Virus record (IMG/VR): IMGVR_UViG_3300017963_000243
Location: 1 to 64,000 of that record
Origin: a virus
Direction: 5' to 3' (one strand)
DNA: 64,000 nt
Part shown: positions 1 through 64,000 of the stretch, piece by piece
Layout: every line of letters starts with the position of its first letter
How positions within the stretch are numbered: position 1 is the stretch's first letter
Position numbers and translations under genes: made by a program
Notes under the pieces: generated by a model
What the model was told of the DNA's origin: nothing
The model's input: only the letters and a program-made list of their open reading frames with translations
Databases searched by the model: none

Positions 1-7
1 GCCCCTC

Positions 8-883
8 TCAAATTGGTGTCGGAAGCGGCTTGCTGGGCGAATAGCGAAGCCGCGTGACTTCTTCTTTACGGTAGGCGTTCCACGCAATGATGCACTTCGC
101 GAAGATCTCTCTCCGCGTAGCTGCTGACTTGTTGGTGAGGATGTTGGCGCCGGAGTTGAGCGTGGCGGTGAGGAGGAAGTTGTTCAGCTGGCGGTCGGGA
201 AGGTCCGGAGAGATTCCCGTAGCGTCTCGGACAGCGGTCCAGAACCGTCGGCTGAAGTCTTCGCTGATCTTGTAGGTCTCGAAGATGGCGGCTACTACGG
301 CTCCCTTCTTCATGAACTTGAACCCCCCGGAACCCGACGTCTTGGAGAGCTCTTGTACGAAGAGGATGAAGTCCTCATTCTTGGTCAGGAGCTGCGCTCG
401 ATCCTCCCTGCGTTTGGCCATGTACTGCTCACCCCACTTGGCGTAAGCGAGCGCCGTCGTACAGAGATTGACGAGCCACGTGGGCATGTCCATGAGGGAC
501 TCGAGCGTCCCCGCGTAGACGCGGTTGACGTCACCGGCGTTTCGGGAGCTCACTCCAGAATCGAACTTGGAGTAGAGCTCGGCGACCTCCTCCATGTCCT
601 TGCACTCGTAGACCGTCACGTTGACACGCAGGCCCGAGTTGACGAGCTTCGGGTTGGTGTGGAAGAGGTAACTCGTGTGCTGTCCGTTCACGCGGTAGAC
701 GTCGTTGCCCACTTGAGCCGCCGCCCACTGAAAGACGATGGTCTTCTTGGTCTTGACGTCGGCACAGAGTTCTCGGATGCGCTTCTGGCTCAGCGGACGC
801 TCTCGAGGGACGGGCTCCATGGTGGCGTACTTCTTGGCCAGCGCCTTTGTTAACGCGGTCGTTTTGGTGTGCAGAATGCGCAT
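8..883 (-). CDS. ParB/DGQHR-like protein of unknown function (291 aa)
   Basis: The N-terminal third has a ParB-N/DGQHR-like look: a basic helix around residues 30-45 followed by a beta-rich stretch with an Arg-x-Asn-Gly-Gln-His motif (N66, G67, Q68, H69). The rest is helical and basic and matches nothing I recognise. A GGGAGG ribosome site precedes the ATG. The gene lies downstream of a TGGTAAAAG motif on the same strand and has no close downstream partner inside the window. The family resemblance is by motif only; a function in DNA modification or partition is not shown. Confidence 0.7.
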   Translation of the reverse strand: MRILHTKTTALTKALAKKYATMEPVPRERPLSQKRIRELCADVKTKKTIVFQWAAAQVGNDVYRVNGQHTSYLFHTNPKLVNSGLRVNVTVYECKDMEEVAELYSKFDSGVSSRNAGDVNRVYAGTLESLMDMPTWLVNLCTTALAYAKWGEQYMAKRREDRAQLLTKNEDFILFVQELSKTSGSGGFKFMKKGAVVAAIFETYKISEDFSRRFWTAVRDATGISPDLPDRQLNNFLLTATLNSGANILTNKSAATRREIFAKCIIAWNAYRKEEVTRLRYSPSKPLPTPI

Positions 884-935
884 CGGATAGTACCTCCCTC
901 GTAGTTAGCAACCCACATAGGGGACAGATTGATTA

Positions 936-944
936 CTTTTACCA
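936..944 (-). promoter_or_regulatory. TGGTAAAAG motif, copy 1
   Basis: Minus-strand TGGTAAAAG in the short gap upstream of the ParB/DGQHR-like gene. It is one of five exact intergenic copies found by reading (others at 2629, 15558, 17330 and 54213). A promoter role is inferred from position only. Confidence 0.35.
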
Positions 945-958
945 CGTAAAAAGGAGTT

Positions 959-1414
959 TTAAGCTTGGCGGTTGAGTAACCGCTCCTTGACGAGTTGCGC
1001 CAAGAAAGAAGTACTCTCTATCTCGTAACCATCCGCGCTTATTGCGATAGCTCCGCCACCGAATTCGTCCGTTCGAGGTTTGCTACAAGAGTCAGCCCAT
1101 TGAAGGAGTACTACGTCTTTTCGATTGTGCTCATGCAAGAACGTAGAGATGAACGAGGCTACTATATCGAGATTAGTCCCTTCCTCTTCGTAGAAGTACG
1201 CCTCGTCCGCATGTTCGTCGATATCCACGGTCCCAGGAGGCCAGCCCCAGTCTAGAACGTCTGGCTTGGCCAACTCAAAAAGTGCGCAGAATTTCTCGAG
1301 CTCTTTCTCTTCTAGCTCCTCGGGATCGATTGACGTGTGGGAGAGAAGCCAAGCACGCTCAGCTCGGTTGTGTATAGAAACGGCGATGCTGTACTGACAG
1401 TAGTTATTAGCCAT
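959..1414 (-). CDS. Acidic hypothetical protein (151 aa)
   Basis: I do not recognise it. The protein is acidic in its middle third (runs of Asp/Glu near residues 30-90), with no membrane segment. I chose the ATG at 1414 because GAGG sits just before it and the upstream gene's stop codon overlaps that ribosome site; an in-frame upstream start would run into the preceding gene. The two genes are tightly spaced and probably co-translated. Confidence 0.65.
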   Translation of the reverse strand: MANNYCQYSIAVSIHNRAERAWLLSHTSIDPEELEEKELEKFCALFELAKPDVLDWGWPPGTVDIDEHADEAYFYEEEGTNLDIVASFISTFLHEHNRKDVVLLQWADSCSKPRTDEFGGGAIAISADGYEIESTSFLAQLVKERLLNRQA

Positions 1415-1418
1415 CGGT

Positions 1419-1619
1419 TCAATCCTCGTCGTCGAGATAATCGACATCTGGTGCCCAGGGGTGCAGGTCCCAGTGCAGGTCCGAGAGCTTGTCAGCTATC
1501 TCGGAGAGTTCCATACGCTCACTGTCTTGAATATCCGCGGTCTCGGAATCCCGAAGATCCCGGATACCGCGGACGCAGATGCCCAGGAGCATCCGCACTT
1601 CTTGGATGTTGACGTTCAT
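1419..1619 (-). CDS. Small acidic hypothetical protein (66 aa)
   Basis: A short acidic helical protein of unknown function. A strong GGAGG lies seven bases before the ATG. It starts just after the tRNA-Lys gene on the same strand and is followed within a few bases by the 151-aa acidic protein, so both may be read from a transcript that also carries the tRNA. Confidence 0.6.
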   Translation of the reverse strand: MNVNIQEVRMLLGICVRGIRDLRDSETADIQDSERMELSEIADKLSDLHWDLHPWAPDVDYLDDED

Positions 1620-1632
1620 ACTGTCCTCCTTG

Positions 1633-1706
<74 letters not shown>

Positions 1707-1728
1707 GGTGTGTCGCTGTTTTCGTAAC

Positions 1729-1870
1729 GTCCGCTATTGTACTTCACTGGATGCTAACGATGTCCATTCTGCAACCATGGTGATCCAGGGGTGAATCGTG
1801 ACAACTCTTCAGAGTTGGCGCGATGAACATCACATGGTTGCTTCGTAGTGTGCATCCAGTGATAGCGGAC
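1729..1870 (-). ncRNA. Candidate structured RNA: nested long inverted repeat
   Basis: The 247-nt gap between tRNA-Lys and tRNA-Leu holds nested perfect inverted repeats: 1729-1737 with 1862-1870 (9 bp), 1745-1754 with 1852-1861 (10 bp), about 1771-1784 with 1829-1841 (one bulge), and an apical hairpin at 1802-1817. Together they form a rod of about 140 nt. No gene is supported here. Strand is assumed from the flanking tRNAs; the function is unknown. Confidence 0.5.
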
Positions 1871-1953
1871 AGAGCGAATATGCGTGCACAGAATACACGC
1901 GATTCGAGAAAGTATCTTTCTCTTTGAGCGCTCCGACTCAAACCCACACTTTG

Positions 1954-2038
1954 TACCAGGGACGGGAATCGAACCCGTACGGAGTTACCTCCACAGGATT
2001 TTAAGTCCCGTGCGTCTACCTAGTTCCGCCACCCTGGC
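1954..2038 (-). tRNA. tRNA-Leu(TAA)
   Basis: An 85-nt type II tRNA with a long variable arm (GGAGGTAACTCC), anticodon loop CTTAAAA (anticodon TAA), and a T-arm with TTCGATT. Its first base overlaps the last base of the upstream gene's stop codon (2038-2040), so processing must cut at the end of an mRNA. Confidence 0.95.
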
Positions 2039-2595
2039 TATTTTTTGGAGATCAAGTCTTCAAGATTGGCAGGTAAGCTGTCAGCATTCTGCTGCACCAT
2101 TGGTTCTACCGGAGGAGGCTCGGGAAGATCAAACTGGTCCTCTTCGGGGAGCTCTTCGATAGCTGCGGAGAGAGGGTCGTCGATTCGGAGAGACTTGGAC
2201 ATCTTGTGCCCTCCGGACCCATAACCCATAGGAGCACCCGAACCGCCTCCACCAATGCCTCCCCCATAAACAGCAGGCTCAGGCCCGGATTCTTCTTCGA
2301 CAGCGCTGTCTACCATGCTGAGCTCGACGCGGAGCTCAGTCACCATGCTGAACAGCTTGGCGTTGATTGAACGTTGGTACTCGAGTTCCCGGGCGAGACG
2401 CTCACGATCCTTCTCAGCGCTCTTGAACTGGTCTCGAATCAGATCAAGAACCATCTCGCTCTTGTCGTCAGCTTTCTGGGCCTTTTCACCTGCGGTATCA
2501 AAAACATTGAATCCCACAGCAGTGATGAGAGCTGCTACCCCCGAGAGGATGCCGCCCCACGTCCCGGTAATCCTTGCCGCGCGTGATTCTGCCAT
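2038..2595 (-). CDS. Membrane-anchored coiled-coil protein (185 aa)
   Basis: Residues about 10-30 form a hydrophobic segment, followed by a charged heptad-like helix (about 35-95), then a Gly-rich stretch and a Pro/Glu-rich tail. This architecture suits a membrane- or virion-anchored coiled coil (holin/spanin-like or structural), but I recognise no family. AGGAGG precedes the ATG. The stop codon abuts tRNA-Leu, and a TGGTAAAAG motif lies about 35 bases upstream of the start. Confidence 0.65.
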   Translation of the reverse strand: MAESRAARITGTWGGILSGVAALITAVGFNVFDTAGEKAQKADDKSEMVLDLIRDQFKSAEKDRERLARELEYQRSINAKLFSMVTELRVELSMVDSAVEEESGPEPAVYGGGIGGGGSGAPMGYGSGGHKMSKSLRIDDPLSAAIEELPEEDQFDLPEPPPVEPMVQQNADSLPANLEDLISKK

Positions 2596-2628
2596 GTCAG
2601 AAAACCTCCTGACTTAAGCATACGACGA

Positions 2629-2637
2629 CTTTTACCA
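2629..2637 (-). promoter_or_regulatory. TGGTAAAAG motif, copy 2
   Basis: Minus-strand TGGTAAAAG, followed six bases later by TATGCT, upstream of the coiled-coil gene and tRNA-Leu. Possible promoter element; inference only. Confidence 0.35.
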
Positions 2638-2651
2638 AAAAAGAATTAGGA

Positions 2652-3320
2652 TTAGCGGGTGTTAGGCACGTCAACAGTAGCGACGATTCGAACCCTGTTC
2701 AGATCTTCGTATGTCTGGAATGCGAGGGAAGGGAGGCCCTGAACGGTCACGCGGTCTCTAGCTCTGTCAGGAACAGAGAGGTCGTCTCTGTCGAGCTGGA
2801 TAGAGAAAGGATGGCCGCCCTTAAAGGACTGTGCGAAGACTCCCCCTGCCTGGAGGATGAAGGGGCGAGTCGCCACAGGATCTTCCGCAATGGTCTCGTT
2901 GTAGGGATCAAACGCACCGTAGTAGACTCCCACTGCTCCAACATCACAGCGAACGATCAGGCTCGTGAGCAACAGCTGCCCTCCAAACTTAGGCTGCATT
3001 GCCAGTCTATTCTCTACCGGAAACTGGATAGCGTAGAGCCAACCCGGATCGATGTAGATAGGGATCGACTTCAGGTAATCTGGGAAGTCTGAAAAGTCTT
3101 TAGCGTCGTTTGTAGGCCCCAGATCAAGAGTCGCTACAAGACGAGATTTAAAATCCTCATCGAAGTCGAAGTGGATTACGGGCTTCTTATCCGCAGCGTC
3201 ATTTTCTTGGAGAGGGAAAGTGAGCGCGCCTTCAGTTTTGATGTGCCCAGACCGGTTGTCATACTGGGCTACGAGTGCTGAAGCAGGAAACGCCTGGTTG
3301 GATGTGGGTGCAGATGCCAT
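2652..3320 (-). CDS. Probable virion (tail/baseplate) protein (222 aa)
   Basis: Beta-rich, with no motif I recognise. It overlaps by one base the next upstream gene and belongs to the run 2652-5409 with the MADP paralogs, which look like tail-fibre or baseplate accessory proteins. A virion role is inferred from context and composition. Confidence 0.55.
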   Translation of the reverse strand: MASAPTSNQAFPASALVAQYDNRSGHIKTEGALTFPLQENDAADKKPVIHFDFDEDFKSRLVATLDLGPTNDAKDFSDFPDYLKSIPIYIDPGWLYAIQFPVENRLAMQPKFGGQLLLTSLIVRCDVGAVGVYYGAFDPYNETIAEDPVATRPFILQAGGVFAQSFKGGHPFSIQLDRDDLSVPDRARDRVTVQGLPSLAFQTYEDLNRVRIVATVDVPNTR

Positions 3321-3946
3321 TAGACGTACTCCACGAATCTGTAGAAGCTCGTCACAGAGAGGCGAACTCCCGTTGTAGTGGTAGCCTGAATCCCCAAGAG
3401 GCCCATGGCAGAGTTAGCGACTCCTGCTTCATCCGTCCCCATGAGGGGAGGGTTGGGGTCAGCCCAAAAAAGGAAATCTCCCTTTTCCATGGGGTATGGG
3501 ACGTACTGGGTAGACCTCACTGAAGGTCCGAGTTGCATCTGGTTATTGAGCATGATGCAGGACCCTTCAGTGCACTCAATGTAGAGTGCGACCAAGTACC
3601 CCCAGAGGCCCGGACCGTACTCGAAAGAGTATGCGGGTTCATATACGGGATACGCGGCGTAGAGCCCGTACTGATCGTCCAACATGTACCCCAAGCCCAC
3701 CGAAGGATCGAACGAGTGTTCAATAGAGTACATGGCGTGGTAGTCCACGTCTGATACTAACTCCTCGAGAACTGCCGATTTGTCGACATCAGGCTTACCC
3801 ATGTCGAACTCACTCGAGAAGTCTACTCCGAGTTTGAATTCGGTCTCAGGAAGCGTAAGAGGATTAGGCAGTAGCCCGAGGATTCCTGAGCCTACCGCGA
3901 AGCCTCCGAAAGCTCCCGAGCCAAATGCGCCTGATCCGAATCCCAT
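3320..3946 (-). CDS. Probable virion protein with Gly/Phe-rich N terminus (208 aa)
   Basis: The first 25 residues are a Gly-Ser-Phe-Ala repeat; the remainder is Tyr-rich and beta-type. It has no recognised family. It shares its junction base with the 222-aa protein downstream and follows three paralogous MADP proteins, suggesting one transcription unit. Confidence 0.55.
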   Translation of the reverse strand: MGFGSGAFGSGAFGGFAVGSGILGLLPNPLTLPETEFKLGVDFSSEFDMGKPDVDKSAVLEELVSDVDYHAMYSIEHSFDPSVGLGYMLDDQYGLYAAYPVYEPAYSFEYGPGLWGYLVALYIECTEGSCIMLNNQMQLGPSVRSTQYVPYPMEKGDFLFWADPNPPLMGTDEAGVANSAMGLLGIQATTTTGVRLSVTSFYRFVEYV

Positions 3947-3957
3947 GACTTACTCCG

Positions 3958-4416
3958 TTACTTGGCTGCCGTGGCCTGCTCCAACAAGAAAATTCCGGTG
4001 CCTCCGCTGTTCAAAAAAACAGGGATGTCTGCAACTCCGAACGGCCCAGCTCCTATGCCGGTACTCCCCACTATCCCAGGAGTATTCCACTTGACACCCG
4101 CAGGTCCTGATACGTATAGCGCCTGGCCTGAAGGAATAGCGAAGGGGCCTCCCATTAACCGGATGGACGCGAATCCCCACCGCGGAACGAGCAGGTACAC
4201 GACATCCAATAGCGTCAAGGTCGATGTAGGGCTATCCCAAGACATGTCCCCGTAGGTTTGAGGCCCCAAAATGATGCCGATACGCTGCTGCGTCATCATG
4301 ATCTCGATATCGAGATCCGACATCTGACCTTCGTATTGCTCGTCCCACGGATCGAGATCTGCAGCGGGATACCGAATGTTCAAGTTGGAAGTGTATCTGT
4401 AGTTCGGGTCAGCCAT
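3958..4416 (-). CDS. MADP paralog 3, virion-like protein (152 aa)
   Basis: Third of three adjacent paralogs. Shared features are the MADP start, Arg-x-Thr, a Leu-x-Leu/Ile-x-Tyr-Pro stretch, a Leu-Asp-Pro-Trp-Asp segment near residue 22, Gln-Met at about 31, and a Trp-Asp followed by Thr-Leu-Thr near residues 60-70. Weak SD (ACTCC complement) before ATG. Probably a tail or surface decoration protein; inferred from context. Confidence 0.65.
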   Translation of the reverse strand: MADPNYRYTSNLNIRYPAADLDPWDEQYEGQMSDLDIEIMMTQQRIGIILGPQTYGDMSWDSPTSTLTLLDVVYLLVPRWGFASIRLMGGPFAIPSGQALYVSGPAGVKWNTPGIVGSTGIGAGPFGVADIPVFLNSGGTGIFLLEQATAAK

Positions 4417-4427
4417 CTTTCACTCCT

Positions 4428-4901
4428 TTAAAGCGTAGACGGGTATGCGAAATGGTCTTGAATGCCCATGACGAATGCGCCTGCGATGTGAAGACCGAAT
4501 ACTACTTGCCCTCTAACGTAAGCGGCAGGGGCGGTAGGCGTCACAAACAACTCAGCAGCACCTATAGCGTACGTACTGTCCCAAGGGATATCCTCAGGGA
4601 CGTTCATCAACACGTAGTTGTCGGCTGGAACTACAAGAGGAGTGGCCCCGTCACCCCATGTAAAGACACCGCCAAAGATGGGACACAGCATTGTGAACCC
4701 ATTGATGGTGAGCGTGGTCGACGCAGTGTCCCACTCTATCTTGCGCCCAACGAACGCCAATCGTGCCGACTGCATGGCGAAAAGGATGGTCACGTCAAGT
4801 CGGTCCATCTGCTCGATGTACTTGTCATCCCACGGATCGAGATCCTTCGCAGGATACGATAAGTGGAGATTCGAAGTTACTCTGATATCAGGATCAGCCA
4901 T
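4428..4901 (-). CDS. MADP paralog 2, virion-like protein (157 aa)
   Basis: Second of the three paralogs, closest to the 152-aa copy (same Leu-Asp-Pro-Trp-Asp and Trp-Asp/Thr-Leu-Thr blocks) and diverging after about residue 75. Eleven bases separate it from the next copy. The arrangement indicates tandem duplication followed by divergence. Confidence 0.65.
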   Translation of the reverse strand: MADPDIRVTSNLHLSYPAKDLDPWDDKYIEQMDRLDVTILFAMQSARLAFVGRKIEWDTASTTLTINGFTMLCPIFGGVFTWGDGATPLVVPADNYVLMNVPEDIPWDSTYAIGAAELFVTPTAPAAYVRGQVVFGLHIAGAFVMGIQDHFAYPSTL

Positions 4902-4914
4902 GACTCAGCACTCC

Positions 4915-5409
4915 TTACGGGAACGAAATGGTACGCGATGTCGTCCTGAGGAGGAACGCGATCTCTCCAGGCATGGACCCGTCGTAAACTAATAGCGGGA
5001 TGCGTCTCTCGTTGGGTTCATAAGTAGACATGTCTGCGGTGAATATTCCGTTCGCGGCCCACATACCTGTACCTCTCCACCAAGGGTTAGGCGATGCTGA
5101 ACCGACATCAACATACGCAAGTTGTGAAGGCGATACCGCGAGGCTCGTGGGGCCAAGGGTGATGACTCCCCCGGTAGCAGAGACATACAGACGGATGTTA
5201 CCGTTGACTGTAAGCTGAGAACCATTCCACGTCAGATAAGTGTTTAAATCCCCTGCATCCACCAAAACAGTACCGATATTGACCGAATAGGCCAGCCACT
5301 TTTCAAGATCATTCATCTGCTGGATGATCTGCTTGTCATCAGGTATCAGGCCCGTGTTCGGGTACTTGAGCCTAAGATATTCAGTTTGTCGGGTGCTTGG
5401 ATCGGCCAT
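4915..5409 (-). CDS. MADP paralog 1, virion-like protein (164 aa)
   Basis: First and most divergent of the three paralogs: the MADP start, Arg-x-Thr and Leu-x-Tyr-Pro are kept, but the Leu-Asp-Pro-Trp-Asp block reads Leu-Ile-Pro-Asp-Asp. It has an AGGAGG ribosome site and a TATACTT promoter-like element 35-40 bases upstream, so it heads the 2652-5409 unit. Confidence 0.65.
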   Translation of the reverse strand: MADPSTRQTEYLRLKYPNTGLIPDDKQIIQQMNDLEKWLAYSVNIGTVLVDAGDLNTYLTWNGSQLTVNGNIRLYVSATGGVITLGPTSLAVSPSQLAYVDVGSASPNPWWRGTGMWAANGIFTADMSTYEPNERRIPLLVYDGSMPGEIAFLLRTTSRTISFP

Positions 5410-5443
5410 GGGAGTGCGCCTCCTTCTAGTGAATTTCAGCTAA

Positions 5444-5449
5444 AGTATA
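5444..5449 (-). promoter_or_regulatory. TATACT -10-like element (late promoter set)
   Basis: Minus-strand TATACTTT in the gap before the first MADP paralog. No good -35 box is seen 16-18 bases upstream. One of six exact TATACTT copies before minus-strand units. Confidence 0.5.
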
Positions 5450-5474
5450 GGCCGAAAGCCAAAAAAATGCGACT

Positions 5475-5699
5475 TCAGTCTTCGGGGTCAGGTTCGAGTC
5501 GTGCCTCGGACTCTCGGATAGCAGCCAAGCACTTTGGGCAGTTGGAGTACTGCACCTCAGGGGTGTACTTGGTGCCATCCGTAGAGACGTAGACTTCGTC
5601 TAAGGGAGAGTCGTCTTTATCGAAGTCTGGAGACACCCACTTCCCGCTACAGCAGATTCTGTAACGGGGAGGGTCGTATGCGTCTGTGCAGTGAACCAT
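5475..5699 (-). CDS. Small Cys-rich putative zinc-binding protein (74 aa)
   Basis: Cysteines occur near the N terminus (Val-His-Cys, then Cys-Cys) and in a Cys-Pro-Lys-Cys pair near residue 53, suggesting a zinc ribbon. I start it at 5699, where GGGAGG is well placed; a longer reading upstream would lie in the inverted-repeat region and gives improbable protein. Function unknown. Confidence 0.6.
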   Translation of the reverse strand: MVHCTDAYDPPRYRICCSGKWVSPDFDKDDSPLDEVYVSTDGTKYTPEVQYSNCPKCLAAIRESEARLEPDPED

Positions 5700-5736
5700 G
5701 TCGGCCTCCCTACTACTAGAGTAGCACCTTTGGATT

Positions 5737-5863
5737 CGACATCCAAGGCGCTCCTGGCAGCCTCCTGTAGGCGCCATTCATCAGCTTACCGGGTTAATAT
5801 CTCCGTGTCAGGTACTAGAGATGCATGGCGCCTACAGGGGCAGCCGGAGGTCCTTGGATGTCG
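5737..5863. ncRNA. Candidate structured RNA: long inverted repeat
   Basis: Arms 5737-5748/5852-5863 (12 bp) and 5764-5777/5825-5838 (14 bp) are perfect, joined by a partly paired stretch, giving a rod of about 127 nt with a 47-nt apical region. A further AGTAGC/GCTACT pair lies outside. The whole gene-free stretch 5700-5963 holds this element and the GGACGTAACGTCC palindrome at 5911-5923. Strand and function are unknown. Confidence 0.5.
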
Positions 5864-5910
5864 GACTCCGAACGTACGCTACTGTGGCGCTAAATTATCC
5901 CGGCGAACAA

Positions 5911-5923
5911 GGACGTAACGTCC
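5911..5923. repeat. Palindrome GGACGTAACGTCC
   Basis: An inverted repeat with core ACGTAACGT, 41 bases after the stop of the glycine-zipper gene. A similar palindrome lies at 8514-8530, 34 bases after another minus-strand stop. Could be an operator or a terminator hairpin. Confidence 0.4.
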
Positions 5924-5963
5924 TCTACCCCACTCAGCGGTTTGGGGGTGCTAGTAGAGATTG

Positions 5964-6731
5964 CTATTGGTTTTCGTACAGCCGACCGGCGAGGTGTCCG
6001 TATCCGCGTTCGTAAAGATCGGAGAGGGTGTTTGCACGTTCGCGCGCTTCCCGCATCCCTTCGAGGGTACCTTCGCCTCCACCGAGAGCAGCTCCAGCAA
6101 TCTGGGATTGGAGACGTGAGCTAGTGTCCTCATCCTCACCACCCCCGAGACCACCCAAAGCGGCTCCTGAGAGAGCACCTTCGAGTCCACGCTCCGTCAT
6201 GAGCTCCTTCATGAGCCCTTCACGAATGTCTCCGTACTCTTGGGGTGTGAGCGGCTGCGCCGTCTGCTCTTGGATACCGCGAGCATGCGGTACGAGCCCC
6301 TCATGCGTGCCGTAAGGCATATGACGCGGAACGCGACCTTCCTGAGCAATCTCACCGAGGGTTGTCCCCCAACGCTTTCCGTGACGCTCAGCACCGCTAC
6401 GGCGCGATAAACCGCTCAAGGCACCAAGCCCACCGCCCCCGAGGAGACCCAGGCCGCCTCCGATGAGCGCACCCTTTCCTCCTCCGAGTCCGTATCCGAG
6501 GCCGCCTCCCAAGAGTCCTCCGAGGCCACCCCCGACGATGCCTCCCGTGGTGGGAGCATCACGGTGACGTTCGTAGCCTTCTTGGCCCTTCATCTTGGAA
6601 AACGCCTGGATCTCCTCAGGAGTAATTTCACGCCGCTTATTCCCCGTGAGGGCTGCGGCGATATCTTCTTCCGTGATCTCAGCCAACTTGGTCATCACTT
6701 CGCGGTAACCTTGAACAAATGCGGGATGCAT
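5964..6731 (-). CDS. Glycine-zipper protein (255 aa)
   Basis: The N terminus is helical and contains Thr-Lys-Leu-Ala-Glu. Residues about 65-110 are an almost pure Gly/Leu zipper of stacked GxxxG motifs, with a second Gly-Ala patch near residue 190. Such segments insert into membranes in other phage proteins. I start at 6731, where GGAGG precedes the ATG. It has its own TATACT element upstream. Similar zipper proteins are encoded at 15716, 16666, 25331 and 45872. Confidence 0.65.
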   Translation of the reverse strand: MHPAFVQGYREVMTKLAEITEEDIAAALTGNKRREITPEEIQAFSKMKGQEGYERHRDAPTTGGIVGGGLGGLLGGGLGYGLGGGKGALIGGGLGLLGGGGLGALSGLSRRSGAERHGKRWGTTLGEIAQEGRVPRHMPYGTHEGLVPHARGIQEQTAQPLTPQEYGDIREGLMKELMTERGLEGALSGAALGGLGGGEDEDTSSRLQSQIAGAALGGGEGTLEGMREARERANTLSDLYERGYGHLAGRLYENQ

Positions 6732-6759
6732 GGGGGAACCTCCTTCAAAGTTCCTCACA

Positions 6760-6789
6760 AGTATAGTTCAAGAGACCTCTACAATCCAA
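6760..6789 (-). promoter_or_regulatory. Promoter: TTGGAT-18-TATACT
   Basis: Minus-strand -35 TTGGAT at 6784-6789, 18-nt spacer, -10 TATACT at 6760-6765, followed by TG. It lies directly upstream of the glycine-zipper gene and overlaps the end of the phosphoesterase gene. Confidence 0.55.
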
Positions 6790-7550
6790 GGAGAATATGT
6801 CTTGTTTCTCTGGAAGTAGTAGCCGTGCTGGTTACAGACGAAACGCGTTTCGAAGTACGTAACGTCCACGCGAGGACCGTGGTCATGCCCGTAGACCCAC
6901 AGCTCAGGCTCGTACCGGTCTATGATCCTGGAGAGATCGGATTCGAAGGCTGCACGCGTGAGCGTCTTCAAGAACTTCGGAGGGTGTAGCTGTTTAAGAG
7001 GGGCGCAGTGGGTCACTACGACCGTGGGTCGGCGCTTGTTTCGTGTAGCCAGTGCCTCCTCGAGCCACTCACGACAACGCATATGCTCTCGCGTCCAGAC
7101 GAAGGGAGTCATCGGTCCATAATCCCCGCGAACCTTTATGACGGGTGCTCTCTCCTTCGAATCGATTTTGAAGTCCGTAATGGCCGTCTGAACAGCCAAG
7201 GCATCAAGAGGGTTGCTGATGTCCGACCAGAGAGTCGTACCTAGAAACTGAACACGCGAGATTGTTTGCATGTCCTTTTCTAGGAGGTAGACCGCAGGGA
7301 ACTCGGCGACGACTTTTCGGTATTCGTCCAGTGCGTCCGGGAAGTACCTGCCGTAGTACTCGTGGTTTCCCAAGACGTAGACGATGGGAATGTGCTTCTG
7401 CTTGAGGATCCTACGAAAGACTTTACGCAGACTGGCAGGCTTCTTGTGGATGTCGCCCGCCAAAACCAGCACTTCAGCGTCAGGATGGACTTCGATCTTC
7501 GTCTTCGAGTGGAGCTCCAGATGGAAGTCCGAGGCGATTTGAATTTTCAT
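6768..7550 (-). CDS. Calcineurin-like metallophosphoesterase (260 aa)
   Basis: All metal-binding motifs of the family are visible in order: Asp8-x-His10, Gly-Asp33, Gly-Asn62-His63-Glu64, Thr-His181 and Gly-His222-Asp-His224. Length fits a single-domain enzyme. Phage homologues act as nucleases or cyclic-nucleotide/phosphoester hydrolases; the substrate cannot be told here. The ribosome site is AAAGGAG. Confidence 0.92.
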   Translation of the reverse strand: MKIQIASDFHLELHSKTKIEVHPDAEVLVLAGDIHKKPASLRKVFRRILKQKHIPIVYVLGNHEYYGRYFPDALDEYRKVVAEFPAVYLLEKDMQTISRVQFLGTTLWSDISNPLDALAVQTAITDFKIDSKERAPVIKVRGDYGPMTPFVWTREHMRCREWLEEALATRNKRRPTVVVTHCAPLKQLHPPKFLKTLTRAAFESDLSRIIDRYEPELWVYGHDHGPRVDVTYFETRFVCNQHGYYFQRNKTYSPWIVEVS

Positions 7551-7574
7551 CTTCGAGCTCCTTTGTTTTGAGAT

Positions 7575-7895
7575 TTACCTCGTAAAGTCCAGCTTGGTCT
7601 GGCGCGGGTCGTCTGGTATCGGAGGCCCAAGGTCTTCTTCCTGAGTCTCTGGAGTCCGGAAATCCAGCTCCTCTGGGATCGTCCAGAGTCGAGGCAGCTT
7701 CTCTACTTCAGTTACGCTGTCAATGTCGGGGTGGTCGCTCGCGAAGTCGTCTAGGTCCCAACCCGAGTACGCCTCTACTATGTCTGTTATGTCAGGAGCT
7801 ACGTTGTCTCTAGCTGAATCCTTGGTGTCTGCGTACACGTAGACTTCAGCTACTTCCACCGCCGTGCGTGATACTTTAACTTTGAACATCGGCAT
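7575..7895 (-). CDS. Acidic hypothetical protein (106 aa)
   Basis: The N-terminal 40 residues look like a small alpha/beta fold (Phe-Lys-Val-Lys-Val, then Val-Tyr-Val-Tyr-Ala), and the C-terminal half is acidic and Pro-rich. GGGGAGGTGA precedes the ATG at 7895. It overlaps the end of the next upstream gene by 20 bases, indicating coupled translation. No function recognised. Confidence 0.6.
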   Translation of the reverse strand: MPMFKVKVSRTAVEVAEVYVYADTKDSARDNVAPDITDIVEAYSGWDLDDFASDHPDIDSVTEVEKLPRLWTIPEELDFRTPETQEEDLGPPIPDDPRQTKLDFTR

Positions 7896-8184
7896 CGCCG
7901 TCACCTCCCCTTGCTGCACGGGCTTTCTTTAGACGCTCCGCCATGGCTGCTCGTTGCTCTTCCGAAATTTCTCGTTTGGTGTCCTCCTTGAGAACCGCGC
8001 CTTTGGCACGCGGATTATACCTCGACCAGTCGAAGTCAGGCTCTAATTTACGGTACGGCATCCAGCGGTAGAGAGAGCAGCTAGGAACCTCACAATCAAC
8101 CTTGCCATCTTCGTACTGTCCGCAGCACTCGTGGCATTTTTTGAGCATAGCTTCACTGCGTCCTGGTCCTTTAGACTTGGCCAT
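7876..8184 (-). CDS. Cys-rich phage protein with C-x2-C and Cys-Ser-Leu-Tyr motif (102 aa)
   Basis: Near residues 17-42 there is a C-x2-C pair, two further cysteines, and a Ser-Leu-Tyr-Arg-Trp-Met-Pro-Tyr-Arg stretch, a signature seen in small phage proteins of unknown function that likely bind zinc. The C-terminal half is a charged helix with a basic tail. GGAGTGACCTC precedes the ATG. Upstream lies a long gene-free leader. Confidence 0.65.
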   Translation of the reverse strand: MAKSKGPGRSEAMLKKCHECCGQYEDGKVDCEVPSCSLYRWMPYRKLEPDFDWSRYNPRAKGAVLKEDTKREISEEQRAAMAERLKKARAARGGDGDADVQS

Positions 8185-8400
8185 GAGGTCACTCCTGTGG
8201 GTTTGTAAAAGTCCTCGTCTTTCCGAGGCGTCACCGGTTCCGTCCCTTGTCTGATAATGCTGTTCGCTCCTCCCACGGGCCCACCAAGACTGGGCCTTCT
8301 ACTCTTGGCCTCAGCCTTCTAGGGAGGGTCAGTCACCGGAAACCATCTCTCAAGCACTCTCACACTACTGTGATGGGAAGTATCCCACCCGTGGTTCTTG

Positions 8401-8460
8401 CCAGGGTATTGACTAAGCCTACATTCGTCCACTCGTCCGTAGGCTTAAGAGATACGCTGG
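8401..8460. ncRNA. Two-part stem-loop with symmetric internal loop
   Basis: 8401-8409 pairs with 8452-8460 (8 of 9), and 8414-8422 pairs perfectly with 8439-8447. The four-base internal loop is TGAC opposite AGAG. The copies of (G)TGG-TTCTTGCC on each side form a direct repeat. Strand unknown. Confidence 0.45.
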
Positions 8461-8513
8461 CTTGAACCTGGGGTGGGTTCTTGCCGACTGCTAGTGACAT
8501 AATTAGCCACTAT

Positions 8514-8530
8514 GAGAACGTAACGTTCTC
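8514..8530. repeat. Palindrome GAGAACGTAACGTTCTC
   Basis: Perfect inverted repeat around ACGTAACGT, 34 bases past the stop of the arginine decarboxylase gene. Shares its core with 5911-5923. Confidence 0.45.
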
Positions 8531-8563
8531 TGTCTCGAGATGTAGTAGACACTAGTGTGGGAT

Positions 8564-9133
8564 CTAGACTTCTGGGTACTCGTACTCGACGAAGCAAAGC
8601 GCGACGTAGACCAGGCCGTACGCAGCGTCAACGATAATGTCCCGAGTGTAGTAGGTCACATCAACGATATCGAAAGTCCTCGGGTCTCCCTTGTACCGTC
8701 TTTCGACGATACCTTCGAGGTCCTTCTTGAGAATGGCCTTAGCTTTCTCTTTCGAACCGTGACCTTCGTACTCGGCGGCGAAACCCCCGAGGTGCTCGCG
8801 ATTACCGTCATCGTCCACGACGTAAACTTGGCACGTACCGATACCGGCACAGAGGTGCTCCCCCTCGACACCCTCCATCTGAGCTTTGATAGTTTCGAGC
8901 ACTGCACCATGGTGGACCAACCCGAGCTTCTTAGCTTGCTCGAGCTTGATCTCCTTGGCTTCCGGCGGAAGAACGCTGGTGTACGTCATCACGTTGAAGT
9001 TTTCGATGCCGCCATCCAGGAGGGCCATATCATATGCGGAAGTCTCGTAGTGGTCAGAGCCCGTCTCAGCACTGGACTGCCCCGCACCGGAGGTTACGAA
9101 GTAGAGTGTAGGAATTCGACATTTGGTTCTCAT
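8564..9133 (-). CDS. Pyruvoyl-dependent arginine decarboxylase (189 aa)
   Basis: Converts arginine to agmatine, the first step to polyamines, using a self-generated pyruvoyl group. The protein shows the family's landmarks: Ser-Gly-Ala-Gly-Gln-Ser near residues 15-20, Gly-Ile-Glu-Asn-Phe-Asn-Val at 42-48, a processing site Thr52-Ser53 just before Val-Leu-Pro-Pro, and a C-terminal Glu-Tyr-Glu-Gly. Ser53 would become the pyruvoyl residue after cleavage. Length fits. No other polyamine gene is in the window. A histidine decarboxylase relative is possible but the motif order favours arginine. Confidence 0.85.
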   Translation of the reverse strand: MRTKCRIPTLYFVTSGAGQSSAETGSDHYETSAYDMALLDGGIENFNVMTYTSVLPPEAKEIKLEQAKKLGLVHHGAVLETIKAQMEGVEGEHLCAGIGTCQVYVVDDDGNREHLGGFAAEYEGHGSKEKAKAILKKDLEGIVERRYKGDPRTFDIVDVTYYTRDIIVDAAYGLVYVALCFVEYEYPEV

Positions 9134-9438
9134 CTGTGTTTTCTCCCCTTCAGACGTTTCGTATTGATGTTGTTAGCTACCGGAATCATACGATCTCGCG
9201 CCACAGGATTGGCGGTGTGTACCCCTATAAAAGGCGCATAGTTGACGTACTCGTGCGCACGCCGTTCGATGCGATAGAGGATGTCGTACCCAGTCTTGGT
9301 TCCTCCAAGATCGTGATCAAGACTGATAACATCAAAGTCCCAGTCGTTCTGCTCGAGGAGCTTCATCGCAGATTTGTAACTTTTGGCCCAGATCCAACCG
9401 TCGGGAGCGGGACGTACGTCGTCTACCCAGAGTTTCAT
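9130..9438 (-). CDS. cREC-type receiver-like domain protein (102 aa)
   Basis: Starts with Met-Lys-Leu-Trp-Val-Asp-Asp-Val-Arg-Pro-Ala-Pro and has Ile-Ser-Leu-Asp-His-Asp-Leu-Gly near residue 38-45. These are hallmarks of the small receiver-like domain known as cREC (cyclic-phosphate-processing receiver), which has been proposed from comparative genomics to act in RNA repair or nucleotide signalling. The tail is basic. It overlaps both neighbours by four bases, so the three genes are translationally coupled. Confidence 0.75.
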   Translation of the reverse strand: MKLWVDDVRPAPDGWIWAKSYKSAMKLLEQNDWDFDVISLDHDLGGTKTGYDILYRIERRAHEYVNYAPFIGVHTANPVARDRMIPVANNINTKRLKGRKHR

Positions 9439-10319
9439 CGCTTCTTTTTCTTACCTCGTTTAATCGGCTTCTTGGTGCCAGGGTCGGTTTTGAAGCTCAT
9501 ATCGAAGAAGCCCTTCTCGTCGCGCATGTCCTCGTCGGAGATTTCCAGGGTGTCAGGCTCACCGACACCCAGGACCCCCCCGATATATTGGGAGATCTCC
9601 TGGTAGACCTCGTAAGGATCTGCAACTTTCATGTAACCGACTTTACGTAACGCATCGTTGACGTGGAGGGCCAGACATCCACGACCGTAGGGACCGTCCA
9701 TCCTTCTCAATGTTATGATGGGAGACTTGAAGTGTTGGAAGAGCCGTGAGTCGTCTCTAGGCAGTCGCTTGTTGAAGAATGCCTCGAACTCTTCTCGATG
9801 CAGTTCGTAGATGTCACCGTCTTTTCTGTGTTTACGTTTCCGCTGTTCCTTCTTGGAAAGTTTAGCGTAATACAGTGTCCTGAGGCGCTTAGGGAACTTG
9901 TCTACGATTTTGTCAGCTTGTTGGACGTTGTACGCGAAATCCACAGTGGCGTCGAAGTCGTCTAATGAACAGCTGTACCGTGCTTTATTCCCGTATCGGA
10001 ACCGCAGGCAGGGGCGGATCTTGCCACACACTCCCACCACGAGGATATTGACCGAAAAATGGAAAGAGTCTTCTCTTCCTTCGAGTTCAGCACGCCAACA
10101 GTTTTCCTGAGGTTCCCAGAAGAGGTCCATCCCGGGAGTCTCGACGTCAACTTCCCCGTGGAGTTCTCCCTGGGCGGTTAAGTCGGTGTAGATTTTTCGA
10201 AGGGTGTCTCCCTCGTTGACGCCGTAGCGTGTAACCTTACGGAGATACACGAGAGACAGATCGACACCGTGTGCTTGAACTGAGTCGTAGTAATCACGAA
10301 ACTTCGAAATGATTCTCAT
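9435..10319 (-). CDS. Conserved phage protein of unknown function (294 aa)
   Basis: Begins Met-Arg-Ile-Ile-Ser-Lys-Phe-Arg-Asp-Tyr-Tyr-Asp, a start I associate with a widespread, uncharacterised phage protein. The C terminus includes Ile-Ser-x-Tyr-Ile-Gly-Gly and a Lys-rich tail. I start at 10319, behind AAAGGAAAACGAC, rather than at the longer in-frame start that would enter tRNA-Asn. It overlaps the cREC gene by four bases (ATGA). Confidence 0.7.
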   Translation of the reverse strand: MRIISKFRDYYDSVQAHGVDLSLVYLRKVTRYGVNEGDTLRKIYTDLTAQGELHGEVDVETPGMDLFWEPQENCWRAELEGREDSFHFSVNILVVGVCGKIRPCLRFRYGNKARYSCSLDDFDATVDFAYNVQQADKIVDKFPKRLRTLYYAKLSKKEQRKRKHRKDGDIYELHREEFEAFFNKRLPRDDSRLFQHFKSPIITLRRMDGPYGRGCLALHVNDALRKVGYMKVADPYEVYQEISQYIGGVLGVGEPDTLEISDEDMRDEKGFFDMSFKTDPGTKKPIKRGKKKKR

Positions 10320-10334
10320 GTCGTTTTCCTTTCG

Positions 10335-10406
10335 AGGCCCGCGTTGGGATCGAACCAACGACCTGGTGGTTAACAGCCACCTGCTCTACCGCTGAGCTAG
10401 CGAGCC
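10335..10406 (-). tRNA. tRNA-Asn(GTT)
   Basis: Complete cloverleaf with 7-bp acceptor, anticodon loop CTGTTAA (anticodon GTT) and T-loop TTCGATC. It lies 15 bases before the start of the 294-aa gene. Confidence 0.93.
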
Positions 10407-10409
10407 AAC

Positions 10410-10470
10410 GCGCGAGTGCTGCCAATGGAGAGTCCTAAACAGTTGTTTTTGGTTACGGCAGCACCCGCGC
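10410..10470 (-). terminator. Long hairpin next to tRNA-Asn
   Basis: 10410-10423 pairs with 10457-10470 (13 of 14 bp). It lies between the end of the 117-aa gene and tRNA-Asn on the minus strand. It has no U-run, so it may be a processing or stabilising structure rather than a classical terminator. Confidence 0.45.
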
Positions 10471-10496
10471 AACATCCAAGTTTACATAGTAAAGCC

Positions 10497-10850
10497 TTAG
10501 GAGGCGACCTTCAAATCCTTCTCGGACACTCCCCTAATGTAGTCCTTGGCGCTGTCGATCCAGGACTGGATGTACAGCTCCTCACCGTCGAACCTCTTGG
10601 CGATCTTGGCGATCTCCTTGAAGTTGGGGGGACACTCGGTGTGTCTCTCGATGGCCTCGTACGGGACTCTACGCAGAAGCCCGTAGGCAAGTAGGTTGTC
10701 TCTTGCGGCCCAGCGCACAGTAGTAGTGCGATGGTGATTGAGACGCCACTTGGCCATCCCGTTTACCTTCCGGGCTTCTTCCCGGATGGTGCGTGCTTCG
10801 TCTGCGAGGTTTTTGATTTTGACCCGAAGGTGGATTATTCGTTCGTTCAT
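10497..10850 (-). CDS. Small basic helical phage protein (117 aa)
   Basis: A highly charged N-terminal helix (residues 1-40, Arg/Glu-rich) followed by a His/Arg-rich segment. The look is common among phage early proteins of unknown function. AAGGAG is well placed before the ATG at 10850. Confidence 0.65.
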   Translation of the reverse strand: MNERIIHLRVKIKNLADEARTIREEARKVNGMAKWRLNHHRTTTVRWAARDNLLAYGLLRRVPYEAIERHTECPPNFKEIAKIAKRFDGEELYIQSWIDSAKDYIRGVSEKDLKVAS

Positions 10851-10978
10851 CGTCTTTCTCCTTGTTGGTGTTGTCTCCACGGGAACAGAGAAAGACGTGA
10901 AGGGGGGCCTCTAGCGGTTTTGTATTCAGGTGAATCTCATGTGCTTATCCTATTCATGGTTGCAGAGGATGTCAACTG

Positions 10979-11051
10979 CGCCCCCACCAGGACTCGAACC
11001 TGGAACGGCGTGGATTGAAAGCCAGCTACTCTGCCATTGAGTTATAGGGGC
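10979..11051 (-). tRNA. Atypical tRNA, probable Glu(TTC), aberrant anticodon arm
   Basis: Acceptor (GCCCCTA/TGGGGGC), D-arm (ACTC/GAGT) and T-arm (CCAGG/CCTGG with TTCGAGT) are sound. The anticodon arm is not: with a 7-nt loop (CTTTCAA, anticodon TTC) two of five pairs are lost. With an 8-nt loop CTTTCAAT plus a bulged C on the 3' side all five pair. A regular tRNA-Glu(TTC) lies at 14244-14317. This may be a decaying copy or an altered-decoding tRNA. Confidence 0.75.
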
Positions 11052-11057
11052 TATGTG

Positions 11058-11960
11058 TTACAGATTCGGAATGTTGTGCTCGAGGTACGAGGGGATTATC
11101 TCATGACAGTTGCCACACGCTAAGACCTTTTCCTGCGTATGCTTCTGGATGTGCCACCATGGTGCGAGAATCGAGGACCCACACACCATGCACTTTCCAG
11201 GATTTTTGTACTTCACCTTCCTCTCTTCCCAGTGGTAAGTGGGTGTGATCCCTCTGGACCAATGCCAAAGCCCTTCGCTGATGGAAAAAACGTAAGCAAG
11301 GTACTCGTAAGTGTGTAGCGCGTAATGAGGGTCTTCGACAATCTCGATCTCTTCTATCGAGTTCTCTGCGTTACGTGTCCAGTTAGCAGTACCTCGTATA
11401 GCCGCCGTAGGGATGTACTTTCCACCTTTACCCGGCAATAGCCGCACCGCGTGTTTGAGGTGCATTAGTGGACTCGTCTCATTTTCTCTAAGCGGAGCAC
11501 GGCTCCCTCGAAAATCTCCTACAAGACGTACGGCGTCTATCATTCCGTAGTCGTTTTGTCCGTCACGACGACTCAGGTGTGCAAAACAGTTACCCGGTAA
11601 CTGGTTACGTCTCACGTAACAGACGAGATTGTTGTACGCCCGGGCAACGCGTAGTGTAGGGCGGAACTTATCCACAACTACTGCGCAGTTTCCGTGTTCT
11701 AACGCGTTGATGAGGTCTTTGTGTGTCAGGATATTGAGTCCTGCCAGGATCATCCCGTCAGCCCTGTTAGTCTCACGTATAAACTTAATAATTTCGTCCA
11801 TGAAGTTTGCACGGTAACGCGTTACGTTTACGATCTTGGCGTACGTACGTTTTTGCGGGAGTGACGGAGCTCCCCGCGTACCCGCGTAGGTGGCGAGGTC
11901 ACTGTTAAAATTTTGGTCAGGTGCTGGACGACTGCTGGGAGTTGCCTCATACGTTTTCAT
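11058..11960 (-). CDS. Phospholipase-D-fold nuclease with C-terminal zinc ribbon (300 aa)
   Basis: The middle carries one HKD-type signature: His-x-Lys-His-Ala, then about 25 residues on Gly-Thr-Ala-Asn-Trp-Thr and Asn-Ser-Ile-Glu-Glu-Ile-Glu, matching the H-x-K...G-S/T-x-N-x-T...N-x-E layout of PLD phosphodiesterases such as Nuc-type nucleases. The C terminus has C-x2-C twice (Cys-Met-Val-Cys and Cys-Gly-Asn-Cys), a zinc ribbon for nucleic acid binding. Start 11960 follows GAGAAAGG. It sits between a tRNA and a 16-nt copy of that tRNA's 5' end. Confidence 0.75.
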   Translation of the reverse strand: MKTYEATPSSRPAPDQNFNSDLATYAGTRGAPSLPQKRTYAKIVNVTRYRANFMDEIIKFIRETNRADGMILAGLNILTHKDLINALEHGNCAVVVDKFRPTLRVARAYNNLVCYVRRNQLPGNCFAHLSRRDGQNDYGMIDAVRLVGDFRGSRAPLRENETSPLMHLKHAVRLLPGKGGKYIPTAAIRGTANWTRNAENSIEEIEIVEDPHYALHTYEYLAYVFSISEGLWHWSRGITPTYHWEERKVKYKNPGKCMVCGSSILAPWWHIQKHTQEKVLACGNCHEIIPSYLEHNIPNL

Positions 11961-12368
11961 TTCTAGACCTTTCTCTTGTGTCTCTAGACGCACTTTTAAG
12001 GATGTGCGCGTGTAACCTATTGAGTTATAGGGGCGTTTCCGAAGGTGTGCTACTACGCCAAAGACCTGTCTTCTACCCGGCGGCTATCTCCCGCTGTTCT
12101 ACGCGTCGCCTACCGCCGAAAACACCGCGCAGAACACCAGCTGTAGCACGGCTGGAACACGCCCCCTGGACCTCAGACGTTTACCTTGCTCAAGGGCTCA
12201 ATCTATTCGGATCCAGAGAGGGAGTACACTTGCAGCCTCAGGTCCAGTTTTTATTCGGCTAGTAACAAGCCGCCAACTAGCTGCCGGGCCTACGTGCCTC
12301 TGCGAAGATGGCGGGCCACTCTTTAAAGGATGGCTGCCTCTAAGCCAACCTCCCGCCAGAAACGCTGT
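11961..12368. other. Gene-free stretch with tRNA fragment and inverted repeats
   Basis: Holds the 16-nt tRNA 5' fragment (12019-12034), a CGGCGG/CCGCCG pair near 12077-12120, a CCAGC/GCTGG hairpin, and an 8-bp stem CTGGACCT/AGGTCCAG (about 12168/12241) whose 3' arm is followed by TTTTTAT on the plus strand. No gene is supported. Confidence 0.4.
12019..12034 (-). repeat. Duplicated 5' end of tRNA-Glu-like gene (16 nt)
   Basis: ATTGAGTTATAGGGGC is identical to 11036-11051, the acceptor/D-arm start of the atypical tRNA. The two copies flank the PLD-nuclease gene in the same orientation, as expected after insertion of a mobile gene at a tRNA. Confidence 0.6.
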
Positions 12369-12440
12369 CGGGGCGATAGGATTCGAACCTACGGCATCCA
12401 GCTCCCAAAGCTGGCGCGCTACCAGACTGCGCCACACCCC
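12369..12440 (-). tRNA. tRNA-Pro(TGG)
   Basis: Anticodon arm CCAGC-TTTGGGA-GCTGG gives anticodon TGG; the T-arm has TTCGAAT. Acceptor GGGG/CCCC with one inner mismatch. Confidence 0.92.
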
Positions 12441-12442
12441 GT

Positions 12443-12508
12443 AAAAAAGAGCAGTGAGACGGAGTGGGGATGTGGGGGGAACATCCGGGGATTTCCATCT
12501 CACTGCTC
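12443..12508 (-). terminator. Intrinsic terminator with branched stem
   Basis: On the minus strand GAGCAGTGAGA pairs with TCTCACTGCTC (11 bp), an inner GGATGT/ACATCC hairpin fills the loop, and TTTTTT follows. It ends the 128-aa gene's transcript just before tRNA-Pro. Confidence 0.75.
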
Positions 12509-12526
12509 AAGAGAATGATACTGCGA

Positions 12527-12913
12527 TTAGGTGCCGAAGAGAAGGGACGATGCTCGACGCGTAGCGTCTTGTAGCCATTCCTGAAGTTTTTCAGCTGCTT
12601 CCAAGTCGATACCTTCGTCCTTAGCCATCTTGGCAACCTCTTCCTGGATCTCTGCAACCTTGAGGAGGTTCTCTGCGTAGGTTCCATCCTGATCCTTCTC
12701 TAGCGGAGTAACCATGAAGTCCGGAACGACGGTAGGCGCATCTTGGTCCCTTCGGAGCATCCAAAGCTTCTCAGGATCGAGGGATATGGTTATACCCCGG
12801 TAGTGTACTTGATCTGTGTGCGTCTCCCTCACGGGGAACCTGACAGAGATGCGGCACTGTCGTCCCGAGCTCGGGATGATGTTGATGATAGGTTCCCCTA
12901 TGATGTACGCCAT
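12527..12913 (-). CDS. Hypothetical protein (128 aa)
   Basis: A beta-type N-terminal half and a helical C-terminal half rich in Glu/Lys/Ala. Nothing recognised. The start at 12913 follows GGAGGAACC; a longer reading would enter tRNA-Gln. It is followed by a strong terminator. Confidence 0.6.
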   Translation of the reverse strand: MAYIIGEPIINIIPSSGRQCRISVRFPVRETHTDQVHYRGITISLDPEKLWMLRRDQDAPTVVPDFMVTPLEKDQDGTYAENLLKVAEIQEEVAKMAKDEGIDLEAAEKLQEWLQDATRRASSLLFGT

Positions 12914-12926
12914 GGTTCCTCCTGGA

Positions 12927-12997
12927 TGGGGCAGAGGGACTCGAACCCCCAACACTCGGCACCAAAAGCCGATGATCTACCAGTTGATCTATGCCCC
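12927..12997 (-). tRNA. tRNA-Gln(TTG)
   Basis: Anticodon arm TCGGC-TTTTGGT-GCCGA gives TTG. T-arm with TTCGAGT, acceptor GGGGCAT/CTGCCCC (one inner mismatch). It ends 13 bases before the 128-aa gene start. Confidence 0.93.
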
Positions 12998-13376
12998 AAG
13001 AAAAAAAGGGGACAGGCGCCCCAGAGCTTGGATAGTCGGATATCGGGTAATCGCAGCCGCGCTTCTTCCAGCTTCATAACTTCCACTGAAAGCTAGATCG
13101 CGGCGTTTCGGTTGTTCGTGCAGTCGGTACAGTCGGACGTTCGGAGTTCGGCTGTTCACACAGTCGGAGTTCCTGGTCCATGAGACACGCCGTGTGAGGG
13201 CGCGTACCGTGTGGGGTGAGGCTTAAAAGGCCAATCCACATGGGCTGTACTTCATCTTTTTTCAAATGATGATATCGATCCGCAACGATGTCACCGGCGA
13301 CACCTACGGCTTAGGGTGCCGTGCAAACCCTTGCTCTGCGCTACGCCTGTCCTATGTAGTACGCTCTAGGAGCGTT
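12998..13376. other. Gene-free stretch with 40-nt direct repeat
   Basis: Two diverged 20-nt copies starting CGG(T/C)TGTTC and ending CAGTCGG lie 40 nt apart (about 13109 and 13149), with a third CAGTCGG at 13130. A TGTAG-ACGCTC/GAGCGT-CTACA inverted repeat near 13351-13377 follows the stop of the next gene and may act as its terminator. No gene seen. Confidence 0.4.
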
Positions 13377-14015
13377 CTACACCGAGAAGTTGTCGAGAAC
13401 CGTCTTGGACACCTCGACCTGGGTGTCCCAGTTGGTCTTCTGGATGCACGCGTCCACCTCCCGCAGCTTGCGCTGCAGCGTGTCGACGACCTGGAAGGGC
13501 TTGAGCTCCGAGGGAGCCTTGCGCTTGACCTTGGTCACCAGGTCCCCCAGACCGTCGGCGATGGGGACGCGCTCGGAGATCTCCTGGAAGAGCTCCTCCG
13601 CCGAGACGCGGAAGTTGTGGGGGGCCGGGGCGCGGCGGATGCGATCCTCGAGCTCCTTGCGCCGGACGAGCAGCTCGGCCAGCTTGACGGTGGCGGGTCC
13701 CGTGGACGCGACCTCCTCGTCCGACATCAGGTCGTGGGTGACCTCGACGTCCGTGACCCAGTTGGCCTGCTGCACGACGCTGTCCGCGAGGCGCCGCTGG
13801 TGCGCGTAGTAGTTGGTCTCCTTCTCCAGGAGGCCCTTGTCCACCAGGCTGACGTGACCGACCACCTGGTCGATCTCGTCGTTGACCTTGCGCCGCTGGA
13901 CGCTGTCACGGGTGATACCCGCCTCCTGCGCTCCCAAGCGTCCGCTGAAGAGGGCGTTGAGCTCCTTACGACGCAGGAGCAGCTCAGCCAAGGCGATTTT
14001 CTTCTTGTCGGTCAT
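13377..14015 (-). CDS. DIP1984-like protein with internal duplication (212 aa)
   Basis: Two repeats of about 95 residues each begin with Leu-Ala-Glu-Leu-Leu-x-Arg-Arg-Lys-Glu-Leu and end with Gln-x-x-Asn-Trp-x-Thr-x-Val-Glu-Val. The pattern of an N-terminal Leu-Ala-Glu helix and a terminal Asn-Trp/Thr-Asn block resembles the DIP1984 family, whose role is unclear. The gene is visibly richer in G+C than its neighbours, hinting at acquisition. Start 14015 follows AAGGAGGTAC; a second AAGGAGGTAC lies about 65 bases upstream with a GACGC-TTTC-GCGTC hairpin between. Confidence 0.65.
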   Translation of the reverse strand: MTDKKKIALAELLLRRKELNALFSGRLGAQEAGITRDSVQRRKVNDEIDQVVGHVSLVDKGLLEKETNYYAHQRRLADSVVQQANWVTDVEVTHDLMSDEEVASTGPATVKLAELLVRRKELEDRIRRAPAPHNFRVSAEELFQEISERVPIADGLGDLVTKVKRKAPSELKPFQVVDTLQRKLREVDACIQKTNWDTQVEVSKTVLDNFSV

Positions 14016-14243
14016 GATCCGTACCTCCTTCGTAGTTCTGAGACGCGAAAGCGTCCGATAGGGGAAAGTACGGACTTGTACCTCCTTTGAGACTTGTTTT
14101 TCAAAGAGCACTCTGTAGGAAGCAAGGCTCCCATTACACCTTATTACAGACTATTGCGCGCCCACCTGTGGTCTGAACATGAGTACCACATGCCCGTCAG
14201 ACCCTACCGTGCAGGTACTTGGTCTAGTCTCGCGCACCGATAG

Positions 14244-14317
14244 TGACCCCGGCGGGGCTCGAACCCGCAATCTTCGGCGTGAAAGGCCGATGTCCTAAAC
14301 CATTAGACGACGGGGCC
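14244..14317 (-). tRNA. tRNA-Glu(TTC)
   Basis: Regular cloverleaf: acceptor GGCCCCG/CGGGGTC, anticodon arm TCGGC-CTTTCAC-GCCGA (anticodon TTC), T-loop TTCGAGC. Confidence 0.95.
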
Positions 14318-14391
14318 AAAATAAGGAGAAGGCTGCCCGGGACTTCGTGAAGTAACCAGACCGAAGACATCGACCATCCGGACCTTCTCCT
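14318..14391 (-). terminator. Stem-loop followed by TTATTTT, upstream of tRNA-Glu
   Basis: 14324-14332 pairs perfectly with 14383-14391 (AGGAGAAGG/CCTTCTCCT), with an inner ACTTC/GAAGT hairpin, and TTATTTT follows on the minus strand. A terminator or small structured RNA. Confidence 0.5.
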
Positions 14392-14546
14392 GACTACGTT
14401 AACAAAGGGGGAGTACTTATAGCCTGCGCCCTCCCCAGGCGCATGCGTCTTTTGCTTCTCGGACTCAACGCAACTTGTCCCGGTATTGTACCTTATTTTG
14501 TATAGCGACAAAGAAGCCCATCGCTTTTTCACAGCTGCCAACTGTG

Positions 14547-14932
14547 TGGTGGAGCCGCCGGGAGTCGAACCCGGGTCCGCCTACGGGTCATGTACTGATC
14601 TTCACGTGTGTGGTCTCCCTTTTCGTTTCAGACGGTGACTTCCGAGAGACGAGTCATCACGGTCTTACTGCGCTTTCGTTTACCCGGCGTCATCGCGCAG
14701 AACTCAGCCTGGGTTTGCCCGTGTAATTACGCCCCCTGGGTTACTCGAGCTCCTCACTCAGGGCACGCCCGCGCCGTTTAAGCGGCCACGGCGAGCGGAC
14801 TCGCCATGGGGGTCGGGAAGGGAACTACGTTGTCGGCAGTTCGAGTTGAGTGTCCTTTTTAACCCGCCGAACACACAAGGCGGAACACGCACAGTACACT
14901 TCCATCGCACACGTCGAAACCGTGTCGGCCCC
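14547..14932 (-). ncRNA. ssrA: tmRNA (386 nt)
   Basis: Rescues stalled ribosomes by acting as tRNA-Ala and mRNA. The 5' end GGGGCCG pairs with the 3' CGGCTCC, the 5' domain has the conserved GGTTTCGACG, the T-arm is GGACCCGGGTTCGACTCCC-like, and CCA is encoded at 14547-14549. The likely tag frame is 14778-14837: GCC resume codon then ADNVVPFPTPMASPLAVAA and TAA. The first three residues (Ala-Asp-Asn) and the LAVAA end match bacterial degradation tags, but 19 residues is long. A at position -4 from the resume codon is present. Confidence 0.93.
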
Positions 14933-15306
14933 ATGAGAAGGATCTAAGTTGCCATGGTGTCCTCCAATCTGTTGGTCCCTACCAGGGGTGCGTGCTCTTG
15001 CCATCAGTCCGAGAAGGTTATCCGAGGGTTATGAGCCCCCCGACTCCCTCAAGGTCCGGACTCGAGCGCGGGTTTATTGGTCTTTCCTAGTAGCTCCTCG
15101 AGGCAGCGGGAGTCGGTCCGAGTTTACGGACTCACAACTTCCATCACCAAGGCGCTTCCCGTTTCCTTGGTTGCTGAGGAGCCCTACAAGGAGCTACTAG
15201 GAAAGACCAATTTTTCAAAGAGTACGCCTCCTACCTTACTCCTCCAGAGGACCTAGGAATCTGGAGTTTCATCCATGCCTCCACTCCAATACCTCGGAGA
15301 CGTGAT
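14933..15306. other. Gene-free stretch between tmRNA and tRNA-Met
   Basis: Contains the long inverted repeat 15076-15215 described separately and no credible gene. Confidence 0.5.
15076..15215 (+). ncRNA. Branched structured RNA: 23-bp perfect outer stem ending in U-run
   Basis: 15076-15098 and 15189-15211 are perfect 23-nt inverted repeats. Inside are a GTCCG/CGGAC hairpin (about 15115-15130) and an ACCAAGG/CCTTGGT hairpin (about 15146-15171), so a multibranched fold of about 136 nt. TTTTT follows the 3' arm on the plus strand, suggesting a plus-strand transcript that ends here. Function unknown. Confidence 0.55.
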
Positions 15307-15377
15307 AGCGGGGACCGGATTCGAACCGGCGTGACGGGATTATGAGTCCCGCGACTGAAACCACTCGTCTACCCCGC
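15307..15377 (-). tRNA. tRNA-Met(CAT)
   Basis: Acceptor GCGGGGT/(C)CCCCGC-type, anticodon arm CGGGA-CTCATAA-TCCCG (CAT), T-loop TTCGAAT. A paired first base suggests elongator Met, or an Ile tRNA with modified C34; I cannot tell which. Confidence 0.9.
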
Positions 15378-15582
15378 ATCAATGCCCGTCTTTCCGGGCT
15401 GTCCGCTCTAACCAGGACCTCCCCTTATCCGGCCTTACAGTAGCATGCCCGACCGGCATTTGGGTATTCGACCTGGACGTCAGCGACCCGCTAACACGAA
15501 CCCACTGACAGCTGCGATGACCTACGAGCAGCGTCCTGTAGGTCAGGGCATCAGCTTCTTTTACCAGGTAATGTGAGGCTTT
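15378..15582. other. Gene-free leader of the tRNA-Met/tmRNA segment
   Basis: Hairpins GCCCG/CGGGC next to tRNA-Met and GACCTAC/GTAGGTC near 15519-15544, the latter enclosed by GCTG..GATG/CATCAGC. A minus-strand TGGTAAAAG lies at its far end. No gene seen. Confidence 0.4.
15558..15566 (-). promoter_or_regulatory. TGGTAAAAG motif, copy 3
   Basis: Minus strand, upstream of the tRNA-Met/tmRNA segment and just after the stop of the 46-aa gene. Fits a promoter for the RNA cluster; inferred. Confidence 0.4.
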
Positions 15583-15723
15583 TCAATTCTTGCGGGGGAG
15601 GGGATCTGTGACAGGCTTGCCCTTGCGCGCACGGTGACGGCGCCACTTTTCGAGGTCTCTCTTCTTGGGAGGCTTCGCAGGAAGGTTAACCGTCGGTCGA
15701 CGGTAGATGGTGGGTTCACCCAT
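15583..15723 (-). CDS. Small very basic protein (46 aa), overlapping start
   Basis: An ATG overlaps the stop of the glycine-zipper gene (TATGGGTGA) and opens a 46-codon frame that is Arg/Lys/Pro-rich. Translation would be by coupling, since no strong ribosome site is visible. Plausible but unproven. Confidence 0.4.
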   Translation of the reverse strand: MGEPTIYRRPTVNLPAKPPKKRDLEKWRRHRARKGKPVTDPLPRKN

Positions 15724-16660
15724 AATAGAAGCCCGCATACGGATCATTGACGTAACGTCGGTCATGGGGACTGAAGCCTTCACGCTCAGGGCCGCCCATG
15801 GCCTCAACACGCTCCATGGTTTCACGCTCCTTCTGCTTCGCCTTCTTGGCGGCGATAGCAGCGAGAAGGATCGCACCCACGGTTGCTCCGGCGAACGGGG
15901 CCACTTTCTTGCCCTTCTCAAGACCCTCAATGATCTTCTCAGTGATGTGGATCTTACGCCGCAGACTCTCTTGGCCAATATCTAGGATAGGGTCGATGAC
16001 TTTCTTACCTGCGTAATACCCACCGAGGCCCCCCGCGGCACCGGCGACCCAGGGCATCGCACCACTCTCGAGAAACGCGACTTTATGCAGAAGGGTAGCG
16101 ACTTTCATCTCGGCAGATTCTCCCGTATACGCTTGAGTCTTGGCGCTGTTCTTCGGAGGCTTGGGCACGTCAGGCATCCCCCCGCTGGTGCTCATGGGGG
16201 CGGGCATCTTCGGAAACTTGGCGGGTTTCGGCGTCACGGGTGCGTTTGGGGTATAGTCGAAGTTTGCTCCAAACTTGTACGCTTCGAGCTGAGCTGCTTG
16301 CTCTTTCAGCGCCTTGTCGTTCTTCGCAGAATCGATCCACGCTTTCCCTAGGAGTCCTGCACCCACAGCGCCTCCAAGAAGGCCCGCACGTCGCAGCCAG
16401 CGATACTTGCCTGGTTGGGACCAAAGACGACGAACCTTGCCTACCGTGTGGTGCTTGACCTTCTGCGCCGTACTCGGACCCGTACCCTTGATGACTTCTT
16501 TCTCCATCGCAGGGTGGGGTCCGGGGGTACTTCCTGACATCCGCATGCCAGGAGTGAAGTCCGAGATGCCTCGAGCTTGAGCCAACTCTTTCTCTCGCTG
16601 CAGCAGGCGCTCGTACAGCTCGTCATGGCCGCCCAACGCTAGTTTCTCGAGTGTACGCAT
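15716..16660 (-). CDS. Glycine-zipper virion-type protein (314 aa)
   Basis: N-terminal charged helix, a Gly-Ala hydrophobic patch near residues 92-106, a Pro-rich linker (about 130-165), then a second Gly-rich hydrophobic segment (about 200-220) and a third (about 250-270) before a charged tail ending Tyr-Tyr-Gly. K-x-A tripeptides flank the segments. Such proteins may be tail-tip or internal proteins that contact the membrane. No family recognised. Five bases separate it from the upstream glycine-zipper gene. Confidence 0.6.
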   Translation of the reverse strand: MRTLEKLALGGHDELYERLLQREKELAQARGISDFTPGMRMSGSTPGPHPAMEKEVIKGTGPSTAQKVKHHTVGKVRRLWSQPGKYRWLRRAGLLGGAVGAGLLGKAWIDSAKNDKALKEQAAQLEAYKFGANFDYTPNAPVTPKPAKFPKMPAPMSTSGGMPDVPKPPKNSAKTQAYTGESAEMKVATLLHKVAFLESGAMPWVAGAAGGLGGYYAGKKVIDPILDIGQESLRRKIHITEKIIEGLEKGKKVAPFAGATVGAILLAAIAAKKAKQKERETMERVEAMGGPEREGFSPHDRRYVNDPYAGFYYG

Positions 16661-16665
16661 TTATC

Positions 16666-17301
16666 CTACATCCCCGTGTTACTCAGTGTCACCGCGTAGG
16701 GAGTCTGTGCCGAGGCGCTCGTGAGAGGTACTCCCTGGAGGAGGGGCCGGTTGTACGGCTGCTCGCTTTTCAGGGCCTCTTTTAGTGCATTTCTCTGTAA
16801 AACGCGCTCAGCAAGCAGCCCCCGCGATACCTGGCGTGCCTGGCGCTCTCGTTGGTCTCCTTTGGCGCCCCAGAGAGCGCTCCCAGTCAGTAACCCAGCC
16901 CCGGCACCGAGCAGTGGGAGGAGTTTCACTGAGAGCGGAAGGTTCTTGAGACCTTTGAGACTTCGGTTCTTCAACAGCCCCTGTTCCAGCATCTCTTTGA
17001 AGGGGGCCGTAGTAGCCTTCCCGCCGAGACCACGAGCCAGGACACCTCCTCCGATACCTCCAGCGAGGGCGCCTCCCGCAGCTGGGCGCAATAACCCACG
17101 AGACCTCTCGGACTTAGCGAGGTCGTCTACAGTTTGCCCCTCGTGGAGTCCCCGAGCCATGCGCTCGACCATGGAACGGGGAGCCCACTCGGACATTCCG
17201 GTGAGCCTCTCCTGGTAATTCGGAGTACCCGCAAAGGTGAACGGGATTCCAGAAGGCCGGAACCAGATACCACCTGCGTGTTTCAGTAGTCCTTCACTCA
17301 T
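16666..17301 (-). CDS. Glycine-zipper protein (211 aa)
   Basis: Two Gly/Ala-rich hydrophobic stretches (about residues 74-92 and 130-145) between charged helices. A TATAAT box precedes the start on the minus strand (about 17313-17318). Grouped with the neighbouring zipper gene as a likely pair of membrane-interacting virion proteins. Confidence 0.6.
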   Translation of the reverse strand: MSEGLLKHAGGIWFRPSGIPFTFAGTPNYQERLTGMSEWAPRSMVERMARGLHEGQTVDDLAKSERSRGLLRPAAGGALAGGIGGGVLARGLGGKATTAPFKEMLEQGLLKNRSLKGLKNLPLSVKLLPLLGAGAGLLTGSALWGAKGDQRERQARQVSRGLLAERVLQRNALKEALKSEQPYNRPLLQGVPLTSASAQTPYAVTLSNTGM

Positions 17302-17329
17302 GACACCACGAATTATACGGCAAAATCCT

Positions 17330-17338
17330 TGGTAAAAG
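17330..17338 (+). promoter_or_regulatory. TGGTAAAAG motif, copy 4
   Basis: Plus strand, preceded by CCT and followed by AAGG, 44 bases before a plus-strand terminator. Confidence 0.4.
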
Positions 17339-17381
17339 AAGGGGGACCCATTGGCTTTGGAAACTAGTGGCTATCCCACGT

Positions 17382-17405
17382 AGAGGGACCTCGGGGTCCC
17401 TCTTT
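17382..17405 (+). terminator. Intrinsic terminator (plus strand)
   Basis: AGAGGGACC-TCGG-GGTCCCTCT then TTT: 9-bp stem, 4-nt loop. The U-run is on the plus strand although all nearby genes are on the minus strand, implying a short plus-strand transcript from about 17340. Confidence 0.65.
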
Positions 17406-17671
17406 TAGCTTCTAGGTCCTTGAGCCCCTCCGTAACCGGACTGGATCTTGGTTGCGGGACGCTTTGGACTGTGCGTATGGACGTACCCGGCCTTGTTCCC
17501 TTTGCAGCCTGGATACGAAGGAATGACGGTATTCATAGTGACAGGACCGCTGCGCCATACTCGAGATAGGATGTTCCCGCAGTCCGGACAAGGCACCTCT
17601 TCTTTGGCGTCGCTGACCACTTCTTCGGTTTCGAGTTTGCAGCGTTCACAAATGTAATCGAACATGGGCAT
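17405..17671 (-). CDS. FmdB-like zinc-ribbon protein (88 aa)
   Basis: Begins Met-Pro-Met-Phe-Asp-Tyr-Ile-Cys and has C-x2-C at residues 8-11 and 28-31 (Cys-Pro-Asp-Cys-Gly), the layout of FmdB/putative regulatory zinc ribbons. The C-terminal half is basic. It follows directly (no gap) the 605-aa baseplate-type gene. Confidence 0.75.
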   Translation of the reverse strand: MPMFDYICERCKLETEEVVSDAKEEVPCPDCGNILSRVWRSGPVTMNTVIPSYPGCKGNKAGYVHTHSPKRPATKIQSGYGGAQGPRS

Positions 17672-19489
17672 TTAGGACTCCGTCGTCTCGGATACAATAG
17701 ACATGTTAGCATCGAACTCCACTGAAGGAGCCGGAGAAATCTCTTCACAAAGATTGAGTTGAACCTCAGACTCCACCGGCGCAACACCAACGCTCATATC
17801 GTCATTAAAGTATTGGTTCTCCAGGTCCTCCACAGCGCTATCGAGACCCTCGAGAACAGGGGTAAGTCCGCTAGAGCTCCCTCCGAAGATCCAGCCGATG
17901 AGTCGCATGAAACTTTCGACTATCTGCTTACCGCTCTGAGCCCCCACGTCAGCTGCTGCGCTGGGGGACGGTCCCCCTGCCATCAAAATGACACCCGTAA
18001 CGTACTCATCCCCCTTATGGAATGGAGGAGAAGACGCGTAGCTGGAACGAAGAGACAGCGCTAAATCCTGTATGAAGAACGTGTTGCCACCTTCCCCCTC
18101 AAAGGTACGGTAATAGACCCCCGCAGTCGGAAGTTGGAACTTGAAGGTGAGCTGCTCTAAGGCATCCAAGATCTTGTTGACGAGCTCTTCATATCGCTGG
18201 ATCTCTGACTTCAAGAACTCGACGTACTCAGTGATGAAGTCCAGAGCCCCGACGAGCTTACCTGCCATCTTCTCGAGCTCCGCTACCAACAAGCGCAAGA
18301 GGTAGGCAAACTCCGGAAACAAGGAAGAGACAGAGGGAGTGCGTCTCCAGTCGGGAGGGGTACTCCCAGGAACAGTAGGGTAGGGGACAACACGAACAAC
18401 ATTAGAGGTGTACCAGTACTCGTAAGCGGTACCGTCGGACGTGGTGCGATCTTCGTCAGCACCGTACGCCCGGAGTTTCCACGCGATAGTGTAGTAGAAC
18501 GAGTCGTCGGGTTCGGATTCGATGTTCTCATCGATGTAGGTAACGTCTGTAGGGTCGTACGGGCCTTCAAAGACTACCTCACTGGGTCCAAAGGTAGAGC
18601 CATTAGACAACGTCCGAGTACCCATCAAGTCAACAACACTGTTAGCACTGAGTGCGTTGACATTGTTCTTGGAGCGAATGATAGCGTACCGCTCCGGGAA
18701 GAGGATGATTCCTCCGAGGTCAGTCAACTTGGTGATAGGAACTTCGACGGGGTCCCACTCAAGGAAGGTGCTGAACTTTCCTCCCGTGTCGTTTACTGCG
18801 GACTTTACGATGGGGGTCATGGCCCGACCCTGTAAGTTCTGAGGCCGGGGAGCTTTGGGGACACCGTCCAGATCAAAGTCGAAGAGTCCGAAGAGTTTCC
18901 AGATGTCATCCAAGAAACCTAAAGCATCGAATCCTCCGACGCCCATGACCAAGACCACACCGCCAACGTAATCGTCCTCATCATAGAACTGCGGGCGGTT
19001 AGTATCGCCCTCGTCTCTAAGGGATTCGATGACAGTCTTGAAGAACCCGTAGTTGCCTCCGTTGTAGCGGTTGGCTTCGACCAAGAAGTCGTTGAGGTTG
19101 TCGTCTTTCCAAGGAGGAAGGATCTGTCCGAGATTTCCAGGCTGGTCGGTATCCGCGACACCTTCTCCGAAGATGCCAAGGCTGCCTGCCCAATCTGGAG
19201 TGATGTCCCCCAAGTTCAAGAAGTTGGTAGCGAATCGTTTCCGGATAGGGACTCCCAAGATGTAGACCCCAACATCTTCGAGGAACCCCTCCACGACTTC
19301 CTTGATCTTATCGATAATGGCTTTGATGGCTGCGGCTAAGGGGTCGGTGAACGCAGTAATGAAGTTGAGGATGCTCTCGAGAATCCCAACGATGATCTCT
19401 AAGAACTCACGAATCTTGTCGATGATCTCCGATAAGTCAGCTACGGCCCCGAGATCCGGAAGATCGAGTTCCCATTTCTGCCAACCCAT
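17672..19489 (-). CDS. Large baseplate/tail structural protein (605 aa)
   Basis: N-terminal and central amphipathic or hydrophobic helices (residues about 17-75 and 395-450) separate beta-rich, acidic domains with many Asp/Tyr. Two similar segments (Gly-Val-Val-Leu-Val-Met-Gly near 183 and Gly-Val-Ile-Leu-Met-Ala-Gly near 520) suggest a repeated domain. Adjacent to a 251-aa protein with no gap. Baseplate role is inferred from size and place among tail genes. Confidence 0.6.
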   Translation of the reverse strand: MGWQKWELDLPDLGAVADLSEIIDKIREFLEIIVGILESILNFITAFTDPLAAAIKAIIDKIKEVVEGFLEDVGVYILGVPIRKRFATNFLNLGDITPDWAGSLGIFGEGVADTDQPGNLGQILPPWKDDNLNDFLVEANRYNGGNYGFFKTVIESLRDEGDTNRPQFYDEDDYVGGVVLVMGVGGFDALGFLDDIWKLFGLFDFDLDGVPKAPRPQNLQGRAMTPIVKSAVNDTGGKFSTFLEWDPVEVPITKLTDLGGIILFPERYAIIRSKNNVNALSANSVVDLMGTRTLSNGSTFGPSEVVFEGPYDPTDVTYIDENIESEPDDSFYYTIAWKLRAYGADEDRTTSDGTAYEYWYTSNVVRVVPYPTVPGSTPPDWRRTPSVSSLFPEFAYLLRLLVAELEKMAGKLVGALDFITEYVEFLKSEIQRYEELVNKILDALEQLTFKFQLPTAGVYYRTFEGEGGNTFFIQDLALSLRSSYASSPPFHKGDEYVTGVILMAGGPSPSAAADVGAQSGKQIVESFMRLIGWIFGGSSSGLTPVLEGLDSAVEDLENQYFNDDMSVGVAPVESEVQLNLCEEISPAPSVEFDANMSIVSETTES

Positions 19490-20245
19490 CTACTTCACCC
19501 GATTCATAATAGTGCGCATCTGGGAATTCTGGAGCACTGGAAGAGTCCCGAAACCCTCCAACCGGCTTGCTCCGTACCTACGCCAGAGCGCGTACACGTA
19601 CTCACAGTCCAGGAGGACAAGCCGCTTGAACGGTTCGAGTCTCCAACCCGGAGGAGCAGACGTGAGGTTATTTACGACGTAAAGCAGGTCGTCATACGCC
19701 TTGTTCGTGGAGTCTGAGGACGTGGTGCTCTCAATCTCCCAGTTGAACCTGCCACGACCTGCAGGAACCTGAATCGGTTTAACCGTCGAGACTACCCCTG
19801 GAGACGCGGCGTTCCAGAGCTCTGTAAAGAGAGCCGAACCCAAGGTGGTGTAGAGGTACGCGCATTTCCAAAAGTTCTCGTCGGCTTCCGTAAACAGCGA
19901 GGTGTACGTGGTATAAACACTTAAAGCTGCCCGGTTGATTTCACGACCATATACGAACGCACACGTCTCCATTTCCTGCAGCTGTTCAGTTCGGATGTTC
20001 ACGGTGCGCGCCTCGTTTACTGAGGCTTTCATGAAACCCACACGCCGATCTTTTTGGACTGGAGGGGACAACGAGAGGGAAGGGTCCACACGTAAAACGT
20101 GCCCCAAAAGTAGACCAACTGGAGCATCCCCACGCATGGCACCGACGGCACCTCCAAACTGCTGACGTGCTGTAGCGTAGAGACTAGCGTCCCGGACGGC
20201 TTTTTCGTCCGCTGCTCTCTGACCGCTCTGAAGATCCAGGCTCAT
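19490..20245 (-). CDS. Probable tail/baseplate protein (251 aa)
   Basis: A mixed alpha/beta protein with no recognised motif. Start chosen at ATG 20245 behind GAGGG. The stop adjoins the 605-aa gene. It overlaps the upstream 84-aa frame by 62 bases. Confidence 0.55.
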   Translation of the reverse strand: MSLDLQSGQRAADEKAVRDASLYATARQQFGGAVGAMRGDAPVGLLLGHVLRVDPSLSLSPPVQKDRRVGFMKASVNEARTVNIRTEQLQEMETCAFVYGREINRAALSVYTTYTSLFTEADENFWKCAYLYTTLGSALFTELWNAASPGVVSTVKPIQVPAGRGRFNWEIESTTSSDSTNKAYDDLLYVVNNLTSAPPGWRLEPFKRLVLLDCEYVYALWRRYGASRLEGFGTLPVLQNSQMRTIMNRVK

Positions 20246-20438
20246 GTTCCCTCAGCATGTCCAAATCCGCGGCGGCGTGTTTTCGAAACTCGGAGAGGAA
20301 GTTCGTCTTCACTCCATGGGCACGAAATTGAGCCTGCGCCCGAGCTAGCTTCTCGTACGTCATCACGCGGATTAGACGCACAGTAAGCTTACCCAATTTT
20401 TCGAGTTCAGACGACTCCGGTCGCTGACGCCAAGTCAT
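20184..20438 (-). CDS. Small basic helical protein (84 aa)
   Basis: Begins Met-Thr-Trp-Arg-Gln-Arg-Pro-Glu at 20438 and is helical and Arg/Lys/Glu-rich. The ribosome site is weak. The frame runs further upstream, but there it is antisense to two plus-strand membrane peptides, so the short form is preferred. It overlaps the next gene by 62 bases. Confidence 0.5.
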   Translation of the reverse strand: MTWRQRPESSELEKLGKLTVRLIRVMTYEKLARAQAQFRAHGVKTNFLSEFRKHAAADLDMLREHEPGSSERSESSGRKSRPGR

Positions 20439-20473
20439 AGAGAAAACGATAACAGAGAAAGGAGCCTGCAACA

Positions 20474-20665
20474 ATGGGTAAACGAGGAGGCGGTACGTGG
20501 AAGCTCGTCTTAGTAGAGGTGGGGGTGGCACTCCTTGCGGTACTCGGTAAGGAGATCGCCAACCGAGCCTCCGAGTACATGGACGAGCGGGCCGAAAAGC
20601 GGAAAGAGAAGGCCAAGGAAGAAGATAAAGAGTCAAAAAGTGAGGGGGAAAACGGTACAAGTTAG
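20474..20665 (+). CDS. Single-span membrane peptide (63 aa)
   Basis: Residues about 9-28 form one hydrophobic helix; the rest is a Lys/Glu-rich charged tail. AAAGGAG lies 9 bases before the ATG. First gene of a plus-strand mini-operon amid minus-strand virion genes. Could be a holin- or spanin-like peptide or a host-directed early protein; not assignable. Confidence 0.65.
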   Translation: MGKRGGGTWKLVLVEVGVALLAVLGKEIANRASEYMDERAEKRKEKAKEEDKESKSEGENGTS

Positions 20666-20715
20666 TGTACTCAGAACAGGCCGATAGACCGGTCGAACAA
20701 CTAAGGAGGAGAGAG

Positions 20716-20853
20716 ATGAAGTCGTTCTTCAAGGCGATCCTGATCCCGCTCGGAACCTACGCCGTCCTGCGCGGTGGCGAAGCCGTCGCCAGCGCCGTCG
20801 CCAAGCGCCACTCCCGCAAGAAGCGCGAGAGCGAGCAGAGCAGCGAGAACTAG
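20716..20853 (+). CDS. Single-span membrane peptide (45 aa)
   Basis: AAGGAGGAGAGAG precedes ATG 20716. A short hydrophobic helix (about residues 4-25) is followed by a very basic tail. It is the second membrane peptide of the unit and is followed by a strong terminator. Confidence 0.65.
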   Translation: MKSFFKAILIPLGTYAVLRGGEAVASAVAKRHSRKKRESEQSSEN

Positions 20854-20891
20854 CGACACCTCCCCGGCGACGATCCCACCGGATACTACAA

Positions 20892-20919
20892 GACACGGAA
20901 TCCCCTCCGTGTCTTTTTT
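20892..20919 (+). terminator. Intrinsic terminator
   Basis: GACACGGA ... TCCGTGTC (8 bp) followed by TTTTTT, between the membrane peptides and the Cys-rich 208-aa gene. Confidence 0.8.
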
Positions 20920-20934
20920 GGTAGGAGGTTCCGT

Positions 20935-21561
20935 ATGGGTAAGTACTTAAGAGCGCGGCAATCTAATTACATTGGGTGTGCTGTTACGGGTTGTTCGAAA
21001 GACTGCTGTGTGGAGTTAGTGGCGATGCGAAAAGATGGGAGTAGGATCTACATTCCTGCCTGTCAGAAGCATATCTCCCAAGCTCACACAGCCAAGAGAG
21101 ATCTAGAAAGTGGAAAAGAGCCACGAGAGGTTAGGGTCCAGGTCCAGGTGAAGGGCGAGAAGGTACTCAAACCGTTAAGCCTTTGCGAGCTGTTCTACCG
21201 GGCCCCTGGAGAGCAAATCAAACATCGGTCTGAAGAAGAGCAAGAGATACTAGACAAAGCCAGAGTCGTCAAAAAATGGAAATGGGTAGAAGATTTCGAC
21301 ATGTGGATGAACGCAGCCGGTAAGACCGTCCCTCTCAAGGACCTCGAGTATAAAGAGCTCGAAGATTCGGCGTTGCTTATTCGACGTGTCAATATACAGA
21401 GACGCACCAAGAAGATTCAATGGATAACCGAGCTGGAGAAGATCGCGCCACCCATTCAATACGCTTACCCCGAGGACGAGCTCGAAGTAGGTATGGAAAT
21501 GGCGTACGCAAAACTCGACGAATTCTACGAGGAATACAGATCGAGAGGGGTCCTTCCATGA
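20935..21561 (+). CDS. Cys-rich N-terminal protein of unknown function (208 aa)
   Basis: Cysteines at about residues 15, 20, 24, 25 and 43 with His46 form a likely metal site; the C-terminal 130 residues are charged and helical. AGGAGG precedes the ATG. The gene is preceded by a terminator, so it may have its own promoter or depend on read-through. Confidence 0.6.
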   Translation: MGKYLRARQSNYIGCAVTGCSKDCCVELVAMRKDGSRIYIPACQKHISQAHTAKRDLESGKEPREVRVQVQVKGEKVLKPLSLCELFYRAPGEQIKHRSEEEQEILDKARVVKKWKWVEDFDMWMNAAGKTVPLKDLEYKELEDSALLIRRVNIQRRTKKIQWITELEKIAPPIQYAYPEDELEVGMEMAYAKLDEFYEEYRSRGVLP

Positions 21562-21574
21562 AAGGGAGCGTTTC

Positions 21575-21925
21575 ATGGGAGATTGGTGGACAGACGTCAC
21601 GCGTCTGTGGGCTCAGGTTAGAGGGCACTACGTCCTTACAGACCAAGACGTAGAGCTTTACTTCTACAAAGACCAGAGGGTCTGGGACAGCCGACATTCT
21701 GGTAAAGTAGCATTCGCTTTGGGGCCTGTGGCTATGTTCCGGTCAGAAGAAGATATGACCCCAGAGAACATCCGGCACGAGCTGAAGCACTGCGAGCAAA
21801 TCCAGAAAGCAGGAGGGTTCCGAAAGTTCTTTTTGAAGTACCGTTACGGACAGCTCAAGGCGTTGATCCTCACGGGGGACATAGACATGAATCCCCTGGA
21901 ACAAGAGGCACTGGCGGCTGAGTAA
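21575..21925 (+). CDS. Small HExxH protein, putative zinc metallopeptidase (116 aa)
   Basis: Residues about 68-72 read His-Glu-Leu-Lys-His, the zinc-binding HExxH, followed by Cys-Glu-Gln and Phe-Phe-Leu-Lys-Tyr, a pattern seen in small zincin-like proteins (DUF4157-like). At 116 aa it is only a minimal catalytic fold, so it may be a host-directed or virion peptidase, or inactive. Last gene before a strong terminator. Confidence 0.65.
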   Translation: MGDWWTDVTRLWAQVRGHYVLTDQDVELYFYKDQRVWDSRHSGKVAFALGPVAMFRSEEDMTPENIRHELKHCEQIQKAGGFRKFFLKYRYGQLKALILTGDIDMNPLEQEALAAE

Positions 21926-21931
21926 GGTAGA

Positions 21932-21966
21932 AGAGGCACAGGAGAAATCCCGTGCCTCTTTTTTTG
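21932..21966 (+). terminator. Intrinsic terminator at convergent junction
   Basis: AGAGGCAC ... GTGCCTCT (8 bp) then eight T. It ends the plus-strand unit where it meets the minus-strand tail genes. Confidence 0.85.
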
Positions 21967-21969
21967 GTT

Positions 21970-22881
21970 CTAGGCAGCGAGGATGGCGCTGATCTGAGCC
22001 AGCTTGTTGTTGGTCCGCAGATCAATTTGCGCGAAATCACCAGCCGCGCCGACGATGGGGGCCGCGATGGAGTAGTCCACCGTGGTGTCGTCGATGAAGT
22101 TGATGGTCGCAGCAGCGCCGCCGACAGTCAGGCTGTGGCCCGCACCGTTCAAGAGGCCCGAGGAACGCTCCGAGGCATGCGCAGCTACGATCTGATCACT
22201 ACCGACATCCCACACAGCGCGGGCAACCGCTGCGAAACCCGCATCGAGATTGGCGATAGCACCCAGCGTCGCCCAGGTATGCGCAGCGTTCGCGAAGTCG
22301 CTCACGAGAGCAACGTTAGCGGGAACGAAACCCGCCGCGTAAGGATTGGCACCCGTGGCTGCCGTGAACGTGATCGCCTGAGGATTACCGACACCGGCGT
22401 CAGCCAGAGACACCGTCATGTAACCACCCGTATTAGCGTCACCACTGAGAGTGGGGTCTGCGGTAAGTAGGTCAATGCGCAGGAAATTATTAGGATCTGC
22501 CGCGTCACCAAGAGTGACATGGTCCTTCACTTGGCCGCCCAGGAGGTTGACTCCCGTGATGATCCCGTTGGCGACACCACCACCGACAGACAACGGGCTC
22601 GTAGCGGTATCGATGAAGCTCAGCATCGGAACGCCTTCGTACCCGAATTCGTCGACACGCTCGTCTCCGTCAGAAGACTCCACGCTCCAGCGGAGGAGCC
22701 CCGAAGCTTCGAGACCCACCATCTGTTCACGGAGGCGCTCGAGCTGACCACGCGTGACATCCGTTTCGACATCGGTGGTCGGAGTCGTAGCGGGAAGAAG
22801 GATGACGAGCTTGTCATCCGTGGGGAACGGATCCTGAAGCGTCACGTCATTGACCAGGGCCGTAGCGATTAGTTTGGGCAT
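21970..22881 (-). CDS. Probable virion decoration or tail protein (303 aa)
   Basis: Ala/Gly/Thr/Asp-rich, beta-type, no cysteines apparent, typical of an abundant surface or tail protein. It has its own best-match promoter (TTGTAT-17-TATACT) and a GGAGGG ribosome site, suggesting high expression. No family recognised. Confidence 0.6.
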   Translation of the reverse strand: MPKLIATALVNDVTLQDPFPTDDKLVILLPATTPTTDVETDVTRGQLERLREQMVGLEASGLLRWSVESSDGDERVDEFGYEGVPMLSFIDTATSPLSVGGGVANGIITGVNLLGGQVKDHVTLGDAADPNNFLRIDLLTADPTLSGDANTGGYMTVSLADAGVGNPQAITFTAATGANPYAAGFVPANVALVSDFANAAHTWATLGAIANLDAGFAAVARAVWDVGSDQIVAAHASERSSGLLNGAGHSLTVGGAAATINFIDDTTVDYSIAAPIVGAAGDFAQIDLRTNNKLAQISAILAA

Positions 22882-22936
22882 CTTTCAAACCCTCCGTTGT
22901 AGGGAGTAGAAACTCTCCTTCAATTTCGTTGAACCA

Positions 22937-22965
22937 AGTATAGGGCGTCTGTTGGTCTTATACAA
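22937..22965 (-). promoter_or_regulatory. Promoter: TTGTAT-17-TATACT
   Basis: -35 TTGTAT at 22960-22965, 17-nt spacer, -10 TATACT at 22937-22942, minus strand, in the gap before the 303-aa protein. Confidence 0.65.
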
Positions 22966-22976
22966 GACGAAGATTC

Positions 22977-24533
22977 CTACGCTCCAATGAGAACTCGGAT
23001 ACTCGAAATGTTAGGCACCATGGACGAGATGGCGCTCGCGAATCCTCCAGGTTGGGGAGCCATGGCGGGGCTGGAGGGGCCCCAGGCGGTGGAATGAGTG
23101 TGCGTGTCCAGGAGACCAATAAGTGTAGACATCATGGACGAGAACGGCTCAAAGAGCATGGCGTGCATAGTGGCGATAGAGGGGCCAGGGCCTACGGTTC
23201 CTCCAAGAGCCACAGAACTGGGCTGTGTCGTATTGAGATTAACGTGAGCTTTCGTGGCGGGGATTCCGAGAGGATTCTCTCCGAATGTGATTGTCCCGTT
23301 GTTCACGAAAACGTTATATCCTGCCATCGCCGCAGGGCTAGCACCTGCTGTGGGATTGCCCAGCTCCAGGTAGTAACTTCCGTTCAGGATTTGACGATCC
23401 ACAGCGACATTCGTGGGGGCTGCCGTGAGAGGGTCACCCCCGGTGATAGTCTCCTGGAAGTTTCCTCCAACTTGTGTGACCTTGTTGCGGTTTATGGTCC
23501 GGACTTGATCGTTTCCGATAACCTTCTTGTCACTCTCAGAGGTGTTGGTAACTTTCTCACCTTGGATAGTAGTATTCGAAGACCCGGAGACCTTATCTAC
23601 GGTGTTTCCAAGAACCCTACGGTAATGGTTTCCGCCGATCTCTTCGCTTCGAGGAGCGCCGTCAGCATTGACGAGCTCGATGCCTTTGACTGCCATGATT
23701 TTTATTTGGCCGTCAGGAGTCATTTTGAGCTGCGAAAGAGTCTTTCCGGTTAGCGTCGTGATCCGCATATCGAAGAACTCACCGGAGTCTCCGATGTCTA
23801 AGCGGAAGGTCCACTGCTCTTCGTCTCCCCCCGTCTCGTTCAGTTGGTCGGCGCCTCCACGAATCTCGATGTTCCCGCGACCTTCCGCGTTACTGATTCT
23901 GAATGTTCCAAAACCGTTGTAATGCTCAAGGTCCTCGCAGATGGTCCGGATGAGATCGTTGTACCCGATGACTTGTATCTGGGCTTTTTCACTGCCGAAG
24001 ACTCGAGTCTCTTTACCCCGTAAAACAGCAACGTAGTTACCGTCGGGAGACATACGCACAAAGTCCCCCGGAACTACGTCATCAGGAGTTTGGATGTTTT
24101 TGTAGTAACCGGGGAGGCCCTGTCCTGTCATGGCCTCGGTGACTAGTTCGCCTTCGGACCCTGCCAGGGAAGGAGGCTTAGGAGCACGCTCTCGTTTCTC
24201 ACTGGACGCATTGATGTTCAAGACGCCATCGATGTAGGGGAATCCGAGAGAGGTGTCCACTACCACTACGGTTCCAGTCTCTAGAGGCGCGATAGTTCCG
24301 GGGTCCTCTACGCGCCGAGGGACTCCTGGAAGACTGCGTCCTCCTGCTTGCCCCGCTACGCCTCCCAGTCCCCGAGTTACCAAGAGGTAGGTGTCGGATT
24401 TGGCGTCGTAGTTCTGAACTTCTGCAAGGACTTTCGAACCTGGACCGAAGAGGTTATTTCGCATGGGCTGCTCGCCCAGCGCAGTACGCCTGGTCTCTTC
24501 AGAGGAGTCTAGATGGGGGGGTCTCCGTGGCAT
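22977..24533 (-). CDS. gp5-like baseplate spike/hub protein (518 aa)
   Basis: After an N-terminal OB-fold-like region (about residues 30-110) there is a stretch of VxGNxxxT-like repeats (about 310-350) typical of the triple beta-helix of T4 gp5/VgrG spikes, and a C-terminal Leu-Leu-Asp-Thr-His-Thr-His-Ser segment seen in many baseplate spike proteins. It would form the membrane-piercing needle. Two starts are possible: 24533 with no clear ribosome site, or the in-frame ATG near codon 24. Confidence 0.75.
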   Translation of the reverse strand: MPRRPPHLDSSEETRRTALGEQPMRNNLFGPGSKVLAEVQNYDAKSDTYLLVTRGLGGVAGQAGGRSLPGVPRRVEDPGTIAPLETGTVVVVDTSLGFPYIDGVLNINASSEKRERAPKPPSLAGSEGELVTEAMTGQGLPGYYKNIQTPDDVVPGDFVRMSPDGNYVAVLRGKETRVFGSEKAQIQVIGYNDLIRTICEDLEHYNGFGTFRISNAEGRGNIEIRGGADQLNETGGDEEQWTFRLDIGDSGEFFDMRITTLTGKTLSQLKMTPDGQIKIMAVKGIELVNADGAPRSEEIGGNHYRRVLGNTVDKVSGSSNTTIQGEKVTNTSESDKKVIGNDQVRTINRNKVTQVGGNFQETITGGDPLTAAPTNVAVDRQILNGSYYLELGNPTAGASPAAMAGYNVFVNNGTITFGENPLGIPATKAHVNLNTTQPSSVALGGTVGPGPSIATMHAMLFEPFSSMMSTLIGLLDTHTHSTAWGPSSPAMAPQPGGFASAISSMVPNISSIRVLIGA

Positions 24534-24554
24534 CGTACGGAGACTATATCAGGA

Positions 24555-25328
24555 TCACGGATATTCGTCACTAGCGTCCAGCTGGTCGTCATTCAGTCCG
24601 GTGTTCTTGACGAGTGTGTCTGGATCGCTGTGGACGAAGCCGATGACTTGATCGATAGTAGACCGCGGCACGTTTTGCATCTGCGCCACCGAGGTCGGAC
24701 GGAATGGCAGGAGCCTGTCGCACATGCCACCCACATCTTCCATGACCATGTTCTGACCCGCAGTGAACCCGACCGTGTAGCTGTTGATCATGGCCAGCTC
24801 GGCGTAGAAACCGCCGATGAGGTCGTGCACCTTGTCCTTGAAGATCGCGCCGAGGCCGAATGGAACGTAGTAGAGTTCGGAGTCCAGGTTCGTGAACATG
24901 TTATCAAACTGGTTCTCGGCTGCAGGGTCATCCAGTTTCTGGACTTCCACTCCCCCAGCGACGGCGTTGTGGTAGAGCGCCCGCAGGAGATTACGGCCAT
25001 TGGCGAAAAGGCGGCCAATGCGCCACGTGGTCTGGCTCTTACCGCTGACGTAGAACGTGCGGCCAGAACCAATAGCCATCAGCGGCTGGGTCGGCTTCTG
25101 AGACGTAATCTGGAACGTCTGCATCATCCCGATAGCCAGCAGGCTCTGCCACCCGGAGGTGGACTGTTCCTGCACACTCAGCTTCCGTGGAGGACCCGCC
25201 AGTACCAGCGTATCATCGGGGTGAGCCGACGTGTACGCTGCGTTATCGGTGACGCGCTCAACAGAGTGCTGTTGGGAAAACCAGTTCCCAATACCCTTCG
25301 TGATTCCCAGTGGTACGTTACCTGGCAT
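24555..25328 (-). CDS. Tail tube protein (257 aa)
   Basis: Size, position directly downstream of the sheath gene and one glycine-zipper gene, and a mixed alpha/beta composition fit a myovirus tube subunit. There is no strict motif; the call rests on synteny with the sheath. AGGATAATC provides a ribosome site before the ATG. Confidence 0.65.
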   Translation of the reverse strand: MPGNVPLGITKGIGNWFSQQHSVERVTDNAAYTSAHPDDTLVLAGPPRKLSVQEQSTSGWQSLLAIGMMQTFQITSQKPTQPLMAIGSGRTFYVSGKSQTTWRIGRLFANGRNLLRALYHNAVAGGVEVQKLDDPAAENQFDNMFTNLDSELYYVPFGLGAIFKDKVHDLIGGFYAELAMINSYTVGFTAGQNMVMEDVGGMCDRLLPFRPTSVAQMQNVPRSTIDQVIGFVHSDPDTLVKNTGLNDDQLDASDEYP

Positions 25329-25330
25329 GA

Positions 25331-26002
25331 TTATCCTCCGTACATCCGCTGTTGCGGGTACATCTGCTGCATCTGTTGAGCTGGCTGTGCGCCTCCGCGC
25401 ATCATTCCAAGAGCTCCGGCACCCATACCGGCGTAGCCAACCCCCCTACCTATGGCACCGCCTGTACCTTTTCCGCCGAAAAAGAGCGCACCTTTACCTG
25501 CGTTGTAAGCACCGGAACCGAGGAGCTTGGCTTTGCCACCGATCCCTTGAGCGCCTTCCCAAGAACGTCCTGCCTGTCGAAGACCGGCAGTGCCCTTGAG
25601 AGTAGCCTTGTGCATACCCTTCATGACCTTGCCCGCACCTTGACCCGCAGCGCCCACAGCTCCTCCAGCCATCTGAGAGAAGTTGCCACCACGCATTAAC
25701 TTGCCCTTGGTTTTACCGGCAAATCGCCCGATAGCCTTGGCTCCTCTAGCTAGCCATGGGGCGACTTTAGCCCCCACCGAAGCAATCCCTGCAATGATCG
25801 CGGGAGCGATGGCTTCCTTGGTGAGGTCAGTCTCTGAAGCAGCTTTTACAAAGACCCCGGCCACGTCTTCAGGAAAAAGATCGGCTTGGACAAATGCCAG
25901 CTTGACCCCTTCCTGAGAATACCCTCGGTCAAACATCGCCTGCGCTACACCCATCAGGTGTGCCGTTTTGACGATGATGTCTTCACTTACCTTCTCCATC
26001 AT
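25331..26002 (-). CDS. Glycine-zipper protein between sheath and tube (223 aa)
   Basis: An N-terminal helical part with K-x-A tripeptides (Lys-Thr-Ala, Lys-Leu-Ala, Lys-Ala-Ala, Lys-Glu-Ala), then about 120 residues of Gly/Ala/Lys-rich zipper and a Met/Gln-rich tail. It overlaps the sheath gene by four bases. Possibly a membrane-active or tail-lumen protein. Confidence 0.6.
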   Translation of the reverse strand: MMEKVSEDIIVKTAHLMGVAQAMFDRGYSQEGVKLAFVQADLFPEDVAGVFVKAASETDLTKEAIAPAIIAGIASVGAKVAPWLARGAKAIGRFAGKTKGKLMRGGNFSQMAGGAVGAAGQGAGKVMKGMHKATLKGTAGLRQAGRSWEGAQGIGGKAKLLGSGAYNAGKGALFFGGKGTGGAIGRGVGYAGMGAGALGMMRGGAQPAQQMQQMYPQQRMYGG

Positions 26003-28878
26003 GCCACCAGGTGCAGGCCAATCGTATTGAGGACCATCGGGAGATCGACGCTGACGTACGCCTCGATCCGGTCCGTGCTCAAGTCTGATTCTTCCACACC
26101 ATCGATGACCGCGTCAATGAGAGGCGGCCCAATACGCGTAACATAGCGCGCCTTGAGGTTATCGATGGTCGTCCGGATAGCCTGCCGGATGAACTCGATA
26201 GCCTCGGGCGTCACGTTCCAGATCCCCAAGAAGGGGAGGAGCGTGTCGAGGAACGTCCAGGAGATGAAGTCGAAGTTCTTCACCACCATGTACTCACCCG
26301 TTTCGAGCGCGGTAGTGTCGGTCGTGACCTCGTGGACGCTGTAAGGAAGCGCCGTCGGGTTATCCTGGATGAATACGTAGACTCCGCCGTTGGACAGGTC
26401 GGTGATCTGCTGCTCGTTGAAGTACTCGCTCGAGTTGTAGAGCTTGGTGATCCCAGCAATGCCCAGGTTCGTGAAGCCTTGTTGTGAAGGCTGACCGGCA
26501 GTCTGCCCACCGACGGCGCAAGCCAGGTAGTAACCCGGCTGCGGATCCGCTTCTGCCGGAGTGCTTGCACCGTAGCGCGGCTTGCTTCCGTCCACGAGAC
26601 CTGAGACGTCTACTTCATCCGGGTAGGCCAGAAGCAAGCGCTTACTAGCGAAGCTCGAAGCCGTAGAGACCATGGTCGTGACCTGTTCAGTCTTGTCCAT
26701 GTCTCGCATGATCCGGAAGAAGATTTCTCCGTTGGTGACGTCCTCGAGCTGACCACTAACGAGGGTCCTCTTGAACAGGTGCGGAAGCTCATTGGCTACC
26801 GTCGAGGTATTCGAACCTTCGTTTCGGACTTCAATCCGTTCCTGACTGAGAACGGCGTTCACCTCCCAAGTCTGAGACGTGGCGAGATCTCCCCAGTCCC
26901 CAGGATCGGATTCACAGTCCACCGGCATCTCCAAGATGTCTCCAGGGATAACGCCATCGGTGATGAACGTCGCGCCCGGGGACTGGAGAATGAGATAGTA
27001 GTTGTCCAAGTTTTTGGCTTCGACAACGATGTCCGCCGCTCCCGCAGCGACCGTGATTGCCCCACCGATCTTGGAAGCACCAGTGCTGTCCTGGATATCG
27101 ATCTGCTGGACGTTGGGGCCAGGAACACCCGTGTTGTCCATGTCGTAGCCGCCTGCCAACCAGTTGTCCCAAGTGTTGGGTCCCGCACCCCACACGGGGA
27201 GACCCTGTTGCGTCACAGGTTGAGCGGTGCGCAGATCCACCTCGAAAGACTCAGCAGGTCCAGCTACTGTTCCGTTGTAATGGGCCACATCCCAGGTCAT
27301 TTCGTGGTTAGCGACACCGTCCCAGAGCTTGACCCAAAGCTTATCACCAGGAACCAACTTCGCACCGGCATTACCGAGGGTCGGCAGAGATGCCCCGGAG
27401 ATTTCTACAGTGCGGTAGTCATCGTTAACCGGCACGACAGGAGCAGTCCCCGACTTTTGCAAAGTCGAGGCTCCCCCCGTCACGTCCTTGACGATCTTCT
27501 GAGTCTCGAGTTCGACCGCCCCCAGAATCACGCGGAACTTCTGTTTGATTCCGTTGGTGAGCACGTAGTTCGGGTCGGACAGGTTCTCGACCGTCGACTT
27601 CAGGGTCGCCAAGACCGTGGTGTTGTAGGTCAAGGGGACGATGGCGTAGATATCACGTTCCGCGCTGACACGGTCGATGAAGTCGAGATACGCCAGTTCC
27701 TCCGTGGCGAAGTTGCCGAGGCCGTAAACCTTGACCGGAGTCGTGGTGTTGAGGGCAGCCACATACGCACCTACGTACAGAGGGTTACGTGCGTCGAGCT
27801 TACCCAGCGTAGTGGTCATCTCAGCAGTCGAAGTCAGCGTGTTGATCTCTTGCAGATCCGTACGCTGCGCCATGTACTCCACGTAGATCTCCGCGTAGGT
27901 GATAGGGAGCCCCGTGAGGGTCCCTACATCCACGGTGATACCTGCGTCGATGGTGATGGAGTTACCGCTCACACTGAAATCGGTGCTGTCCAGCTCGACG
28001 TCGCTGAGCTCACGCTCGAAGCGCCACTTCTCCGTTGAGGCTCCTGGAGGGGGACCGATATAGTCCGTTGCGAAGTCGGAATTCATCCGAGCGTTGCACC
28101 AGTCGTACATCGACCCGGTCGCGGTGTCCTGGCATCGAATTGTCCCACTGGGAGATTGGACAACAACCTGGCATACAGGGGCGGCGAGAAGGTTACCTGG
28201 TCCGGGGATAACCTCTTCCACTTCGAGAACTTTCTGGCTGATAACACGCTTGACAGTGTACGAACCGTCCCGTGACGTACCGCCTGCGTCTGCGCTAATT
28301 GTCAGAGTGTCTCCAGGGGCAACCCCATTGGTTTGGAAGTTCAGGGCGGCACCTGAGTTGTCATAGAACGTGTAGCACAACTCGCGGACCGTCTTCTTGT
28401 AATCCGCCGAAACACCGGCGTTGTACTGAGTAAAGAGCAGATCCCCGGGAGCCACATTCGCCTGACCGAGGTGCTGACCTCCACCACCAGGACCGGTGTT
28501 GGCCTCGAACAAATTGTCGTTCTGGTAGTAGCGACCATACGCCGGAGCCGAACCATCATGCTCCGCTACGACCGCCCTGGCCTCGTCAAAGAAAATCCGG
28601 ACACTGTCGGCATCCAGGATCGCCCCCGACTCAACATTCGGCGGATCCGACAACGTCACAGCCGTGGGTGCCGTGTAGTTATCACTTCCCGGCACAGGAA
28701 TGGCGCCATCTTCAACGCCGTAGTCGGAACTCGCTTGGCAATCGGACTTGTCATCCAGGTAGTCCAGAATCTGATACGCGTAGCCCACTACGATGACGTT
28801 CAGGTCCGGAATGTCAGGGGCTACCGTGATGCTTTCGTACTCCTGAAAAACAATCACGTTAGGTCGTTGCATAGCCAT
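25999..28878 (-). CDS. Tail sheath protein (959 aa)
   Basis: The N terminus (Pro-Asn-Val-Ile-Val-Phe-Gln-Glu-Tyr) and the C terminus (about the last 100 residues, helical then a beta hairpin with Ala-Tyr-Val-Ser-Val) follow the layout of myovirus sheath subunits that shorten to inject DNA. At 959 aa it is larger than most (T4 gp18 is about 660), so insertion domains are likely. I start at 28878, where GGAGGAGACCCC precedes ATG. Confidence 0.8.
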   Translation of the reverse strand: MAMQRPNVIVFQEYESITVAPDIPDLNVIVVGYAYQILDYLDDKSDCQASSDYGVEDGAIPVPGSDNYTAPTAVTLSDPPNVESGAILDADSVRIFFDEARAVVAEHDGSAPAYGRYYQNDNLFEANTGPGGGGQHLGQANVAPGDLLFTQYNAGVSADYKKTVRELCYTFYDNSGAALNFQTNGVAPGDTLTISADAGGTSRDGSYTVKRVISQKVLEVEEVIPGPGNLLAAPVCQVVVQSPSGTIRCQDTATGSMYDWCNARMNSDFATDYIGPPPGASTEKWRFERELSDVELDSTDFSVSGNSITIDAGITVDVGTLTGLPITYAEIYVEYMAQRTDLQEINTLTSTAEMTTTLGKLDARNPLYVGAYVAALNTTTPVKVYGLGNFATEELAYLDFIDRVSAERDIYAIVPLTYNTTVLATLKSTVENLSDPNYVLTNGIKQKFRVILGAVELETQKIVKDVTGGASTLQKSGTAPVVPVNDDYRTVEISGASLPTLGNAGAKLVPGDKLWVKLWDGVANHEMTWDVAHYNGTVAGPAESFEVDLRTAQPVTQQGLPVWGAGPNTWDNWLAGGYDMDNTGVPGPNVQQIDIQDSTGASKIGGAITVAAGAADIVVEAKNLDNYYLILQSPGATFITDGVIPGDILEMPVDCESDPGDWGDLATSQTWEVNAVLSQERIEVRNEGSNTSTVANELPHLFKRTLVSGQLEDVTNGEIFFRIMRDMDKTEQVTTMVSTASSFASKRLLLAYPDEVDVSGLVDGSKPRYGASTPAEADPQPGYYLACAVGGQTAGQPSQQGFTNLGIAGITKLYNSSEYFNEQQITDLSNGGVYVFIQDNPTALPYSVHEVTTDTTALETGEYMVVKNFDFISWTFLDTLLPFLGIWNVTPEAIEFIRQAIRTTIDNLKARYVTRIGPPLIDAVIDGVEESDLSTDRIEAYVSVDLPMVLNTIGLHLVA

Positions 28879-28928
28879 GGGGTCTCCTCCACGTCTGTAC
28901 GCGTCTATGTGCTCGTCCAATTATACGG

Positions 28929-29657
28929 TCAACCACTGTGATCGCGTAGTGCAATTTCGTGGTAGACCAATTGAGCATTCTGCGCATCTTGAATCTGCAG
29001 CGCGATTTCTCGCAAGAACGGAGCGATGGGACGCGTGGTCCAACGCAAATCAAACTGCACGTTGAACTCAATAGTCGTTTGCCAGATGGTCTTGTCTTGC
29101 ATCGTCTGGGGCTGCGTAGGACCCAGGACGGGGTTTGAGATTTCGTGGAACCCGAAGTCTTTCCGAAAGAGATCTCGAGTTGCGAGCACAAAGAACCAAG
29201 CCGTGTCTGCTAGAACACTGCACTCCCCTGCTGACTCCGACTCCACCAGAAACGACATGGGCATGTTCGCCATGGCGTGATGGGCCTTGAGTCCGGAAGG
29301 GATGTACTTCCCAACGAAGTTGTCCACGTGGTGTTTCATAGGCGTCAACGCGCCGCGGTCTACGTAGATTGCGGGACGGTAATTTCGTACCTGCTTCTCA
29401 ACGTTAAATGCCGCCTCAATGAGCAGCTTTCTAGGGACCCCGTCTTCACTACGTGGCTGCCCGTCCTCGTCGTCATCGGGTTTTAAATCAGGGTCCCACA
29501 CCCAAGGAAGTGGCTCTCCAGGGTTGTCATTGAAGCGGTATCGAAGCGCTGCTATCCAGCACCCGATCACGGCGAGGGGCGTCCCCGGCATGATATCTTG
29601 GTGCTCCCCCTCCAAACGAGGCTGGTTAGGAGGCTGCGTTACTACCACTCCACCCAT
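28929..29657 (-). CDS. Probable tail-completion/neck protein (242 aa)
   Basis: Beta/alpha protein with a Thr-Ile-Glu-Phe-Asn-Val-Gln-Phe-Asp-Leu stretch near the C terminus. The start at 29657 uses GAGG inside the upstream stop region; longer readings would overlap the upstream coding sequence. A TATAAT on the minus strand near 28921-28926 lies between it and the sheath gene. Confidence 0.55.
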   Translation of the reverse strand: MGGVVVTQPPNQPRLEGEHQDIMPGTPLAVIGCWIAALRYRFNDNPGEPLPWVWDPDLKPDDDEDGQPRSEDGVPRKLLIEAAFNVEKQVRNYRPAIYVDRGALTPMKHHVDNFVGKYIPSGLKAHHAMANMPMSFLVESESAGECSVLADTAWFFVLATRDLFRKDFGFHEISNPVLGPTQPQTMQDKTIWQTTIEFNVQFDLRWTTRPIAPFLREIALQIQDAQNAQLVYHEIALRDHSG

Positions 29658-29664
29658 TACATCC

Positions 29665-30549
29665 TCAGAACCAGAGGGGGTCGTGCCAAGGATCAACTTC
29701 AGGTCCGTACTCTCTCGAAGATCTGGAGAGTTCGGAAACCTGAAGTTCCTGATGCACGTCCACCGACTGTAGTTGTGTTGGGTTTGACATCTCAACAATG
29801 TAACGCGTGTCGTCACGCAAAAAGACGAGAATATCGTCTTTCTCCACACGCGGAATGTTGAGCATAATGACCGAAACCTTGTTCACATCTACGTTCCCTT
29901 CAGGCGCTATCTGCGTCTGTACTGGAGAACGTTGACGTTGTGCGTATCCGTAAACAGGGTCCCAATACCCTCCCAAGAATCCGGTACCCCAACAGTACTT
30001 ACAGTGAGCACGAACTACCTGCGTGGTTCCTTTCGAAACACAACGGTTACACTTTACACCCCATCGACGCTGTTTGAGCACTGCGACTTCGGTCCCTACA
30101 ACTAACTTCAAAGCCTTCGCAGCATCGCGAATGAGTTTTCGCTGAATACCCTTGCGCCTTCGGTCCAGACCCGGCTCTAATTGCGCTACCGTTTCCACAG
30201 TTTGCGCGCCAAACCGACACACCACTTTGTAATAGATGACGCGGGTGAGAGAGAACAGATTGAGATCCCGGCGTTCACCACCCACCACAGTGGGCTGATT
30301 GAAGTTTTCATCTACGTAAAAGAAGGTGTCTTGGAGGTCAGTAGTTAACTCTTCCCAGGGGCCTTCTGAAGATCCTGCCCGGTAAACATCAAAAAAGAAA
30401 CCCTCACCGGCGGGAGGCTTTCTGAGAGTCCACTGGATGAATACTCGGCGAGGGAAAGACGCAACGGTCCGGGTCACCTCTACGCTGAACTCTGACGGTA
30501 GCGGAGAGGTCTTTTGCTTACCATAGGTCTGCGAGTAGGGCGTTCCCAT
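29665..30549 (-). CDS. Neck/head-tail protein with zinc-ribbon insert (294 aa)
   Basis: Residues about 25-125 look like a fibronectin-type beta domain. Near residues 168-190 is Cys-Asn-Arg-Cys ... Cys-Lys-Tyr-Cys-Trp-Gly-Thr-Gly, a treble-clef-like zinc site, which I have seen in neck proteins of large phages. The tail ends in aromatic residues. It lies between the head-completion genes and the tail genes. Confidence 0.6.
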   Translation of the reverse strand: MGTPYSQTYGKQKTSPLPSEFSVEVTRTVASFPRRVFIQWTLRKPPAGEGFFFDVYRAGSSEGPWEELTTDLQDTFFYVDENFNQPTVVGGERRDLNLFSLTRVIYYKVVCRFGAQTVETVAQLEPGLDRRRKGIQRKLIRDAAKALKLVVGTEVAVLKQRRWGVKCNRCVSKGTTQVVRAHCKYCWGTGFLGGYWDPVYGYAQRQRSPVQTQIAPEGNVDVNKVSVIMLNIPRVEKDDILVFLRDDTRYIVEMSNPTQLQSVDVHQELQVSELSRSSREYGPEVDPWHDPLWF

Positions 30550-30552
30550 ATC

Positions 30553-30900
30553 CTAGTACTGCGGATACCCCATCAAACGAGGGTCCGGTTCAGGCTGGTA
30601 TGGCGCCTGTGGGGTCTGGTAAAGCAGCTCCGGATACGCTTCAAGAAGCTGATTCAGCTCTTCAGCTTCCTGCTGAGCCTTCTGCTCCCCCTTACCCATA
30701 GCCGTGGCGATACCGCCCACACCTGCTGCCCCAAGACCGACGCCAAGCTTTCCGCGGTGAGCCATGAGGAGATTCTTGAGCTTCGTACCGCCGCCCCGGA
30801 ACACCTCTCCCATAGGCGGAACAGGCCCGGCAGCAGACTTTTCGAAGACTTTTTGCTGGTCCAAGAACTCGGCAATTTTTTCACGCAGAGCTGGGCTCAT
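30553..30900 (-). CDS. Small glycine-zipper protein (115 aa)
   Basis: A charged helix, a Gly-Ala hydrophobic patch (about residues 50-70) and a Pro/Gln/Tyr-rich tail. Three bases separate it from the zinc-ribbon neck gene. Function unknown. Confidence 0.55.
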   Translation of the reverse strand: MSPALREKIAEFLDQQKVFEKSAAGPVPPMGEVFRGGGTKLKNLLMAHRGKLGVGLGAAGVGGIATAMGKGEQKAQQEAEELNQLLEAYPELLYQTPQAPYQPEPDPRLMGYPQY

Positions 30901-30910
30901 GTTCTTCCTC

Positions 30911-31414
30911 CTAGATCTTCCGATACCAGCGGCCTACCCACTTGTATCCAGAAGAGATACCACCGTACGCGCCGCCGCCCCCACTCGTCAAGCCGCCCCA
31001 CCCACCTTCCATGTTGGCTTGCGTCTTAACAGCGCGGGCAATTTTCTCGAACTCTGCGCAGAACCAATCCGCCCAACGCATGTAGAGAGATTCTTTCTCA
31101 TCAAGCCCGACTGGGGCTATCCCACCGTCTTGAGCTTGGACCTGATTGCGCAGTTGTCGCGCACCTTCAGAGCGGAACAGGATACAACACACACCGGTCA
31201 GGAGCATCCACGCATTCATCTGCTCAGCGTAGATATTCGTGATAGGTGTCATCACATTGTACTTAGAGACAGCCAAGTCAATGGCGTTGTTGATCTCGGT
31301 GTCGTCCCACTCAACGTCCTCGAGAAGAGGGTTCTTCTCAGGCTGGTCCCTCAAGAACATCCGGATAATATCCATTGTGAGAGGGGCAGCGTTGGAGTTA
31401 AGCGCAACAACCAC
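30911..31414 (-). CDS. Head-tail connector (adaptor) protein (167 aa)
   Basis: Begins with helices containing Ile-Ile-Arg-Met-Phe-Leu-Arg-Asp and Trp-Asp-Asp-Thr-Glu-Ile-Asn-Asn-Ala-Ile-Asp, the pattern of gp6/gp15-like adaptors that sit under the portal. The C terminus is Gly-rich and aromatic. Coupled with the upstream gene by a one-base overlap at 31414. Confidence 0.65.
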   Translation of the reverse strand: MVVALNSNAAPLTMDIIRMFLRDQPEKNPLLEDVEWDDTEINNAIDLAVSKYNVMTPITNIYAEQMNAWMLLTGVCCILFRSEGARQLRNQVQAQDGGIAPVGLDEKESLYMRWADWFCAEFEKIARAVKTQANMEGGWGGLTSGGGGAYGGISSGYKWVGRWYRKI

Positions 31415-32211
31415 TAGAGCACCTGTTCTTTTACGAGGTAAAGCGTCACATATTTATCGGAACCCACAGGAACTCCCGAAGCCGTTTCCTGGACCATAAC
31501 TTCTTCCGTCGCCAAGAAAGGAACATCCACGGCATGTTCATCAGCGGCACCACTCACTGCGGCTAGGATCTTCCGGGGGTTCGCACCACCCTTGTCTTGC
31601 AGGTACACATCAACGGTAGACCCGGCCCCGCAAACGAGGCTCACAGACTTGAGAGTTACGTTTCGAGGCCCAGGAGTAAACGCAAAGACGCCCCCGTCAT
31701 CTTGTACGGCTTGAGCAACCGTCGGCTGTACGAACTTAGGGGTTCCTGCAGCAACGAAAGGAGCCCCAGTACCGGGCAGCGTCACGGAGAAAGCAGCAGC
31801 GACGTTTGCGTCAGCGGCAAGCGCGGCTTGAAGGAGCGCGTAAGTCGTGGTGCCCGGGACGTACTCGATGAAAATCGTCCAGGGGGCACCTACACGCACG
31901 GTTAGCGCAGCACCTTCAGACATCACTACCTTAGTTCCGAGGCCGTCTACGGTAGTATTCAACGCTTTCAGGACCACCTGCGCGTTAACGTCAGCAGGGT
32001 CTCCGATAAGACATTCAGGTTGGATGTCGGAGTACATGTAAACGCCGTCAGCGTAGTAGGCACCGTCCAGGGGATCAATCTGCGGGGGGCCAGTAATCAC
32101 CGGCGCAACACCATTGAATTGGGCTGCCAACTTCACACGTTGACGCACCGCAACCAGTTCGTTTCCGATAATCGTCTTCGACTCCACAGTCCGGGTCGGA
32201 ATGCCTGCCAT
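31414..32211 (-). CDS. Probable virion decoration protein (265 aa)
   Basis: Ala/Val/Thr/Gly-rich beta protein, no motif recognised. It starts behind AGGAGGCTACGTC and has a TATACT element about 30 bases upstream. Likely a capsid or neck fibre protein; inferred from composition and position. Confidence 0.55.
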   Translation of the reverse strand: MAGIPTRTVESKTIIGNELVAVRQRVKLAAQFNGVAPVITGPPQIDPLDGAYYADGVYMYSDIQPECLIGDPADVNAQVVLKALNTTVDGLGTKVVMSEGAALTVRVGAPWTIFIEYVPGTTTYALLQAALAADANVAAAFSVTLPGTGAPFVAAGTPKFVQPTVAQAVQDDGGVFAFTPGPRNVTLKSVSLVCGAGSTVDVYLQDKGGANPRKILAAVSGAADEHAVDVPFLATEEVMVQETASGVPVGSDKYVTLYLVKEQVL

Positions 32212-32241
32212 GACGTAGCCTCCTAACCAAAAGCTGCACTA

Positions 32242-32247
32242 AGTATA
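32242..32247 (-). promoter_or_regulatory. TATACT -10-like element (late promoter set)
   Basis: Minus-strand TATACTTAG upstream of the 265-aa gene. No -35 box matched at normal spacing. Confidence 0.5.
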
Positions 32248-32255
32248 GCGCAGAT

Positions 32256-32897
32256 CTACTTGTTTTTCTTGTCCAATACGTCTTCTAGGACTTCCCGTAG
32301 GGCGTCCTCGACGGTAGCGGTATCTACGGAGGTGGTTTCGGTCTCGATGCGGTTTAGCGTCTGGCGTTGTGACTGCTGTTCTTCTCGCACTTGGCCCACT
32401 GCGACCTTGAGCTCTTCTACAGCCTTACTGGACTGTTTCGCAGTCTCTTCTAAACGTACATGGGAGTACACCCATCCCCCACCCGCAGTAATGAGGAGGA
32501 GGATCATACCGACTAGCCCGCGAAGAAACCATGTGCCCCAGAAGTTTACCGTTTTCTCCACGAGATCGATCCTTTCCTCAGACGTGCACACGTGGTGCCC
32601 TGCAGCATCTTTAGCACTTGATGCTACGTCCTGCACGCCCGTGATGTCTTTTCCAAGATCACGGCGCACATCTGTGATGTCCTCGATAAACTCGGAACGC
32701 AGCTTATCGAGCTGGGTTTGGAGGTCTTTAAATTTCTCTTTAACGCTTTCGAGCGCGGGTTTGTAGTGCGCCTTGTCGACTTTGCCGTGCTCGAGTCGGC
32801 TGAGTTCCCGCTCGATCCATTTGAGTCCATTGCCGTTACTTGTCGAAAACGAACTCCGGGGGGTGGCCGGAGGTCGGGAATCCATCGAGTCGCCCAT
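32256..32897 (-). CDS. Membrane-spanning coiled-coil protein (213 aa)
   Basis: Charged coiled coil (about residues 25-110), a hydrophobic segment (about 119-142), then a second coiled coil to the C terminus. A spanin-, tape- or anchor-like structure is possible. Its stop is close to the TATACT promoter of the next unit. Confidence 0.6.
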   Translation of the reverse strand: MGDSMDSRPPATPRSSFSTSNGNGLKWIERELSRLEHGKVDKAHYKPALESVKEKFKDLQTQLDKLRSEFIEDITDVRRDLGKDITGVQDVASSAKDAAGHHVCTSEERIDLVEKTVNFWGTWFLRGLVGMILLLITAGGGWVYSHVRLEETAKQSSKAVEELKVAVGQVREEQQSQRQTLNRIETETTSVDTATVEDALREVLEDVLDKKNK

Positions 32898-32913
32898 GAC
32901 AGTACCTCAAGTC

Positions 32914-33183
32914 TCACGTCGTGATCTCCCGATGCTCGGGGCCAAATTCATTTAACTTCTGAAAATGTACAGCCCAGCTTCGCCCATCATCGAGATCGAA
33001 GGTATCCACCCATTCTCCGTTGGCATCCGTAGTCGTGTGCGCAACCCACGTACTGGTGTCCCCCGCCAAGAACTTCTCGAGTTCAAAAATCCGAATCTCC
33101 ACTCCTTCGACAGCTACTCCTGAAGGAGACACTACCGCCATATCCCCGACATGCGGGTAATCGTGGTTTACAGAGACCGTCAT
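32914..33183 (-). CDS. Ig-like domain protein, paralog B (89 aa)
   Basis: A small beta-sandwich-type domain: His-Asp-Tyr-Pro, Val-x-Ile-Arg, Gly-Asp-x(2-3)-Trp, Thr-Asp-x-x-Gly-x-Trp and Asp-Gly-x-x-Trp-x-Val-x-Phe are shared with its neighbour. Such domains decorate capsids or fibres. It overlaps the upstream copy by four bases. Confidence 0.65.
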   Translation of the reverse strand: MTVSVNHDYPHVGDMAVVSPSGVAVEGVEIRIFELEKFLAGDTSTWVAHTTTDANGEWVDTFDLDDGRSWAVHFQKLNEFGPEHREITT

Positions 33184-33461
33184 GTACTGATCTCCACGGT
33201 TTTTTCAGCGTACGTGAGGTTCCTGTTGAAGCTGACTACCCAGTCAGTACCGTCTGGTAGGTAGAGAGGGTCGAGCCACTTACCTTCACTGTCCGTAACG
33301 GTCGCGCCAGTCCAAGAGTATTCGTCACCAGCAGGAGGATAGGAAGCGGCAGCGTAAACTCTGATACGGACGTTCTTTATAGGTAGGCCTGTATCCTCGT
33401 CGGTCACGGAGAGGTTACCGGGCGTAGGATAGTCATGATCCACCTTCGTAGTCATACCCAA
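33180..33461 (-). CDS. Ig-like domain protein, paralog A (93 aa)
   Basis: Shares the same ordered blocks with the 89-aa protein. The pair arose by tandem duplication. It resembles the carboxypeptidase-regulatory or Cna-B-like beta fold; the role as a virion surface domain is inferred. Confidence 0.65.
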   Translation of the reverse strand: MGMTTKVDHDYPTPGNLSVTDEDTGLPIKNVRIRVYAAASYPPAGDEYSWTGATVTDSEGKWLDPLYLPDGTDWVVSFNRNLTYAEKTVEIST

Positions 33462-33518
33462 AAGAATACGACGTGGAACGTCGAATCACAACAACGATGT
33501 GGAAGGAAGAGGGGAGGT

Positions 33519-34016
33519 TTAGAGGTTCTCGATAGCCCACTCGAGGACCCGACCGGCGAAGGACTTGCTCACGCCTGCTTCGACAAGAGCATCTTCGTCG
33601 GCGTCGGCGAGCTCCTGGATAGTCGTGAAGGAGTCCAGCACCGAGTCGACGTTCTTCTCAGTGATACCTGGAGCATCGAGGAAGAGCTCGCGCAGTTCGG
33701 AATCCGAGTCCTGGGAGTCATCCGCGGGAGGTTCCTCTGGGGGCGGCTCCACCGGAGGAGCAATCGGCTCCTTGGGAGGCTCAGCCGGAGGCGCAGGAGC
33801 AGGCGCGGGAACGGGGGCCTTCTCCTTGACAGTCGGCGTCGTCATCTCGAGTTCGCCGTTCTGGACGCCTTCCATGATCCGAGGATGGCGTGCAAGGGAC
33901 GGGTGCACAGGCTTGGTCTGCCCAGCATCCAGCACCAATGGCCTCCCCGTCCCATCACGAAGGCCCGAATAGGCCCTACGTGCTTGGGTCGTATTCGTCA
34001 ACTTCGCGTACTTCAT
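33519..34016 (-). CDS. Pro-rich protein with helix-hairpin-helix C terminus (165 aa)
   Basis: The N-terminal 60 residues are compact, a Pro/Glu/Ala linker runs about 65-105, and the last 50 residues (Pro-Gly-Ile-Thr-Glu ... Ala-Asp-Glu-Asp-Ala-Leu) look like a helix-hairpin-helix DNA-binding fold. Next to the capsid gene. Start 34016 follows GGAGGAGTC. Confidence 0.6.
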   Translation of the reverse strand: MKYAKLTNTTQARRAYSGLRDGTGRPLVLDAGQTKPVHPSLARHPRIMEGVQNGELEMTTPTVKEKAPVPAPAPAPPAEPPKEPIAPPVEPPPEEPPADDSQDSDSELRELFLDAPGITEKNVDSVLDSFTTIQELADADEDALVEAGVSKSFAGRVLEWAIENL

Positions 34017-34080
34017 TTTTGACTCCTCCAGTAGGAAGGGTAGGAAAGCCACTGGCTACTCCGTCACAAGACCAGTTCGA

Positions 34081-34992
34081 TTAGAACTGGATCTCTTGCA
34101 TCGACAGCCGGTTACCCACTCCGATGCCCAGAGCCTCGTAGCTCCAGAACATGATGACGTCGGCTTCCTGCTTGATGAACAGGGTGGCGTCCTGCAGGAG
34201 ATAGAAGTTCCCGAGGAAGTTGTTGGGCTTCTGTGGCGAGAAGATCCACGCCTTGTCCTGGTCGTAGATGTCACCCTTGATCGTGGTGACGACCGGGATG
34301 CCCCACAGCCGCTCGGTAGCCTCGATGCCCTGATCGAAGTGGCGGGTGGCGATGTCATCACCGACCGTCACGGCGGGCAGGTCCAGCGCGTCGAAGTAGC
34401 GGTACTTCGTCATCAGCATCTTGCCGATGGGACGCCGACGACCAATCATCTTCTGCATCGCACGCTTGAACGTGGAGCTCTGGAAACCACCACCGGTACG
34501 CTGCTCGACCGGGTTGGCGTTGATGATGTCCGTAACCAGCTCGTTCCACTTGCTGTCTTCCTCATCGGCCATGTCCTTGACCGAGTTGTCCGACAGGATC
34601 TTGCGGATGTCGCTGGTGTAGGTCATCAGCTCCCACTTGTTCTTCGTGAAGCGCTGAGACTCGATCTTCCCGAAGTAGATCGCATACCGCGGACCCTTGA
34701 ACCAGGTGCGCGGACCAACGCCCTGGAACTGGACGAAGGTAGCGTAGGAGTCAGGCTCCTTATCGATGATCTTCTTCGGCTGATCCGTATCTTCGTCCCG
34801 GTCGATCTCTTCTTCAGAAATACCTTCCGGGGCGAGGATCTCACGCACTGCCGCTTCTTGGCGCAGCTTCTCGCGGATGAACGCGGTGCTTTCCTCTGCG
34901 GCTTCCTTGACGCGCCCGTCCTCGATCTTCCGCACAAAGCTGGAGTTCACGAGCTGAGCGGTCACTTCCGGAGTTTCAACGTTGTAATCCAT
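34081..34992 (-). CDS. Major capsid protein, HK97-fold (303 aa)
   Basis: Followed in the cluster by decoration-type proteins and preceded on the same strand by the head protease. The N terminus is a charged helical arm (Lys-Glu-Ala, Glu-Glu near residues 25-60), then a Phe/Trp-rich core with a C-terminal Trp-Ser-Tyr-Glu-Ala-Leu-Gly-Ile-Gly-Val-Gly. Size and position fit an HK97-fold capsid subunit. It may be processed by the protease at 37049. Confidence 0.75.
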   Translation of the reverse strand: MDYNVETPEVTAQLVNSSFVRKIEDGRVKEAAEESTAFIREKLRQEAAVREILAPEGISEEEIDRDEDTDQPKKIIDKEPDSYATFVQFQGVGPRTWFKGPRYAIYFGKIESQRFTKNKWELMTYTSDIRKILSDNSVKDMADEEDSKWNELVTDIINANPVEQRTGGGFQSSTFKRAMQKMIGRRRPIGKMLMTKYRYFDALDLPAVTVGDDIATRHFDQGIEATERLWGIPVVTTIKGDIYDQDKAWIFSPQKPNNFLGNFYLLQDATLFIKQEADVIMFWSYEALGIGVGNRLSMQEIQF

Positions 34993-35006
34993 GACGCGCC
35001 CTCCTA

Positions 35007-35513
35007 TTAGCGACCGTTGCTCTGCGGCATGATCACGTCGAGCGTGCCGTCAGAGTTCACACCGTTGGGGCCCACGAAACCGATGAGCGGCTCACCGGCG
35101 CCAGCGCCGACCGTCATCCTCTCGATCAAACCCGCGTCACCCACCGTCCCCACCGTGAGGGGCTCGCCGGGATTGTACACGCCTGCCACGTACTGTTCGG
35201 TCTTCATCTCAAGACCGCCTTCGAGGCAGGTAATACGGTGCAGGAACGCACCGTCGTAATCCATGTCACCGTCGACCGCAACAGCGAACATGAACGGGTC
35301 GTTGGCCGTCCAAGTTGCGCGGTCTCCCAGGACGGCTTCACCGGCGGCGTCCATCATGACGATGGTGCCGGGGCGAATCGTACCTGGAGTCGGCGTGCCA
35401 CCGGTCCCCGGACCCGGGGCACCAGAGACGTCCAGGATGACCATAAGACTCGCAAGCGCGTTGGGGTGCGGGTCCCGGGTCACAATGTCGAAAAGAGAGT
35501 TCAGATTGCTCAT
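35007..35513 (-). CDS. Probable capsid decoration/stabilisation protein (168 aa)
   Basis: Beta-rich, Gly/Asp/Thr-rich, no cysteine-dependent motif, directly upstream of the capsid gene with a 14-base gap. Head decoration is inferred from context. Confidence 0.6.
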   Translation of the reverse strand: MSNLNSLFDIVTRDPHPNALASLMVILDVSGAPGPGTGGTPTPGTIRPGTIVMMDAAGEAVLGDRATWTANDPFMFAVAVDGDMDYDGAFLHRITCLEGGLEMKTEQYVAGVYNPGEPLTVGTVGDAGLIERMTVGAGAGEPLIGFVGPNGVNSDGTLDVIMPQSNGR

Positions 35514-35525
35514 CGCATCCTCCGT

Positions 35526-35879
35526 TTAAGGTCCAGTGACCCAACTGATGAAACGCGCGTCAGCGGACTCTCCTGCGGACGCCGTCTTTTCCGTGTCTCG
35601 TTCTTCTGGACCGCCCATGGAATCCACGCCGGTAGACTCACCGGCGAACTTTCCGATCATCTCAGCCACTTCGGGGTCGAGTCCCGCGAGCTTCTCGACA
35701 ACTTTCTCATCCGGGTTCTCACCGGTGATCATGCCGATCTTTTCCGCGAGGTTCTTGGCAGCCGTCGCTCGCTTCGTCTGTTCCTCGTTCTGCTTACCGG
35801 ACTCGATCTGCTCAACATAGTCCGCTAGCTTCTCGAGGACCGTAGCGATCTTCGGCAGCATTTCGGCGTCGATTTTCAT
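35526..35879 (-). CDS. Small helical head-cluster protein (117 aa)
   Basis: Helical and charged, with Lys-Leu-Ala, Lys-Ile-Gly and Glu-Lys-Thr-Ala-Ser near residue 97-101. Position between decoration and scaffold-type genes suggests an assembly role. ATGA overlap with the next upstream microgene. Confidence 0.55.
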   Translation of the reverse strand: MKIDAEMLPKIATVLEKLADYVEQIESGKQNEEQTKRATAAKNLAEKIGMITGENPDEKVVEKLAGLDPEVAEMIGKFAGESTGVDSMGGPEERDTEKTASAGESADARFISWVTGP

Positions 35880-36034
35880 CGCTTATCCTCTCCTACAAGT
35901 CGCCGACGAAGCGCGTTCAGTCCTTGGACCGCAACCAGCACCTGCGCACACTTCTGCGTACGTTCCTGCTGCACCTGCTCCGAGGCCTTGCGAAGATCGC
36001 TGGCGAGCTTCCGTAGTTGCTCAGCAGTGGTCAT
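35876..36034 (-). CDS. Microprotein (52 aa) coupled at both ends
   Basis: A 52-codon frame of a basic helix (Leu-Arg-Lys-Leu-Ala-Ser). Its stop overlaps the ATG of the 117-aa gene and its own ATG overlaps the stop of the 76-aa gene (both ATGA). Such chained junctions strongly suggest real translation. Confidence 0.65.
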   Translation of the reverse strand: MTTAEQLRKLASDLRKASEQVQQERTQKCAQVLVAVQGLNALRRRLVGEDKR

Positions 36035-36261
36035 TTCGAAACCGCCTCTTTCACTTGCGACCCAAAATTCATGACCTCATTATAGGTCACGGGAGCAAAA
36101 CTCCCATCCCTAATTTCACGAGCTACCTTAATGAGGTCCTTCGCTACCTCCGCGGACATCGAAGCTTCGGGGAGTGCCGCCGCTTGCTTCTCCAGTCGCG
36201 AAGGTTCCACAGCCGACTTCACAGCCGACATGACTTCACGGACGTTGGGCAGACGCTTCAT
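36031..36261 (-). CDS. Small helical protein (76 aa)
   Basis: Amphipathic helix with Lys-Gln-Ala, Lys-Val-Ala and Lys-Glu-Ala tripeptides. Overlaps by four bases with its neighbours on both sides. Head assembly role inferred. Confidence 0.6.
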   Translation of the reverse strand: MKRLPNVREVMSAVKSAVEPSRLEKQAAALPEASMSAEVAKDLIKVAREIRDGSFAPVTYNEVMNFGSQVKEAVSK

Positions 36262-36356
36262 GCCGTCGCTCCTTCAACACCATAACGCTTCACCATGACC
36301 TCGTAGGCCATCTTATAAAGCTCAGCGTAGGTGCGGATGGTGTCGTGTCCGTACAT
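36258..36356 (-). CDS. Microprotein (32 aa)
   Basis: ATG 36356 to TGA 36258 encodes 32 residues. The stop overlaps the 76-aa gene's ATG (ATGA), and the start follows immediately after the 207-aa gene's stop. No strong ribosome site, so coupling is likely. Confidence 0.5.
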   Translation of the reverse strand: MYGHDTIRTYAELYKMAYEVMVKRYGVEGATA

Positions 36357-36357
36357 C

Positions 36358-36981
36358 TTACTCTTGAGCTTGAGCGAGCGTCAGGAGAGCCTGAACTTCG
36401 CCAGCGCCTTTGAGGAACTCGACCGACGCGGTCTTGTGGACCTCTTCCAGAGCAGCCTGCTGCCCAGCTTCGTACTCTTCAGCAGCCAGCTTCTGCAGGA
36501 ACTCTTGAGCTTCCGCGTCACCGGCCTCTGCCAGCTTCACGATCTGCTGGAACTGCTCTTCCTGCGAAGCTTCTTTCTGCTGACCTTGAAGAGCCTCGGT
36601 GGCATCTGCGTGTCCCTGCTGGGCAGCTAGCTTCACCGCGTCAGCGAGAGGGCTCGTATCGATAACCGACCCGACCTTCTCGTTGAGCTCGTTCCACCGG
36701 CGATGAGCGGAGTCCGCAAACGCAATCGCGAGGTTGCGCACGTGCGACTCTTCCGCTTCCTTGTCCAGCTCGGTGAGCTCTTCGGCCATCTTCACGAGAC
36801 CGTCGATGGGGTTGCCCTCGGCAACGGCAGCTTCTTTTTGCTGACCTTCCTCGAGCAGATCACCCAAAGCCCCCTTCAGCTCGTCCGTGTTAACGGGCGC
36901 AGCAGCGTCGCCTTCGCTGGCGGTTTTCTCGCTGCCAGAACCCTCAGGATTGAATTGCTCGATCAGCTGTTGCAACTCCAT
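36358..36981 (-). CDS. Acidic helical head-assembly protein rich in K-x-A (207 aa)
   Basis: Almost entirely helical and acidic, with nine K-x-A tripeptides (for example Lys-Thr-Ala-Ser, Lys-Glu-Ala, Lys-Leu-Ala). It looks like a scaffold or internal capsid protein that could be cut by the nearby head protease. Not matched to a known family. Confidence 0.6.
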   Translation of the reverse strand: MELQQLIEQFNPEGSGSEKTASEGDAAAPVNTDELKGALGDLLEEGQQKEAAVAEGNPIDGLVKMAEELTELDKEAEESHVRNLAIAFADSAHRRWNELNEKVGSVIDTSPLADAVKLAAQQGHADATEALQGQQKEASQEEQFQQIVKLAEAGDAEAQEFLQKLAAEEYEAGQQAALEEVHKTASVEFLKGAGEVQALLTLAQAQE

Positions 36982-37048
36982 TTTTTACCTCGCTTCAAGT
37001 TACGCACCCAATGATAGGATGCACAACGAAGTTTTACAAGAGAGGTTT

Positions 37049-39136
37049 TCACCCCTCCCAGATCAACACTCCGATTTTCGTTGCTACCTTATCCAAGTCC
37101 ACATCAGGAAGCTCGACAGTACCGGATGGTGTCGGCATGTCAGGTTCCAGTAGCTCAGACATCTTTACTTGCTCGGCAGCCAAGTCCCGCATCGCGTCCT
37201 TGACCTTTTCGGATGCGGCTCTTGCCTTATCTTTTACGAATTTTCCGGCACGAGAGGCATGCCCTACGCCCTTCTGTACAACAGGAAGACGTCCCAGCCC
37301 TTTGAGAGCCATCGTGCCACCTACAGCGGTGATGATCGGATGCTCATGTGCGAAGCCCTCCACTCGGTCCAGTAGTCTACGAGACAACGGAAGTGCCGGG
37401 TGGCCAACGGGCTCACCACGCCGGAGGCGTGATTGGTAATCCAATCCCAGCGCGGACATAGCTGCCAGCGTACCTAACGCAGGCAACGCAAGAGACTTGG
37501 TAACGTTACCCACGGACGCCTGCTTCGGAACCATCTCGGTGAGCGTGGGGATAGGCACCCCCTGATCAGTCATGTAGTGCGGACCCATCTTCGGGAACTG
37601 CGTCACTCCGAGTGTCCCTAACGAAAGAGCCAGCAGGGGTTTAAGCTTCCCGTGCCCTAAACGTTCAAGACCGCTCCCCAGAAGCTTATACGACCCCCCG
37701 AGAAGCGCTGCTCCTCCAAGGGCTTTCAGCAAGTTCTTCTTGGCGATCTCATCATGCGCGGAGATAGCTGCGCCTCTCGTAGTCCCGTACACCGTCCCTG
37801 TCGCGGGGTCCGTGACCGTGAGGGGAGACGTACGAGGGTCGGGAGTGTCTCTCAAAGAGGTCGGGGTGAGTTGTCGTTTCAGGTACTGGGGAATACCCGA
37901 GCGTTTCTCGAAGTAAGCGTCCACTTCTTCGGCGATCTTCGGATCTACATGTTCGACCCCCAGGTCTAACATTCCAGACTTTACCATCTGGTCCAGAACC
38001 TGCGGGCAGTCCCCCAAGAAATCCATAATGGGACGCTGGATAGCTACGCACTTGTCTAGTACGTCGTCGCCCAGCTGCGCCTTGGGGAAGGACTTGTAGA
38101 CCACGATCTTGGTAATTTCCGGCGTCGAAAGCGACATCCCACCCGCCATCAATGTGGAAAGCACCTTGTTAATTGGGTGAGCTGAGAGATTCCGCAGTGT
38201 GTCGTCTGGGAGTTCAGGAGCACACTGGGCTGAGGAGAGGATGGTCTCGCGCATGGCCTTCAAGTTGTGCACATCCGCGACATCAAAACCCTCAGTCTTA
38301 GCATCGACAGGATACCCTTGCACAATCTTGTCGATGACCGCTAGCTTACGCGCTGCAAGCTTCCGCTCCGCCATCTTATCCAGGTACTCCCCGGCGTTTG
38401 CGCCTGAAATTTCGTAGGGAGCTTCCGCGACCTTCTTCATCATGTAGGCGGTCGGGTCGGCGGGTTTGAACACCCACGAGATATCAAAGAACTTGGGCTT
38501 AGGGTTCAGAGCGCAGACGGTGCGCCCATCCGGCAACGTCTGCTTCATCTGAAACTTCAGGTGGTCGCAGTACTGCGCACGAGTAGGCGCACGGTTCCCG
38601 CAGATGTTGCACACATCGTACTTCACCCTGGTCCCCATGCTCACAGGAGGGAATTCCCCGGCTTCTATGCGCTGGGCCAGGTCAGGAGCCTTGGCGTTGT
38701 CCAAGTCAATCAGGAGCTCTACACGGTGCATCGCCGGATTCCAGAACGCCTTCATGACCTTTCCGACGGCCTTCTTCGGATCTTTGTTTACGTGGTGTCG
38801 GTAGTTGTAACCGAACTGCTCGAAAGTCTTGTAGTGGAGCGGAAGGGTATCGTCGGGAGCAATCCATGGAGGAGACATGTCCTCTTTGAAAGGATGCTCA
38901 GGGAAGCCGTCTCCGTTCCGGTTCTCTCCGTACGTCTCCCAAGCACTGACTGCCAAGACGTATACGATAGAGTGTCCTGGGATCGGCTCAATCGTACGGA
39001 AGTAGTCGGACCCTACGCTGGCGTACTTTGTCACCTCTTCCTGACAGACGCGCCCGTTGGCCCAGAGCTTAACAGGTTGAACAGTGAGCTCCCCGGTGGG
39101 GAAATACGGATCCAGGTGTAAGACTTTTGAAAGCAC
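37049..39136 (-). CDS. Prohead protease with C-terminal scaffold-like extension (695 aa)
   Basis: The N-terminal 220 residues carry Asn-Arg-Asn-Gly-Asp-Gly-Phe, then His-Tyr-Lys-Thr-Phe and a Tyr-Arg-His-His, and a Pro-Pro-Val-Ser-Met-Gly segment near 165, matching the His/Ser layout of phage head maturation proteases (U35/S78-S80-like). Just after it is a zinc-type C-x2-C ... C. The remaining part holds K-x-A helices and Gly-rich hydrophobic segments, like a fused internal scaffold. Position upstream of the capsid gene agrees. Confidence 0.7.
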   Translation of the reverse strand: MLSKVLHLDPYFPTGELTVQPVKLWANGRVCQEEVTKYASVGSDYFRTIEPIPGHSIVYVLAVSAWETYGENRNGDGFPEHPFKEDMSPPWIAPDDTLPLHYKTFEQFGYNYRHHVNKDPKKAVGKVMKAFWNPAMHRVELLIDLDNAKAPDLAQRIEAGEFPPVSMGTRVKYDVCNICGNRAPTRAQYCDHLKFQMKQTLPDGRTVCALNPKPKFFDISWVFKPADPTAYMMKKVAEAPYEISGANAGEYLDKMAERKLAARKLAVIDKIVQGYPVDAKTEGFDVADVHNLKAMRETILSSAQCAPELPDDTLRNLSAHPINKVLSTLMAGGMSLSTPEITKIVVYKSFPKAQLGDDVLDKCVAIQRPIMDFLGDCPQVLDQMVKSGMLDLGVEHVDPKIAEEVDAYFEKRSGIPQYLKRQLTPTSLRDTPDPRTSPLTVTDPATGTVYGTTRGAAISAHDEIAKKNLLKALGGAALLGGSYKLLGSGLERLGHGKLKPLLALSLGTLGVTQFPKMGPHYMTDQGVPIPTLTEMVPKQASVGNVTKSLALPALGTLAAMSALGLDYQSRLRRGEPVGHPALPLSRRLLDRVEGFAHEHPIITAVGGTMALKGLGRLPVVQKGVGHASRAGKFVKDKARAASEKVKDAMRDLAAEQVKMSELLEPDMPTPSGTVELPDVDLDKVATKIGVLIWEG

Positions 39137-39507
39137 TACAGCACTTCCCTCAACAACTCTGAGATATACTCACGACCGAAGAGACGCACAGCTGCTGTCT
39201 TCTCGGTCTTCAGTGCACGGTCCAAAGACGCGTCCACAGCTACCGCTGCTGCGATCTTAGCTTTCATCTCATTGGGGATCTCAGGCATTTCCAAAGATGC
39301 AGCCATTTTCACGACTAGCTCGCAGACATCCCCCTCACTGTCGGAGGCGGCTTTCTCTAGGATTACGTCGTAAAGCCCGCTCGCTACCTTGGCGCAAGTT
39401 GCTTGGGTCTGCGCACTTGCGACTTCGGACGCGACTTTCACTGCGAGGACATCCATCTTACCGATGCTGTGTGCGATGCGAGAAACCTCTTCCGCAAACT
39501 TCCGCAT
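39136..39507 (-). CDS. Helical head-cluster protein (123 aa)
   Basis: Contains seven K-x-A tripeptides in 123 residues (among them Lys-Val-Ala-Ser twice). Overlaps the protease gene by one base. Likely assembly factor; function not recognised. Confidence 0.55.
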   Translation of the reverse strand: MRKFAEEVSRIAHSIGKMDVLAVKVASEVASAQTQATCAKVASGLYDVILEKAASDSEGDVCELVVKMAASLEMPEIPNEMKAKIAAAVAVDASLDRALKTEKTAAVRLFGREYISELLREVL

Positions 39508-39512
39508 GACTC

Positions 39513-39731
39513 TTAACCTTTCAGGTTAGCCAGCGCCAAGAGTCCGCGCGCAACTTTCCGGTTACTCAAGTGGCGAGATGCGATCTTCTCGCCCACAGAA
39601 AGAGCGATATCGCCGAACTCGAACCGTGACATCCCAGTCTGAGCTGTAGTGATCGCATCCGCGTTCCCGGTAGCCATCGCCACTTTCAGGTTTTCCGGAA
39701 GCAGTTGATCCAGGATTTCGAATTCGGTCAT
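39513..39731 (-). CDS. Small helical head-cluster protein (72 aa)
   Basis: Short alpha protein with Lys-Val-Ala and Lys-Ile-Ala-Ser. ATGA overlap with the next upstream gene. Confidence 0.55.
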   Translation of the reverse strand: MTEFEILDQLLPENLKVAMATGNADAITTAQTGMSRFEFGDIALSVGEKIASRHLSNRKVARGLLALANLKG

Positions 39732-40435
39732 TGCATCCTCCCTAGAGCCTTGTTAATCGATTCTTCCGTTTTTGCCAACTGTTGAACAGTCAGAGGGTTG
39801 ATGCCACCTTCCGACTGGGACGCCTCACGGAGAAACGACGTGACAACGTTGGGATCAGTGCTGAGCGTTGGAGCAAACTTCACCATCGTAGAGTACGCCT
39901 GGATAGTGGATCCGGGATTGACGCGCTCTTGAACGGATACGATAGGGTCGTAACTCATGATGTGATCAACGATCCCTTCTCGTTTTTTGTCCAGGACCAT
40001 GCGCTCTTTAACGCTTCGTGCAGTTCCCCGAATGAGCTTCCCAAGCGCTTCCAAGCCGGATTGTGCGACGCCCTTTCCAAGGGCGGACGCAAATCCTGTC
40101 TCGGCACCTCCCACTAGATCCGCATAACCGGGCAAACCCTCAGACGCTGTTTTGTTGAGGGCTATCTTTTCTCCAAGATAGCGTTTGCGGGTGCTGAACG
40201 CTTCGAGCTCAGCGTAGACAAACTTCCCCCCGGGGGCCCCCGTGTAGTTCTGCATGATCTCTGCCTCCAGCTTACGGCCTTCTCTACCTGCTCGAGGGAC
40301 AGCTGCGGCGGTACCCAACACTCCCGCGGTACCCGCGGCAATGCCGGTAGATTTCTTGGGGTTGTCCTTGATCCACTGCAGCACTTTTTTAAAAGCGCCT
40401 GGTGCAGTTTTACCTGGTAATGCTTTCGGCATCAA
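39728..40435 (-). CDS. Head-cluster protein with hydrophobic Gly/Ala segment (235 aa)
   Basis: N-terminal basic part and a Gly-Ile-Ala-Ala-Gly-Thr-Ala-Gly-Val hydrophobic stretch near residues 31-47, then helical. Overlaps both neighbours by four bases. Function unknown. Confidence 0.55.
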   Translation of the reverse strand: MMPKALPGKTAPGAFKKVLQWIKDNPKKSTGIAAGTAGVLGTAAAVPRAGREGRKLEAEIMQNYTGAPGGKFVYAELEAFSTRKRYLGEKIALNKTASEGLPGYADLVGGAETGFASALGKGVAQSGLEALGKLIRGTARSVKERMVLDKKREGIVDHIMSYDPIVSVQERVNPGSTIQAYSTMVKFAPTLSTDPNVVTSFLREASQSEGGINPLTVQQLAKTEESINKALGRMQ

Positions 40436-41241
40436 AGATCTCCCAAACTTTCCGCGATTTTCTTTTCGCAGAGGTCACACTCCTCGTACACCAGCCGTGC
40501 AGCGGCAGCAGTCTTGACGTATTTGAAAATCTCTTGGGTGTCTTGGTCCATCACTGCCACATGTCGGTCTTGGATTTCGGACAGTTGAGTATCCGGGTAC
40601 GCCGCGACCTTGTCACCTGTCACCATAGCCCGCAAAGCCTGCACTTCAGGGGCCACATCCGTATTTGCGGACAGTGCATCCTTCTCGAAAGAAGGAAACG
40701 CTTCTGCTATCTTCAAACCGTGCGCTTTTCGATAGCAGGAAACCGCCGTCTCCATAGCCATCTTCCAACGCTGGCTAGCCTGGCGTCCTTCCATTCGGAA
40801 ACGGTCAGAAGCTCTCTTGAGCTGCATCGCTAACTCGGGTTTGGAATAGCGAGGCTTTTCCGGCTGAGGTTCTGCTGATGCGACTTTCACCTGTTCGATG
40901 GTGTACAGATCACTGTAGTAATCGGAAGTGCGGCTGTACCCTGCGGTCTTCTCCGAACCCACTTTCAGAGACTTAGCGTCGTCGTACAGCGCTTCGATAA
41001 CAACCTCGGCGTCGCCTGGATCGAAGGTGATATTCCGATCCGAGCCTTCCTTCTGCTGAAAGACCTTTCCGAAAACTTGCACGTTCGCGACCCTCACCAG
41101 TGTGCGAATCTGCTCCGGGTTGAGGTTGTTATCAGCCGCGACCTTCTGCGAGAGTTGATTGATAGTCTGGTCGCAGTCCGGAGAAATAAACTGGGACGCA
41201 ATCTTCTCAGCGGCTTTTTCGAAATCGGTCTTGACTAACAT
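40432..41241 (-). CDS. Helical head-cluster protein rich in K-x-A (269 aa)
   Basis: At least eight K-x-A tripeptides (Lys-Ile-Ala-Ser, Lys-Val-Ala-Ala, Lys-Thr-Ala-Gly and others) in 269 residues, with Cys pairs near the C terminus. Likely internal head or assembly protein. Confidence 0.55.
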   Translation of the reverse strand: MLVKTDFEKAAEKIASQFISPDCDQTINQLSQKVAADNNLNPEQIRTLVRVANVQVFGKVFQQKEGSDRNITFDPGDAEVVIEALYDDAKSLKVGSEKTAGYSRTSDYYSDLYTIEQVKVASAEPQPEKPRYSKPELAMQLKRASDRFRMEGRQASQRWKMAMETAVSCYRKAHGLKIAEAFPSFEKDALSANTDVAPEVQALRAMVTGDKVAAYPDTQLSEIQDRHVAVMDQDTQEIFKYVKTAAAARLVYEECDLCEKKIAESLGDL

Positions 41242-41253
41242 ATCGCCCTCGCC

Positions 41254-41967
41254 TCAGTGGTAGATGTCACTGGGATCTATGCCCAGGTCTTCGGCGCTGA
41301 TGGTTGCTTGACGTTCTTCGATAGCCATCATGGCTTCGCTATCCGCGTCGATACCACCCTCAGCATCCTTACGCGCTTCCAGATACTTGATGCTGTCTTG
41401 CATCCATAAACGCGACTGTTTTGTTACATCCGCAGTAATAGAGTTACCTCTCGCGTTCGCACTTAAATAATACGCAGTTACTATGAAGTGCTCTATCATT
41501 TTTTTGGGATCGATCTTAATGTCTTCATTCCCCATCCGGAAATGGTGTGACAAAATTTCCGGCCCGTGGGTAAGCCCCATTTGAACGCACTCGCGCCCGT
41601 GGTCAGACAAAGCCTTGTCGTTATGCAGCAGCTTGCGTACGTAGGTAAGGCGCTCCAGCTTGTTTCTGAACTGCGACGAATCCATCACCAACTTCTCAAC
41701 GTGTTCCAGAACCCGCAGATCAATCTCTAGAACTTCGCTGATACGCTCAAGGGTGGATTCACAGTAGAGGAATGCTTGGATAACTTCCCGGTGTTCACGT
41801 ACGCGCACAATGTCCAAAGCGTATTCGATATCTGTGTCTTGGGCTTTTCCGACTACCACATTGTAGACATCTAAGAGATACGACCCCTTTTTAGGAGGTT
41901 TCCCCTTGTCTACTGCCTTAAGCAGAGCGTGCCATCGCCGCTCCGGGTTGATGTCCCGTGCAGGCAT
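41254..41967 (-). CDS. Helical protein with HTH-like segment (237 aa)
   Basis: All-helical, with a Ser-Thr-Leu-Glu-Arg-Ile-Ser-Glu-Val-Leu-Glu-Ile segment resembling a helix-turn-helix, and a buried core. It could be a small-terminase-type or assembly protein; nothing proves this. Overlaps the 870-aa gene by one base at 41967. Confidence 0.55.
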   Translation of the reverse strand: MPARDINPERRWHALLKAVDKGKPPKKGSYLLDVYNVVVGKAQDTDIEYALDIVRVREHREVIQAFLYCESTLERISEVLEIDLRVLEHVEKLVMDSSQFRNKLERLTYVRKLLHNDKALSDHGRECVQMGLTHGPEILSHHFRMGNEDIKIDPKKMIEHFIVTAYYLSANARGNSITADVTKQSRLWMQDSIKYLEARKDAEGGIDADSEAMMAIEERQATISAEDLGIDPSDIYH

Positions 41968-44579
41968 TAAATCTCCGCGGCAGGCCCTTGCTGTGCTTGT
42001 GCGTCAGGAAGTGTGCTCACTGCATTTTGGCTCAAGTTAATGACCACATCCCCAAGAGACTTGAAAACTGTCCGGAGTTTGTCTTCCAAGACAACAAAGG
42101 CTTCGTCGCCTATTGATTTCTTCGTGTCTCCTTCGGTCATCCACAGAGTCAGCAGTACCCGGCCCACATTATCGAGGCATTTCTCCATGTTTGGGACGTA
42201 TGTCGAAACTACGTCTTGGAGAACGGGGGCTGCTGCCATCATAGAAATTGCGGCGGTATCGAAAACGCCCTCATCTTGCAAGCCCTCTGCTTGGTCGATG
42301 AGCTCCGGATTGATCTGATCAGCTACTATGTCAGGGGTCAAATTTTCACCCTGGTCCATGACTGGCATGGGGGGAGGTGGCTCTTCCATGGGCGGCTGAG
42401 GAGCAAGCATCTCTGCCGCTGCCGCGGGTGCCCCAGTAGCCTCAGGAGGGACCATCCCTCCCGCTGATTGTCCGATCTCCGAGGAGCGCTGTTGGATACC
42501 TTGGAGCAACCCAACGAGCTGCTGCGTCTGCTGTGCCTGTTGCTGCATCGCTTGCTGTGTTTGTTCAGCCTGCGACTGCATCTGCTGCATCTCCATCTCA
42601 CTCTGTTGTTGGAGTTGCTGCACTGCTTCAGTGATCGCCAAGTCTGTGGGGCTCAGTGACGGTTGCTGTGGGGGCATCTGCCCCATCGACGGATCCATTT
42701 GCCCCATCGACGGATCCATAGCGCCCTGCGGCGGCATCTGACCCGCTGGCATCTGAGCAGTCTGCTGCATGTCCATGGGAGACTGCGCCTCTTTGTACAG
42801 ACCGGACAAGAAGTCCCCAATCGCATCCCCGCCCTTAACAATTCGGATATTCGCCTTACCGTGGTCCTGCGCCTCTTTGAGGATCCCCGCCGCCTCTGTT
42901 GCTGGGATGTGGTAGTGCGTGGCAACCTTTTCCAAGGCGTCTACGAAATTGTAGGAACGCTCCCCATTTTCTACACGCCAGAAGCCCGCACCATCGCTAC
43001 GCACTGTCGCGACTTTCGCCCCACCTTCCTGCATTTTTCCGTCGAGCCAACGAGTAATGAGCTTAGGGTCGCGCATGACCGAATTGCGCTTCATACGCTG
43101 ACGAGCCTCACTATCGTAATTGGTGGGGGAATTCTTGTCCGTGGCATTCGACATGAGATTGACCCATGTCGTGTTTTTCGGCAAGAACACCACCTGACCC
43201 TTCACCGCTGCCTCCATGTACTTACGGGAGGGGTCATCATCAATAACGTAACGACAATCACTGTACTCCCGAACGTACTTCTCTTTCCCACCATCGCTAA
43301 TAGCGAACTGGATACGCATGGGCTCCGTCGCTTGCGGGTTCTTAGAATCCGGAACCAAGAAGAACCCGTAGGAATTAGCCTTGGGGCGTGTGCTCCCCGT
43401 CCCCTTCTCCAGAAGCTTGAACAAAGCGCTGCCCTGAACGTCCTTGTCAAAATTGACAGGCTCCCCCATCAAACCCTCACACACGAATGCTTCTTTCATG
43501 TCCTTGCTAATAGCCAAGAACTTCTTGGGGACACGGTGACGTTGCGGTCCGTAGTAGGAACGAATACGGTTATCTCCGTACCTGCTCACAGGCCACGGAA
43601 CTACAAAATAGACGTCAGGATTTCCGTCTACAAAATAAAGGCGGTACCACCCCCCATTAGCGTCGGGCTCTTGAAGAAAGCGCTCACCCTCCACCTTGAT
43701 AGCGCGGTTGAGGGTGTTGCCTTCCCGGTTATCCGCCACGTCATAGCCCTGCTTCATGATCGTAGCGAAGGCCTCTTTAGCGCGGTCACCAAAAATTTCC
43801 CTGATCTCCTGGGGGGACGCACTTTTCGTGACCACGCGCACACGCGAGGGAGCACTTGCGACTTTCACGCTCTCCGCAACCTTAGTGTATCCCGAGACCA
43901 TCGCTTCTTTGAGAGGCTTTACCCCGTAAACTTTAGCGATCTTCTGGAGGAGGGGCGGGTGCTTCTCAAAAGCAACCTTTACGCTGTCCAGCAGTAGCTG
44001 GTTACCGGAACTCAACATGTTGAGAAACTGCGGGTGAATCTCAAGAGTATGATCTTGTGCGGCTTTCACCATTGCCGCAACTCCGCTGTCCACAACCTCC
44101 GCAGGAACGTCTTCAGCACTAGCGTAACCGTAGCGCCCGGTAGTGTAGGGTGGAAGCACGAGGTTACGCACGCTGACATCTCGCGGAACTGTCTGCGGCG
44201 CGTTTTCGGCACCTCCCATCTCGTCAAGAGACATCTTGGTAATTTCCTCGAGCCACGCGTTGTCGAGCGGGAGGAAGATATTCAGCTTCTTGTAGTAGAA
44301 CATCTCTACGGGTTTGAGCTGTCCATCCACAAGCACCACCGGAATGTAGATGGGGAGCTGGTTGTGGAGCACGACAAATGCCCCCACTCCGTTTCCTGCT
44401 TCCGCATCCACCTCCAAGATCTTGAACGTCACAACACTCTGCGCAAGTTCCGGGAACTTAGCAAAGAGAACGCTGTAAGCCATTTGCGAGAACCGTTCCT
44501 TGAACGACTGTTCGGCTTGTTCAGCCGGAGGCGGTCCTTGCATTCCCTTTTGAACTTGCGGGGACATCGACATAGGCAT
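41967..44579 (-). CDS. Large virion/internal protein with Gln-rich tail (870 aa)
   Basis: The N-terminal half is mixed alpha/beta with several K-x-A tripeptides (for example Lys-Val-Ala-Ser). The second half includes Gln/Met/Pro-rich low complexity (about residues 600-720) with a repeated Met-Asp-Pro-Ser-Met-Gly-Gln-Met segment. Candidate internal head or ejected protein. Preceded by TATAAT (about 44616). Confidence 0.55.
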   Translation of the reverse strand: MPMSMSPQVQKGMQGPPPAEQAEQSFKERFSQMAYSVLFAKFPELAQSVVTFKILEVDAEAGNGVGAFVVLHNQLPIYIPVVLVDGQLKPVEMFYYKKLNIFLPLDNAWLEEITKMSLDEMGGAENAPQTVPRDVSVRNLVLPPYTTGRYGYASAEDVPAEVVDSGVAAMVKAAQDHTLEIHPQFLNMLSSGNQLLLDSVKVAFEKHPPLLQKIAKVYGVKPLKEAMVSGYTKVAESVKVASAPSRVRVVTKSASPQEIREIFGDRAKEAFATIMKQGYDVADNREGNTLNRAIKVEGERFLQEPDANGGWYRLYFVDGNPDVYFVVPWPVSRYGDNRIRSYYGPQRHRVPKKFLAISKDMKEAFVCEGLMGEPVNFDKDVQGSALFKLLEKGTGSTRPKANSYGFFLVPDSKNPQATEPMRIQFAISDGGKEKYVREYSDCRYVIDDDPSRKYMEAAVKGQVVFLPKNTTWVNLMSNATDKNSPTNYDSEARQRMKRNSVMRDPKLITRWLDGKMQEGGAKVATVRSDGAGFWRVENGERSYNFVDALEKVATHYHIPATEAAGILKEAQDHGKANIRIVKGGDAIGDFLSGLYKEAQSPMDMQQTAQMPAGQMPPQGAMDPSMGQMDPSMGQMPPQQPSLSPTDLAITEAVQQLQQQSEMEMQQMQSQAEQTQQAMQQQAQQTQQLVGLLQGIQQRSSEIGQSAGGMVPPEATGAPAAAAEMLAPQPPMEEPPPPMPVMDQGENLTPDIVADQINPELIDQAEGLQDEGVFDTAAISMMAAAPVLQDVVSTYVPNMEKCLDNVGRVLLTLWMTEGDTKKSIGDEAFVVLEDKLRTVFKSLGDVVINLSQNAVSTLPDAQAQQGPAAEI

Positions 44580-44610
44580 ACGTATTCCTCCCTTAGTGAG
44601 GGTCGTCGTG

Positions 44611-44620
44611 AAGAATTATA
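44611..44620 (-). promoter_or_regulatory. TATAAT -10-like element
   Basis: Minus-strand TATAAT upstream of the 870-aa gene. The -35 side is not convincing. Confidence 0.4.
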
Positions 44621-44647
44621 CTGTTGAAATTGTAAGGAGGAAAGGGG

Positions 44648-45640
44648 TTACTGCGCGGAAGAGACGTACTCAGTCAGGGTCTGGAGAGCGTTGGCGAGTT
44701 CCGCCTTCTTCTCATCGTCGCCCTTCTCGTCATCCTTCTTCTCTTCCCCATCGTCGTCGTCGCTCTTCTCTTCCTTCTTCTCTTCCATCTTCTCCTTCAG
44801 CTCGGGAGGCAGTTCCCCTCCGAGCTTAGAGATGGCTTCTTGAAGAAGAGACGAGAGCTTCGAGACTTCGCCGCTAGTAGGGACAGAATCCGTACGTGGT
44901 TGCGGCTTCTGCTCACCCATCAGGGGACCCTTGGGCTGCGTAGTTTTGCCTTGGGCAGGGGCGACACCGGACATCGCCTGGTTGTCCGGGGGCTCCGTGT
45001 GCCCAGGAGCGCCAGTGTCTCCCGAACCCGGATCAGTGCTCGACTTTTTCTGGAGACGCAGCAGCTCATCGACCTGAGCTGAGAGCTTCGCAACCTCGCT
45101 GGGGGTAGCCGCGCTAGCACCTGGAGGCGGGTTCTGCGGCTCTTGAGCGCCGACTTCACCGGGGGAGGTGTCTAGAGTGGTGGTACCCTGCGGACCGACC
45201 TTCTCAGACGACGGATCCTTCTTGGCATCGAGGGGGCCCATGCCTCCTTCCATCATGTCTTCTTGAAAGCGGCCATCACCGGTCACGTCCGTACCCGCAC
45301 CTTCTTCCGCTGCCTTGTGCATCAGGGCAGTAGCGTGAACGGTAGCTGCGGTCTCGTAGTCCACCGAAGCGGCGAGCTTCGGAAACTCTTCATCCTTGTA
45401 GTGGCTAGTCTTCTCGGCAATCTCTTCGGCGACATCAACGAGCTTGTCGATGACACCCGCGGCCTCCTCAGCCGAGAGACCTTCTTCACCGCTGATCTCC
45501 GGCATCTCCTCTTCGGGGAGCTCATCCGCCACGGCATCAGCAGCTTCTTCCGCGATCTTCTCGGTAGGCCAGCTGATCAAGCCCTGACGCACGAGCTCAT
45601 GGTTGATGCCCCTGACGTGTGCGCGTTTGAACAGTCCCAT
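44648..45640 (-). CDS. Acidic, low-complexity head-cluster protein (330 aa)
   Basis: N-terminal basic start, then Glu/Asp-rich helical segments with K-x-A tripeptides, a Pro/Thr/Gly linker and an extremely acidic run (Asp/Lys/Glu) near residues 285-310. Typical of scaffolding or internal proteins. Ribosome site weak (AGAGAAATATC). Confidence 0.55.
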   Translation of the reverse strand: MGLFKRAHVRGINHELVRQGLISWPTEKIAEEAADAVADELPEEEMPEISGEEGLSAEEAAGVIDKLVDVAEEIAEKTSHYKDEEFPKLAASVDYETAATVHATALMHKAAEEGAGTDVTGDGRFQEDMMEGGMGPLDAKKDPSSEKVGPQGTTTLDTSPGEVGAQEPQNPPPGASAATPSEVAKLSAQVDELLRLQKKSSTDPGSGDTGAPGHTEPPDNQAMSGVAPAQGKTTQPKGPLMGEQKPQPRTDSVPTSGEVSKLSSLLQEAISKLGGELPPELKEKMEEKKEEKSDDDDGEEKKDDEKGDDEKKAELANALQTLTEYVSSAQ

Positions 45641-45678
45641 GATATTTCTCTCCTAGTCGGTTAGGGCCTACTGGCCGC

Positions 45679-45855
45679 CTACTTCTGGGTCCCTTGTTGG
45701 AGTAGGGAGGTAATGTCCTCAACCGTGGCGAGTTTCTCTTCTGTGTACGCAGCACTCTGTTGCACTGCCGTTGCTTCGTCCACTCCATGTTCCAGAAGCG
45801 CACGCTTTACGCCTTCAGCGTAAGCAACTTTCAAAAGGGTAGCGGTAGAGTCCAT
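45679..45855 (-). CDS. Small helical protein (58 aa)
   Basis: Begins Met-Asp-Ser-Thr-Ala and has Lys-Val-Ala-Tyr-Ala. GGAGGAGACGG precedes the ATG at 45855; a longer in-frame start would cover the promoter region. TATACT promoter just upstream. Confidence 0.6.
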   Translation of the reverse strand: MDSTATLLKVAYAEGVKRALLEHGVDEATAVQQSAAYTEEKLATVEDITSLLQQGTQK

Positions 45856-45871
45856 CCGTCTCCTCCAGTAA

Positions 45872-46411
45872 TCAACGCCAAGTATATGGCGATTCGTTGT
45901 TATATCCAAGAGGCAAATTGCGCAACTGTTCATCCGCTCGGGGTGAAACGCGTGTGACGTACTTGGCTGTGCGGCCTAACCCGCGCCCCAAACGTTCCCC
46001 TAAAGTTCCCGCAACCATCGAGCCAAGCATTCCAGTGGGTCCCCAAGCGGCTAATCCTAGGGCAGTTCCCCCTAGCAACCCTCCGATACGTTCCGCACGC
46101 TCACCAGGATCTCCTCGTACGATGTTGGCAGCCTCTATTGCGGGGAATCCATACAGTAACGCTTTGTTGAACGCCCCCGGTGCCTCGAATCCCTCCCGGA
46201 ATACGCTGCCCGGTTTGAGCGATTGCTTCATCCGCCACTCATGAGCGAAACGACGAGGTCGACCGATCATGAATCGCTTCACACCCTCTCGGGTGGGGAG
46301 CTTCTTAGCGAGGTACTTCCCTAATCGGGAAAGAGCCCTCGGCATAGCCGCCTCTTTAGTAAGGCCCATCTCGGAATACACGGCGTACTTACCAAGATCG
46401 TAGGGAGTCAT
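45872..46411 (-). CDS. Gly-Ala hydrophobic head-cluster protein (179 aa)
   Basis: Basic N-terminal half and Gly/Ala-rich hydrophobic segment (about residues 106-140). The ATG overlaps the stop of the beta-prime C-terminal gene (TGATG), so it is co-translated with the polymerase gene. Confidence 0.55.
   Translation of the reverse strand: MTPYDLGKYAVYSEMGLTKEAAMPRALSRLGKYLAKKLPTREGVKRFMIGRPRRFAHEWRMKQSLKPGSVFREGFEAPGAFNKALLYGFPAIEAANIVRGDPGERAERIGGLLGGTALGLAAWGPTGMLGSMVAGTLGERLGRGLGRTAKYVTRVSPRADEQLRNLPLGYNNESPYTWR
45881..45909 (-). promoter_or_regulatory. Promoter: TTGGAT-17-TATACT
   Basis: -35 TTGGAT at 45904-45909, 17-nt spacer, -10 TATACT at 45881-45886, minus strand, upstream of the 58-aa gene and inside the end of the 179-aa gene. 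Confidence 0.6.
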
Positions 46412-48210
46412 CAGTACCGCCCCTTCTCTCCTCGACCAAAGTCTACGCCATATGCGTACGCAGGAACAGGGTGTGTTCCGTGCAGATTCGAAATATCCCC
46501 AAAATGTGCCGCTTCTTGGAGTGTGCTTTTCAAGTTACGATGACCGAGGCGCGCAAGCCAATCCGGATGGAGTAGCGGGGCACGCGAAGCAGGTTTCATG
46601 ATGAACTCTACCTCTGGAGCACGCGGGGCAATCGCAATGGTCTTTAACCCCTCCTTCTTAAGGTAATGTAATACAGAGGGGGTGACTCTCTGCCCTACAG
46701 AGAAGTGAAAGTAGGGCTTTCCTAAAGTTTGTCCGAGAGTCTCGTTGACGGGGACCTCCTTAGTTCCCGAAGCCAAAGAAGAGCGCAACTTGTTATACGA
46801 AACCACGTCCCCCTTGATGAACTTATTAGTCGGGTCATCGAGAACGCGAACATGGTTCAGTTCGTTCTTTGCAAGCAACTCAAAATGTCGTTGATCCAGA
46901 GTCTTCCCCTGGTTCTCATACAAATCTCGCAGGGTATTTACGAGGTAAAGCCTCCCTGCGGCCAGCCCCTTGTGGCGCACGATTTCATCTGGCTTAGGGA
47001 TACCTTCGCTAAGGCGGTCGCCCCTTTCCACGGCGTCACCCTTCTTCACGACTACTCCCAAATTAGGAGCTACGAAGTGTTGTGTGTTACCTATGTGTAC
47101 GTAGGAGCCTCCCTGGGGAGCTTTCTCTATTTTTGATACCTTACCGTCAATGTCCGCTAGCGTAGCTTTATTCATGAACTGCTTGGGAGACTCGATGATC
47201 TGTCGGAATCCCGCAACACCCTGCAGGCGCATTCGGTCACCTTTGGCTGTGCGAACTCCGTGCTTGGCATCTAAAGCGAACTGACTGAGCGGTTCCCCCA
47301 TTGCAGAAGCGGAACGTACTCCTACATTAACCCCTAATTCGTGTACGTTTCCCTTTTCGTTCAGCCCCTGGCACTTTTGACAGACACCATCATCTGCCTC
47401 ACAAGTCATAGGGGAGCGCACCAACACCCTGGAAGCCCCACTCTTTCGAAGCTTCGTCTGCATATCGGAAGTAACTAAAGAGTTCCTGCGGAACTTTCCA
47501 GTATCCCGTGCCAGATAACGATCTACGATGTTCGGGTCGGTAACCTCCATCGTAATGCCGTTGTGCGTTCCGCAGTCCACTTCCGTTACCAGAGCATCCG
47601 CCATGTTGGCCATTAGTATCTTGGTCAACTCGCCAGGCTCCGAAACAGAGACGGTACTCTTGATAGTGTCTAGAATGGCCTCGTTACCTGCGACCCAATA
47701 GTCCGAAGGTTTGAGCCCCTCACTGTAAGACTTTCGAATTAGCCAAGGTTCAGTAAAACCGTAAGGGTCACGGGCCGCAGCAGGGGAGCCCACGATCTTC
47801 GAAAACTGCACAGGCTTTCCTCGTGCCCCGCTCCGAACTTGCTGAGTCATCGTCCCAGGGTGTGAGGTCGAAATTCCCACCATCTTCTCCTGGGCATCTT
47901 CTGCGATCCTGCTGCGTTGTTTATCCGTAGTAGCTTTGTCAAAAGCTGTGACGTAAGGTTTCAGGACTTTATTGCGATTCCTATAGTCAGGAGCGATGTC
48001 GTCTAGTCCAATAGAAAGGCCCTCCATCGTAGCTAACGCGTCACCTTCCCGCTTGAGGTCAGTGATCGTTTTGACGTAAGCTACGGGATCTTTATGCGCG
48101 AGCTCATTCATCTTCTTTTTGAGCTCACCCTTCCCCGACTCTCCTGACAGCCGATATTGCTCGGGAATATGCTGATTTAGCAGAAGCTGTCCTAGTGTTT
48201 GCGTCGACAT
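46411..48210 (-). CDS. RNA polymerase beta-prime, C-terminal half (599 aa)
   Basis: Carries the beta-prime C-terminal core: the Phe-Thr-Glu-Pro-Trp-Leu/Tyr-Ser-Glu-Gly-Leu-Lys-Pro-Ser-Asp-Tyr region of the bridge and trigger helices, an Asp-Cys-Gly-Thr motif, and a Cys cluster near residues 263-277 (Cys...Cys-Gln-Lys-Cys) followed by Gly-Val-Arg-Ser-Ala-Ser-Ala-Met-Gly-Glu-Pro, the counterpart of the bacterial trigger-loop neighbourhood. It holds no catalytic Asp triad, which lies in the fused beta/beta-prime gene. Must assemble with that protein. The start abuts the stop of the primase-phosphoesterase gene. Confidence 0.85.
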   Translation of the reverse strand: MSTQTLGQLLLNQHIPEQYRLSGESGKGELKKKMNELAHKDPVAYVKTITDLKREGDALATMEGLSIGLDDIAPDYRNRNKVLKPYVTAFDKATTDKQRSRIAEDAQEKMVGISTSHPGTMTQQVRSGARGKPVQFSKIVGSPAAARDPYGFTEPWLIRKSYSEGLKPSDYWVAGNEAILDTIKSTVSVSEPGELTKILMANMADALVTEVDCGTHNGITMEVTDPNIVDRYLARDTGKFRRNSLVTSDMQTKLRKSGASRVLVRSPMTCEADDGVCQKCQGLNEKGNVHELGVNVGVRSASAMGEPLSQFALDAKHGVRTAKGDRMRLQGVAGFRQIIESPKQFMNKATLADIDGKVSKIEKAPQGGSYVHIGNTQHFVAPNLGVVVKKGDAVERGDRLSEGIPKPDEIVRHKGLAAGRLYLVNTLRDLYENQGKTLDQRHFELLAKNELNHVRVLDDPTNKFIKGDVVSYNKLRSSLASGTKEVPVNETLGQTLGKPYFHFSVGQRVTPSVLHYLKKEGLKTIAIAPRAPEVEFIMKPASRAPLLHPDWLARLGHRNLKSTLQEAAHFGDISNLHGTHPVPAYAYGVDFGRGEKGRY

Positions 48211-49797
48211 CTAAAATCCCAACCCAATAGGCGAGGGTCCTGTGGCCGTCTCGTGCGAAATCTCCTCCTTGGGACCCCAAGAAGTCGGACGGTTAAGCCG
48301 GTCCTCTACCCGGTCATCCGCCTTGTTACCACCCTGTCGCTCTGGAACTCTCAAGGTGTTGAGGAGACCCGCCAACTCCGATGCGGGCATCCCCTCATCC
48401 GCGTTCTCCATAGGTTGTTGAGCCTCACTTGTACTGAGACGTTTTTGTTTTAAGCGTGACCGGATCTCCCGCGTAGCCCCCAACTTCTGGAGCACACGGT
48501 CAAACCCTTCCCAGAAAGCCGACATTTTTTGTAGGGCTGTCTTTCTCATATCCGTCACATTCCTCAATAACCACGCATCTTCCTTGGTTCGGAATAACAC
48601 GTAGTCCTCCTCAGTACCACCTACACGTCTCTTGAATTTTACCTTATCCGGAGAGGCGGCGGTAACCTGAACCGGTTCCTTATGCTTAATCTCAACAGAT
48701 CCCTTCCCATAGCCTTTCATGATGGGTTGCGGACCTGATGCTCCGAACCCTAGAGCGTAGTCGGCTGTATGGGTAGGGGTTTGAATCGCCAACACGTTCT
48801 CTCGAGTAGATGGTAATTTCGCCTTCGGGAGAGCCCAAGAATGGGCGTGCCCTGTCCAGGGATCGACGAGACGGAGATCGTAGTGCTTACCTGCACGCTC
48901 AGCCTTGTGTTCCTGTACAGCTAACATCCAAGACTTGGGTTGCCGGAATGTAGGAATTTTTTCTACGGGTTTCCCCGCGGGAATCCCCGGAGCGAACTCC
49001 TTAGGTTTCTTCTTAGTGCGGAGACGTGTGACGACTTCAAGAGGGTTGGCATGGGTTGCCGGGTCGAATCTCTTAAGCTCATTATCCCTTACAGGTACGG
49101 AGACCAGGCCCGTCTCACTATTCAATGAGTAGGGCGCTCGGATAGACCCCTGGTCGTGGAAAGTGGAAACGTCCAGACGGATTTGGTCTTTTTCCGGAGG
49201 CGTTACCGTGTAAGGATTCTTACGGCGAGCCAACCTCGACATGATGCGCTTGACCGTGCGTTCGAGCTTGTTGGTGTCGCGTTCAGCATCCAGCTGACCC
49301 CGAACATAAAACCCCGTACCGCCAGAGAAAGAGACATCAGTCTTATTGACTCCGGGGATCTTCTGGACTTCACGTTGAACCGCGCGGACCGCAGGCTTCA
49401 GCTCTTCGATCCCCACGTCCTTGCCCGCATCGATGTCCACCCACACCTGGTTCGTAGTCTTCCCGATGGTTGGGTGGAACTCCGTGTAACGTCTCGATGT
49501 GTACCAGTCGATGTCCTTCCCTGTAGGGATTCGGATAGGTTCATCCTTCTTACGGTAACGTCGAACAATAGGAGTATTCGGCTCCCGGTTCATAACCGTA
49601 AGCAGATCCTTGTCCTTAAGCTCACGGAAAAGGCGGCGACGTACCTCGGGAGTAGAATAGTAATCCAGCACATCCTTCTTGGTCATCTTGATGCCAGTAG
49701 AAGGACTATCGATCACGACCGCGTCCAGGTTCTCTACATCCTGGTACTTCCGGTTAGCCCAGACTGCGGCGCGTTGAGCTGGTGAGGAGTAGGGCAT
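48211..49797 (-). CDS. AEP primase fused to LigD-type 3'-phosphoesterase (528 aa)
   Basis: Residues about 95-260 form a LigD-type archaeo-eukaryotic primase/polymerase: motif I D121-x-D123, a Ser-Gly-Gly-x-Gly (158-162) and D209 in motif III followed by Ala-Pro-Tyr-Ser. Residues about 288-420 match a LigD 3'-phosphoesterase: Gln-Glu-His297, His305-Tyr-Asp307-Leu-Arg309, a His343 and Lys361-Gly-Tyr-Gly-x-Gly. No ligase domain. In LigD these activities fill and trim break ends with Ku. Here it could prime, repair or process ends at transcription or replication sites. It lies between the two polymerase genes, joined by TAATG and direct junctions. Confidence 0.85.
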   Translation of the reverse strand: MPYSSPAQRAAVWANRKYQDVENLDAVVIDSPSTGIKMTKKDVLDYYSTPEVRRRLFRELKDKDLLTVMNREPNTPIVRRYRKKDEPIRIPTGKDIDWYTSRRYTEFHPTIGKTTNQVWVDIDAGKDVGIEELKPAVRAVQREVQKIPGVNKTDVSFSGGTGFYVRGQLDAERDTNKLERTVKRIMSRLARRKNPYTVTPPEKDQIRLDVSTFHDQGSIRAPYSLNSETGLVSVPVRDNELKRFDPATHANPLEVVTRLRTKKKPKEFAPGIPAGKPVEKIPTFRQPKSWMLAVQEHKAERAGKHYDLRLVDPWTGHAHSWALPKAKLPSTRENVLAIQTPTHTADYALGFGASGPQPIMKGYGKGSVEIKHKEPVQVTAASPDKVKFKRRVGGTEEDYVLFRTKEDAWLLRNVTDMRKTALQKMSAFWEGFDRVLQKLGATREIRSRLKQKRLSTSEAQQPMENADEGMPASELAGLLNTLRVPERQGGNKADDRVEDRLNRPTSWGPKEEISHETATGPSPIGLGF

Positions 49798-52700
49798 TAA
49801 CCGATACTCACACGCGTCCCAAGACCAATCTCACCACGCTTATACGCAGCCATGGCGTCAGCCTTAGTCTTGAACTTCTTGGGCGTCTTATTCTTGTCAT
49901 CCACACGAGACGCGTGGTGGATACCCATGATCGCCTCATGCTGCGGAAACACCAGTAGGTCACTTTTGGACTTGTCCCCAAAAAGAAGATTCGAGAGGGT
50001 GATATTCTTCGCGTCCTCGACCGCTTTAGGACCTACAGGAACATGGAGCATCATTGTGTCCCCATCGTAGTCGGCGTTCATACCTTCTTCCACGAACGGG
50101 TTAACTCGGAGGGTGCGCCCAGGGACAGGTACCGGCTTAGCGGCAACAACATTGTAACGATGCAACGTTGGAGCACGATTCATGAGGACAGGACGCTCCT
50201 GGACTTCTCGTCGAAGTGCTTCTTCCGCGGCGGGGTGGCGCTTCTCTACCATCTGCTTAGCCTGAACAGCTGGGAAACCCTGTTGGACAAGTCGGCGAAT
50301 GAGAAACTTGTCGTACATCCCCCAAAGCATGTCCTTGGGAACTCCAACTTCGTCTACTCCAAGGGTGCTATCTGGAACGATAGTCCCGCGGCCAGCCACG
50401 TCTTGAGTTCGGGACATAAGCTTCGAGTGGAAGAAACCATGCTTGGGACCTCCAACACCGGAGATGTACGTCAAGAAACCCTTGTGGTTACGTGCTTTGG
50501 ACTTCGCCGTAGCGGGTTCGTCAGTCCCGTACACCGCGCCTACTGCTTGCTGTAAGGCTGGGCGCAATTTCTTTTCCTCGCCGGGAGGGGTGGGCGTCTT
50601 GGGGTTCTTAACCTCTTTCATCTGGTTGTTGATGTAGATGAGGTCTTGGTAGAGAGGGTTAGTATCCCCGTAGATGATCTGCGTTCCACCCTTACCGGGC
50701 ATGATCGGGCGCATCACCGGAGGTAGTACCGGAACTTTACTAACAACGTACGCTTTATCAGGTGTGAGACCCACGTTACGAAGAGCGTTGATGTACTTGA
50801 GCTGCTTAACCTCGTTGTCAAGCTGATCAGCCTTACGCCCCTTCATCTGTTTGCGTATGTCTTTCTCTTTCTGGTCAAGATCGAGCCTGCCCAACTCACG
50901 CTTGATGTGCGCTCCGCCCTTCTCCTGCAGCGTCTGGGAGAGTTGCGCGTTCGTCATACCGAGAAGGCGGCGAACTGGCTCTTTGAATACAGGATTTACA
51001 ATGGGCTCAGCCAAGTCAATATGTGACCATCGCGTCCCTCGAAGACCGCCAGTTACTCCCGGGTCGAACAGGCCCCCCGCTTCGGGACGTAGGTCTTTCG
51101 CACGAACGATCTTAGCGTCCTTCACCTCTCCCGAAGACATCTCCTTGACGTCGTCATCAGTAAGAGGTCCAAGAGCTACCCTACTACCGTCGCGGCGGAC
51201 ACGCACACCAGCTCCGGTGAGCATCCCGACGAACTTGTCATACGCGAAAGTCGATTTCGGTTCTGGAGGAGTCATGCCCAGCTGTACACCGCGCCAAAAC
51301 TCGTCATTCTTCTGACTCTTCACCGTCGCAACTTCCCGGAGGATGTTGCGGGCGTTGTGTCCGAGAAGAGCGTCGAACTCCATCTTGCCGATGGCCTTCG
51401 CACCTTGAACGCCGCCCTTAGTAGGCTGCAAGTTCATGTCGTAGGTGCCCGTGCTACGTGCGCTGTAGTTGTTATCAGTAGTCTTGAATAACTTATAGAG
51501 ATACTGGCGCCCTACGAAGACCTTCGGAATCTTCTTCCCCGAACGTGGGTCATAGACCGTTTCCTTGTCTTTGACTCCGTGTTTACGTAGTAAATCTTTT
51601 GCCCACTTTACGTTGTCTTCGTTTGTGAAGTTGTCCACTACGATAGGCTTACCGGTCTTCTCTACCACTTTACCTACAGCGGTCTCGATGATCTGACTTG
51701 GGTTGATACGCGACACCACCCCTGCCGACGTCATAAGAACATCGACGGGTTTGCCTGCCTCGTCCTGAATCATTTGGCCATCAGGAACGATCTCTGAAAT
51801 GACACCTTTGTTGCCGTAGCGACCCGCAATTTTGTCCCCGATCCCCGCAGGCTCTCGAGTCTTCACGGTGAGGGTGACGCGCTTCGGGGTCTTCACTACG
51901 TCAATAACCTCACCCTCGTGATCGTGGTCCCATCCCTGTGTGAACTCACGGTGAGGATGGGCCAATGACTTGTGAAGCTTCCCGAGAATGAGGTCATCAG
52001 GGGAGAGCTCCGTCTTGCGTACGCCTACGACTACAGGATCCCCGGGGAGCAGTTTAGTCCCCGGAGCGACTACACCGTCTGTGTCTATAGGCTTGTACTG
52101 GTCTTTGGTGTAGTTGTGTCCGTAGTAGGACTTGTGCTTGTTCGCGCTGAATGTCAGATCGGGATCTTTAGGGATGACAATCTTGTACATGCGCTCAGAC
52201 GTAAGTTTCTTCGCCGCGGCTTCACTTACGACTACTGCGTCATTGGAGTTTGCCCCGTAGTAGGGCATGAACGCTACGCTCATGTTCTTACCAAGCGCCA
52301 GGGTGCCGTTGCGTGTGAAGTTGGAGTCCCCTAATCGCTGCCCCGCTTTGACTTCGTCTCCAGGCTTAACCGAAAGGTCATGGTTCAAATAAGTCTTGGC
52401 CGCTAGCGGGAAATTTTTATCGTACGGAACCTTCACGAGAGCCGGACCTCGAGCGGCTGTTTTTTCATGAGGGCGGATGTAGATGAAATCATCATCCACC
52501 TTCTTAACAACTCCGCTAACGGGTGCGTAAGGGTTGATGATCTTACCGATCATGTTCTCAAACGACTTACCTGAGGGAGTAGCCACTTGTACAAATGGTT
52601 CCTCGCGGTCGACGAGCGACAGTGCTTGAACCTGCATCTTGGATCCCATCACCGCACGGTTACCCTGTGCGGACTCCAAGAATGGGATGAGATTTGTCGT

Positions 52701-54155
52701 CGGACTGTACATGCGGGATTGATGCGGGACCTGGTAGTTCACCTTCCGAGCAGGAACACGGCGAACAACACCGCGGTCTACCGCGTCCACAGTGCCCCGA
52801 ATTTCCTGATTCGGAAACGCCAACACTGATTCTTGAAGGTCCCCCGCTTTGACGTACTTTTCTCGCTTGGACTTTACGTCGTAAACTGGGACGTAGATAT
52901 CGCCATTCTCGTCCTTCTGCGCGGTCACTGCGGCACGAATGTCGATTCCAGCGCGCATGGACTCCGGAGTACGGATAGGGTCAAGGGCCCCCATCTGGGT
53001 CACGTGTGTCTGGCGTGCCTCAATAGGAATAGCCCGCTCCGTAGAAATGCCACCCTCACCCAAAGAAGTGACCCGCATCGCAGAGTCGATGAGGTCTACT
53101 GGGTTAGTCTGGTCCGGAATCGAAGACAGCGTAGTCGTCGATAGGAACTTGAGGAGGTCTTTCGTAAAGGGCCCGGAAGGGATCGCCTTCTTCAAGTTGG
53201 GCGTCGCTTCCATCTTAATAGATGCCTTCTTCGCCACCTCTCTGGCGTGGAGCTTGATCCTTTCTTTGAAGAAGTCGTCCACGGACATGATGGTCTTGAA
53301 CCCTAGGTTATCTTGGTCGTCGACCTCAGCCTGGTTATTAAAGATCTTGAGGACCTTAGTCGAGGCATCCAAGAGGCTTTGAGGCGACACATGGTCGTGC
53401 GGTTTACCAATGGTCTGTCGATTAACGTTAGGGTCCATTTTAGCGTTTCGATAACGCTCCAGAACCTCACGCATCTTAGTCACGGAATCCTGTTCCGACT
53501 TCTGCGCGTAAGTGGGGACCTCTTTCTTGTACAGTTTGTCGACATACTTGTCGGCCTTTGGCTCCAATACTTTCGCGTTAGCGTCGGCAAGCTTCGGACC
53601 CCAAGATTTAGAAATCTCATCGTGAGAAACGCCCGACTTCCTGAGAATAGGATAGAGCGGGATCTTAGTCGAACTGTACTCGAGTTGAGGCTGCCCCTTC
53701 GCAGGGTCCATACTGATACGGAAGTTCGCACCGCCCAACGTGTTGAATCCTGCTTCGAGAATACCGTTAGCCCGTTTACGCGAGTACACTCCCGGCTTAC
53801 GGCGAACCATGTTCGACACCGAATGCTCGTTGCCTCCGATGATGAATGTGTGCCGTGGGGTGAAATATGGCACTCTGACGAGGGTGAAGTTCTTCATCTC
53901 GTCAATGGTTTTTCCGTCCTTGTCCTTCATCCGCACTGTACCCTTCACGGACTCGAACAAGGAGTCGCCCGTGAGGATCGCTTTCTTCTGTTCAGAGGGG
54001 CTGTAGTCTTTCCCGACCACCTCAACATCATCAACTTCGATAGTCTTGTTCCGAGAAAGTATCGGAAAGGACTCCTTCAGCCCCTCAACAACCTTCTGGC
54101 GGATGAGTTCTCGGCGCTGATCAGGCCCGACCATTAGGGGAGTCAGATTAGGCAT
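49797..54155 (-). CDS. RNA polymerase beta subunit fused to N-terminal half of beta-prime (1452 aa)
   Basis: Beta part: fork region with Arg-Thr-Pro-Glu-Ser (about 390-405), Asn-Leu-Ile-Pro-Phe-Leu-Glu, Gly-Asp-Lys-Ile-Ala-Gly-Arg-Tyr-Gly-Asn-Lys-Gly (about 768-785) and the Ala-Arg-Ser-Thr-Gly C-terminal clamp near 920. Beta-prime part: Gly-Leu-Phe-Asp start (about 1020), Pro-Val-Leu-Pro-Pro, Pro-Val-Leu-Met-Asn-Arg-Ala-Pro-Thr-Leu-His-Arg (about 1320) and the catalytic Asn-Ala-Asp-Tyr-Asp-Gly-Asp at 1360-1366 (Tyr for the usual Phe). It ends soon after, so bridge and trigger elements are in the separate 599-aa gene. GGAGG and a TATACT promoter precede it. Confidence 0.92.
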   Translation of the reverse strand: MPNLTPLMVGPDQRRELIRQKVVEGLKESFPILSRNKTIEVDDVEVVGKDYSPSEQKKAILTGDSLFESVKGTVRMKDKDGKTIDEMKNFTLVRVPYFTPRHTFIIGGNEHSVSNMVRRKPGVYSRKRANGILEAGFNTLGGANFRISMDPAKGQPQLEYSSTKIPLYPILRKSGVSHDEISKSWGPKLADANAKVLEPKADKYVDKLYKKEVPTYAQKSEQDSVTKMREVLERYRNAKMDPNVNRQTIGKPHDHVSPQSLLDASTKVLKIFNNQAEVDDQDNLGFKTIMSVDDFFKERIKLHAREVAKKASIKMEATPNLKKAIPSGPFTKDLLKFLSTTTLSSIPDQTNPVDLIDSAMRVTSLGEGGISTERAIPIEARQTHVTQMGALDPIRTPESMRAGIDIRAAVTAQKDENGDIYVPVYDVKSKREKYVKAGDLQESVLAFPNQEIRGTVDAVDRGVVRRVPARKVNYQVPHQSRMYSPTTNLIPFLESAQGNRAVMGSKMQVQALSLVDREEPFVQVATPSGKSFENMIGKIINPYAPVSGVVKKVDDDFIYIRPHEKTAARGPALVKVPYDKNFPLAAKTYLNHDLSVKPGDEVKAGQRLGDSNFTRNGTLALGKNMSVAFMPYYGANSNDAVVVSEAAAKKLTSERMYKIVIPKDPDLTFSANKHKSYYGHNYTKDQYKPIDTDGVVAPGTKLLPGDPVVVGVRKTELSPDDLILGKLHKSLAHPHREFTQGWDHDHEGEVIDVVKTPKRVTLTVKTREPAGIGDKIAGRYGNKGVISEIVPDGQMIQDEAGKPVDVLMTSAGVVSRINPSQIIETAVGKVVEKTGKPIVVDNFTNEDNVKWAKDLLRKHGVKDKETVYDPRSGKKIPKVFVGRQYLYKLFKTTDNNYSARSTGTYDMNLQPTKGGVQGAKAIGKMEFDALLGHNARNILREVATVKSQKNDEFWRGVQLGMTPPEPKSTFAYDKFVGMLTGAGVRVRRDGSRVALGPLTDDDVKEMSSGEVKDAKIVRAKDLRPEAGGLFDPGVTGGLRGTRWSHIDLAEPIVNPVFKEPVRRLLGMTNAQLSQTLQEKGGAHIKRELGRLDLDQKEKDIRKQMKGRKADQLDNEVKQLKYINALRNVGLTPDKAYVVSKVPVLPPVMRPIMPGKGGTQIIYGDTNPLYQDLIYINNQMKEVKNPKTPTPPGEEKKLRPALQQAVGAVYGTDEPATAKSKARNHKGFLTYISGVGGPKHGFFHSKLMSRTQDVAGRGTIVPDSTLGVDEVGVPKDMLWGMYDKFLIRRLVQQGFPAVQAKQMVEKRHPAAEEALRREVQERPVLMNRAPTLHRYNVVAAKPVPVPGRTLRVNPFVEEGMNADYDGDTMMLHVPVGPKAVEDAKNITLSNLLFGDKSKSDLLVFPQHEAIMGIHHASRVDDKNKTPKKFKTKADAMAAYKRGEIGLGTRVSIG

Positions 54156-54175
54156 ACGTCCTCCAACGTTTTCTA

Positions 54176-54181
54176 AGTATA
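54176..54181 (-). promoter_or_regulatory. TATACT -10-like element of the RNA polymerase operon
   Basis: Minus-strand TATACTTAG, 26 nt upstream of the fusion gene start. The nearest -35-spaced hexamer is TTCGGG (weak). Confidence 0.5.
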
Positions 54182-54212
54182 GAACACGTTCTCAGAATCC
54201 CGAATCCCATTT

Positions 54213-54221
54213 TGGTAAAAG
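54213..54221 (+). promoter_or_regulatory. TGGTAAAAG motif, copy 5
   Basis: Plus strand, preceded by TTT and followed by AATATGTGG. It lies about 40 nt before a strong AAGGAGGTGA ribosome site and two tiny frames. Confidence 0.4.
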
Positions 54222-54262
54222 AATATGTGGACGACAAGAGGATTCTTTCCAAGGAGGTGACA

Positions 54263-54301
54263 ATGAAGTCCCACATGTACCAGGTGAGCAGCTCGGGGTG
54301 A
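54263..54301 (+). CDS. Micro-ORF (12 aa) with strong ribosome site
   Basis: AAGGAGGTGAC precedes ATG 54263, opening 12 codons. Its TGA overlaps a GTG that opens a second 15-codon frame (54298-54345). Both are on the strand opposite the polymerase operon. They may be leader peptides, or the RNA may be the functional product. Confidence 0.4.
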   Translation: MKSHMYQVSSSG

Positions 54302-54345
54302 TCATCGAACTTCTCTGGGAGTTCTTCAAGGCTCTCAAGAAGTAG
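54298..54345 (+). CDS. Micro-ORF (15 aa) overlapping the first
   Basis: GTG at 54298 overlaps the stop of the 12-codon frame; the peptide is hydrophobic then ends in Lys-Lys. Coupled translation is possible; weak evidence. Confidence 0.25.
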   Translation: MIIELLWEFFKALKK

Positions 54346-54381
54346 TTCGACACGATCAACCCGAACCGTCTCCACAGACGT

Positions 54382-54417
54382 GAGACGTCACTCTTCCGAG
54401 GGTGGCGTCTCTTTTTT
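54382..54417 (+). terminator. Intrinsic terminator (plus strand)
   Basis: GAGACGTCAC ... GTGGCGTCTC (10 pairs with one G-U), followed by TTTTTT. It overlaps the last codons of the minus-strand 181-aa gene and ends the plus-strand mini-unit. Confidence 0.8.
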
Positions 54418-54933
54418 GGCGAAAGCTGCTTCAGGGTTGGGAGGATAGACAGATTTTTCCGCGGCTTCTTCCGCCTTGCGTTTTTCCTCTTCCAGGAACA
54501 CAGGGTCGGTCTCGAGCCACGCGAGTTCTACACAACGAGTACCGTCATGGAGTTGAAAGTGCTCTTCGAACTCCTTCACACCCTTACCTGACAGGAGCTT
54601 ATCCTTGACTTCTTTGTAGTCGACTACCTGCACGTGAGGACACGTGTAGTCTCCGACGTCGGGGAGCTCCACTTCATCCTTGGCAATCATGGCCTTGCAA
54701 CGATCACACTTACTCCAGGGCCTCCAAACCACGAATGTGCGCAAATAGCTCACCATGCGCACTTGACGGGCGGGTTGCAGCTTATCGATCTCTTTTGCTA
54801 CGAGAGGGATGTTGTCTTTGGGAGGTCCGAATAGAGTGGGGAGCTCCACTTCGGCAGACATCCGAGGTACTTCTCCTCGGGCACTTGACAAGAGATCTAC
54901 AAACGAATCTGGTTGTCCAGGTTGTTGCGCCAT
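54388..54933 (-). CDS. Acidic helical protein near portal (181 aa)
   Basis: Contains two cysteines in a Cys-Asp-Arg-Cys pair near residue 77-80, a Cys near 98 and a Lys/Glu-rich C terminus. Its ATG overlaps the stop of the portal gene (TAATG). May be a portal-associated or assembly protein; no family recognised. Confidence 0.6.
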   Translation of the reverse strand: MAQQPGQPDSFVDLLSSARGEVPRMSAEVELPTLFGPPKDNIPLVAKEIDKLQPARQVRMVSYLRTFVVWRPWSKCDRCKAMIAKDEVELPDVGDYTCPHVQVVDYKEVKDKLLSGKGVKEFEEHFQLHDGTRCVELAWLETDPVFLEEEKRKAEEAAEKSVYPPNPEAAFAKKETPPSEE

Positions 54934-56678
54934 TACAGCATCCCCCCTTGAGCCTCCTGGCCCTTACCGCGAGTCATCTGTTCCCACCTCTGAATCGCGA
55001 CAGAGTACAAGACAAAGTCCTCTTTCATGAGAGAATCCATGGCGCTCTTACGTCCCCCGTCATCCATGCTCATCCACTCTTGCACCAACATATCCGCCTG
55101 ACCGATGAGTTGCTGCTGGTCGTAACCCATCCCACCAGACTGCGCTTGTTGCGCCTCCATCTGTGCTTGTTGCGCCATATTGTTCTGGAGCTTTCGGATT
55201 TCAAGTTGGAGTTCAGTCTCCCTACGAACGTTGTCCAGCTCTTCCTGTCGGATACGGTCCTCTTCCTGGTCCAAATCGATACTGTTCTGCTCCGCCATGG
55301 TCTTGTCCGAAATGATCTTTCGACCCATCTGGATACCCGACTGGTAAAGCTGCATCGTGATTTGCTTCTGGTACTGATCATCGATCATCCGGAACGGTGC
55401 AAGTTCCACGGGGATCTTTTCGAACCCCAGGAACTTCGCACAACTGTCGTCAATCCACTGGAGACAATCATTAAGGTCATTAACGTGTGTCTCTAGCTGA
55501 TTTTCGATAAGTCGCAGCGTAGCTTCCATCCCGCTCTTGGTGAGGCCACCATACAGGAACTCAATGGGGATCCCGAGAGCGGCAACGATGTTCTTCTCTG
55601 CTTCTTGTACCTCACCTAACGTCAGAAGCGCGCGTCCCTGTCCCCCGATTTGCGTCATCCCAATTGGGATAGGCGCGAACATCATATGGAGGGGGTCTAC
55701 GCGCCACTGCTTGAAGTGATCTTTCAGTTTGGTCTTCCACTCTTCGAGGCTAATGGTCGTGACAGGGTCCGCGTTCCCACTTGACTGTGCGGGATGCACA
55801 ATCCGGAAGGGTGTCAGGTGGTCAAGAGCGATAGCCTCATTAGCTTTACGCAAAATTGCTGCGTAGTGGAACAACTGCAGTGTCGAGAGCAGCGGTGGAA
55901 GGCCCCATTGCGGGTTGATCCCGGCAGGTCCCCCCACTTTCATGTGGAAGATGTATCCTGGAGCAAACTTGAACTGCTTCTTCTTCTGGATCGCCTTCAA
56001 GAACCCTACGGGCATACTGTCGATAACGAACTTGTGGCCCTTCTGTACGCTATCCACCATCGAACGTGGAATGGTGTGGTAGTACACCGACGCCCCTGTC
56101 AGGGGGTTGAAGTCCACGTCCATGTGCTTGGGGTCCCATCGAATAAAATTGATTCTCCGACTTACCGCGAGTTTGCGGTCCTCGATCTCTCTCTCGGTGG
56201 CGATAACCTCGTTGTCACATGCGGGACACCTATAAGTGAACCGCAGTGACGAGTAGCTGTATTTATAGTCCAAGTTCTGGATGTTGGTGAGTGTCTTGCA
56301 CTTAGGACACTTAAGATACCGGATGAAGGGTTGGTACATGGAGAGAAAGGCATTTCCGTACACGTACTTATCCAGGGTCATCTGAATGAGTATCTCCCGG
56401 ACGTGAAGAACCTTCTCTAACAAATTTTTGTGTCGAAGTTTGAGCGCCTCATTCTCGGTGTCGTAAAGGAGTTCTGTGATGGGATACTCACCAAACTTCC
56501 GCAACGCCGAGTAGATGTGAGCCGAGTTAAAAAACAAGTACTCGCACCACTTAAAGAGTTCTTTGAGCCTTCGCGGACTGTAAACCTGGCTATAGGTGTG
56601 GTAAGGATTGGTGTGGGGGGCGGTATCTCGCGTCCCACTGAGCATGTAGGGGTCAGATACGTTGAAATCATTCGTCAT
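54933..56678 (-). CDS. Portal protein (581 aa)
   Basis: Forms the dodecameric DNA gateway of the capsid. The protein has a zinc-ribbon insert (Cys-Pro-Lys-Cys near 124-127 and Cys-Pro-Ala-Cys near 150-153), a Gly-Gln-Gly-Arg-Ala-Leu-Leu-Thr-Leu stretch, Phe-Leu-Tyr-Gly-Gly-Leu-Thr (near 375) and a long C-terminal coiled coil rich in Gln. Length and position fit portal proteins of large myoviruses. The zinc ribbon is unusual for a portal. Confidence 0.8.
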   Translation of the reverse strand: MTNDFNVSDPYMLSGTRDTAPHTNPYHTYSQVYSPRRLKELFKWCEYLFFNSAHIYSALRKFGEYPITELLYDTENEALKLRHKNLLEKVLHVREILIQMTLDKYVYGNAFLSMYQPFIRYLKCPKCKTLTNIQNLDYKYSYSSLRFTYRCPACDNEVIATEREIEDRKLAVSRRINFIRWDPKHMDVDFNPLTGASVYYHTIPRSMVDSVQKGHKFVIDSMPVGFLKAIQKKKQFKFAPGYIFHMKVGGPAGINPQWGLPPLLSTLQLFHYAAILRKANEAIALDHLTPFRIVHPAQSSGNADPVTTISLEEWKTKLKDHFKQWRVDPLHMMFAPIPIGMTQIGGQGRALLTLGEVQEAEKNIVAALGIPIEFLYGGLTKSGMEATLRLIENQLETHVNDLNDCLQWIDDSCAKFLGFEKIPVELAPFRMIDDQYQKQITMQLYQSGIQMGRKIISDKTMAEQNSIDLDQEEDRIRQEELDNVRRETELQLEIRKLQNNMAQQAQMEAQQAQSGGMGYDQQQLIGQADMLVQEWMSMDDGGRKSAMDSLMKEDFVLYSVAIQRWEQMTRGKGQEAQGGML

Positions 56679-56738
56679 GACGTGCTCTCCTACTTCGATC
56701 CAGCTATCGAATCATAGCTCAAAACCGGAGTAAACACT

Positions 56739-58793
56739 ATGGAAGTCGGACTAACGGCTATTAACGAGACCCCTGTACTCACCGTAAATGACCCCACATC
56801 AAGTGGAAGTCGCGTATTCGGTGCCTCCATGGATCGAGGCAAGACACACTGGCGTTTTCCGGCATTCCCTCCATTTGTCGAGAGAGTACTACACGACCTC
56901 GGTAAAGTCTACGCGTCATTAACCTTTAGCCCACAAGCGGACACGTGGCTCTCAACGCTAAAAAAAGAGGAGGAGTGGGTAGACTTTGCAAGTAACACAA
57001 AACTCCCGGGGCCCTTTGGAAACTACGAACATCAGAACATCGGCCTAGGGAAACTCCTTCACAATTATCGCTACATTCTGCAGTGGGAGATGGGGACAGG
57101 GAAGACAAAGCCCATCATCGACATGACGTACCTCCTCGGGGAAAAGGTCCTGGTCTTATGCCCTCTAGTAGCGGCCAAGAACTGGGCTAAAGAGGTCAAG
57201 AAACACAGTGGAGGGGCCCTAAAACCTCTAGCAATGCTTGGTACACGGGGCAAAAAATTGCAGCTTCTCAACGATGCTGAGGACGCTGACGTTTTTATCA
57301 CCACGTACGATACGGCACGTTTACACGGAGTCCCTTCTGTATCCCCAAAAGTCGTCAAGGCTGTCATGGACTCCCGAGGATACTATTCAATAACGGAGGC
57401 GTTAAAACGTGCCCTGATGAACATCAACGATCCTGCAACGCAACTCAGATTCGCAGAGGAGTGGATCAGAGGGCGCTCTGTTCGCGAGATCGGACAGGAA
57501 TCTCGAGAGTTGGCCAAAGGCACGCTACAGTGGATAACTCAACTACCGTGCACCACCGTCGTAGCAGACGAGTCTCACCGTATTAAACACATCCGTAGCC
57601 AGCGTACGAAGGTGTGTATGCGGTTAGCTTCTAAATTTCCACGCCGATACTTACTTAGCGGAACCCTGAGCTTGGGAGATCCTCGGGATCTCTACCCACA
57701 GCTCAAGTTCCTAGCCCCGTACGCTCTCTCAGAGGACTATCGGGCGTTCTGTGACAAGTACGTAGTCTACTCCCAATGGAATAAACACGTAGTTGTGGGG
57801 TATAAGAAATTAGACTCATTGAACAAAGTGGTTACGGGAATTTCCGACAGGCGTGAACTAGAGGAGTGTGTGGACCTCCCTGAGCGCACAACTGAAACGC
57901 TTTATTTTGACCTCACCCGTGAACAGCTCCGAGACTACAACGGAGCCATCGAAAACATGCTCATTGACCGCCCGAACGCCGAGCCCCTCGAACTTCAGAA
58001 CGGTGCCATTCGCCTTAATAAGCTTTTGCAAATATGTAGCGGCTTCGTCTACTCCCCGAAGGCTACTGAGAGTCCGTGTGACGAGTGTTCGGACCTGCGT
58101 AGGTGTGTCGTTAACGGAATACATCCCGGGTCCCCCCGCTGCACCCAAGTAGCAGAGGCACCTGAGAGGGAGACACTCCGATACTCGAAGAATCCTAAGC
58201 TAGAGCGCATAAGCGAATTCCTCGACGATCTCTTGGATAATAAGGTGACTAAGGTCATCATATGGGCCAATTTCGAAGCGGAATTGGATGACCTCGAAGA
58301 GCTTATCTCCAAAAAGCAGTTGGGGTACGTACGCGTCGATGGGAGCAACTCCAACAAGATGTCCGAGATGGAGGAGGTCTTTCAGAACGACGCGAACTGT
58401 CGAGTCTTTTTGGGTCAGATCAAAACAGGTATCGCAGTTACGCTTACTGCTGCCAAGTACACGGTTTACTATTCCCGAAGTTGGTCGCTAGAAGACTGGT
58501 TGCAATCGCGTAATCGAAATTTTCGAATCGGACAGACGAAGAAGACTGTTATCTATCATTTGTGCGGGAAGAAAACCGTAGAGGCTCAGCAAATAGCCGC
58601 ACTGAAGTCGAAGCAAGATATCTCTTCTTCTCTTACGAAACACATCAACTGTATGGTGTGCGCGCAGTACCCCACCTGTGCCAAGGACAAAGTAGATCCG
58701 TGGACGGACGGCTGCATCTTAGGGCGCGAGGTTAAAAAGAAGATCACCCGGGTAGGTGTAATCCACCTAGGAGAGGACACGGAGGAAGCGTAA
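56739..58793 (+). CDS. SNF2-family DNA helicase with twin zinc knuckles (684 aa)
   Basis: Superfamily 2 ATPase: Walker A Gly-Thr-Gly-Lys-Thr at 119-123, a Asp-Glu-Ser-His Walker B near 276-279, Leu-Leu-Ser-Gly-Thr motif III and an Arg-Asn-Arg-Asn-Phe-Arg-Ile-Gly-Gln motif VI. Two cysteine clusters have identical spacing C-x2-C-x5-C-x11-C, one in the second half of the motor and one at the C terminus. Such proteins remodel DNA or displace proteins in replication and repair. It heads a plus-strand operon. Confidence 0.88.
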   Translation: MEVGLTAINETPVLTVNDPTSSGSRVFGASMDRGKTHWRFPAFPPFVERVLHDLGKVYASLTFSPQADTWLSTLKKEEEWVDFASNTKLPGPFGNYEHQNIGLGKLLHNYRYILQWEMGTGKTKPIIDMTYLLGEKVLVLCPLVAAKNWAKEVKKHSGGALKPLAMLGTRGKKLQLLNDAEDADVFITTYDTARLHGVPSVSPKVVKAVMDSRGYYSITEALKRALMNINDPATQLRFAEEWIRGRSVREIGQESRELAKGTLQWITQLPCTTVVADESHRIKHIRSQRTKVCMRLASKFPRRYLLSGTLSLGDPRDLYPQLKFLAPYALSEDYRAFCDKYVVYSQWNKHVVVGYKKLDSLNKVVTGISDRRELEECVDLPERTTETLYFDLTREQLRDYNGAIENMLIDRPNAEPLELQNGAIRLNKLLQICSGFVYSPKATESPCDECSDLRRCVVNGIHPGSPRCTQVAEAPERETLRYSKNPKLERISEFLDDLLDNKVTKVIIWANFEAELDDLEELISKKQLGYVRVDGSNSNKMSEMEEVFQNDANCRVFLGQIKTGIAVTLTAAKYTVYYSRSWSLEDWLQSRNRNFRIGQTKKTVIYHLCGKKTVEAQQIAALKSKQDISSSLTKHINCMVCAQYPTCAKDKVDPWTDGCILGREVKKKITRVGVIHLGEDTEEA

Positions 58794-59185
58794 TGGACAT
58801 CGTACTACGAGAACACGACGTTAAAAGAATGATAGGAGAAGCCCTGGGAGTAAAGATCCCTCCTGACGATTTGATGGTCGAGCAGGACCCCCTGAGTGTG
58901 ACTATCGTAAATGCGGAAAAATACCTCTACAAAAAGAAACCAGTTTTACGAGGTAAACCTGACGAAGCACCGTCGCAACCTCCAGATGCCTCTGAAGACT
59001 CCGAGCCCCCGCCAAGCGCGGACGCCTCACCCCTCATGTCCATGGACGACTTGAAACGGGAGAGCGCGGGCCTGGCAGCGGCTCCTCCACAAACGGGGAA
59101 TTCTGAAAACTCTCCCCGAGCGCTGGGAGCCAACGAACGCACTGAAGTGCCGCCCCCAACCGAACACGGCAAGGAGAAATTGTAA
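58793..59185 (+). CDS. Pro/Ser-rich hypothetical protein (130 aa)
   Basis: A short N-terminal helix followed by a Pro/Ser/Glu/Asp-rich disordered region. It overlaps the helicase stop (TAATG) and adjoins the nuclease gene directly, so it is part of the same operon. Function unknown. Confidence 0.6.
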   Translation: MDIVLREHDVKRMIGEALGVKIPPDDLMVEQDPLSVTIVNAEKYLYKKKPVLRGKPDEAPSQPPDASEDSEPPPSADASPLMSMDDLKRESAGLAAAPPQTGNSENSPRALGANERTEVPPPTEHGKEKL

Positions 59186-60043
59186 ATGCCCGAACTCAAT
59201 ATACATGGAAAGATCGTGGAGGTTCCCGCGGGATTCGGAGATTCCGGACTCCCTAATAAGGAATACTTCTCACACTCCCAGTTCTCAATGTATCGGAGGT
59301 GCCCCCGGCAGTTCGAATACCGCTACGTACTCGGTATGCGCCAACCGCCGGGTATCGCCATGACACAGGGGACGGTCATCCATGCCGGAGCAGAGGCCAC
59401 ACACCGCGCCACTATCGAAAACGGTAGGCCCCTATCACTAGAGCACGCAGAGGCTATAGTGTCGGACAAGTTCGATTCTGTGAAGGAGTACATCGAAGAC
59501 TGGGGAGACGCGAAGCCAGGAAAGGTCAAAGAACTGACGCTTCACCACTTCCGAGTCTACCATAAACAGTCGATACCCCTGGTACGCCCCAAAGCGGTGG
59601 AGGAGCCGTTTGCGGTTAAAGTCGGGACAGTACCCATCGTCGGCTTTATCGACCTCATTGACGAGGTGATGTTGGATCGCGAAAATGATACCCTGGCCAA
59701 AGGGGAAGGTCCGCTAGTCACGGAAGTCGTCACGGACTTGAAGTTCACGGGTCGTAAATGGCAGGCGGCTAAGTTGAGACATGACACCCAGCTGACTCTT
59801 TATGCGCACGTTAAGGGGATTCCACGTGTTCGCATCGACTTTCTGCTTGACCAGAAGAGCGGCACTCGTTACGTTCAGGAAAGATCGTTAAGGACACCGC
59901 GGGATGCTAAGAACTTCGAAGAAGACCTGGAAGAATGTGTGGACCTCATCAAGAAAGGCATCTTCCCGCGTTGTGACCCGACGACCTGGGCCTGTACTCC
60001 GCGCTTCTGCGGCTACTACGAAAGATGTCGAGGACCCCAATGA
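59186..60043 (+). CDS. PD-(D/E)XK nuclease, Cas4/RecB-type (285 aa)
   Basis: Contains Cys-Pro-Arg-Gln near residue 40, a Gly-Thr-Val-Ile-His at about 65-70, the catalytic Val-Thr-Asp-Leu-Lys-Phe (Asp and Lys near residues 186-188), a Gln-Leu-Thr-Leu-Tyr motif and a C-terminal Cys-Thr-Pro-Arg-Phe-Cys-x-Tyr-x-x-x-Cys, the pattern of an iron-sulphur or zinc cluster in Cas4/AddB-type exonucleases. It pairs with the helicase in this operon for end processing or recombination. Confidence 0.85.
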   Translation: MPELNIHGKIVEVPAGFGDSGLPNKEYFSHSQFSMYRRCPRQFEYRYVLGMRQPPGIAMTQGTVIHAGAEATHRATIENGRPLSLEHAEAIVSDKFDSVKEYIEDWGDAKPGKVKELTLHHFRVYHKQSIPLVRPKAVEEPFAVKVGTVPIVGFIDLIDEVMLDRENDTLAKGEGPLVTEVVTDLKFTGRKWQAAKLRHDTQLTLYAHVKGIPRVRIDFLLDQKSGTRYVQERSLRTPRDAKNFEEDLEECVDLIKKGIFPRCDPTTWACTPRFCGYYERCRGPQ

Positions 60044-61230
60044 CTGAGGAACTGAAACTCCGCGACTTCACCGAACTGTCTCCCAAAGAGTTTTGGAAAC
60101 TCGTTGATGCCGAAGCAGGAGCTGCGCAGACAAAAGTACAGGAGATCTTTGAGAAGGCTAACCGCCAAGTACTCAACCAGAAAGAAGCGATTGAGGGGTT
60201 GGATGCGCTTTTCATTGATTCGCACCGGCGAATCAAGGAGCACAGCTCTGCGCTCGCTAAACACTACCCTACCAAACAGCTGACCAAAAATAAGCTAGAG
60301 GACTTGGAGCATATGTGGTGGGTCGACCACTACACCTCGGGGGTCTCTCGGTGGTCGACTCTCAGCTGGTTCAGCTCCAAGAAGAATGCGAATAAGAAAG
60401 GGAAGATGCGGTATAACGGAGCTTCGACGCATTTTGTCCTCGGCTACGAGGGCTACCCTTTCTATATTATCCCGCTCATGCACGGAGCGTGGCATGAACC
60501 GAAGCGTAACAGAGACTCCATCAGCATCGAGATGGTAAACTGCGGCGCTATCAAGGAACATAAGGGTAAGTACTGCTACTGGCCCAAGGGATACACGCAA
60601 GAAATCCCGGCACAACTCGTAGCCGAACTTCCTCCGACGAGGCTCCCTTTCAATTTCCGAGGAGCTAAGATCCTCCAGCCGTTTACGGCGTCCCAGATAA
60701 AGTACAATGTTCTCCTCAAGCGCATTATCCTCGCAGCTTTACCCGGTAAATTGGACCGTTCACGCTTCAGTCAGCACCAGGAATGGCGCAGTACCAAGCT
60801 GGACATGGGACCTCTGTGGCCTTTCAAGGACGTCAACGATGCTGCGCATGATGCATTCCCGATCTCGCAGTACTCCTTCCTCTCCAAATTTGAATTAGCA
60901 GTCAAAGACGGCACGATCACCGAAGCTGAAGCTGCCGAACTGGAGATGGAAGGACACAGCCCTGAGTATGGAGACGAGACTCCTACTCACGATGATGACC
61001 TGGACGACGACAACGAAAGCGTAATGTCGATCTCTGAGGTCCAAGAATATCTTAACCTTTACGGATTCCGTGTGGAAGTCGATGGTAAGTTCGGTCCCCA
61101 GACCAAGAAAGCTGTCGGCAAATTCCAGACCGTCTATAACATGAAGTATCCGAGTACGGACGCCCTGGCTGTCGACGGCATACCAGGCCCCCGTACGTGT
61201 GCAGCTCTCAAACGGTATGAGAAGGAGTGA
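60040..61230 (+). CDS. Endolysin: N-acetylmuramoyl-L-alanine amidase with peptidoglycan-binding domain (396 aa)
   Basis: An N-terminal helical part (about 1-85) leads into a PGRP/amidase_2-type domain: Trp-Val-Asp-His-Tyr-Thr (zinc ligand His), His-Phe-Val, Ala-Trp-His-Glu-Pro, and Ser-Ile-Glu-Met-Val-Asn-Cys-Gly. The last 70 residues form a PG_binding_1 domain (Val-Asp-Gly-Lys-Phe-Gly-Pro-Gln-Thr). It cuts the stem peptide from muramic acid at lysis. Its ATG overlaps the nuclease stop (ATGA). No signal peptide, so a holin is needed. Confidence 0.88.
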   Translation: MTEELKLRDFTELSPKEFWKLVDAEAGAAQTKVQEIFEKANRQVLNQKEAIEGLDALFIDSHRRIKEHSSALAKHYPTKQLTKNKLEDLEHMWWVDHYTSGVSRWSTLSWFSSKKNANKKGKMRYNGASTHFVLGYEGYPFYIIPLMHGAWHEPKRNRDSISIEMVNCGAIKEHKGKYCYWPKGYTQEIPAQLVAELPPTRLPFNFRGAKILQPFTASQIKYNVLLKRIILAALPGKLDRSRFSQHQEWRSTKLDMGPLWPFKDVNDAAHDAFPISQYSFLSKFELAVKDGTITEAEAAELEMEGHSPEYGDETPTHDDDLDDDNESVMSISEVQEYLNLYGFRVEVDGKFGPQTKKAVGKFQTVYNMKYPSTDALAVDGIPGPRTCAALKRYEKE

Positions 61231-61235
61231 CCGCC

Positions 61236-61580
61236 ATGGAACTGAACGAAGTCTGCAGCAGGTGTGGGAAGTCCGTTAAGGTTCCCGCTGACCCCGAGTT
61301 GATGAAACTCAAGATCGAGGAGGAAGCCTCTGTCAATGAGATCATCGAGAAGTTTCGGCAATTCGCCGATAACCTCGAGGACCCTCTCCCCGAAATCATC
61401 ACGCTCGTCCGTGTGCAAGACGACAACGGAGAGTACCGCTTCGATGTCAAGGCGCTCACCAAGCTGTGCGGCCCTGATGAGACCAAGAAGCGGAACAAGA
61501 GCGGCTGCTTGAAGCGCGTCCAGGCTCTGGTAGATGACATCTACCGACAGGCTAAGGGCCCTTCTAAGAGTAAGGAATGA
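61236..61580 (+). CDS. Small protein with N-terminal Cys pair (114 aa)
   Basis: Starts with Cys-Ser-Arg-Cys-Gly near residue 7-11 (zinc ribbon half), with two more cysteines further on and a basic C terminus. GGAGTGACCGCC precedes the ATG; a similar leader precedes the ParB gene. Confidence 0.6.
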   Translation: MELNEVCSRCGKSVKVPADPELMKLKIEEEASVNEIIEKFRQFADNLEDPLPEIITLVRVQDDNGEYRFDVKALTKLCGPDETKKRNKSGCLKRVQALVDDIYRQAKGPSKSKE

Positions 61581-61756
61581 TGGAGAAATACGGAGTAGAC
61601 CAGGAGCCCGAGCAAAAAACCGCTAACGAAATCGAGTCCAAATGCCCTCAGTGCGGAAAACGACTTCGAGACAGAAGCGAAACCGGCGTGCTGGTCTGTC
61701 CGCAGTGCGGAAGTCGACCCTTCGAGTCGACCGAACCTCCGTCGCCCAAAAGCTGA
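61577..61756 (+). CDS. Zinc-ribbon protein (59 aa)
   Basis: Two Cys-Pro-Gln-Cys-Gly pairs at residues 23-27 and 41-45, a complete small zinc ribbon. The ATG overlaps the previous gene's stop (ATGA). It overlaps a different-frame reading at 61642. Confidence 0.75.
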   Translation: MMEKYGVDQEPEQKTANEIESKCPQCGKRLRDRSETGVLVCPQCGSRPFESTEPPSPKS

Positions 61757-61929
61757 GGATCATTCGGGCCCTTTACTTCGTCGCGTACAACAGTGACGAG
61801 AGCCTCTTTCCACAATCAGTAGAGCTCTTCCACACCCTTGGTGAGGTGCTGGAGGGCGTACCCCCCGACGAACTGAGCCTGCGTAACATCAGCAAGCAGG
61901 CCCTTCTCGAGGAGCTAGCGTTCGATTAG
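61642..61929 (+). CDS. Helical protein, start uncertain (95 aa by longest reading)
   Basis: From about 61752 on the frame gives a normal-looking helical protein (Leu-Arg-Ile-Ile-Arg-Ala-Leu-Tyr-Phe ...). Upstream of that it overlaps the zinc-ribbon gene and looks like a shadow. No ATG or good GTG lies near the likely true start, so a rare start (CTG or ATT after GAGG), reinitiation, or a recoding event is possible. Confidence 0.5.
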   Translation: MPSVRKTTSRQKRNRRAGLSAVRKSTLRVDRTSVAQKLRIIRALYFVAYNSDESLFPQSVELFHTLGEVLEGVPPDELSLRNISKQALLEELAFD

Positions 61930-61955
61930 TCTCTAGCTCCACGGAGTGACCGCCA

Positions 61956-63032
61956 ATGACCGAAAAACAAGAGAACAAAGACACCCCGGTGTCTGCCGAC
62001 ACCCAAGAGTCAAAAAACCAGAAGGAGAAAAACGTGACTGACGCCAAGGCACCAGAGAAGACTGAGCGTAAAGCTCCGAAGAAGAAAGCCCCTGTCAAGA
62101 AGGAAGAGCCGGTAGCGGAGAACAACTTCGTTGTGAAGCTCACTGACATCGAGCTCCCGGACAAGTGGAACCGGGACAAGCCCGGTAACCTCGGGTCATT
62201 GACCACGTCGCTCAAGACCATCGGGCAAATCGTCGCCATGGTCGTGCAGCCTCACCCCACCAAGAAGGGGAAATATGTCCTCGTGGATGGGCGGCGGCGT
62301 TACATGGCGCTCCAAGACGCGAAAATCAAAAATGCGTTCGTTACGTTCACCGCGGGCGATGAGACCGAAGCCTACACCAAGTCCCTGGTGGCAAACATCA
62401 ACCGGGAAGGTCACAACCCTATGGAGATCGCCAACGCGTTCTCTGAGTTGATCGAAGGAGGTATGAATAACCGCAAGATCGCCCGGGCAGGTGGCGTCTC
62501 CGAGGGGTTCGTTTCGCAACACTTGTCGCTCCTCGACCTCGACAGTGCGGTACAGAAAGCTATCGCGAAGGACGTCATCTCGATGTCCCAGGCGCGCATC
62601 CTCTGCCGCGTCAATGTGGAAGAACATTCCACTTTCTTCTTCCGCCTGTTCGAACAGATGGTAACCAAGGGTCTCAGCGCCCCCGAAGCGGACGAGAAGA
62701 CGAAAGCGTATCTCGACCGTTACAAGCAGCGCCAAAAGGAGAAGGAAGAGGCGCAGAAGGCCAAGGACAAAGCCGCTGGGAAGGACACTTCCAGCAAGAA
62801 GGGCGCAGGGAAGAAGCCGGAAGAGCCCAAGAAGGGCCCCGGACGTCCAGAAGCCGAGGTTCCGACCTATGATGACCGTAAGGCTGACATCCGCCCCTCG
62901 AACAAGACGGAGCTCCTTGCCTACCTCAACGGTCACTCCGAGCGCATGGCGCGCGCCACGTCAGAGAAGACCAAGCAGTTCTTGAAGGGTGTGCTCCACG
63001 GTCTGGAGCTGGCTTCCGGTCTGAAGGAATAG
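61956..63032 (+). CDS. ParB/Spo0J-family protein (358 aa)
   Basis: N-terminal basic tail of about 50 residues, then a ParB-N domain with Val-Asp-Gly-Arg-Arg-Arg-Tyr (CTP/DNA-binding box) at about 105, Asn-Ile-Asn-Arg-Glu-Gly-His-Asn-Pro-Met-Glu, and a helix-turn-helix (Arg-Lys-Ile-Ala-Arg-Ala-Gly-Gly-Val-Ser, about 175-195). The C-terminal third is Lys/Glu-rich. In phages ParB-like proteins act in partition, gene regulation or nuclease roles; here it follows the replication-type operon. GGAGTGACCGCCA precedes the ATG. Confidence 0.88.
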   Translation: MTEKQENKDTPVSADTQESKNQKEKNVTDAKAPEKTERKAPKKKAPVKKEEPVAENNFVVKLTDIELPDKWNRDKPGNLGSLTTSLKTIGQIVAMVVQPHPTKKGKYVLVDGRRRYMALQDAKIKNAFVTFTAGDETEAYTKSLVANINREGHNPMEIANAFSELIEGGMNNRKIARAGGVSEGFVSQHLSLLDLDSAVQKAIAKDVISMSQARILCRVNVEEHSTFFFRLFEQMVTKGLSAPEADEKTKAYLDRYKQRQKEKEEAQKAKDKAAGKDTSSKKGAGKKPEEPKKGPGRPEAEVPTYDDRKADIRPSNKTELLAYLNGHSERMARATSEKTKQFLKGVLHGLELASGLKE

Positions 63033-63034
63033 CG

Positions 63035-64000
63035 TTATTCCGCGCAGAGATCGCTCAAATCATTCACTGACAATCTTCGGAACTCTAACTTCACCTCTTG
63101 CAGTAGTCGCTGCTTGATCTGCCGGACACGTTCCGGAGTCAGGTCGGCGAGTACTGCAAGTTGGTGAAGACTCTTCGAAGAAGTTCGGCGCGTTTTTTCA
63201 GGGATGTTGTAGTACTGGAGTAAGATAAACTTGTCACGCGCACGCATTGGGATCTTGGAAAGCACGTCGCGAATCATCTTTGCGACAGTAGCGTCAATGA
63301 CTTCTTCCTCCATATCGGAGTCACTCGTAAGAGGTATCGGACGACCCTGGGCGTTCTCGAGAGGGACCATGATGTTGAGAGCTTCCTGGTCAACCACTGG
63401 CAGGAAGTCGTGAGCCTCACCTGAAGGGCATGGCGGTAGGCTTCTAGGGGTAATATCGCCATCTACTCGATAGTCGCAATGGCGGCACATAAACGACGTG
63501 GTACGTTGCGCTCTGCGGTGCGACTTATGTTTGTGGGAGGGGACGTGCACAATACTGCTACTTTGGATCTCATCAAACATCTCTTTTCGGATCCAATGTG
63601 CAGCGTAGGTCAAGAAGCGCGTCCCCTGAGTGATATCGAACTTGTCGATTGCAATGAGCAGCCCGACGTTTCCCGCTGACGTGAGTTGTTGTATTCGGTA
63701 CGGGTCTTTAGTAATGGACTTCGCCATGCGTACAACGAATCGCAAATTACCGTTTACAATACGTTCACGAGCATCGAGATCTCGCCCTCTACCGCACCTC
63801 AAGCAATAAGGTGGAGCATAGTAAGTTTCAAATTTGTCCCCGCACGCGGTACAAAGAGTTAAGTAGTATTCCGTGGCGTTTTCGTCACCCTCTACGGGAG
63901 CGTTGGCGCCACACTCAGTGCAGTAAGGTCTGCGAACTTTGTGAGGGATTAGCTCGTCGCAATGAGGGCACGTGTTGTAACGCTTAAGAAGCGCGCGCTC
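63035..64000 (-). CDS. Sigma-70-family factor with zinc ribbons (partial, 5' end outside window)
   Basis: Stop at 63035; the frame stays open to the window edge. Visible residues 11-30 have C-x2-C ... C-x2-C, and 50-69 a second C-x2-C ... C-x2-C, giving two N-terminal zinc ribbons. Next comes sigma region 2 (Asn-Gly-Asn-Leu-Arg-Phe-Val-Val-Arg-Met-Ala, Gly-Asn-Val-Gly-Leu, Trp-Ile-Arg-Lys-Glu). A further Cys cluster follows, then region 4 with an HTH (Thr-Pro-Glu-Arg-Val-Arg-Gln-Ile-Lys). It would direct the phage or host polymerase to phage promoters. Confidence 0.85.
   Translation of the reverse strand, partial: ERALLKRYNTCPHCDELIPHKVRRPYCTECGANAPVEGDENATEYYLTLCTACGDKFETYYAPPYCLRCGRGRDLDARERIVNGNLRFVVRMAKSITKDPYRIQQLTSAGNVGLLIAIDKFDITQGTRFLTYAAHWIRKEMFDEIQSSSIVHVPSHKHKSHRRAQRTTSFMCRHCDYRVDGDITPRSLPPCPSGEAHDFLPVVDQEALNIMVPLENAQGRPIPLTSDSDMEEEVIDATVAKMIRDVLSKIPMRARDKFILLQYYNIPEKTRRTSSKSLHQLAVLADLTPERVRQIKQRLLQEVKLEFRRLSVNDLSDLCAE

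Follow-up and report, generated by a model that had tools for sequence, protein, structure and literature searches.

We have found, in a tailed phage, a gene coding for a protein of the pyruvoyl-dependent arginine decarboxylase (PvlArgDC) family. The gene lies in the window, as we call the whole stretch of 64,000 nucleotides that was analyzed, which belongs to a virus record of 78,570 bases (IMGVR_UViG_3300017963_000243). On balance, we think that the protein is a genuine and probably active PvlArgDC with the fold of the M. jannaschii enzyme: It would convert arginine to agmatine, and the phage would benefit from having more polyamines available for translation and for the handling of nucleic acids.

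The gene and its product

The open reading frame runs on the minus strand from an ATG at 9133–9131 to a stop codon at 8566–8564, which are exactly the limits that a first-pass annotation of the window had given without naming a strand. A codon-usage score trained on the same phage prefers this frame to a 228 amino acid antisense shadow, and its GC and codon use are like those of the rest of the phage. When the gene is compared with a 62% identical phage homologue, 58% of the codons differ at the third position and 25–27% at the first and second, a pattern which suggests a protein under purifying selection. The gene is apparently intact, and its reality is confirmed far beyond chance: The profile match, the codon usage and the homologues rule out a chance or an antisense open reading frame.

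The product scores 90.5 bits with the Pfam profile PF01862 (PvlArgDC, cut-off 22.7), covering positions 1–160 of the 161 in the model, and no other Pfam family is found on it at E ≤ 1. The AlphaFold2 model is confident (pTM 0.88) and predicts the PvlArgDC fold. All nine Foldseek matches to the PDB at E ≤ 0.001 correspond to the M. jannaschii enzyme (E 1e-13 to 3e-12, TM-score 0.79–0.84 by target length, 22% identity in the structural alignment), and no match at that threshold is found in the viral structure library. The first-pass annotation had identified the protein as a PvlArgDC and proposed a profile search. Profile and structure agree with this identification and match PvlArgDC alone. A stronger match to another pyruvoyl enzyme, the outcome which the annotation had regarded as contrary, has not been found, and other pyruvoyl families are ruled out, as there is neither another Pfam match nor another fold. 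In particular, the AdoMet_dc family (PF02675, the SpeD fold) is absent from the protein and from the whole phage record.

The scores obtained with the curated arginine decarboxylase (ADC) equivalogs are lower: 43.1 bits for TIGR00286 in NCBIfam, whose cut-off is 106.95, and 39.8 bits for PRK12398, whose cut-off is 207. The protein appears to be a member of PF01862 outside the curated group of ADCs with the same function. Since both scores are well below the cut-offs, arginine is considered here as a putative substrate.

The processing site proposed in the annotation, Thr52-Ser53, is present and intact. In the alignment with the M. jannaschii structures 1n2m and 2qqd, D35, N47 and S53 have identical numbers and E121 corresponds to Glu109. 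Members of this family are cleaved at Ser53, which is the precursor of the pyruvoyl group, while Glu109 assists cleavage (PMC2720952). Six residues are invariant across 24 viral and cellular homologues: A37, L38, N47, S53, G76 and E121. The window protein differs from the M. jannaschii enzyme in having Thr instead of Ser before the cut, in being about 24 residues longer and in being borne by a phage. The chlamydial protein AaxB belongs to the same family, it is a pyruvoyl arginine decarboxylase which also cleaves itself at Ser53 (PMC2720952).

Genomic surroundings in the carrier phage

The proteins of the record include a terminase, a family A DNA polymerase, parts of the beta and beta-prime subunits of RNA polymerase, a sigma factor, a ParB-like protein and an endolysin. 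The carrier is a tailed phage which encodes an RNA polymerase of its own. A bacterial host is indicated by the tmRNA, the sigma factor and the polymerase, which is of the bacterial type. The proteins related to the beta and beta-prime subunits are found at 46411–54155 (minus strand), with the sigma factor elsewhere in the phage. One of them, a 1452 amino acid protein (49797–54155), has only 35–36% identity to those of Salmonella phage Arash and Vibrio phage D69.

The start codon of the ADC gene overlaps the stop of the upstream gene, which codes for a cyclic-phosphate processing receiver domain (cREC_REC), as ATGA. The preceding pair of genes overlaps in the same way, so these three minus-strand genes look translationally coupled, judging from their sequence. 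Behind the ADC gene there is a structured intergenic stretch without any Rfam match. Part of it, 8207–8357, is 88% identical (blastn 8e-37) to positions 7891–8040 of locus L180, the leader of the same downstream gene. With a partly conserved leader and no Rfam match, we do not claim a new RNA here.

Two further tRNAs at 1632–2038 bring the total of the window to eight tRNAs and one tmRNA (ARAGORN). The tmRNA (14547–14932, minus strand) has a long predicted tag of 30 amino acids, and similar ones are found at L015 9705–10090 and L180 2653–3038. The tags of these three related phages end in VTV or AAV, instead of the usual LAA-type proteolysis signal. Either the frame may have been mis-set by ARAGORN or the tag may be altered.

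There are records nearly identical to that of the window, one of which extends 26 kb past it, but they stop short of the ADC site. Two more distant relatives, G003 and G762 (which contains locus L180), have orthologues of the flanking genes. In these phages there is no ADC gene behind cREC_REC, the slot between the flanking genes holds tRNA genes and other open reading frames, and PF01862 is absent from both records. The presence of the flanking genes without ADC in these relatives indicates that ADC is a lineage-specific accessory gene in a plastic region, rich in tRNA genes. The cREC_REC gene itself is kept beside this variable slot in the three related phages.

We have also searched for other enzymes of polyamine metabolism. 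The agmatine deiminase, arginase/agmatinase, SpeD and SpeE families are absent from the record of the window and from a nearly identical record of 91 kb, which rules out that the phage encodes a complete polyamine pathway. In the viral records bearing ADC, many of which are fragments, we have likewise found no agmatine deiminase, arginase/agmatinase or spermidine synthase. The partners of chlamydial AaxB are the porin AaxA and the antiporter AaxC. No antiporter appears among the Pfam families listed for the record of the window (78 open reading frames, 25 of 28 families listed), and the neighbours of ADC are cREC_REC and proteins without a Pfam match, with no adjoining antiporter of the AaxABC type.

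Table 1. Coordinates of the ADC gene, its parts and neighbouring features in the window, and of a cassette found in other viral contigs.
Feature	Position	Strand	Evidence
102 amino acid downstream gene, other border of the ADC slot	7876–8184	-	66% identity in G003, orthologue in L180
Structured intergenic stretch behind the ADC gene	8185–8563	-	Fold z-score -4.7
PvlArgDC proenzyme, 189 amino acids	8564–9133	-	PF01862 E 1.4e-25; model pLDDT 94.1; top 9 Foldseek matches are M. jannaschii PvlArgDC
Predicted alpha-subunit part, residues 53–189, with Ser53 and Glu121	8567–8977	-	Alignment to 1n2m/2qqd and 24-homologue alignment
Predicted beta-subunit part, residues 1–52, ending at Thr52, with Asp35 and Asn47	8978–9133	-	Alignment to 1n2m/2qqd; cleavage inferred from the family
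cREC_REC gene	9130–9438	-	PF20274 E 4.7e-25; TGA overlaps the ADC ATG
AGGGGAG, similar to a ribosome-binding site	9143–9149	-	9 nt 5' of the ADC ATG; read from sequence
307 amino acid protein without Pfam match, first gene of the overlapping set	9435–10358	-	Overlap at 9438 read from sequence
tRNA-Asn, Glu, Pro, Gln, Glu, Met and tmRNA, adjoining the ADC operon	10334–15378	-	ARAGORN, Rfam
PAPS-reductase-like/ParB-like cassette	L034 3575–6423; L124 3631–6471; L125 3677–6462; L126 3715–6462; L119 4839–6495; L122 5908–8436		

Distribution in viruses and cells

Three different queries have detected no ADC homologue in 50,697 phage records, in agreement with the first-pass annotation, which considered the gene uncommon for a phage. 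Scans of viral and genome contigs with single sequences have also found nothing. Alignment-based scans of IMG/VR have detected twelve further viral contigs, all of them above the PF01862 cut-off.

The viral proteins are distributed in three sets in our trees. Set A contains the window protein and that of a 436 kb jumbo phage, which are 62–63% identical. Set B contains enzymes of the Bacteroidales type (L031–L033, L118, L119, L120 and the long-branched L122), and set C contains enzymes similar to that of M. jannaschii (L034, L124–L126). To account for the well-supported branches, the virus label must change at least three times, which makes it likely that transfer occurred more than once, a single gain followed by losses being conceivable. 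The nearest cellular relatives of the window protein are alphaproteobacterial, with a support of 97/84 in the larger tree and 85/60 in a reduced one. In view of the lower support in the reduced tree, we are unsure of an alphaproteobacterial source. One of these relatives is found in a Lichenicola plasmid (WP_171837733.1). It is only about 32% identical to the window protein and belongs to an operon coding for a basic amino-acid/polyamine antiporter, ADC, aguB and aguA. Another case is L102, from a sheep-rectum MAG, where an antiporter-like open reading frame lies behind ADC. The gene surroundings of these alphaproteobacterial homologues are an agmatine context.

The closest homologue, nearest to the window protein in both trees, is that of the jumbo phage (IMGVR_UViG_3300028840_001395, locus L121 of G018). 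This is a real phage, which codes for a portal, a baseplate wedge, helicases, a polymerase, a clamp loader and a tRNA nucleotidyltransferase. It differs from the phage of the window in its size, in the presence of SpeD and in a large tRNA cluster: There are 32 tRNA calls in one 20 kb piece, which ADC does not adjoin. The SpeD (AdoMet decarboxylase) homologue is found at L174 767–1150 (minus strand, PF02675 5.6e-33), giving two polyamine enzymes in one phage. Only one phage genome with more than one polyamine enzyme was present in the survey of Li (PMC9992855).

In L031–L033, ADC is located within or beside phage tRNA clusters. On the other hand, no tRNA is found in the fetched flanks (up to 6 kb) of L118, L119, L120, L121, L122, L034, L124 and L126. 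The apparent association of ADC with tRNA genes is therefore not universal among the viral homologues. Six viral contigs have the same PAPS-reductase-like gene next to PvlArgDC, which belongs to either of two different subtypes, and five of these contigs also have ParB-like genes (Table 1). The PAPS-reductase-like assignment comes from PF01507 and DUF3440 in L119 and L122, and from likeness in the other four. A terminase-like gene is located a few genes downstream in L034. This repeated cassette may concern nucleic-acid modification. Our literature search has found no published link between agmatine and hypermodification of phage DNA.

The PvlArgDC family of archaea and bacteria is already known, and so are polyamine genes in phages. 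An enzyme with the PvlArgDC fold in phages appears to be undescribed in the literature and sequence collections that we have searched. The phage pyruvoyl ADC reported previously, for example that of pelagiphage HTVC201P, also makes agmatine, but it is a converted SpeD with the AdoMetDC/SpeD fold, which is not homologous to PF01862 (Li 2023, PMC9992855).

Possible function and significance

According to our proposal, self-cleavage of the proenzyme would take place between Thr52 and Ser53, the latter becoming the pyruvoyl cofactor, and the mature enzyme would produce agmatine from arginine with no need for PLP. Since no agmatinase, agmatine deiminase, SpeE or antiporter has been found in the phage, the use of agmatine would be left to enzymes of the host: Either an agmatinase, or an agmatine deiminase together with N-carbamoylputrescine amidase, would lead to putrescine and spermidine. 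The gene was acquired into the plastic tRNA/tmRNA region, where it is seemingly translationally coupled to its upstream neighbour. Judging from this location and coupling, the likeliest benefit would be an increase in the polyamines available for translation and for the handling of nucleic acids in the course of infection. Phage polyamine enzymes have in fact been tied to translation (Li 2023, PMC9992855), and a supply of polyamines for translation or replication is our best inference. The first-pass annotation had mentioned neutralization of DNA during packaging, host acid resistance and altered polyamine pools, and the last of these fits best.

Several other explanations should be weighed. 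The protein might be a PF01862 decarboxylase which has shifted to another substrate, such as ornithine, lysine or a modified amino acid. This is rather unlikely. Phage SpeD homologues have done so, switching among AdoMet, arginine and ornithine (PMC9992855), and the identity of only 22% with the characterised enzyme in the structural alignment, the TIGR00286 score (43 bits, cut-off 107) and the His that Bacteroidales-type homologues have at the position of M. jannaschii Asp35 are consistent with a shift, but the window protein retains Asp35, Asn47, Ser53 and Glu121, and its nearest cellular homologues adjoin agmatine genes. A role in arginine:agmatine exchange or acid resistance, as in chlamydial AaxB, would require a host antiporter and seems quite unlikely to us. 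AaxB belongs to the same family and is a partner of the antiporter AaxC (PMC2720952), and antiporter genes also adjoin the alphaproteobacterial homologues. Nevertheless, the idea of acid resistance is weakened by the lack of an arginine:agmatine antiporter among the listed Pfam families of the phage (25 of 28), and the placement among tRNA genes points elsewhere.

It is also doubtful, with a low probability, that the phage requires agmatine itself, for instance for attachment to DNA or RNA, or that arginine is removed in order to hurt a competitor or the host. The phage encodes no downstream polyamine enzyme, and the PAPS-reductase-like and ParB-like neighbours in the other contigs (six and five, respectively) hint at nucleic-acid chemistry in those phages. 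Against this, no PAPS-reductase family is found among the 25 of 28 Pfam families listed for the phage of the window, and in the sister jumbo phage ADC is accompanied by SpeD, which is a polyamine enzyme. Modification of tRNA with agmatine is a trait of archaea, whereas the phage has a bacterial tmRNA, sigma factor and RNA polymerase. Finally, host DNA misjoined to the phage contig, or a decaying passenger, is extremely improbable. Three near-identical records stop before the site, so they do not confirm the join, but the ADC start overlaps a phage gene with orthologues in two related phages, the leader and the gene located downstream likewise belong to the phage, and GC and codon use match the phage. 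The synteny on both sides of ADC rules out host contamination in the main, and the intact frame and the purifying pattern also speak against this explanation.

A supply of agmatine for the polyamine pool remains the preferred explanation, and it may be extended to other viruses. As a tentative idea, unrelated tailed phages would have repeatedly captured the PvlArgDC fold of archaea and bacteria, which would form a translation kit with tRNA clusters and, in one case, SpeD. These phages would thereby set their own supply of agmatine and polyamines. A second group, with PAPS-reductase-like and ParB-like neighbours, may use agmatine directly to modify nucleic acid. This wider pattern of tRNA clusters, SpeD pairing and PAPS-reductase/ParB neighbours deserves a study of its own. 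The enzyme is small and independent of PLP, which makes it amenable to expression, mutation of Ser53 and assay.

In summary, the phage enzyme with the PvlArgDC fold would be a second, unrelated solution to the reaction carried out by the SpeD-derived phage ADC. It occurs in several phage lineages, frequently among phage tRNA genes, and is paired with SpeD in a jumbo phage, so that one can now test why phages exert control over polyamines.

Follow-up and report, generated by a model that had tools for sequence, protein, structure and literature searches.

A phage RNA polymerase with fused beta and beta-prime parts, a cut in beta-prime and a LigD-type primase-phosphoesterase gene in the break

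A beta-prime subunit cut after the catalytic barrel has been described for the RNA polymerases (RNAPs) of cyanobacteria and of phiKZ-like phages (PMC7598289). The phiKZ-like enzymes, as exemplified by that of AR9, consist of several pieces, as does the RNAP described here; going by their description in PMC7598289, however, beta is cut as well and two RNAPs are encoded. Fusion of beta and beta-prime parts is also a feature of the RNAP of crAss-like phages (PMC7481178, PMC10770324), which according to the account in PMC7481178 is missed by HMMs of the cellular enzymes. The mReC phages (Weinheimer and Aylward 2020, PMC7481178) likewise encode recognisably cellular beta and beta-prime and come from IMG/VR and other metagenomes; as far as the description in PMC7481178 extends it contains no such fusion or split. 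In the open-access literature no description of an RNAP that is both fused and split, or of the gene lying in its break, has been recognised.

In the current analysis we have considered a window of 64,000 nucleotides, positions 1 to 64,000 of the IMG/VR virus record IMGVR_UViG_3300017963_000243, in which three genes are arranged head to tail in one direction. RpBC (49797..54155, minus strand, as are all the features given below) is a protein of 1452 residues comprising beta and the N-terminal part of beta-prime, and the C-terminal part of beta-prime is encoded separately by RpC (599 residues, 46411..48210). Inside the break lies a complete gene of 528 residues (48211..49797) referred to as AEP-PE, which combines a primase-polymerase (AEP) and a 3'-phosphoesterase (PE) domain. 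The RpBC/AEP-PE junction is TAATG with an overlap of 1 nucleotide, and at the AEP-PE/RpC junction a TAG is directly adjacent to an ATG. The first-pass annotation had read the same arrangement from the letters and the open reading frames, with beta followed by beta-prime through NADYDGD, the rest of beta-prime in its own gene, a LigD-type gene between the halves and touching junctions; the reading frames, Pfam matches and alignments agree with it on each of these points.

The profile search for RpoB and RpoC, proposed earlier as a check, has assigned Rpb2_3, Rpb2_6, Rpb1_1 and Rpb1_2 to RpBC and Rpb1_5 to RpC, all over the Pfam cut-off. Pfam and alignments with relatives, including Salmonella phage Arash and Vibrio phage D69, indicate that the catalytic motifs of both subunits are kept. 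The residues of the GDK...GNKG motif of beta (RpBC residues 773-784, 51804..51839) are invariant in the alignment, and so is ADYDGD in the NADYDGD metal-binding loop of beta-prime (residues 1360-1366, 50058..50078). RpC contains a region with a conserved H317 (residues 293-318, 47257..47334) that is named the trigger-loop region by alignment, and a cluster of cysteines which is presumably a zinc site. In the beta-prime chain 6oy6_D, residues 902-1396 are covered by the alignment with a profile built from three RpC rows. With its catalytic domains, DxDGD loop and trigger-loop region the enzyme has the features of a bacterial-type two-barrel DNA-dependent RNAP, and it differs from the crAss-like RNAP in being recognised by Pfam and encoded by two genes. 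One beta gene has been found in each of 17 records searched, one of which (G000) is a 78.6-kb fragment, and the RpBC/RpC locus is the only multisubunit-type RNAP detected in the phage record.

By comparison, the break falls between 'VSIG' and 'TLGQLLLN', 86 residues past the metal-binding loop. The junction 'VVQIGG-YETTLGREKLKSVIP' of an unsplit relative (L066) lines up by eye with 'VSIG*' and 'MSTQTLGQLLLNQHIP' of the window. RpoC1 and RpoC2 of cyanobacteria and plastids resemble this layout in that beta-prime is encoded by two genes and cut past the catalytic barrel. The comparison was made with cyanobacterial sequences: position 1515 of 1520 of the RpBC profile aligns with residue 553 of the 624-residue gamma chain and position 29 of the RpC profile with residue 13 of beta-prime, so that the cut in cyanobacteria comes about 65-70 residues later than that of the window, and beta is unfused. 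In distinction to the phiKZ-like enzymes, RpBC contains an undivided beta joined to beta-prime, and there is one beta gene per record. An impression by eye that the C-terminal piece of AR9 starts at the first residue of RpC has been dropped, and a common start is not claimed because the profile alignment spans only residues 124-325 of RpC against 203-401 of AR9. The window thus differs from both systems, as had been suggested earlier, but a cut after the catalytic barrel is common to the two of them (PMC7598289) and does not by itself set the window apart.

The layout had also been taken to be without parallel, which does not hold for the RNAP itself. The same fusion and the same cut have been identified in Salmonella phage Arash, on which nothing was found in the open-access literature, and in Vibrio phages D69, D181 and D148, with RNAPs 30-38% identical to that of the window. 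These four are without an AEP-PE match and, unlike the window, have other genes in the gap. Among the IMG/VR loci 57 of 64 are split at the same point, 3 are unsplit and 4, having no RpBC in the locus, are not assessable. The unsplit form is common as well: complete beta and beta-prime occur in one stop-to-stop frame of at least 2,010 residues in 74 of 80 loci among the matches listed. The fused and split layout is therefore not peculiar to the window phage. The order of the three genes, which the first-pass annotation proposed to look for in other large phages, recurs in the 25 of 57 split loci that have AEP-PE in the gap.

The split rows form one clade (SH-aLRT 96 and 99 in two trees), and an 81-row tree has one change between split and fused; these were quick trees with long-branch warnings, built without cyanobacterial, phiKZ-like or published mReC rows. 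Since beta-prime of the bacterial-type outgroup is unsplit, the cut is regarded as derived, and the single clade argues that beta-prime of the fused enzyme was cut once, in an ancestor. A tree in which the 29 fused rows were held as one clade was not rejected (likelihood 11.68 higher, AU p 0.718), and the tree alone therefore does not place the origin of the split rows inside the fused rows.

The AEP-PE protein matches LigD_Prim-Pol with 46.5 bits (cut-off 27.4) and, by a narrow pass, LigD_N with 31.9 bits (cut-off 31.1). Its AlphaFold model, with a mean pLDDT of 79.3 from 20 sequences (42.6 when 5 were used), matches the polymerase and phosphoesterase structures of LigD. In the AEP domain (residues 79-265, 49003..49563) D121, D123 and D209 are conserved in all 20 aligned relatives, as are Q295, H297, H305, D307, R309, H343 and Y347 of the PE domain (residues 295-370, 48688..48915); the roles of the PE catalytic triad follow PMC8656161. 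The motif II residue of AEP is His in 10 of 20 rows and Tyr, as in the window, in the other 10, and the activity of AEP may therefore be altered or lost. Both folds and the PE active-site residues are shared with bacterial LigD and archaeal LigD-type proteins. Unlike bacterial LigD, the protein has no Pfam match to a ligase domain. PF01068, the only ligase family searched, was not found in four records with AEP-PE (G000, G001, G003 and G004) and is over the cut-off in four others, including Arash and D69; Ku was found in none of 13 records, several of them fragments, with a positive Bacillus subtilis control. A complete LigD pathway is thus not in evidence.

These observations are brought together in a reading that, as a whole, we consider reasonably probable. 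As the comparison shows, an ancestral fused beta and beta-prime polypeptide of roughly 2,000-2,190 residues was cut once, and RpBC and RpC most likely reassemble into one RNAP. RpBC comprises beta, the first part of beta-prime and its catalytic loop, and RpC the Cys cluster, the trigger-loop region and the C-terminal part; the two would have to fold together for activity. The break of beta-prime is a slot for other genes, and in the branch of the window it has been taken by AEP-PE, a free-standing LigD-type protein without ligase domain, most likely a separate, co-expressed end-healing enzyme. With the active-site residues of PE intact, the protein probably repairs the 3' termini of phage DNA by taking off 3'-terminal ribonucleotides or phosphates, and for its AEP part a role as a short gap-filling polymerase is probable. 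Because the reading frames touch, the three proteins would be produced in step.

The contents of the slot permit other interpretations of AEP-PE. As a possible but tentative one, the gap may be a neutral landing site opened by an intron, intein or homing gene, with AEP-PE a passenger having no link to transcription; the RNAP part of our preferred reading is compatible with this. The genes in question do attract such elements. Two group I introns (Rfam) occur in the D181 stretch, one in RpBC, where D148 also has an extra insert, and the other immediately ahead of the portal match; in-frame inserts are found at the GDK motif (about residue 777) in 8 relatives and also at NADYDGD, and the insert of L008 has a LAGLIDADG domain. 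Intron mobility has been proposed for the split phiKZ-like RNAP genes as well (PMC7598289), and the gap holds other genes in Arash, D69 and L026, the last of which keeps a split RNAP without AEP or PE by tblastn, so that AEP-PE is not essential for the split enzyme. Against a passenger, nothing intein-like or intron-like is seen at the break, within a 25-row clade AEP-PE is missing from L026 alone, and PE genes recur elsewhere more than random passengers would be expected to. It has alternatively been considered that AEP-PE and the RNAP work as a single unit, which may be packaged into virions and injected with the DNA and would couple early transcription with healing of incoming DNA ends; the first-pass annotation had suggested a possible link of transcription with end repair or priming. 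PE genes do turn up in the gap repeatedly, in three groups of the tree, accompanied by AEP, ligase or SNF2 helicase domains; 27 of 32 PE loci, including all 25 with AEP, adjoin RNAP genes in a search with the AEP-PE alignment, which favours RNAP neighbours because its query came from genes beside RNAP; and the locus sits within the portal-to-protease stretch. AEP-PE also has a short motif in common with the 179-residue protein directly downstream of RpC (45872..46411, its position kept in close relatives), but the motif was picked after examples were seen. Such a unit appears unlikely, as besides the 25 AEP-PE genes and 6 other PE genes on the same strand (4 of them PE-ligases), 6 of the 57 split loci have the PE gene on the opposite strand and in 20 no PE gene was found in the gap. 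Moreover, among the matches listed, a match to PE, AEP or ligase lies in the vicinity of only 7 of 80 unsplit loci, and LigD_N is matched in 8 of the 17 related records, but in neither Arash nor D69.

Two further explanations concern the cut itself. Inheritance of the split with the RNAP from an already split donor, a cyanobacterium or a phiKZ-like phage, is suggested by a cut in the same general region in both and by the cyanobacterial source proposed for phiKZ-like RNAPs (PMC7598289); the displaced cyanobacterial cut and the unsplit relatives of the window RNAP make it very improbable, and a cut inherited from cyanobacteria has been rejected. That splicing of an intron or of a split intein joins the halves again at the RNA or protein level, or that the break is an assembly error, is hardly credible. 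Introns and intein-like inserts do occur elsewhere in the same genes, but by eye no intein-like sequence is present at either end of the break, no Rfam intron model reaches its gathering score in the window, and a complete gene stands between the two junctions. Sequencing reads had been named earlier as able to expose an artefact of assembly; the split is real, as three other contigs (L006, L007 and L013) carry an RpC with a rounded identity of 100% and the four named phages are cut alike.

A second cut, inside beta-prime at about residues 1108-1147 of Arash, has been identified in L059-L062, L067 and L068, and probably also in L050 and L053, whose stretches end nearby. As it lies inside beta-prime and not at the beta/beta-prime border, the idea that some relatives have reversed the fusion has been dropped. 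The order of events suggested for this phage RNAP is fusion, one cut of beta-prime and a second cut in some branches; all stages are still present, and the origin of split polymerases can therefore be tested on real intermediates. In Arash, for which the record gives ATCC 14028 as host strain, the RNAP is split alike, so that the joining of the two pieces is open to laboratory experiments. The locus also points to a repeated pairing of RNAP with LigD-type end-healing domains where Ku is not found. It is a rather doubtful extension of these findings that the cut has been retained as a place for modules of DNA-end healing (AEP-PE, PE-ligase and PE-helicase), which would act with the polymerase in an injected transcription and end-repair complex of a large phage lineage.

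The Gp23-type capsid family PF07068, looked for as a mark of the mReC phages, is matched in none of 13 records, the control genomes being likewise without a match. A portal protein homologue (54933..56678), matching Arash gp204 which is annotated as portal protein, lies upstream of the RNAP genes in the window, as it does in Arash, D69 and D181. Between portal and RpBC is a protein of 181 residues (54388..54933) that is kept in close relatives and has a zinc-ribbon match below the Pfam cut-off. The window also encodes a protein with sigma-70 region 2 (Pfam Sigma70_r2, 63035..63802), a candidate initiation factor that probably gives promoter recognition to the phage RNAP, and members of this family occur in 13 of the 17 related records.

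ORF calls in the window recover three genes where the first-pass annotation had placed them. RpBC (1452 residues), comprising beta fused to the N-terminal part of beta-prime, has Rpb2_3, Rpb2_6, Rpb1_1 and Rpb1_2, each above its Pfam cut-off, and RpC (599 residues), the C-terminal part of beta-prime, has Rpb1_5 above the cut-off; the RpoB/RpoC-type profile matches that had been proposed as a check are present in both polymerase genes. The NADYDGD loop occupies residues 1360-1366 of RpBC, as had been stated, and a GDK...GNKG motif is found at residues 773-784. The middle gene, referred to as AEP-PE, encodes 528 residues with a primase-polymerase (AEP) and a 3'-phosphoesterase (PE) domain, and matches LigD_Prim-Pol and LigD_N above the Pfam cut-offs, the latter barely. 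RpBC and AEP-PE meet at TAATG, and the TAG stop of AEP-PE abuts the ATG of RpC without spacing. The parent virus record has 78,570 bases. The window also contains eight tRNA genes and, in a tRNA-bearing stretch, a tmRNA gene (14547-14932, minus strand) whose predicted tag peptide is unusually long and atypical.

The layout had been regarded as peculiar to this phage, which is not the case. Among 50,697 phage records, at least 80% of RpBC is matched in one place in four, namely Salmonella phage Arash and Vibrio phages D69, D181 and D148, at 35-36% identity, and at least 80% of RpC is matched in the identical four. The Arash record lists ATCC 14028 as the host, and the two Vibrio phage records consulted name none. 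These phages share the fusion and the cut in beta-prime with the window phage, but differ in the gene content of the gap. In Arash the portal gene is followed by one small gene and then RpBC, which is separated from RpC by nine annotated genes with other products; the gap of D69 holds two small genes. Nothing in the 50,697 records matches the AEP-PE protein, and a Pfam model search does not find LigD_N in the Arash and D69 records. The possibility that the split is an assembly error, raised as a refutation, is answered by the same phages: since the fusion and the cut are common to them, neither is an artefact, and the split-fusion RNAP is a genuine, well supported feature of a lineage. The consulted sections of PMC7481178 describe RNAPs of phages in which both beta and beta-prime occur, and name RNAP fusion for crAss-like phages only.

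A survey of IMG/VR with the RpC alignment yielded 64 loci, in 57 of which RpBC and RpC are separate ORFs; three (L065, L066, L069) have both in a single ORF and four (L052, L055, L073, L074) have RpBC missing from the locus. The three-gene order, which the first-pass annotation had suggested searching for in other phages, recurs, with AEP and PE between the RNAP parts in 25 of the 57 split loci. Six others have a same-strand PE gene without AEP in the gap (L036, L037, L039, L041, L047, L064), six have an opposite-strand PE gene (L050, L053, L059, L060, L067, L068), and in 20, including L026, tblastn finds no PE gene in the gap. Pfam indicates PE-ligase fusions in L047, with both matches above the Pfam cut-offs, in L036 (ligase 25.5 bits, below the cut-off of 26.2), in L037 (PE 30.6, below 31.1) and in L064 (PE 29.8, below the cut-off); the gene of L039 has zero Pfam families. 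At 4382-6313 of L059 (minus strand, with the RNAP genes on the other strand), PE is fused to a SNF2-type helicase (Pfam). In L050 and L053 the PE match scores below the cut-off. Of 17 whole records, the Pfam PE model is positive in 8; it misses the record of L010, where tblastn finds AEP-PE. By eye, L026 (4275-9992) has AEP-PE down to a C-terminal tail (an ORF of 141 residues) before RpC; an ANQIADEAL-type peptide resembling a sorting tag recurs in several unrelated neighbouring ORFs.

Searching separately with the AEP-PE alignment identified 32 loci, 27 of which, including all 25 with AEP, adjoin RNAP genes, the query being drawn from genes beside RNAP and many contigs overlapping with the first survey. 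The remaining five, the PE loci L096-L100, lack any RNAP match inside the locus. In L095 (5364-8459), one of the 25 with AEP, the RNAP gap holds a single protein of 1031 residues comprising AEP, a P-loop region and PE.

The order of events was considered with two quick trees, supported by SH-aLRT only and both carrying long-branch warnings. In the tree built from 67 rows of the RpC region, all 61 split rows group in a single clade (96). The AEP-PE rows, L026 included, make up a 25-row clade (100), and those with a same-strand PE gene also group together in one (99). In the 81-row tree (49 split, 29 fused and 3 outgroup rows) the split rows again form one clade (99), and split versus fused requires one change. 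Constraining the 29 fused rows together is not rejected (p 0.718; log-likelihood 11.68 higher), so the split clade may or may not be nested within them. Nested or not, the cut is derived, because beta-prime is unsplit in the outgroup. A second cut inside beta-prime is found in six relatives (L059-L062, L067, L068) and probably in L050 and L053 too.

The unsplit form was explored with three unsplit proteins as queries (at least 600 stretches, 489 of those listed confirmed), and 80 loci were kept among the matches listed, L104 being on the contig of L066 and L106 on that of L065. Among these listed matches one stop-to-stop frame of 2,010-2,571 residues spans the RNAP match in 74 of 80 loci, four loci are truncated by the end of their stretch (L145, L157, L176, L183), a homologue of the window portal is present in 56, and PE, AEP or ligase matches occur in 7. 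In L140 and L171 the match is broken by in-frame stops; that of L140 (8001-14093) crosses several, which suggests stop-codon recoding in this phage. By eye, the unsplit junction of L066 aligns with the RpBC end and the RpC start. A fused, unsplit form exists among the relatives, the split goes back to a single cut, and the catalytic motifs are intact.

Loss of a mobile element, proposed as the cause of split phiKZ-like RNAPs (PMC7598289), is a plausible cause of the cut in beta-prime, since inserts and introns enter the RNAP genes of relatives; no intein- or intron-like sequence is seen at the cut itself. In-frame inserts occur at about residue 777 of RpBC (L009, L010, L011, L014, L020, L022, L029, L037) and close to NADYDGD (L008, L026, L027, L030, L041), and are read as putative inteins from their position, frame and end residues. 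The insert of L008 (5851-7410) has a LAGLIDADG domain (Pfam), and that of L009 (5496-6476) has no Pfam match. D181 (L005) has two group I introns by Rfam (5718-5925 and 9515-9795), one in RpBC and the other just before the portal match, and the ORF in its RpBC gap, annotated as a homing endonuclease, has I-HmuI-like NUMOD and NUMOD3 above and HNH below the Pfam cut-offs.

An AlphaFold model of AEP-PE from 20 sequences (mean pLDDT 79.3) has ten-residue means of 83-95 across residues 21-260 and 281-410 and is low in confidence over the final 110. It resembles the LigD polymerase domain of Mycobacterium tuberculosis (E 6.2e-13 at best; TM 0.70 by target) and the archaeal LigD-type phosphoesterase 3p4h (E 7.3e-8, TM 0.84). 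By sequence profile the PE part matches solved structures and the AEP part matches none. Residues D121, D123, D209 and H108 of AEP are present in all 20 aligned sequences, and from the motif order H108 would correspond to the ribonucleotide-preference histidine of LigD. At residue 164, within SGGxG, ten sequences have His and ten have Tyr, the window being among the latter. According to sections of PMC8656161, His111 of LigD sets this preference and the manganese-binding triad of PE is His42, His48 and Asp50, with which H297, H305 and D307 of AEP-PE align (20 of 20). AEP-PE, a LigD-type protein that lacks a ligase, falls outside LigD proper, since PF01068 (ligase) is not detected in four records carrying AEP-PE, namely G000 (the window's own), G001, G003 and G004. 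PF01068 is above cut-off in four of nine other records searched, Arash and D69 included, and Ku is found in none of 13. A YxxGYxAALxKLG-like motif is common to AEP-PE (48211-49797, after PE) and the protein after RpC (45872-46411); the pattern, built from examples, has 20 hits among 499 ORFs, drawn from the window and 32 loci, compared with 1-6 when the sequences are shuffled (five shuffles).

Each of 17 records has a single beta gene, and 13 of them also match sigma-70 region 2. The products of RpBC and RpC would assemble into one RNAP, a sigma-like protein may help it to start, and AEP-PE would heal 3' ends; a functional link between RNAP and end repair is suggestive only. The RNAP genes are placed between the portal and head-protease genes, a position that fits a possible virion RNAP. 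Beside the portal, on the opposite strand (56739-63032, plus), genes for a SNF2 helicase, a PD-(D/E)XK nuclease, an amidase and a ParB-like protein are observed.
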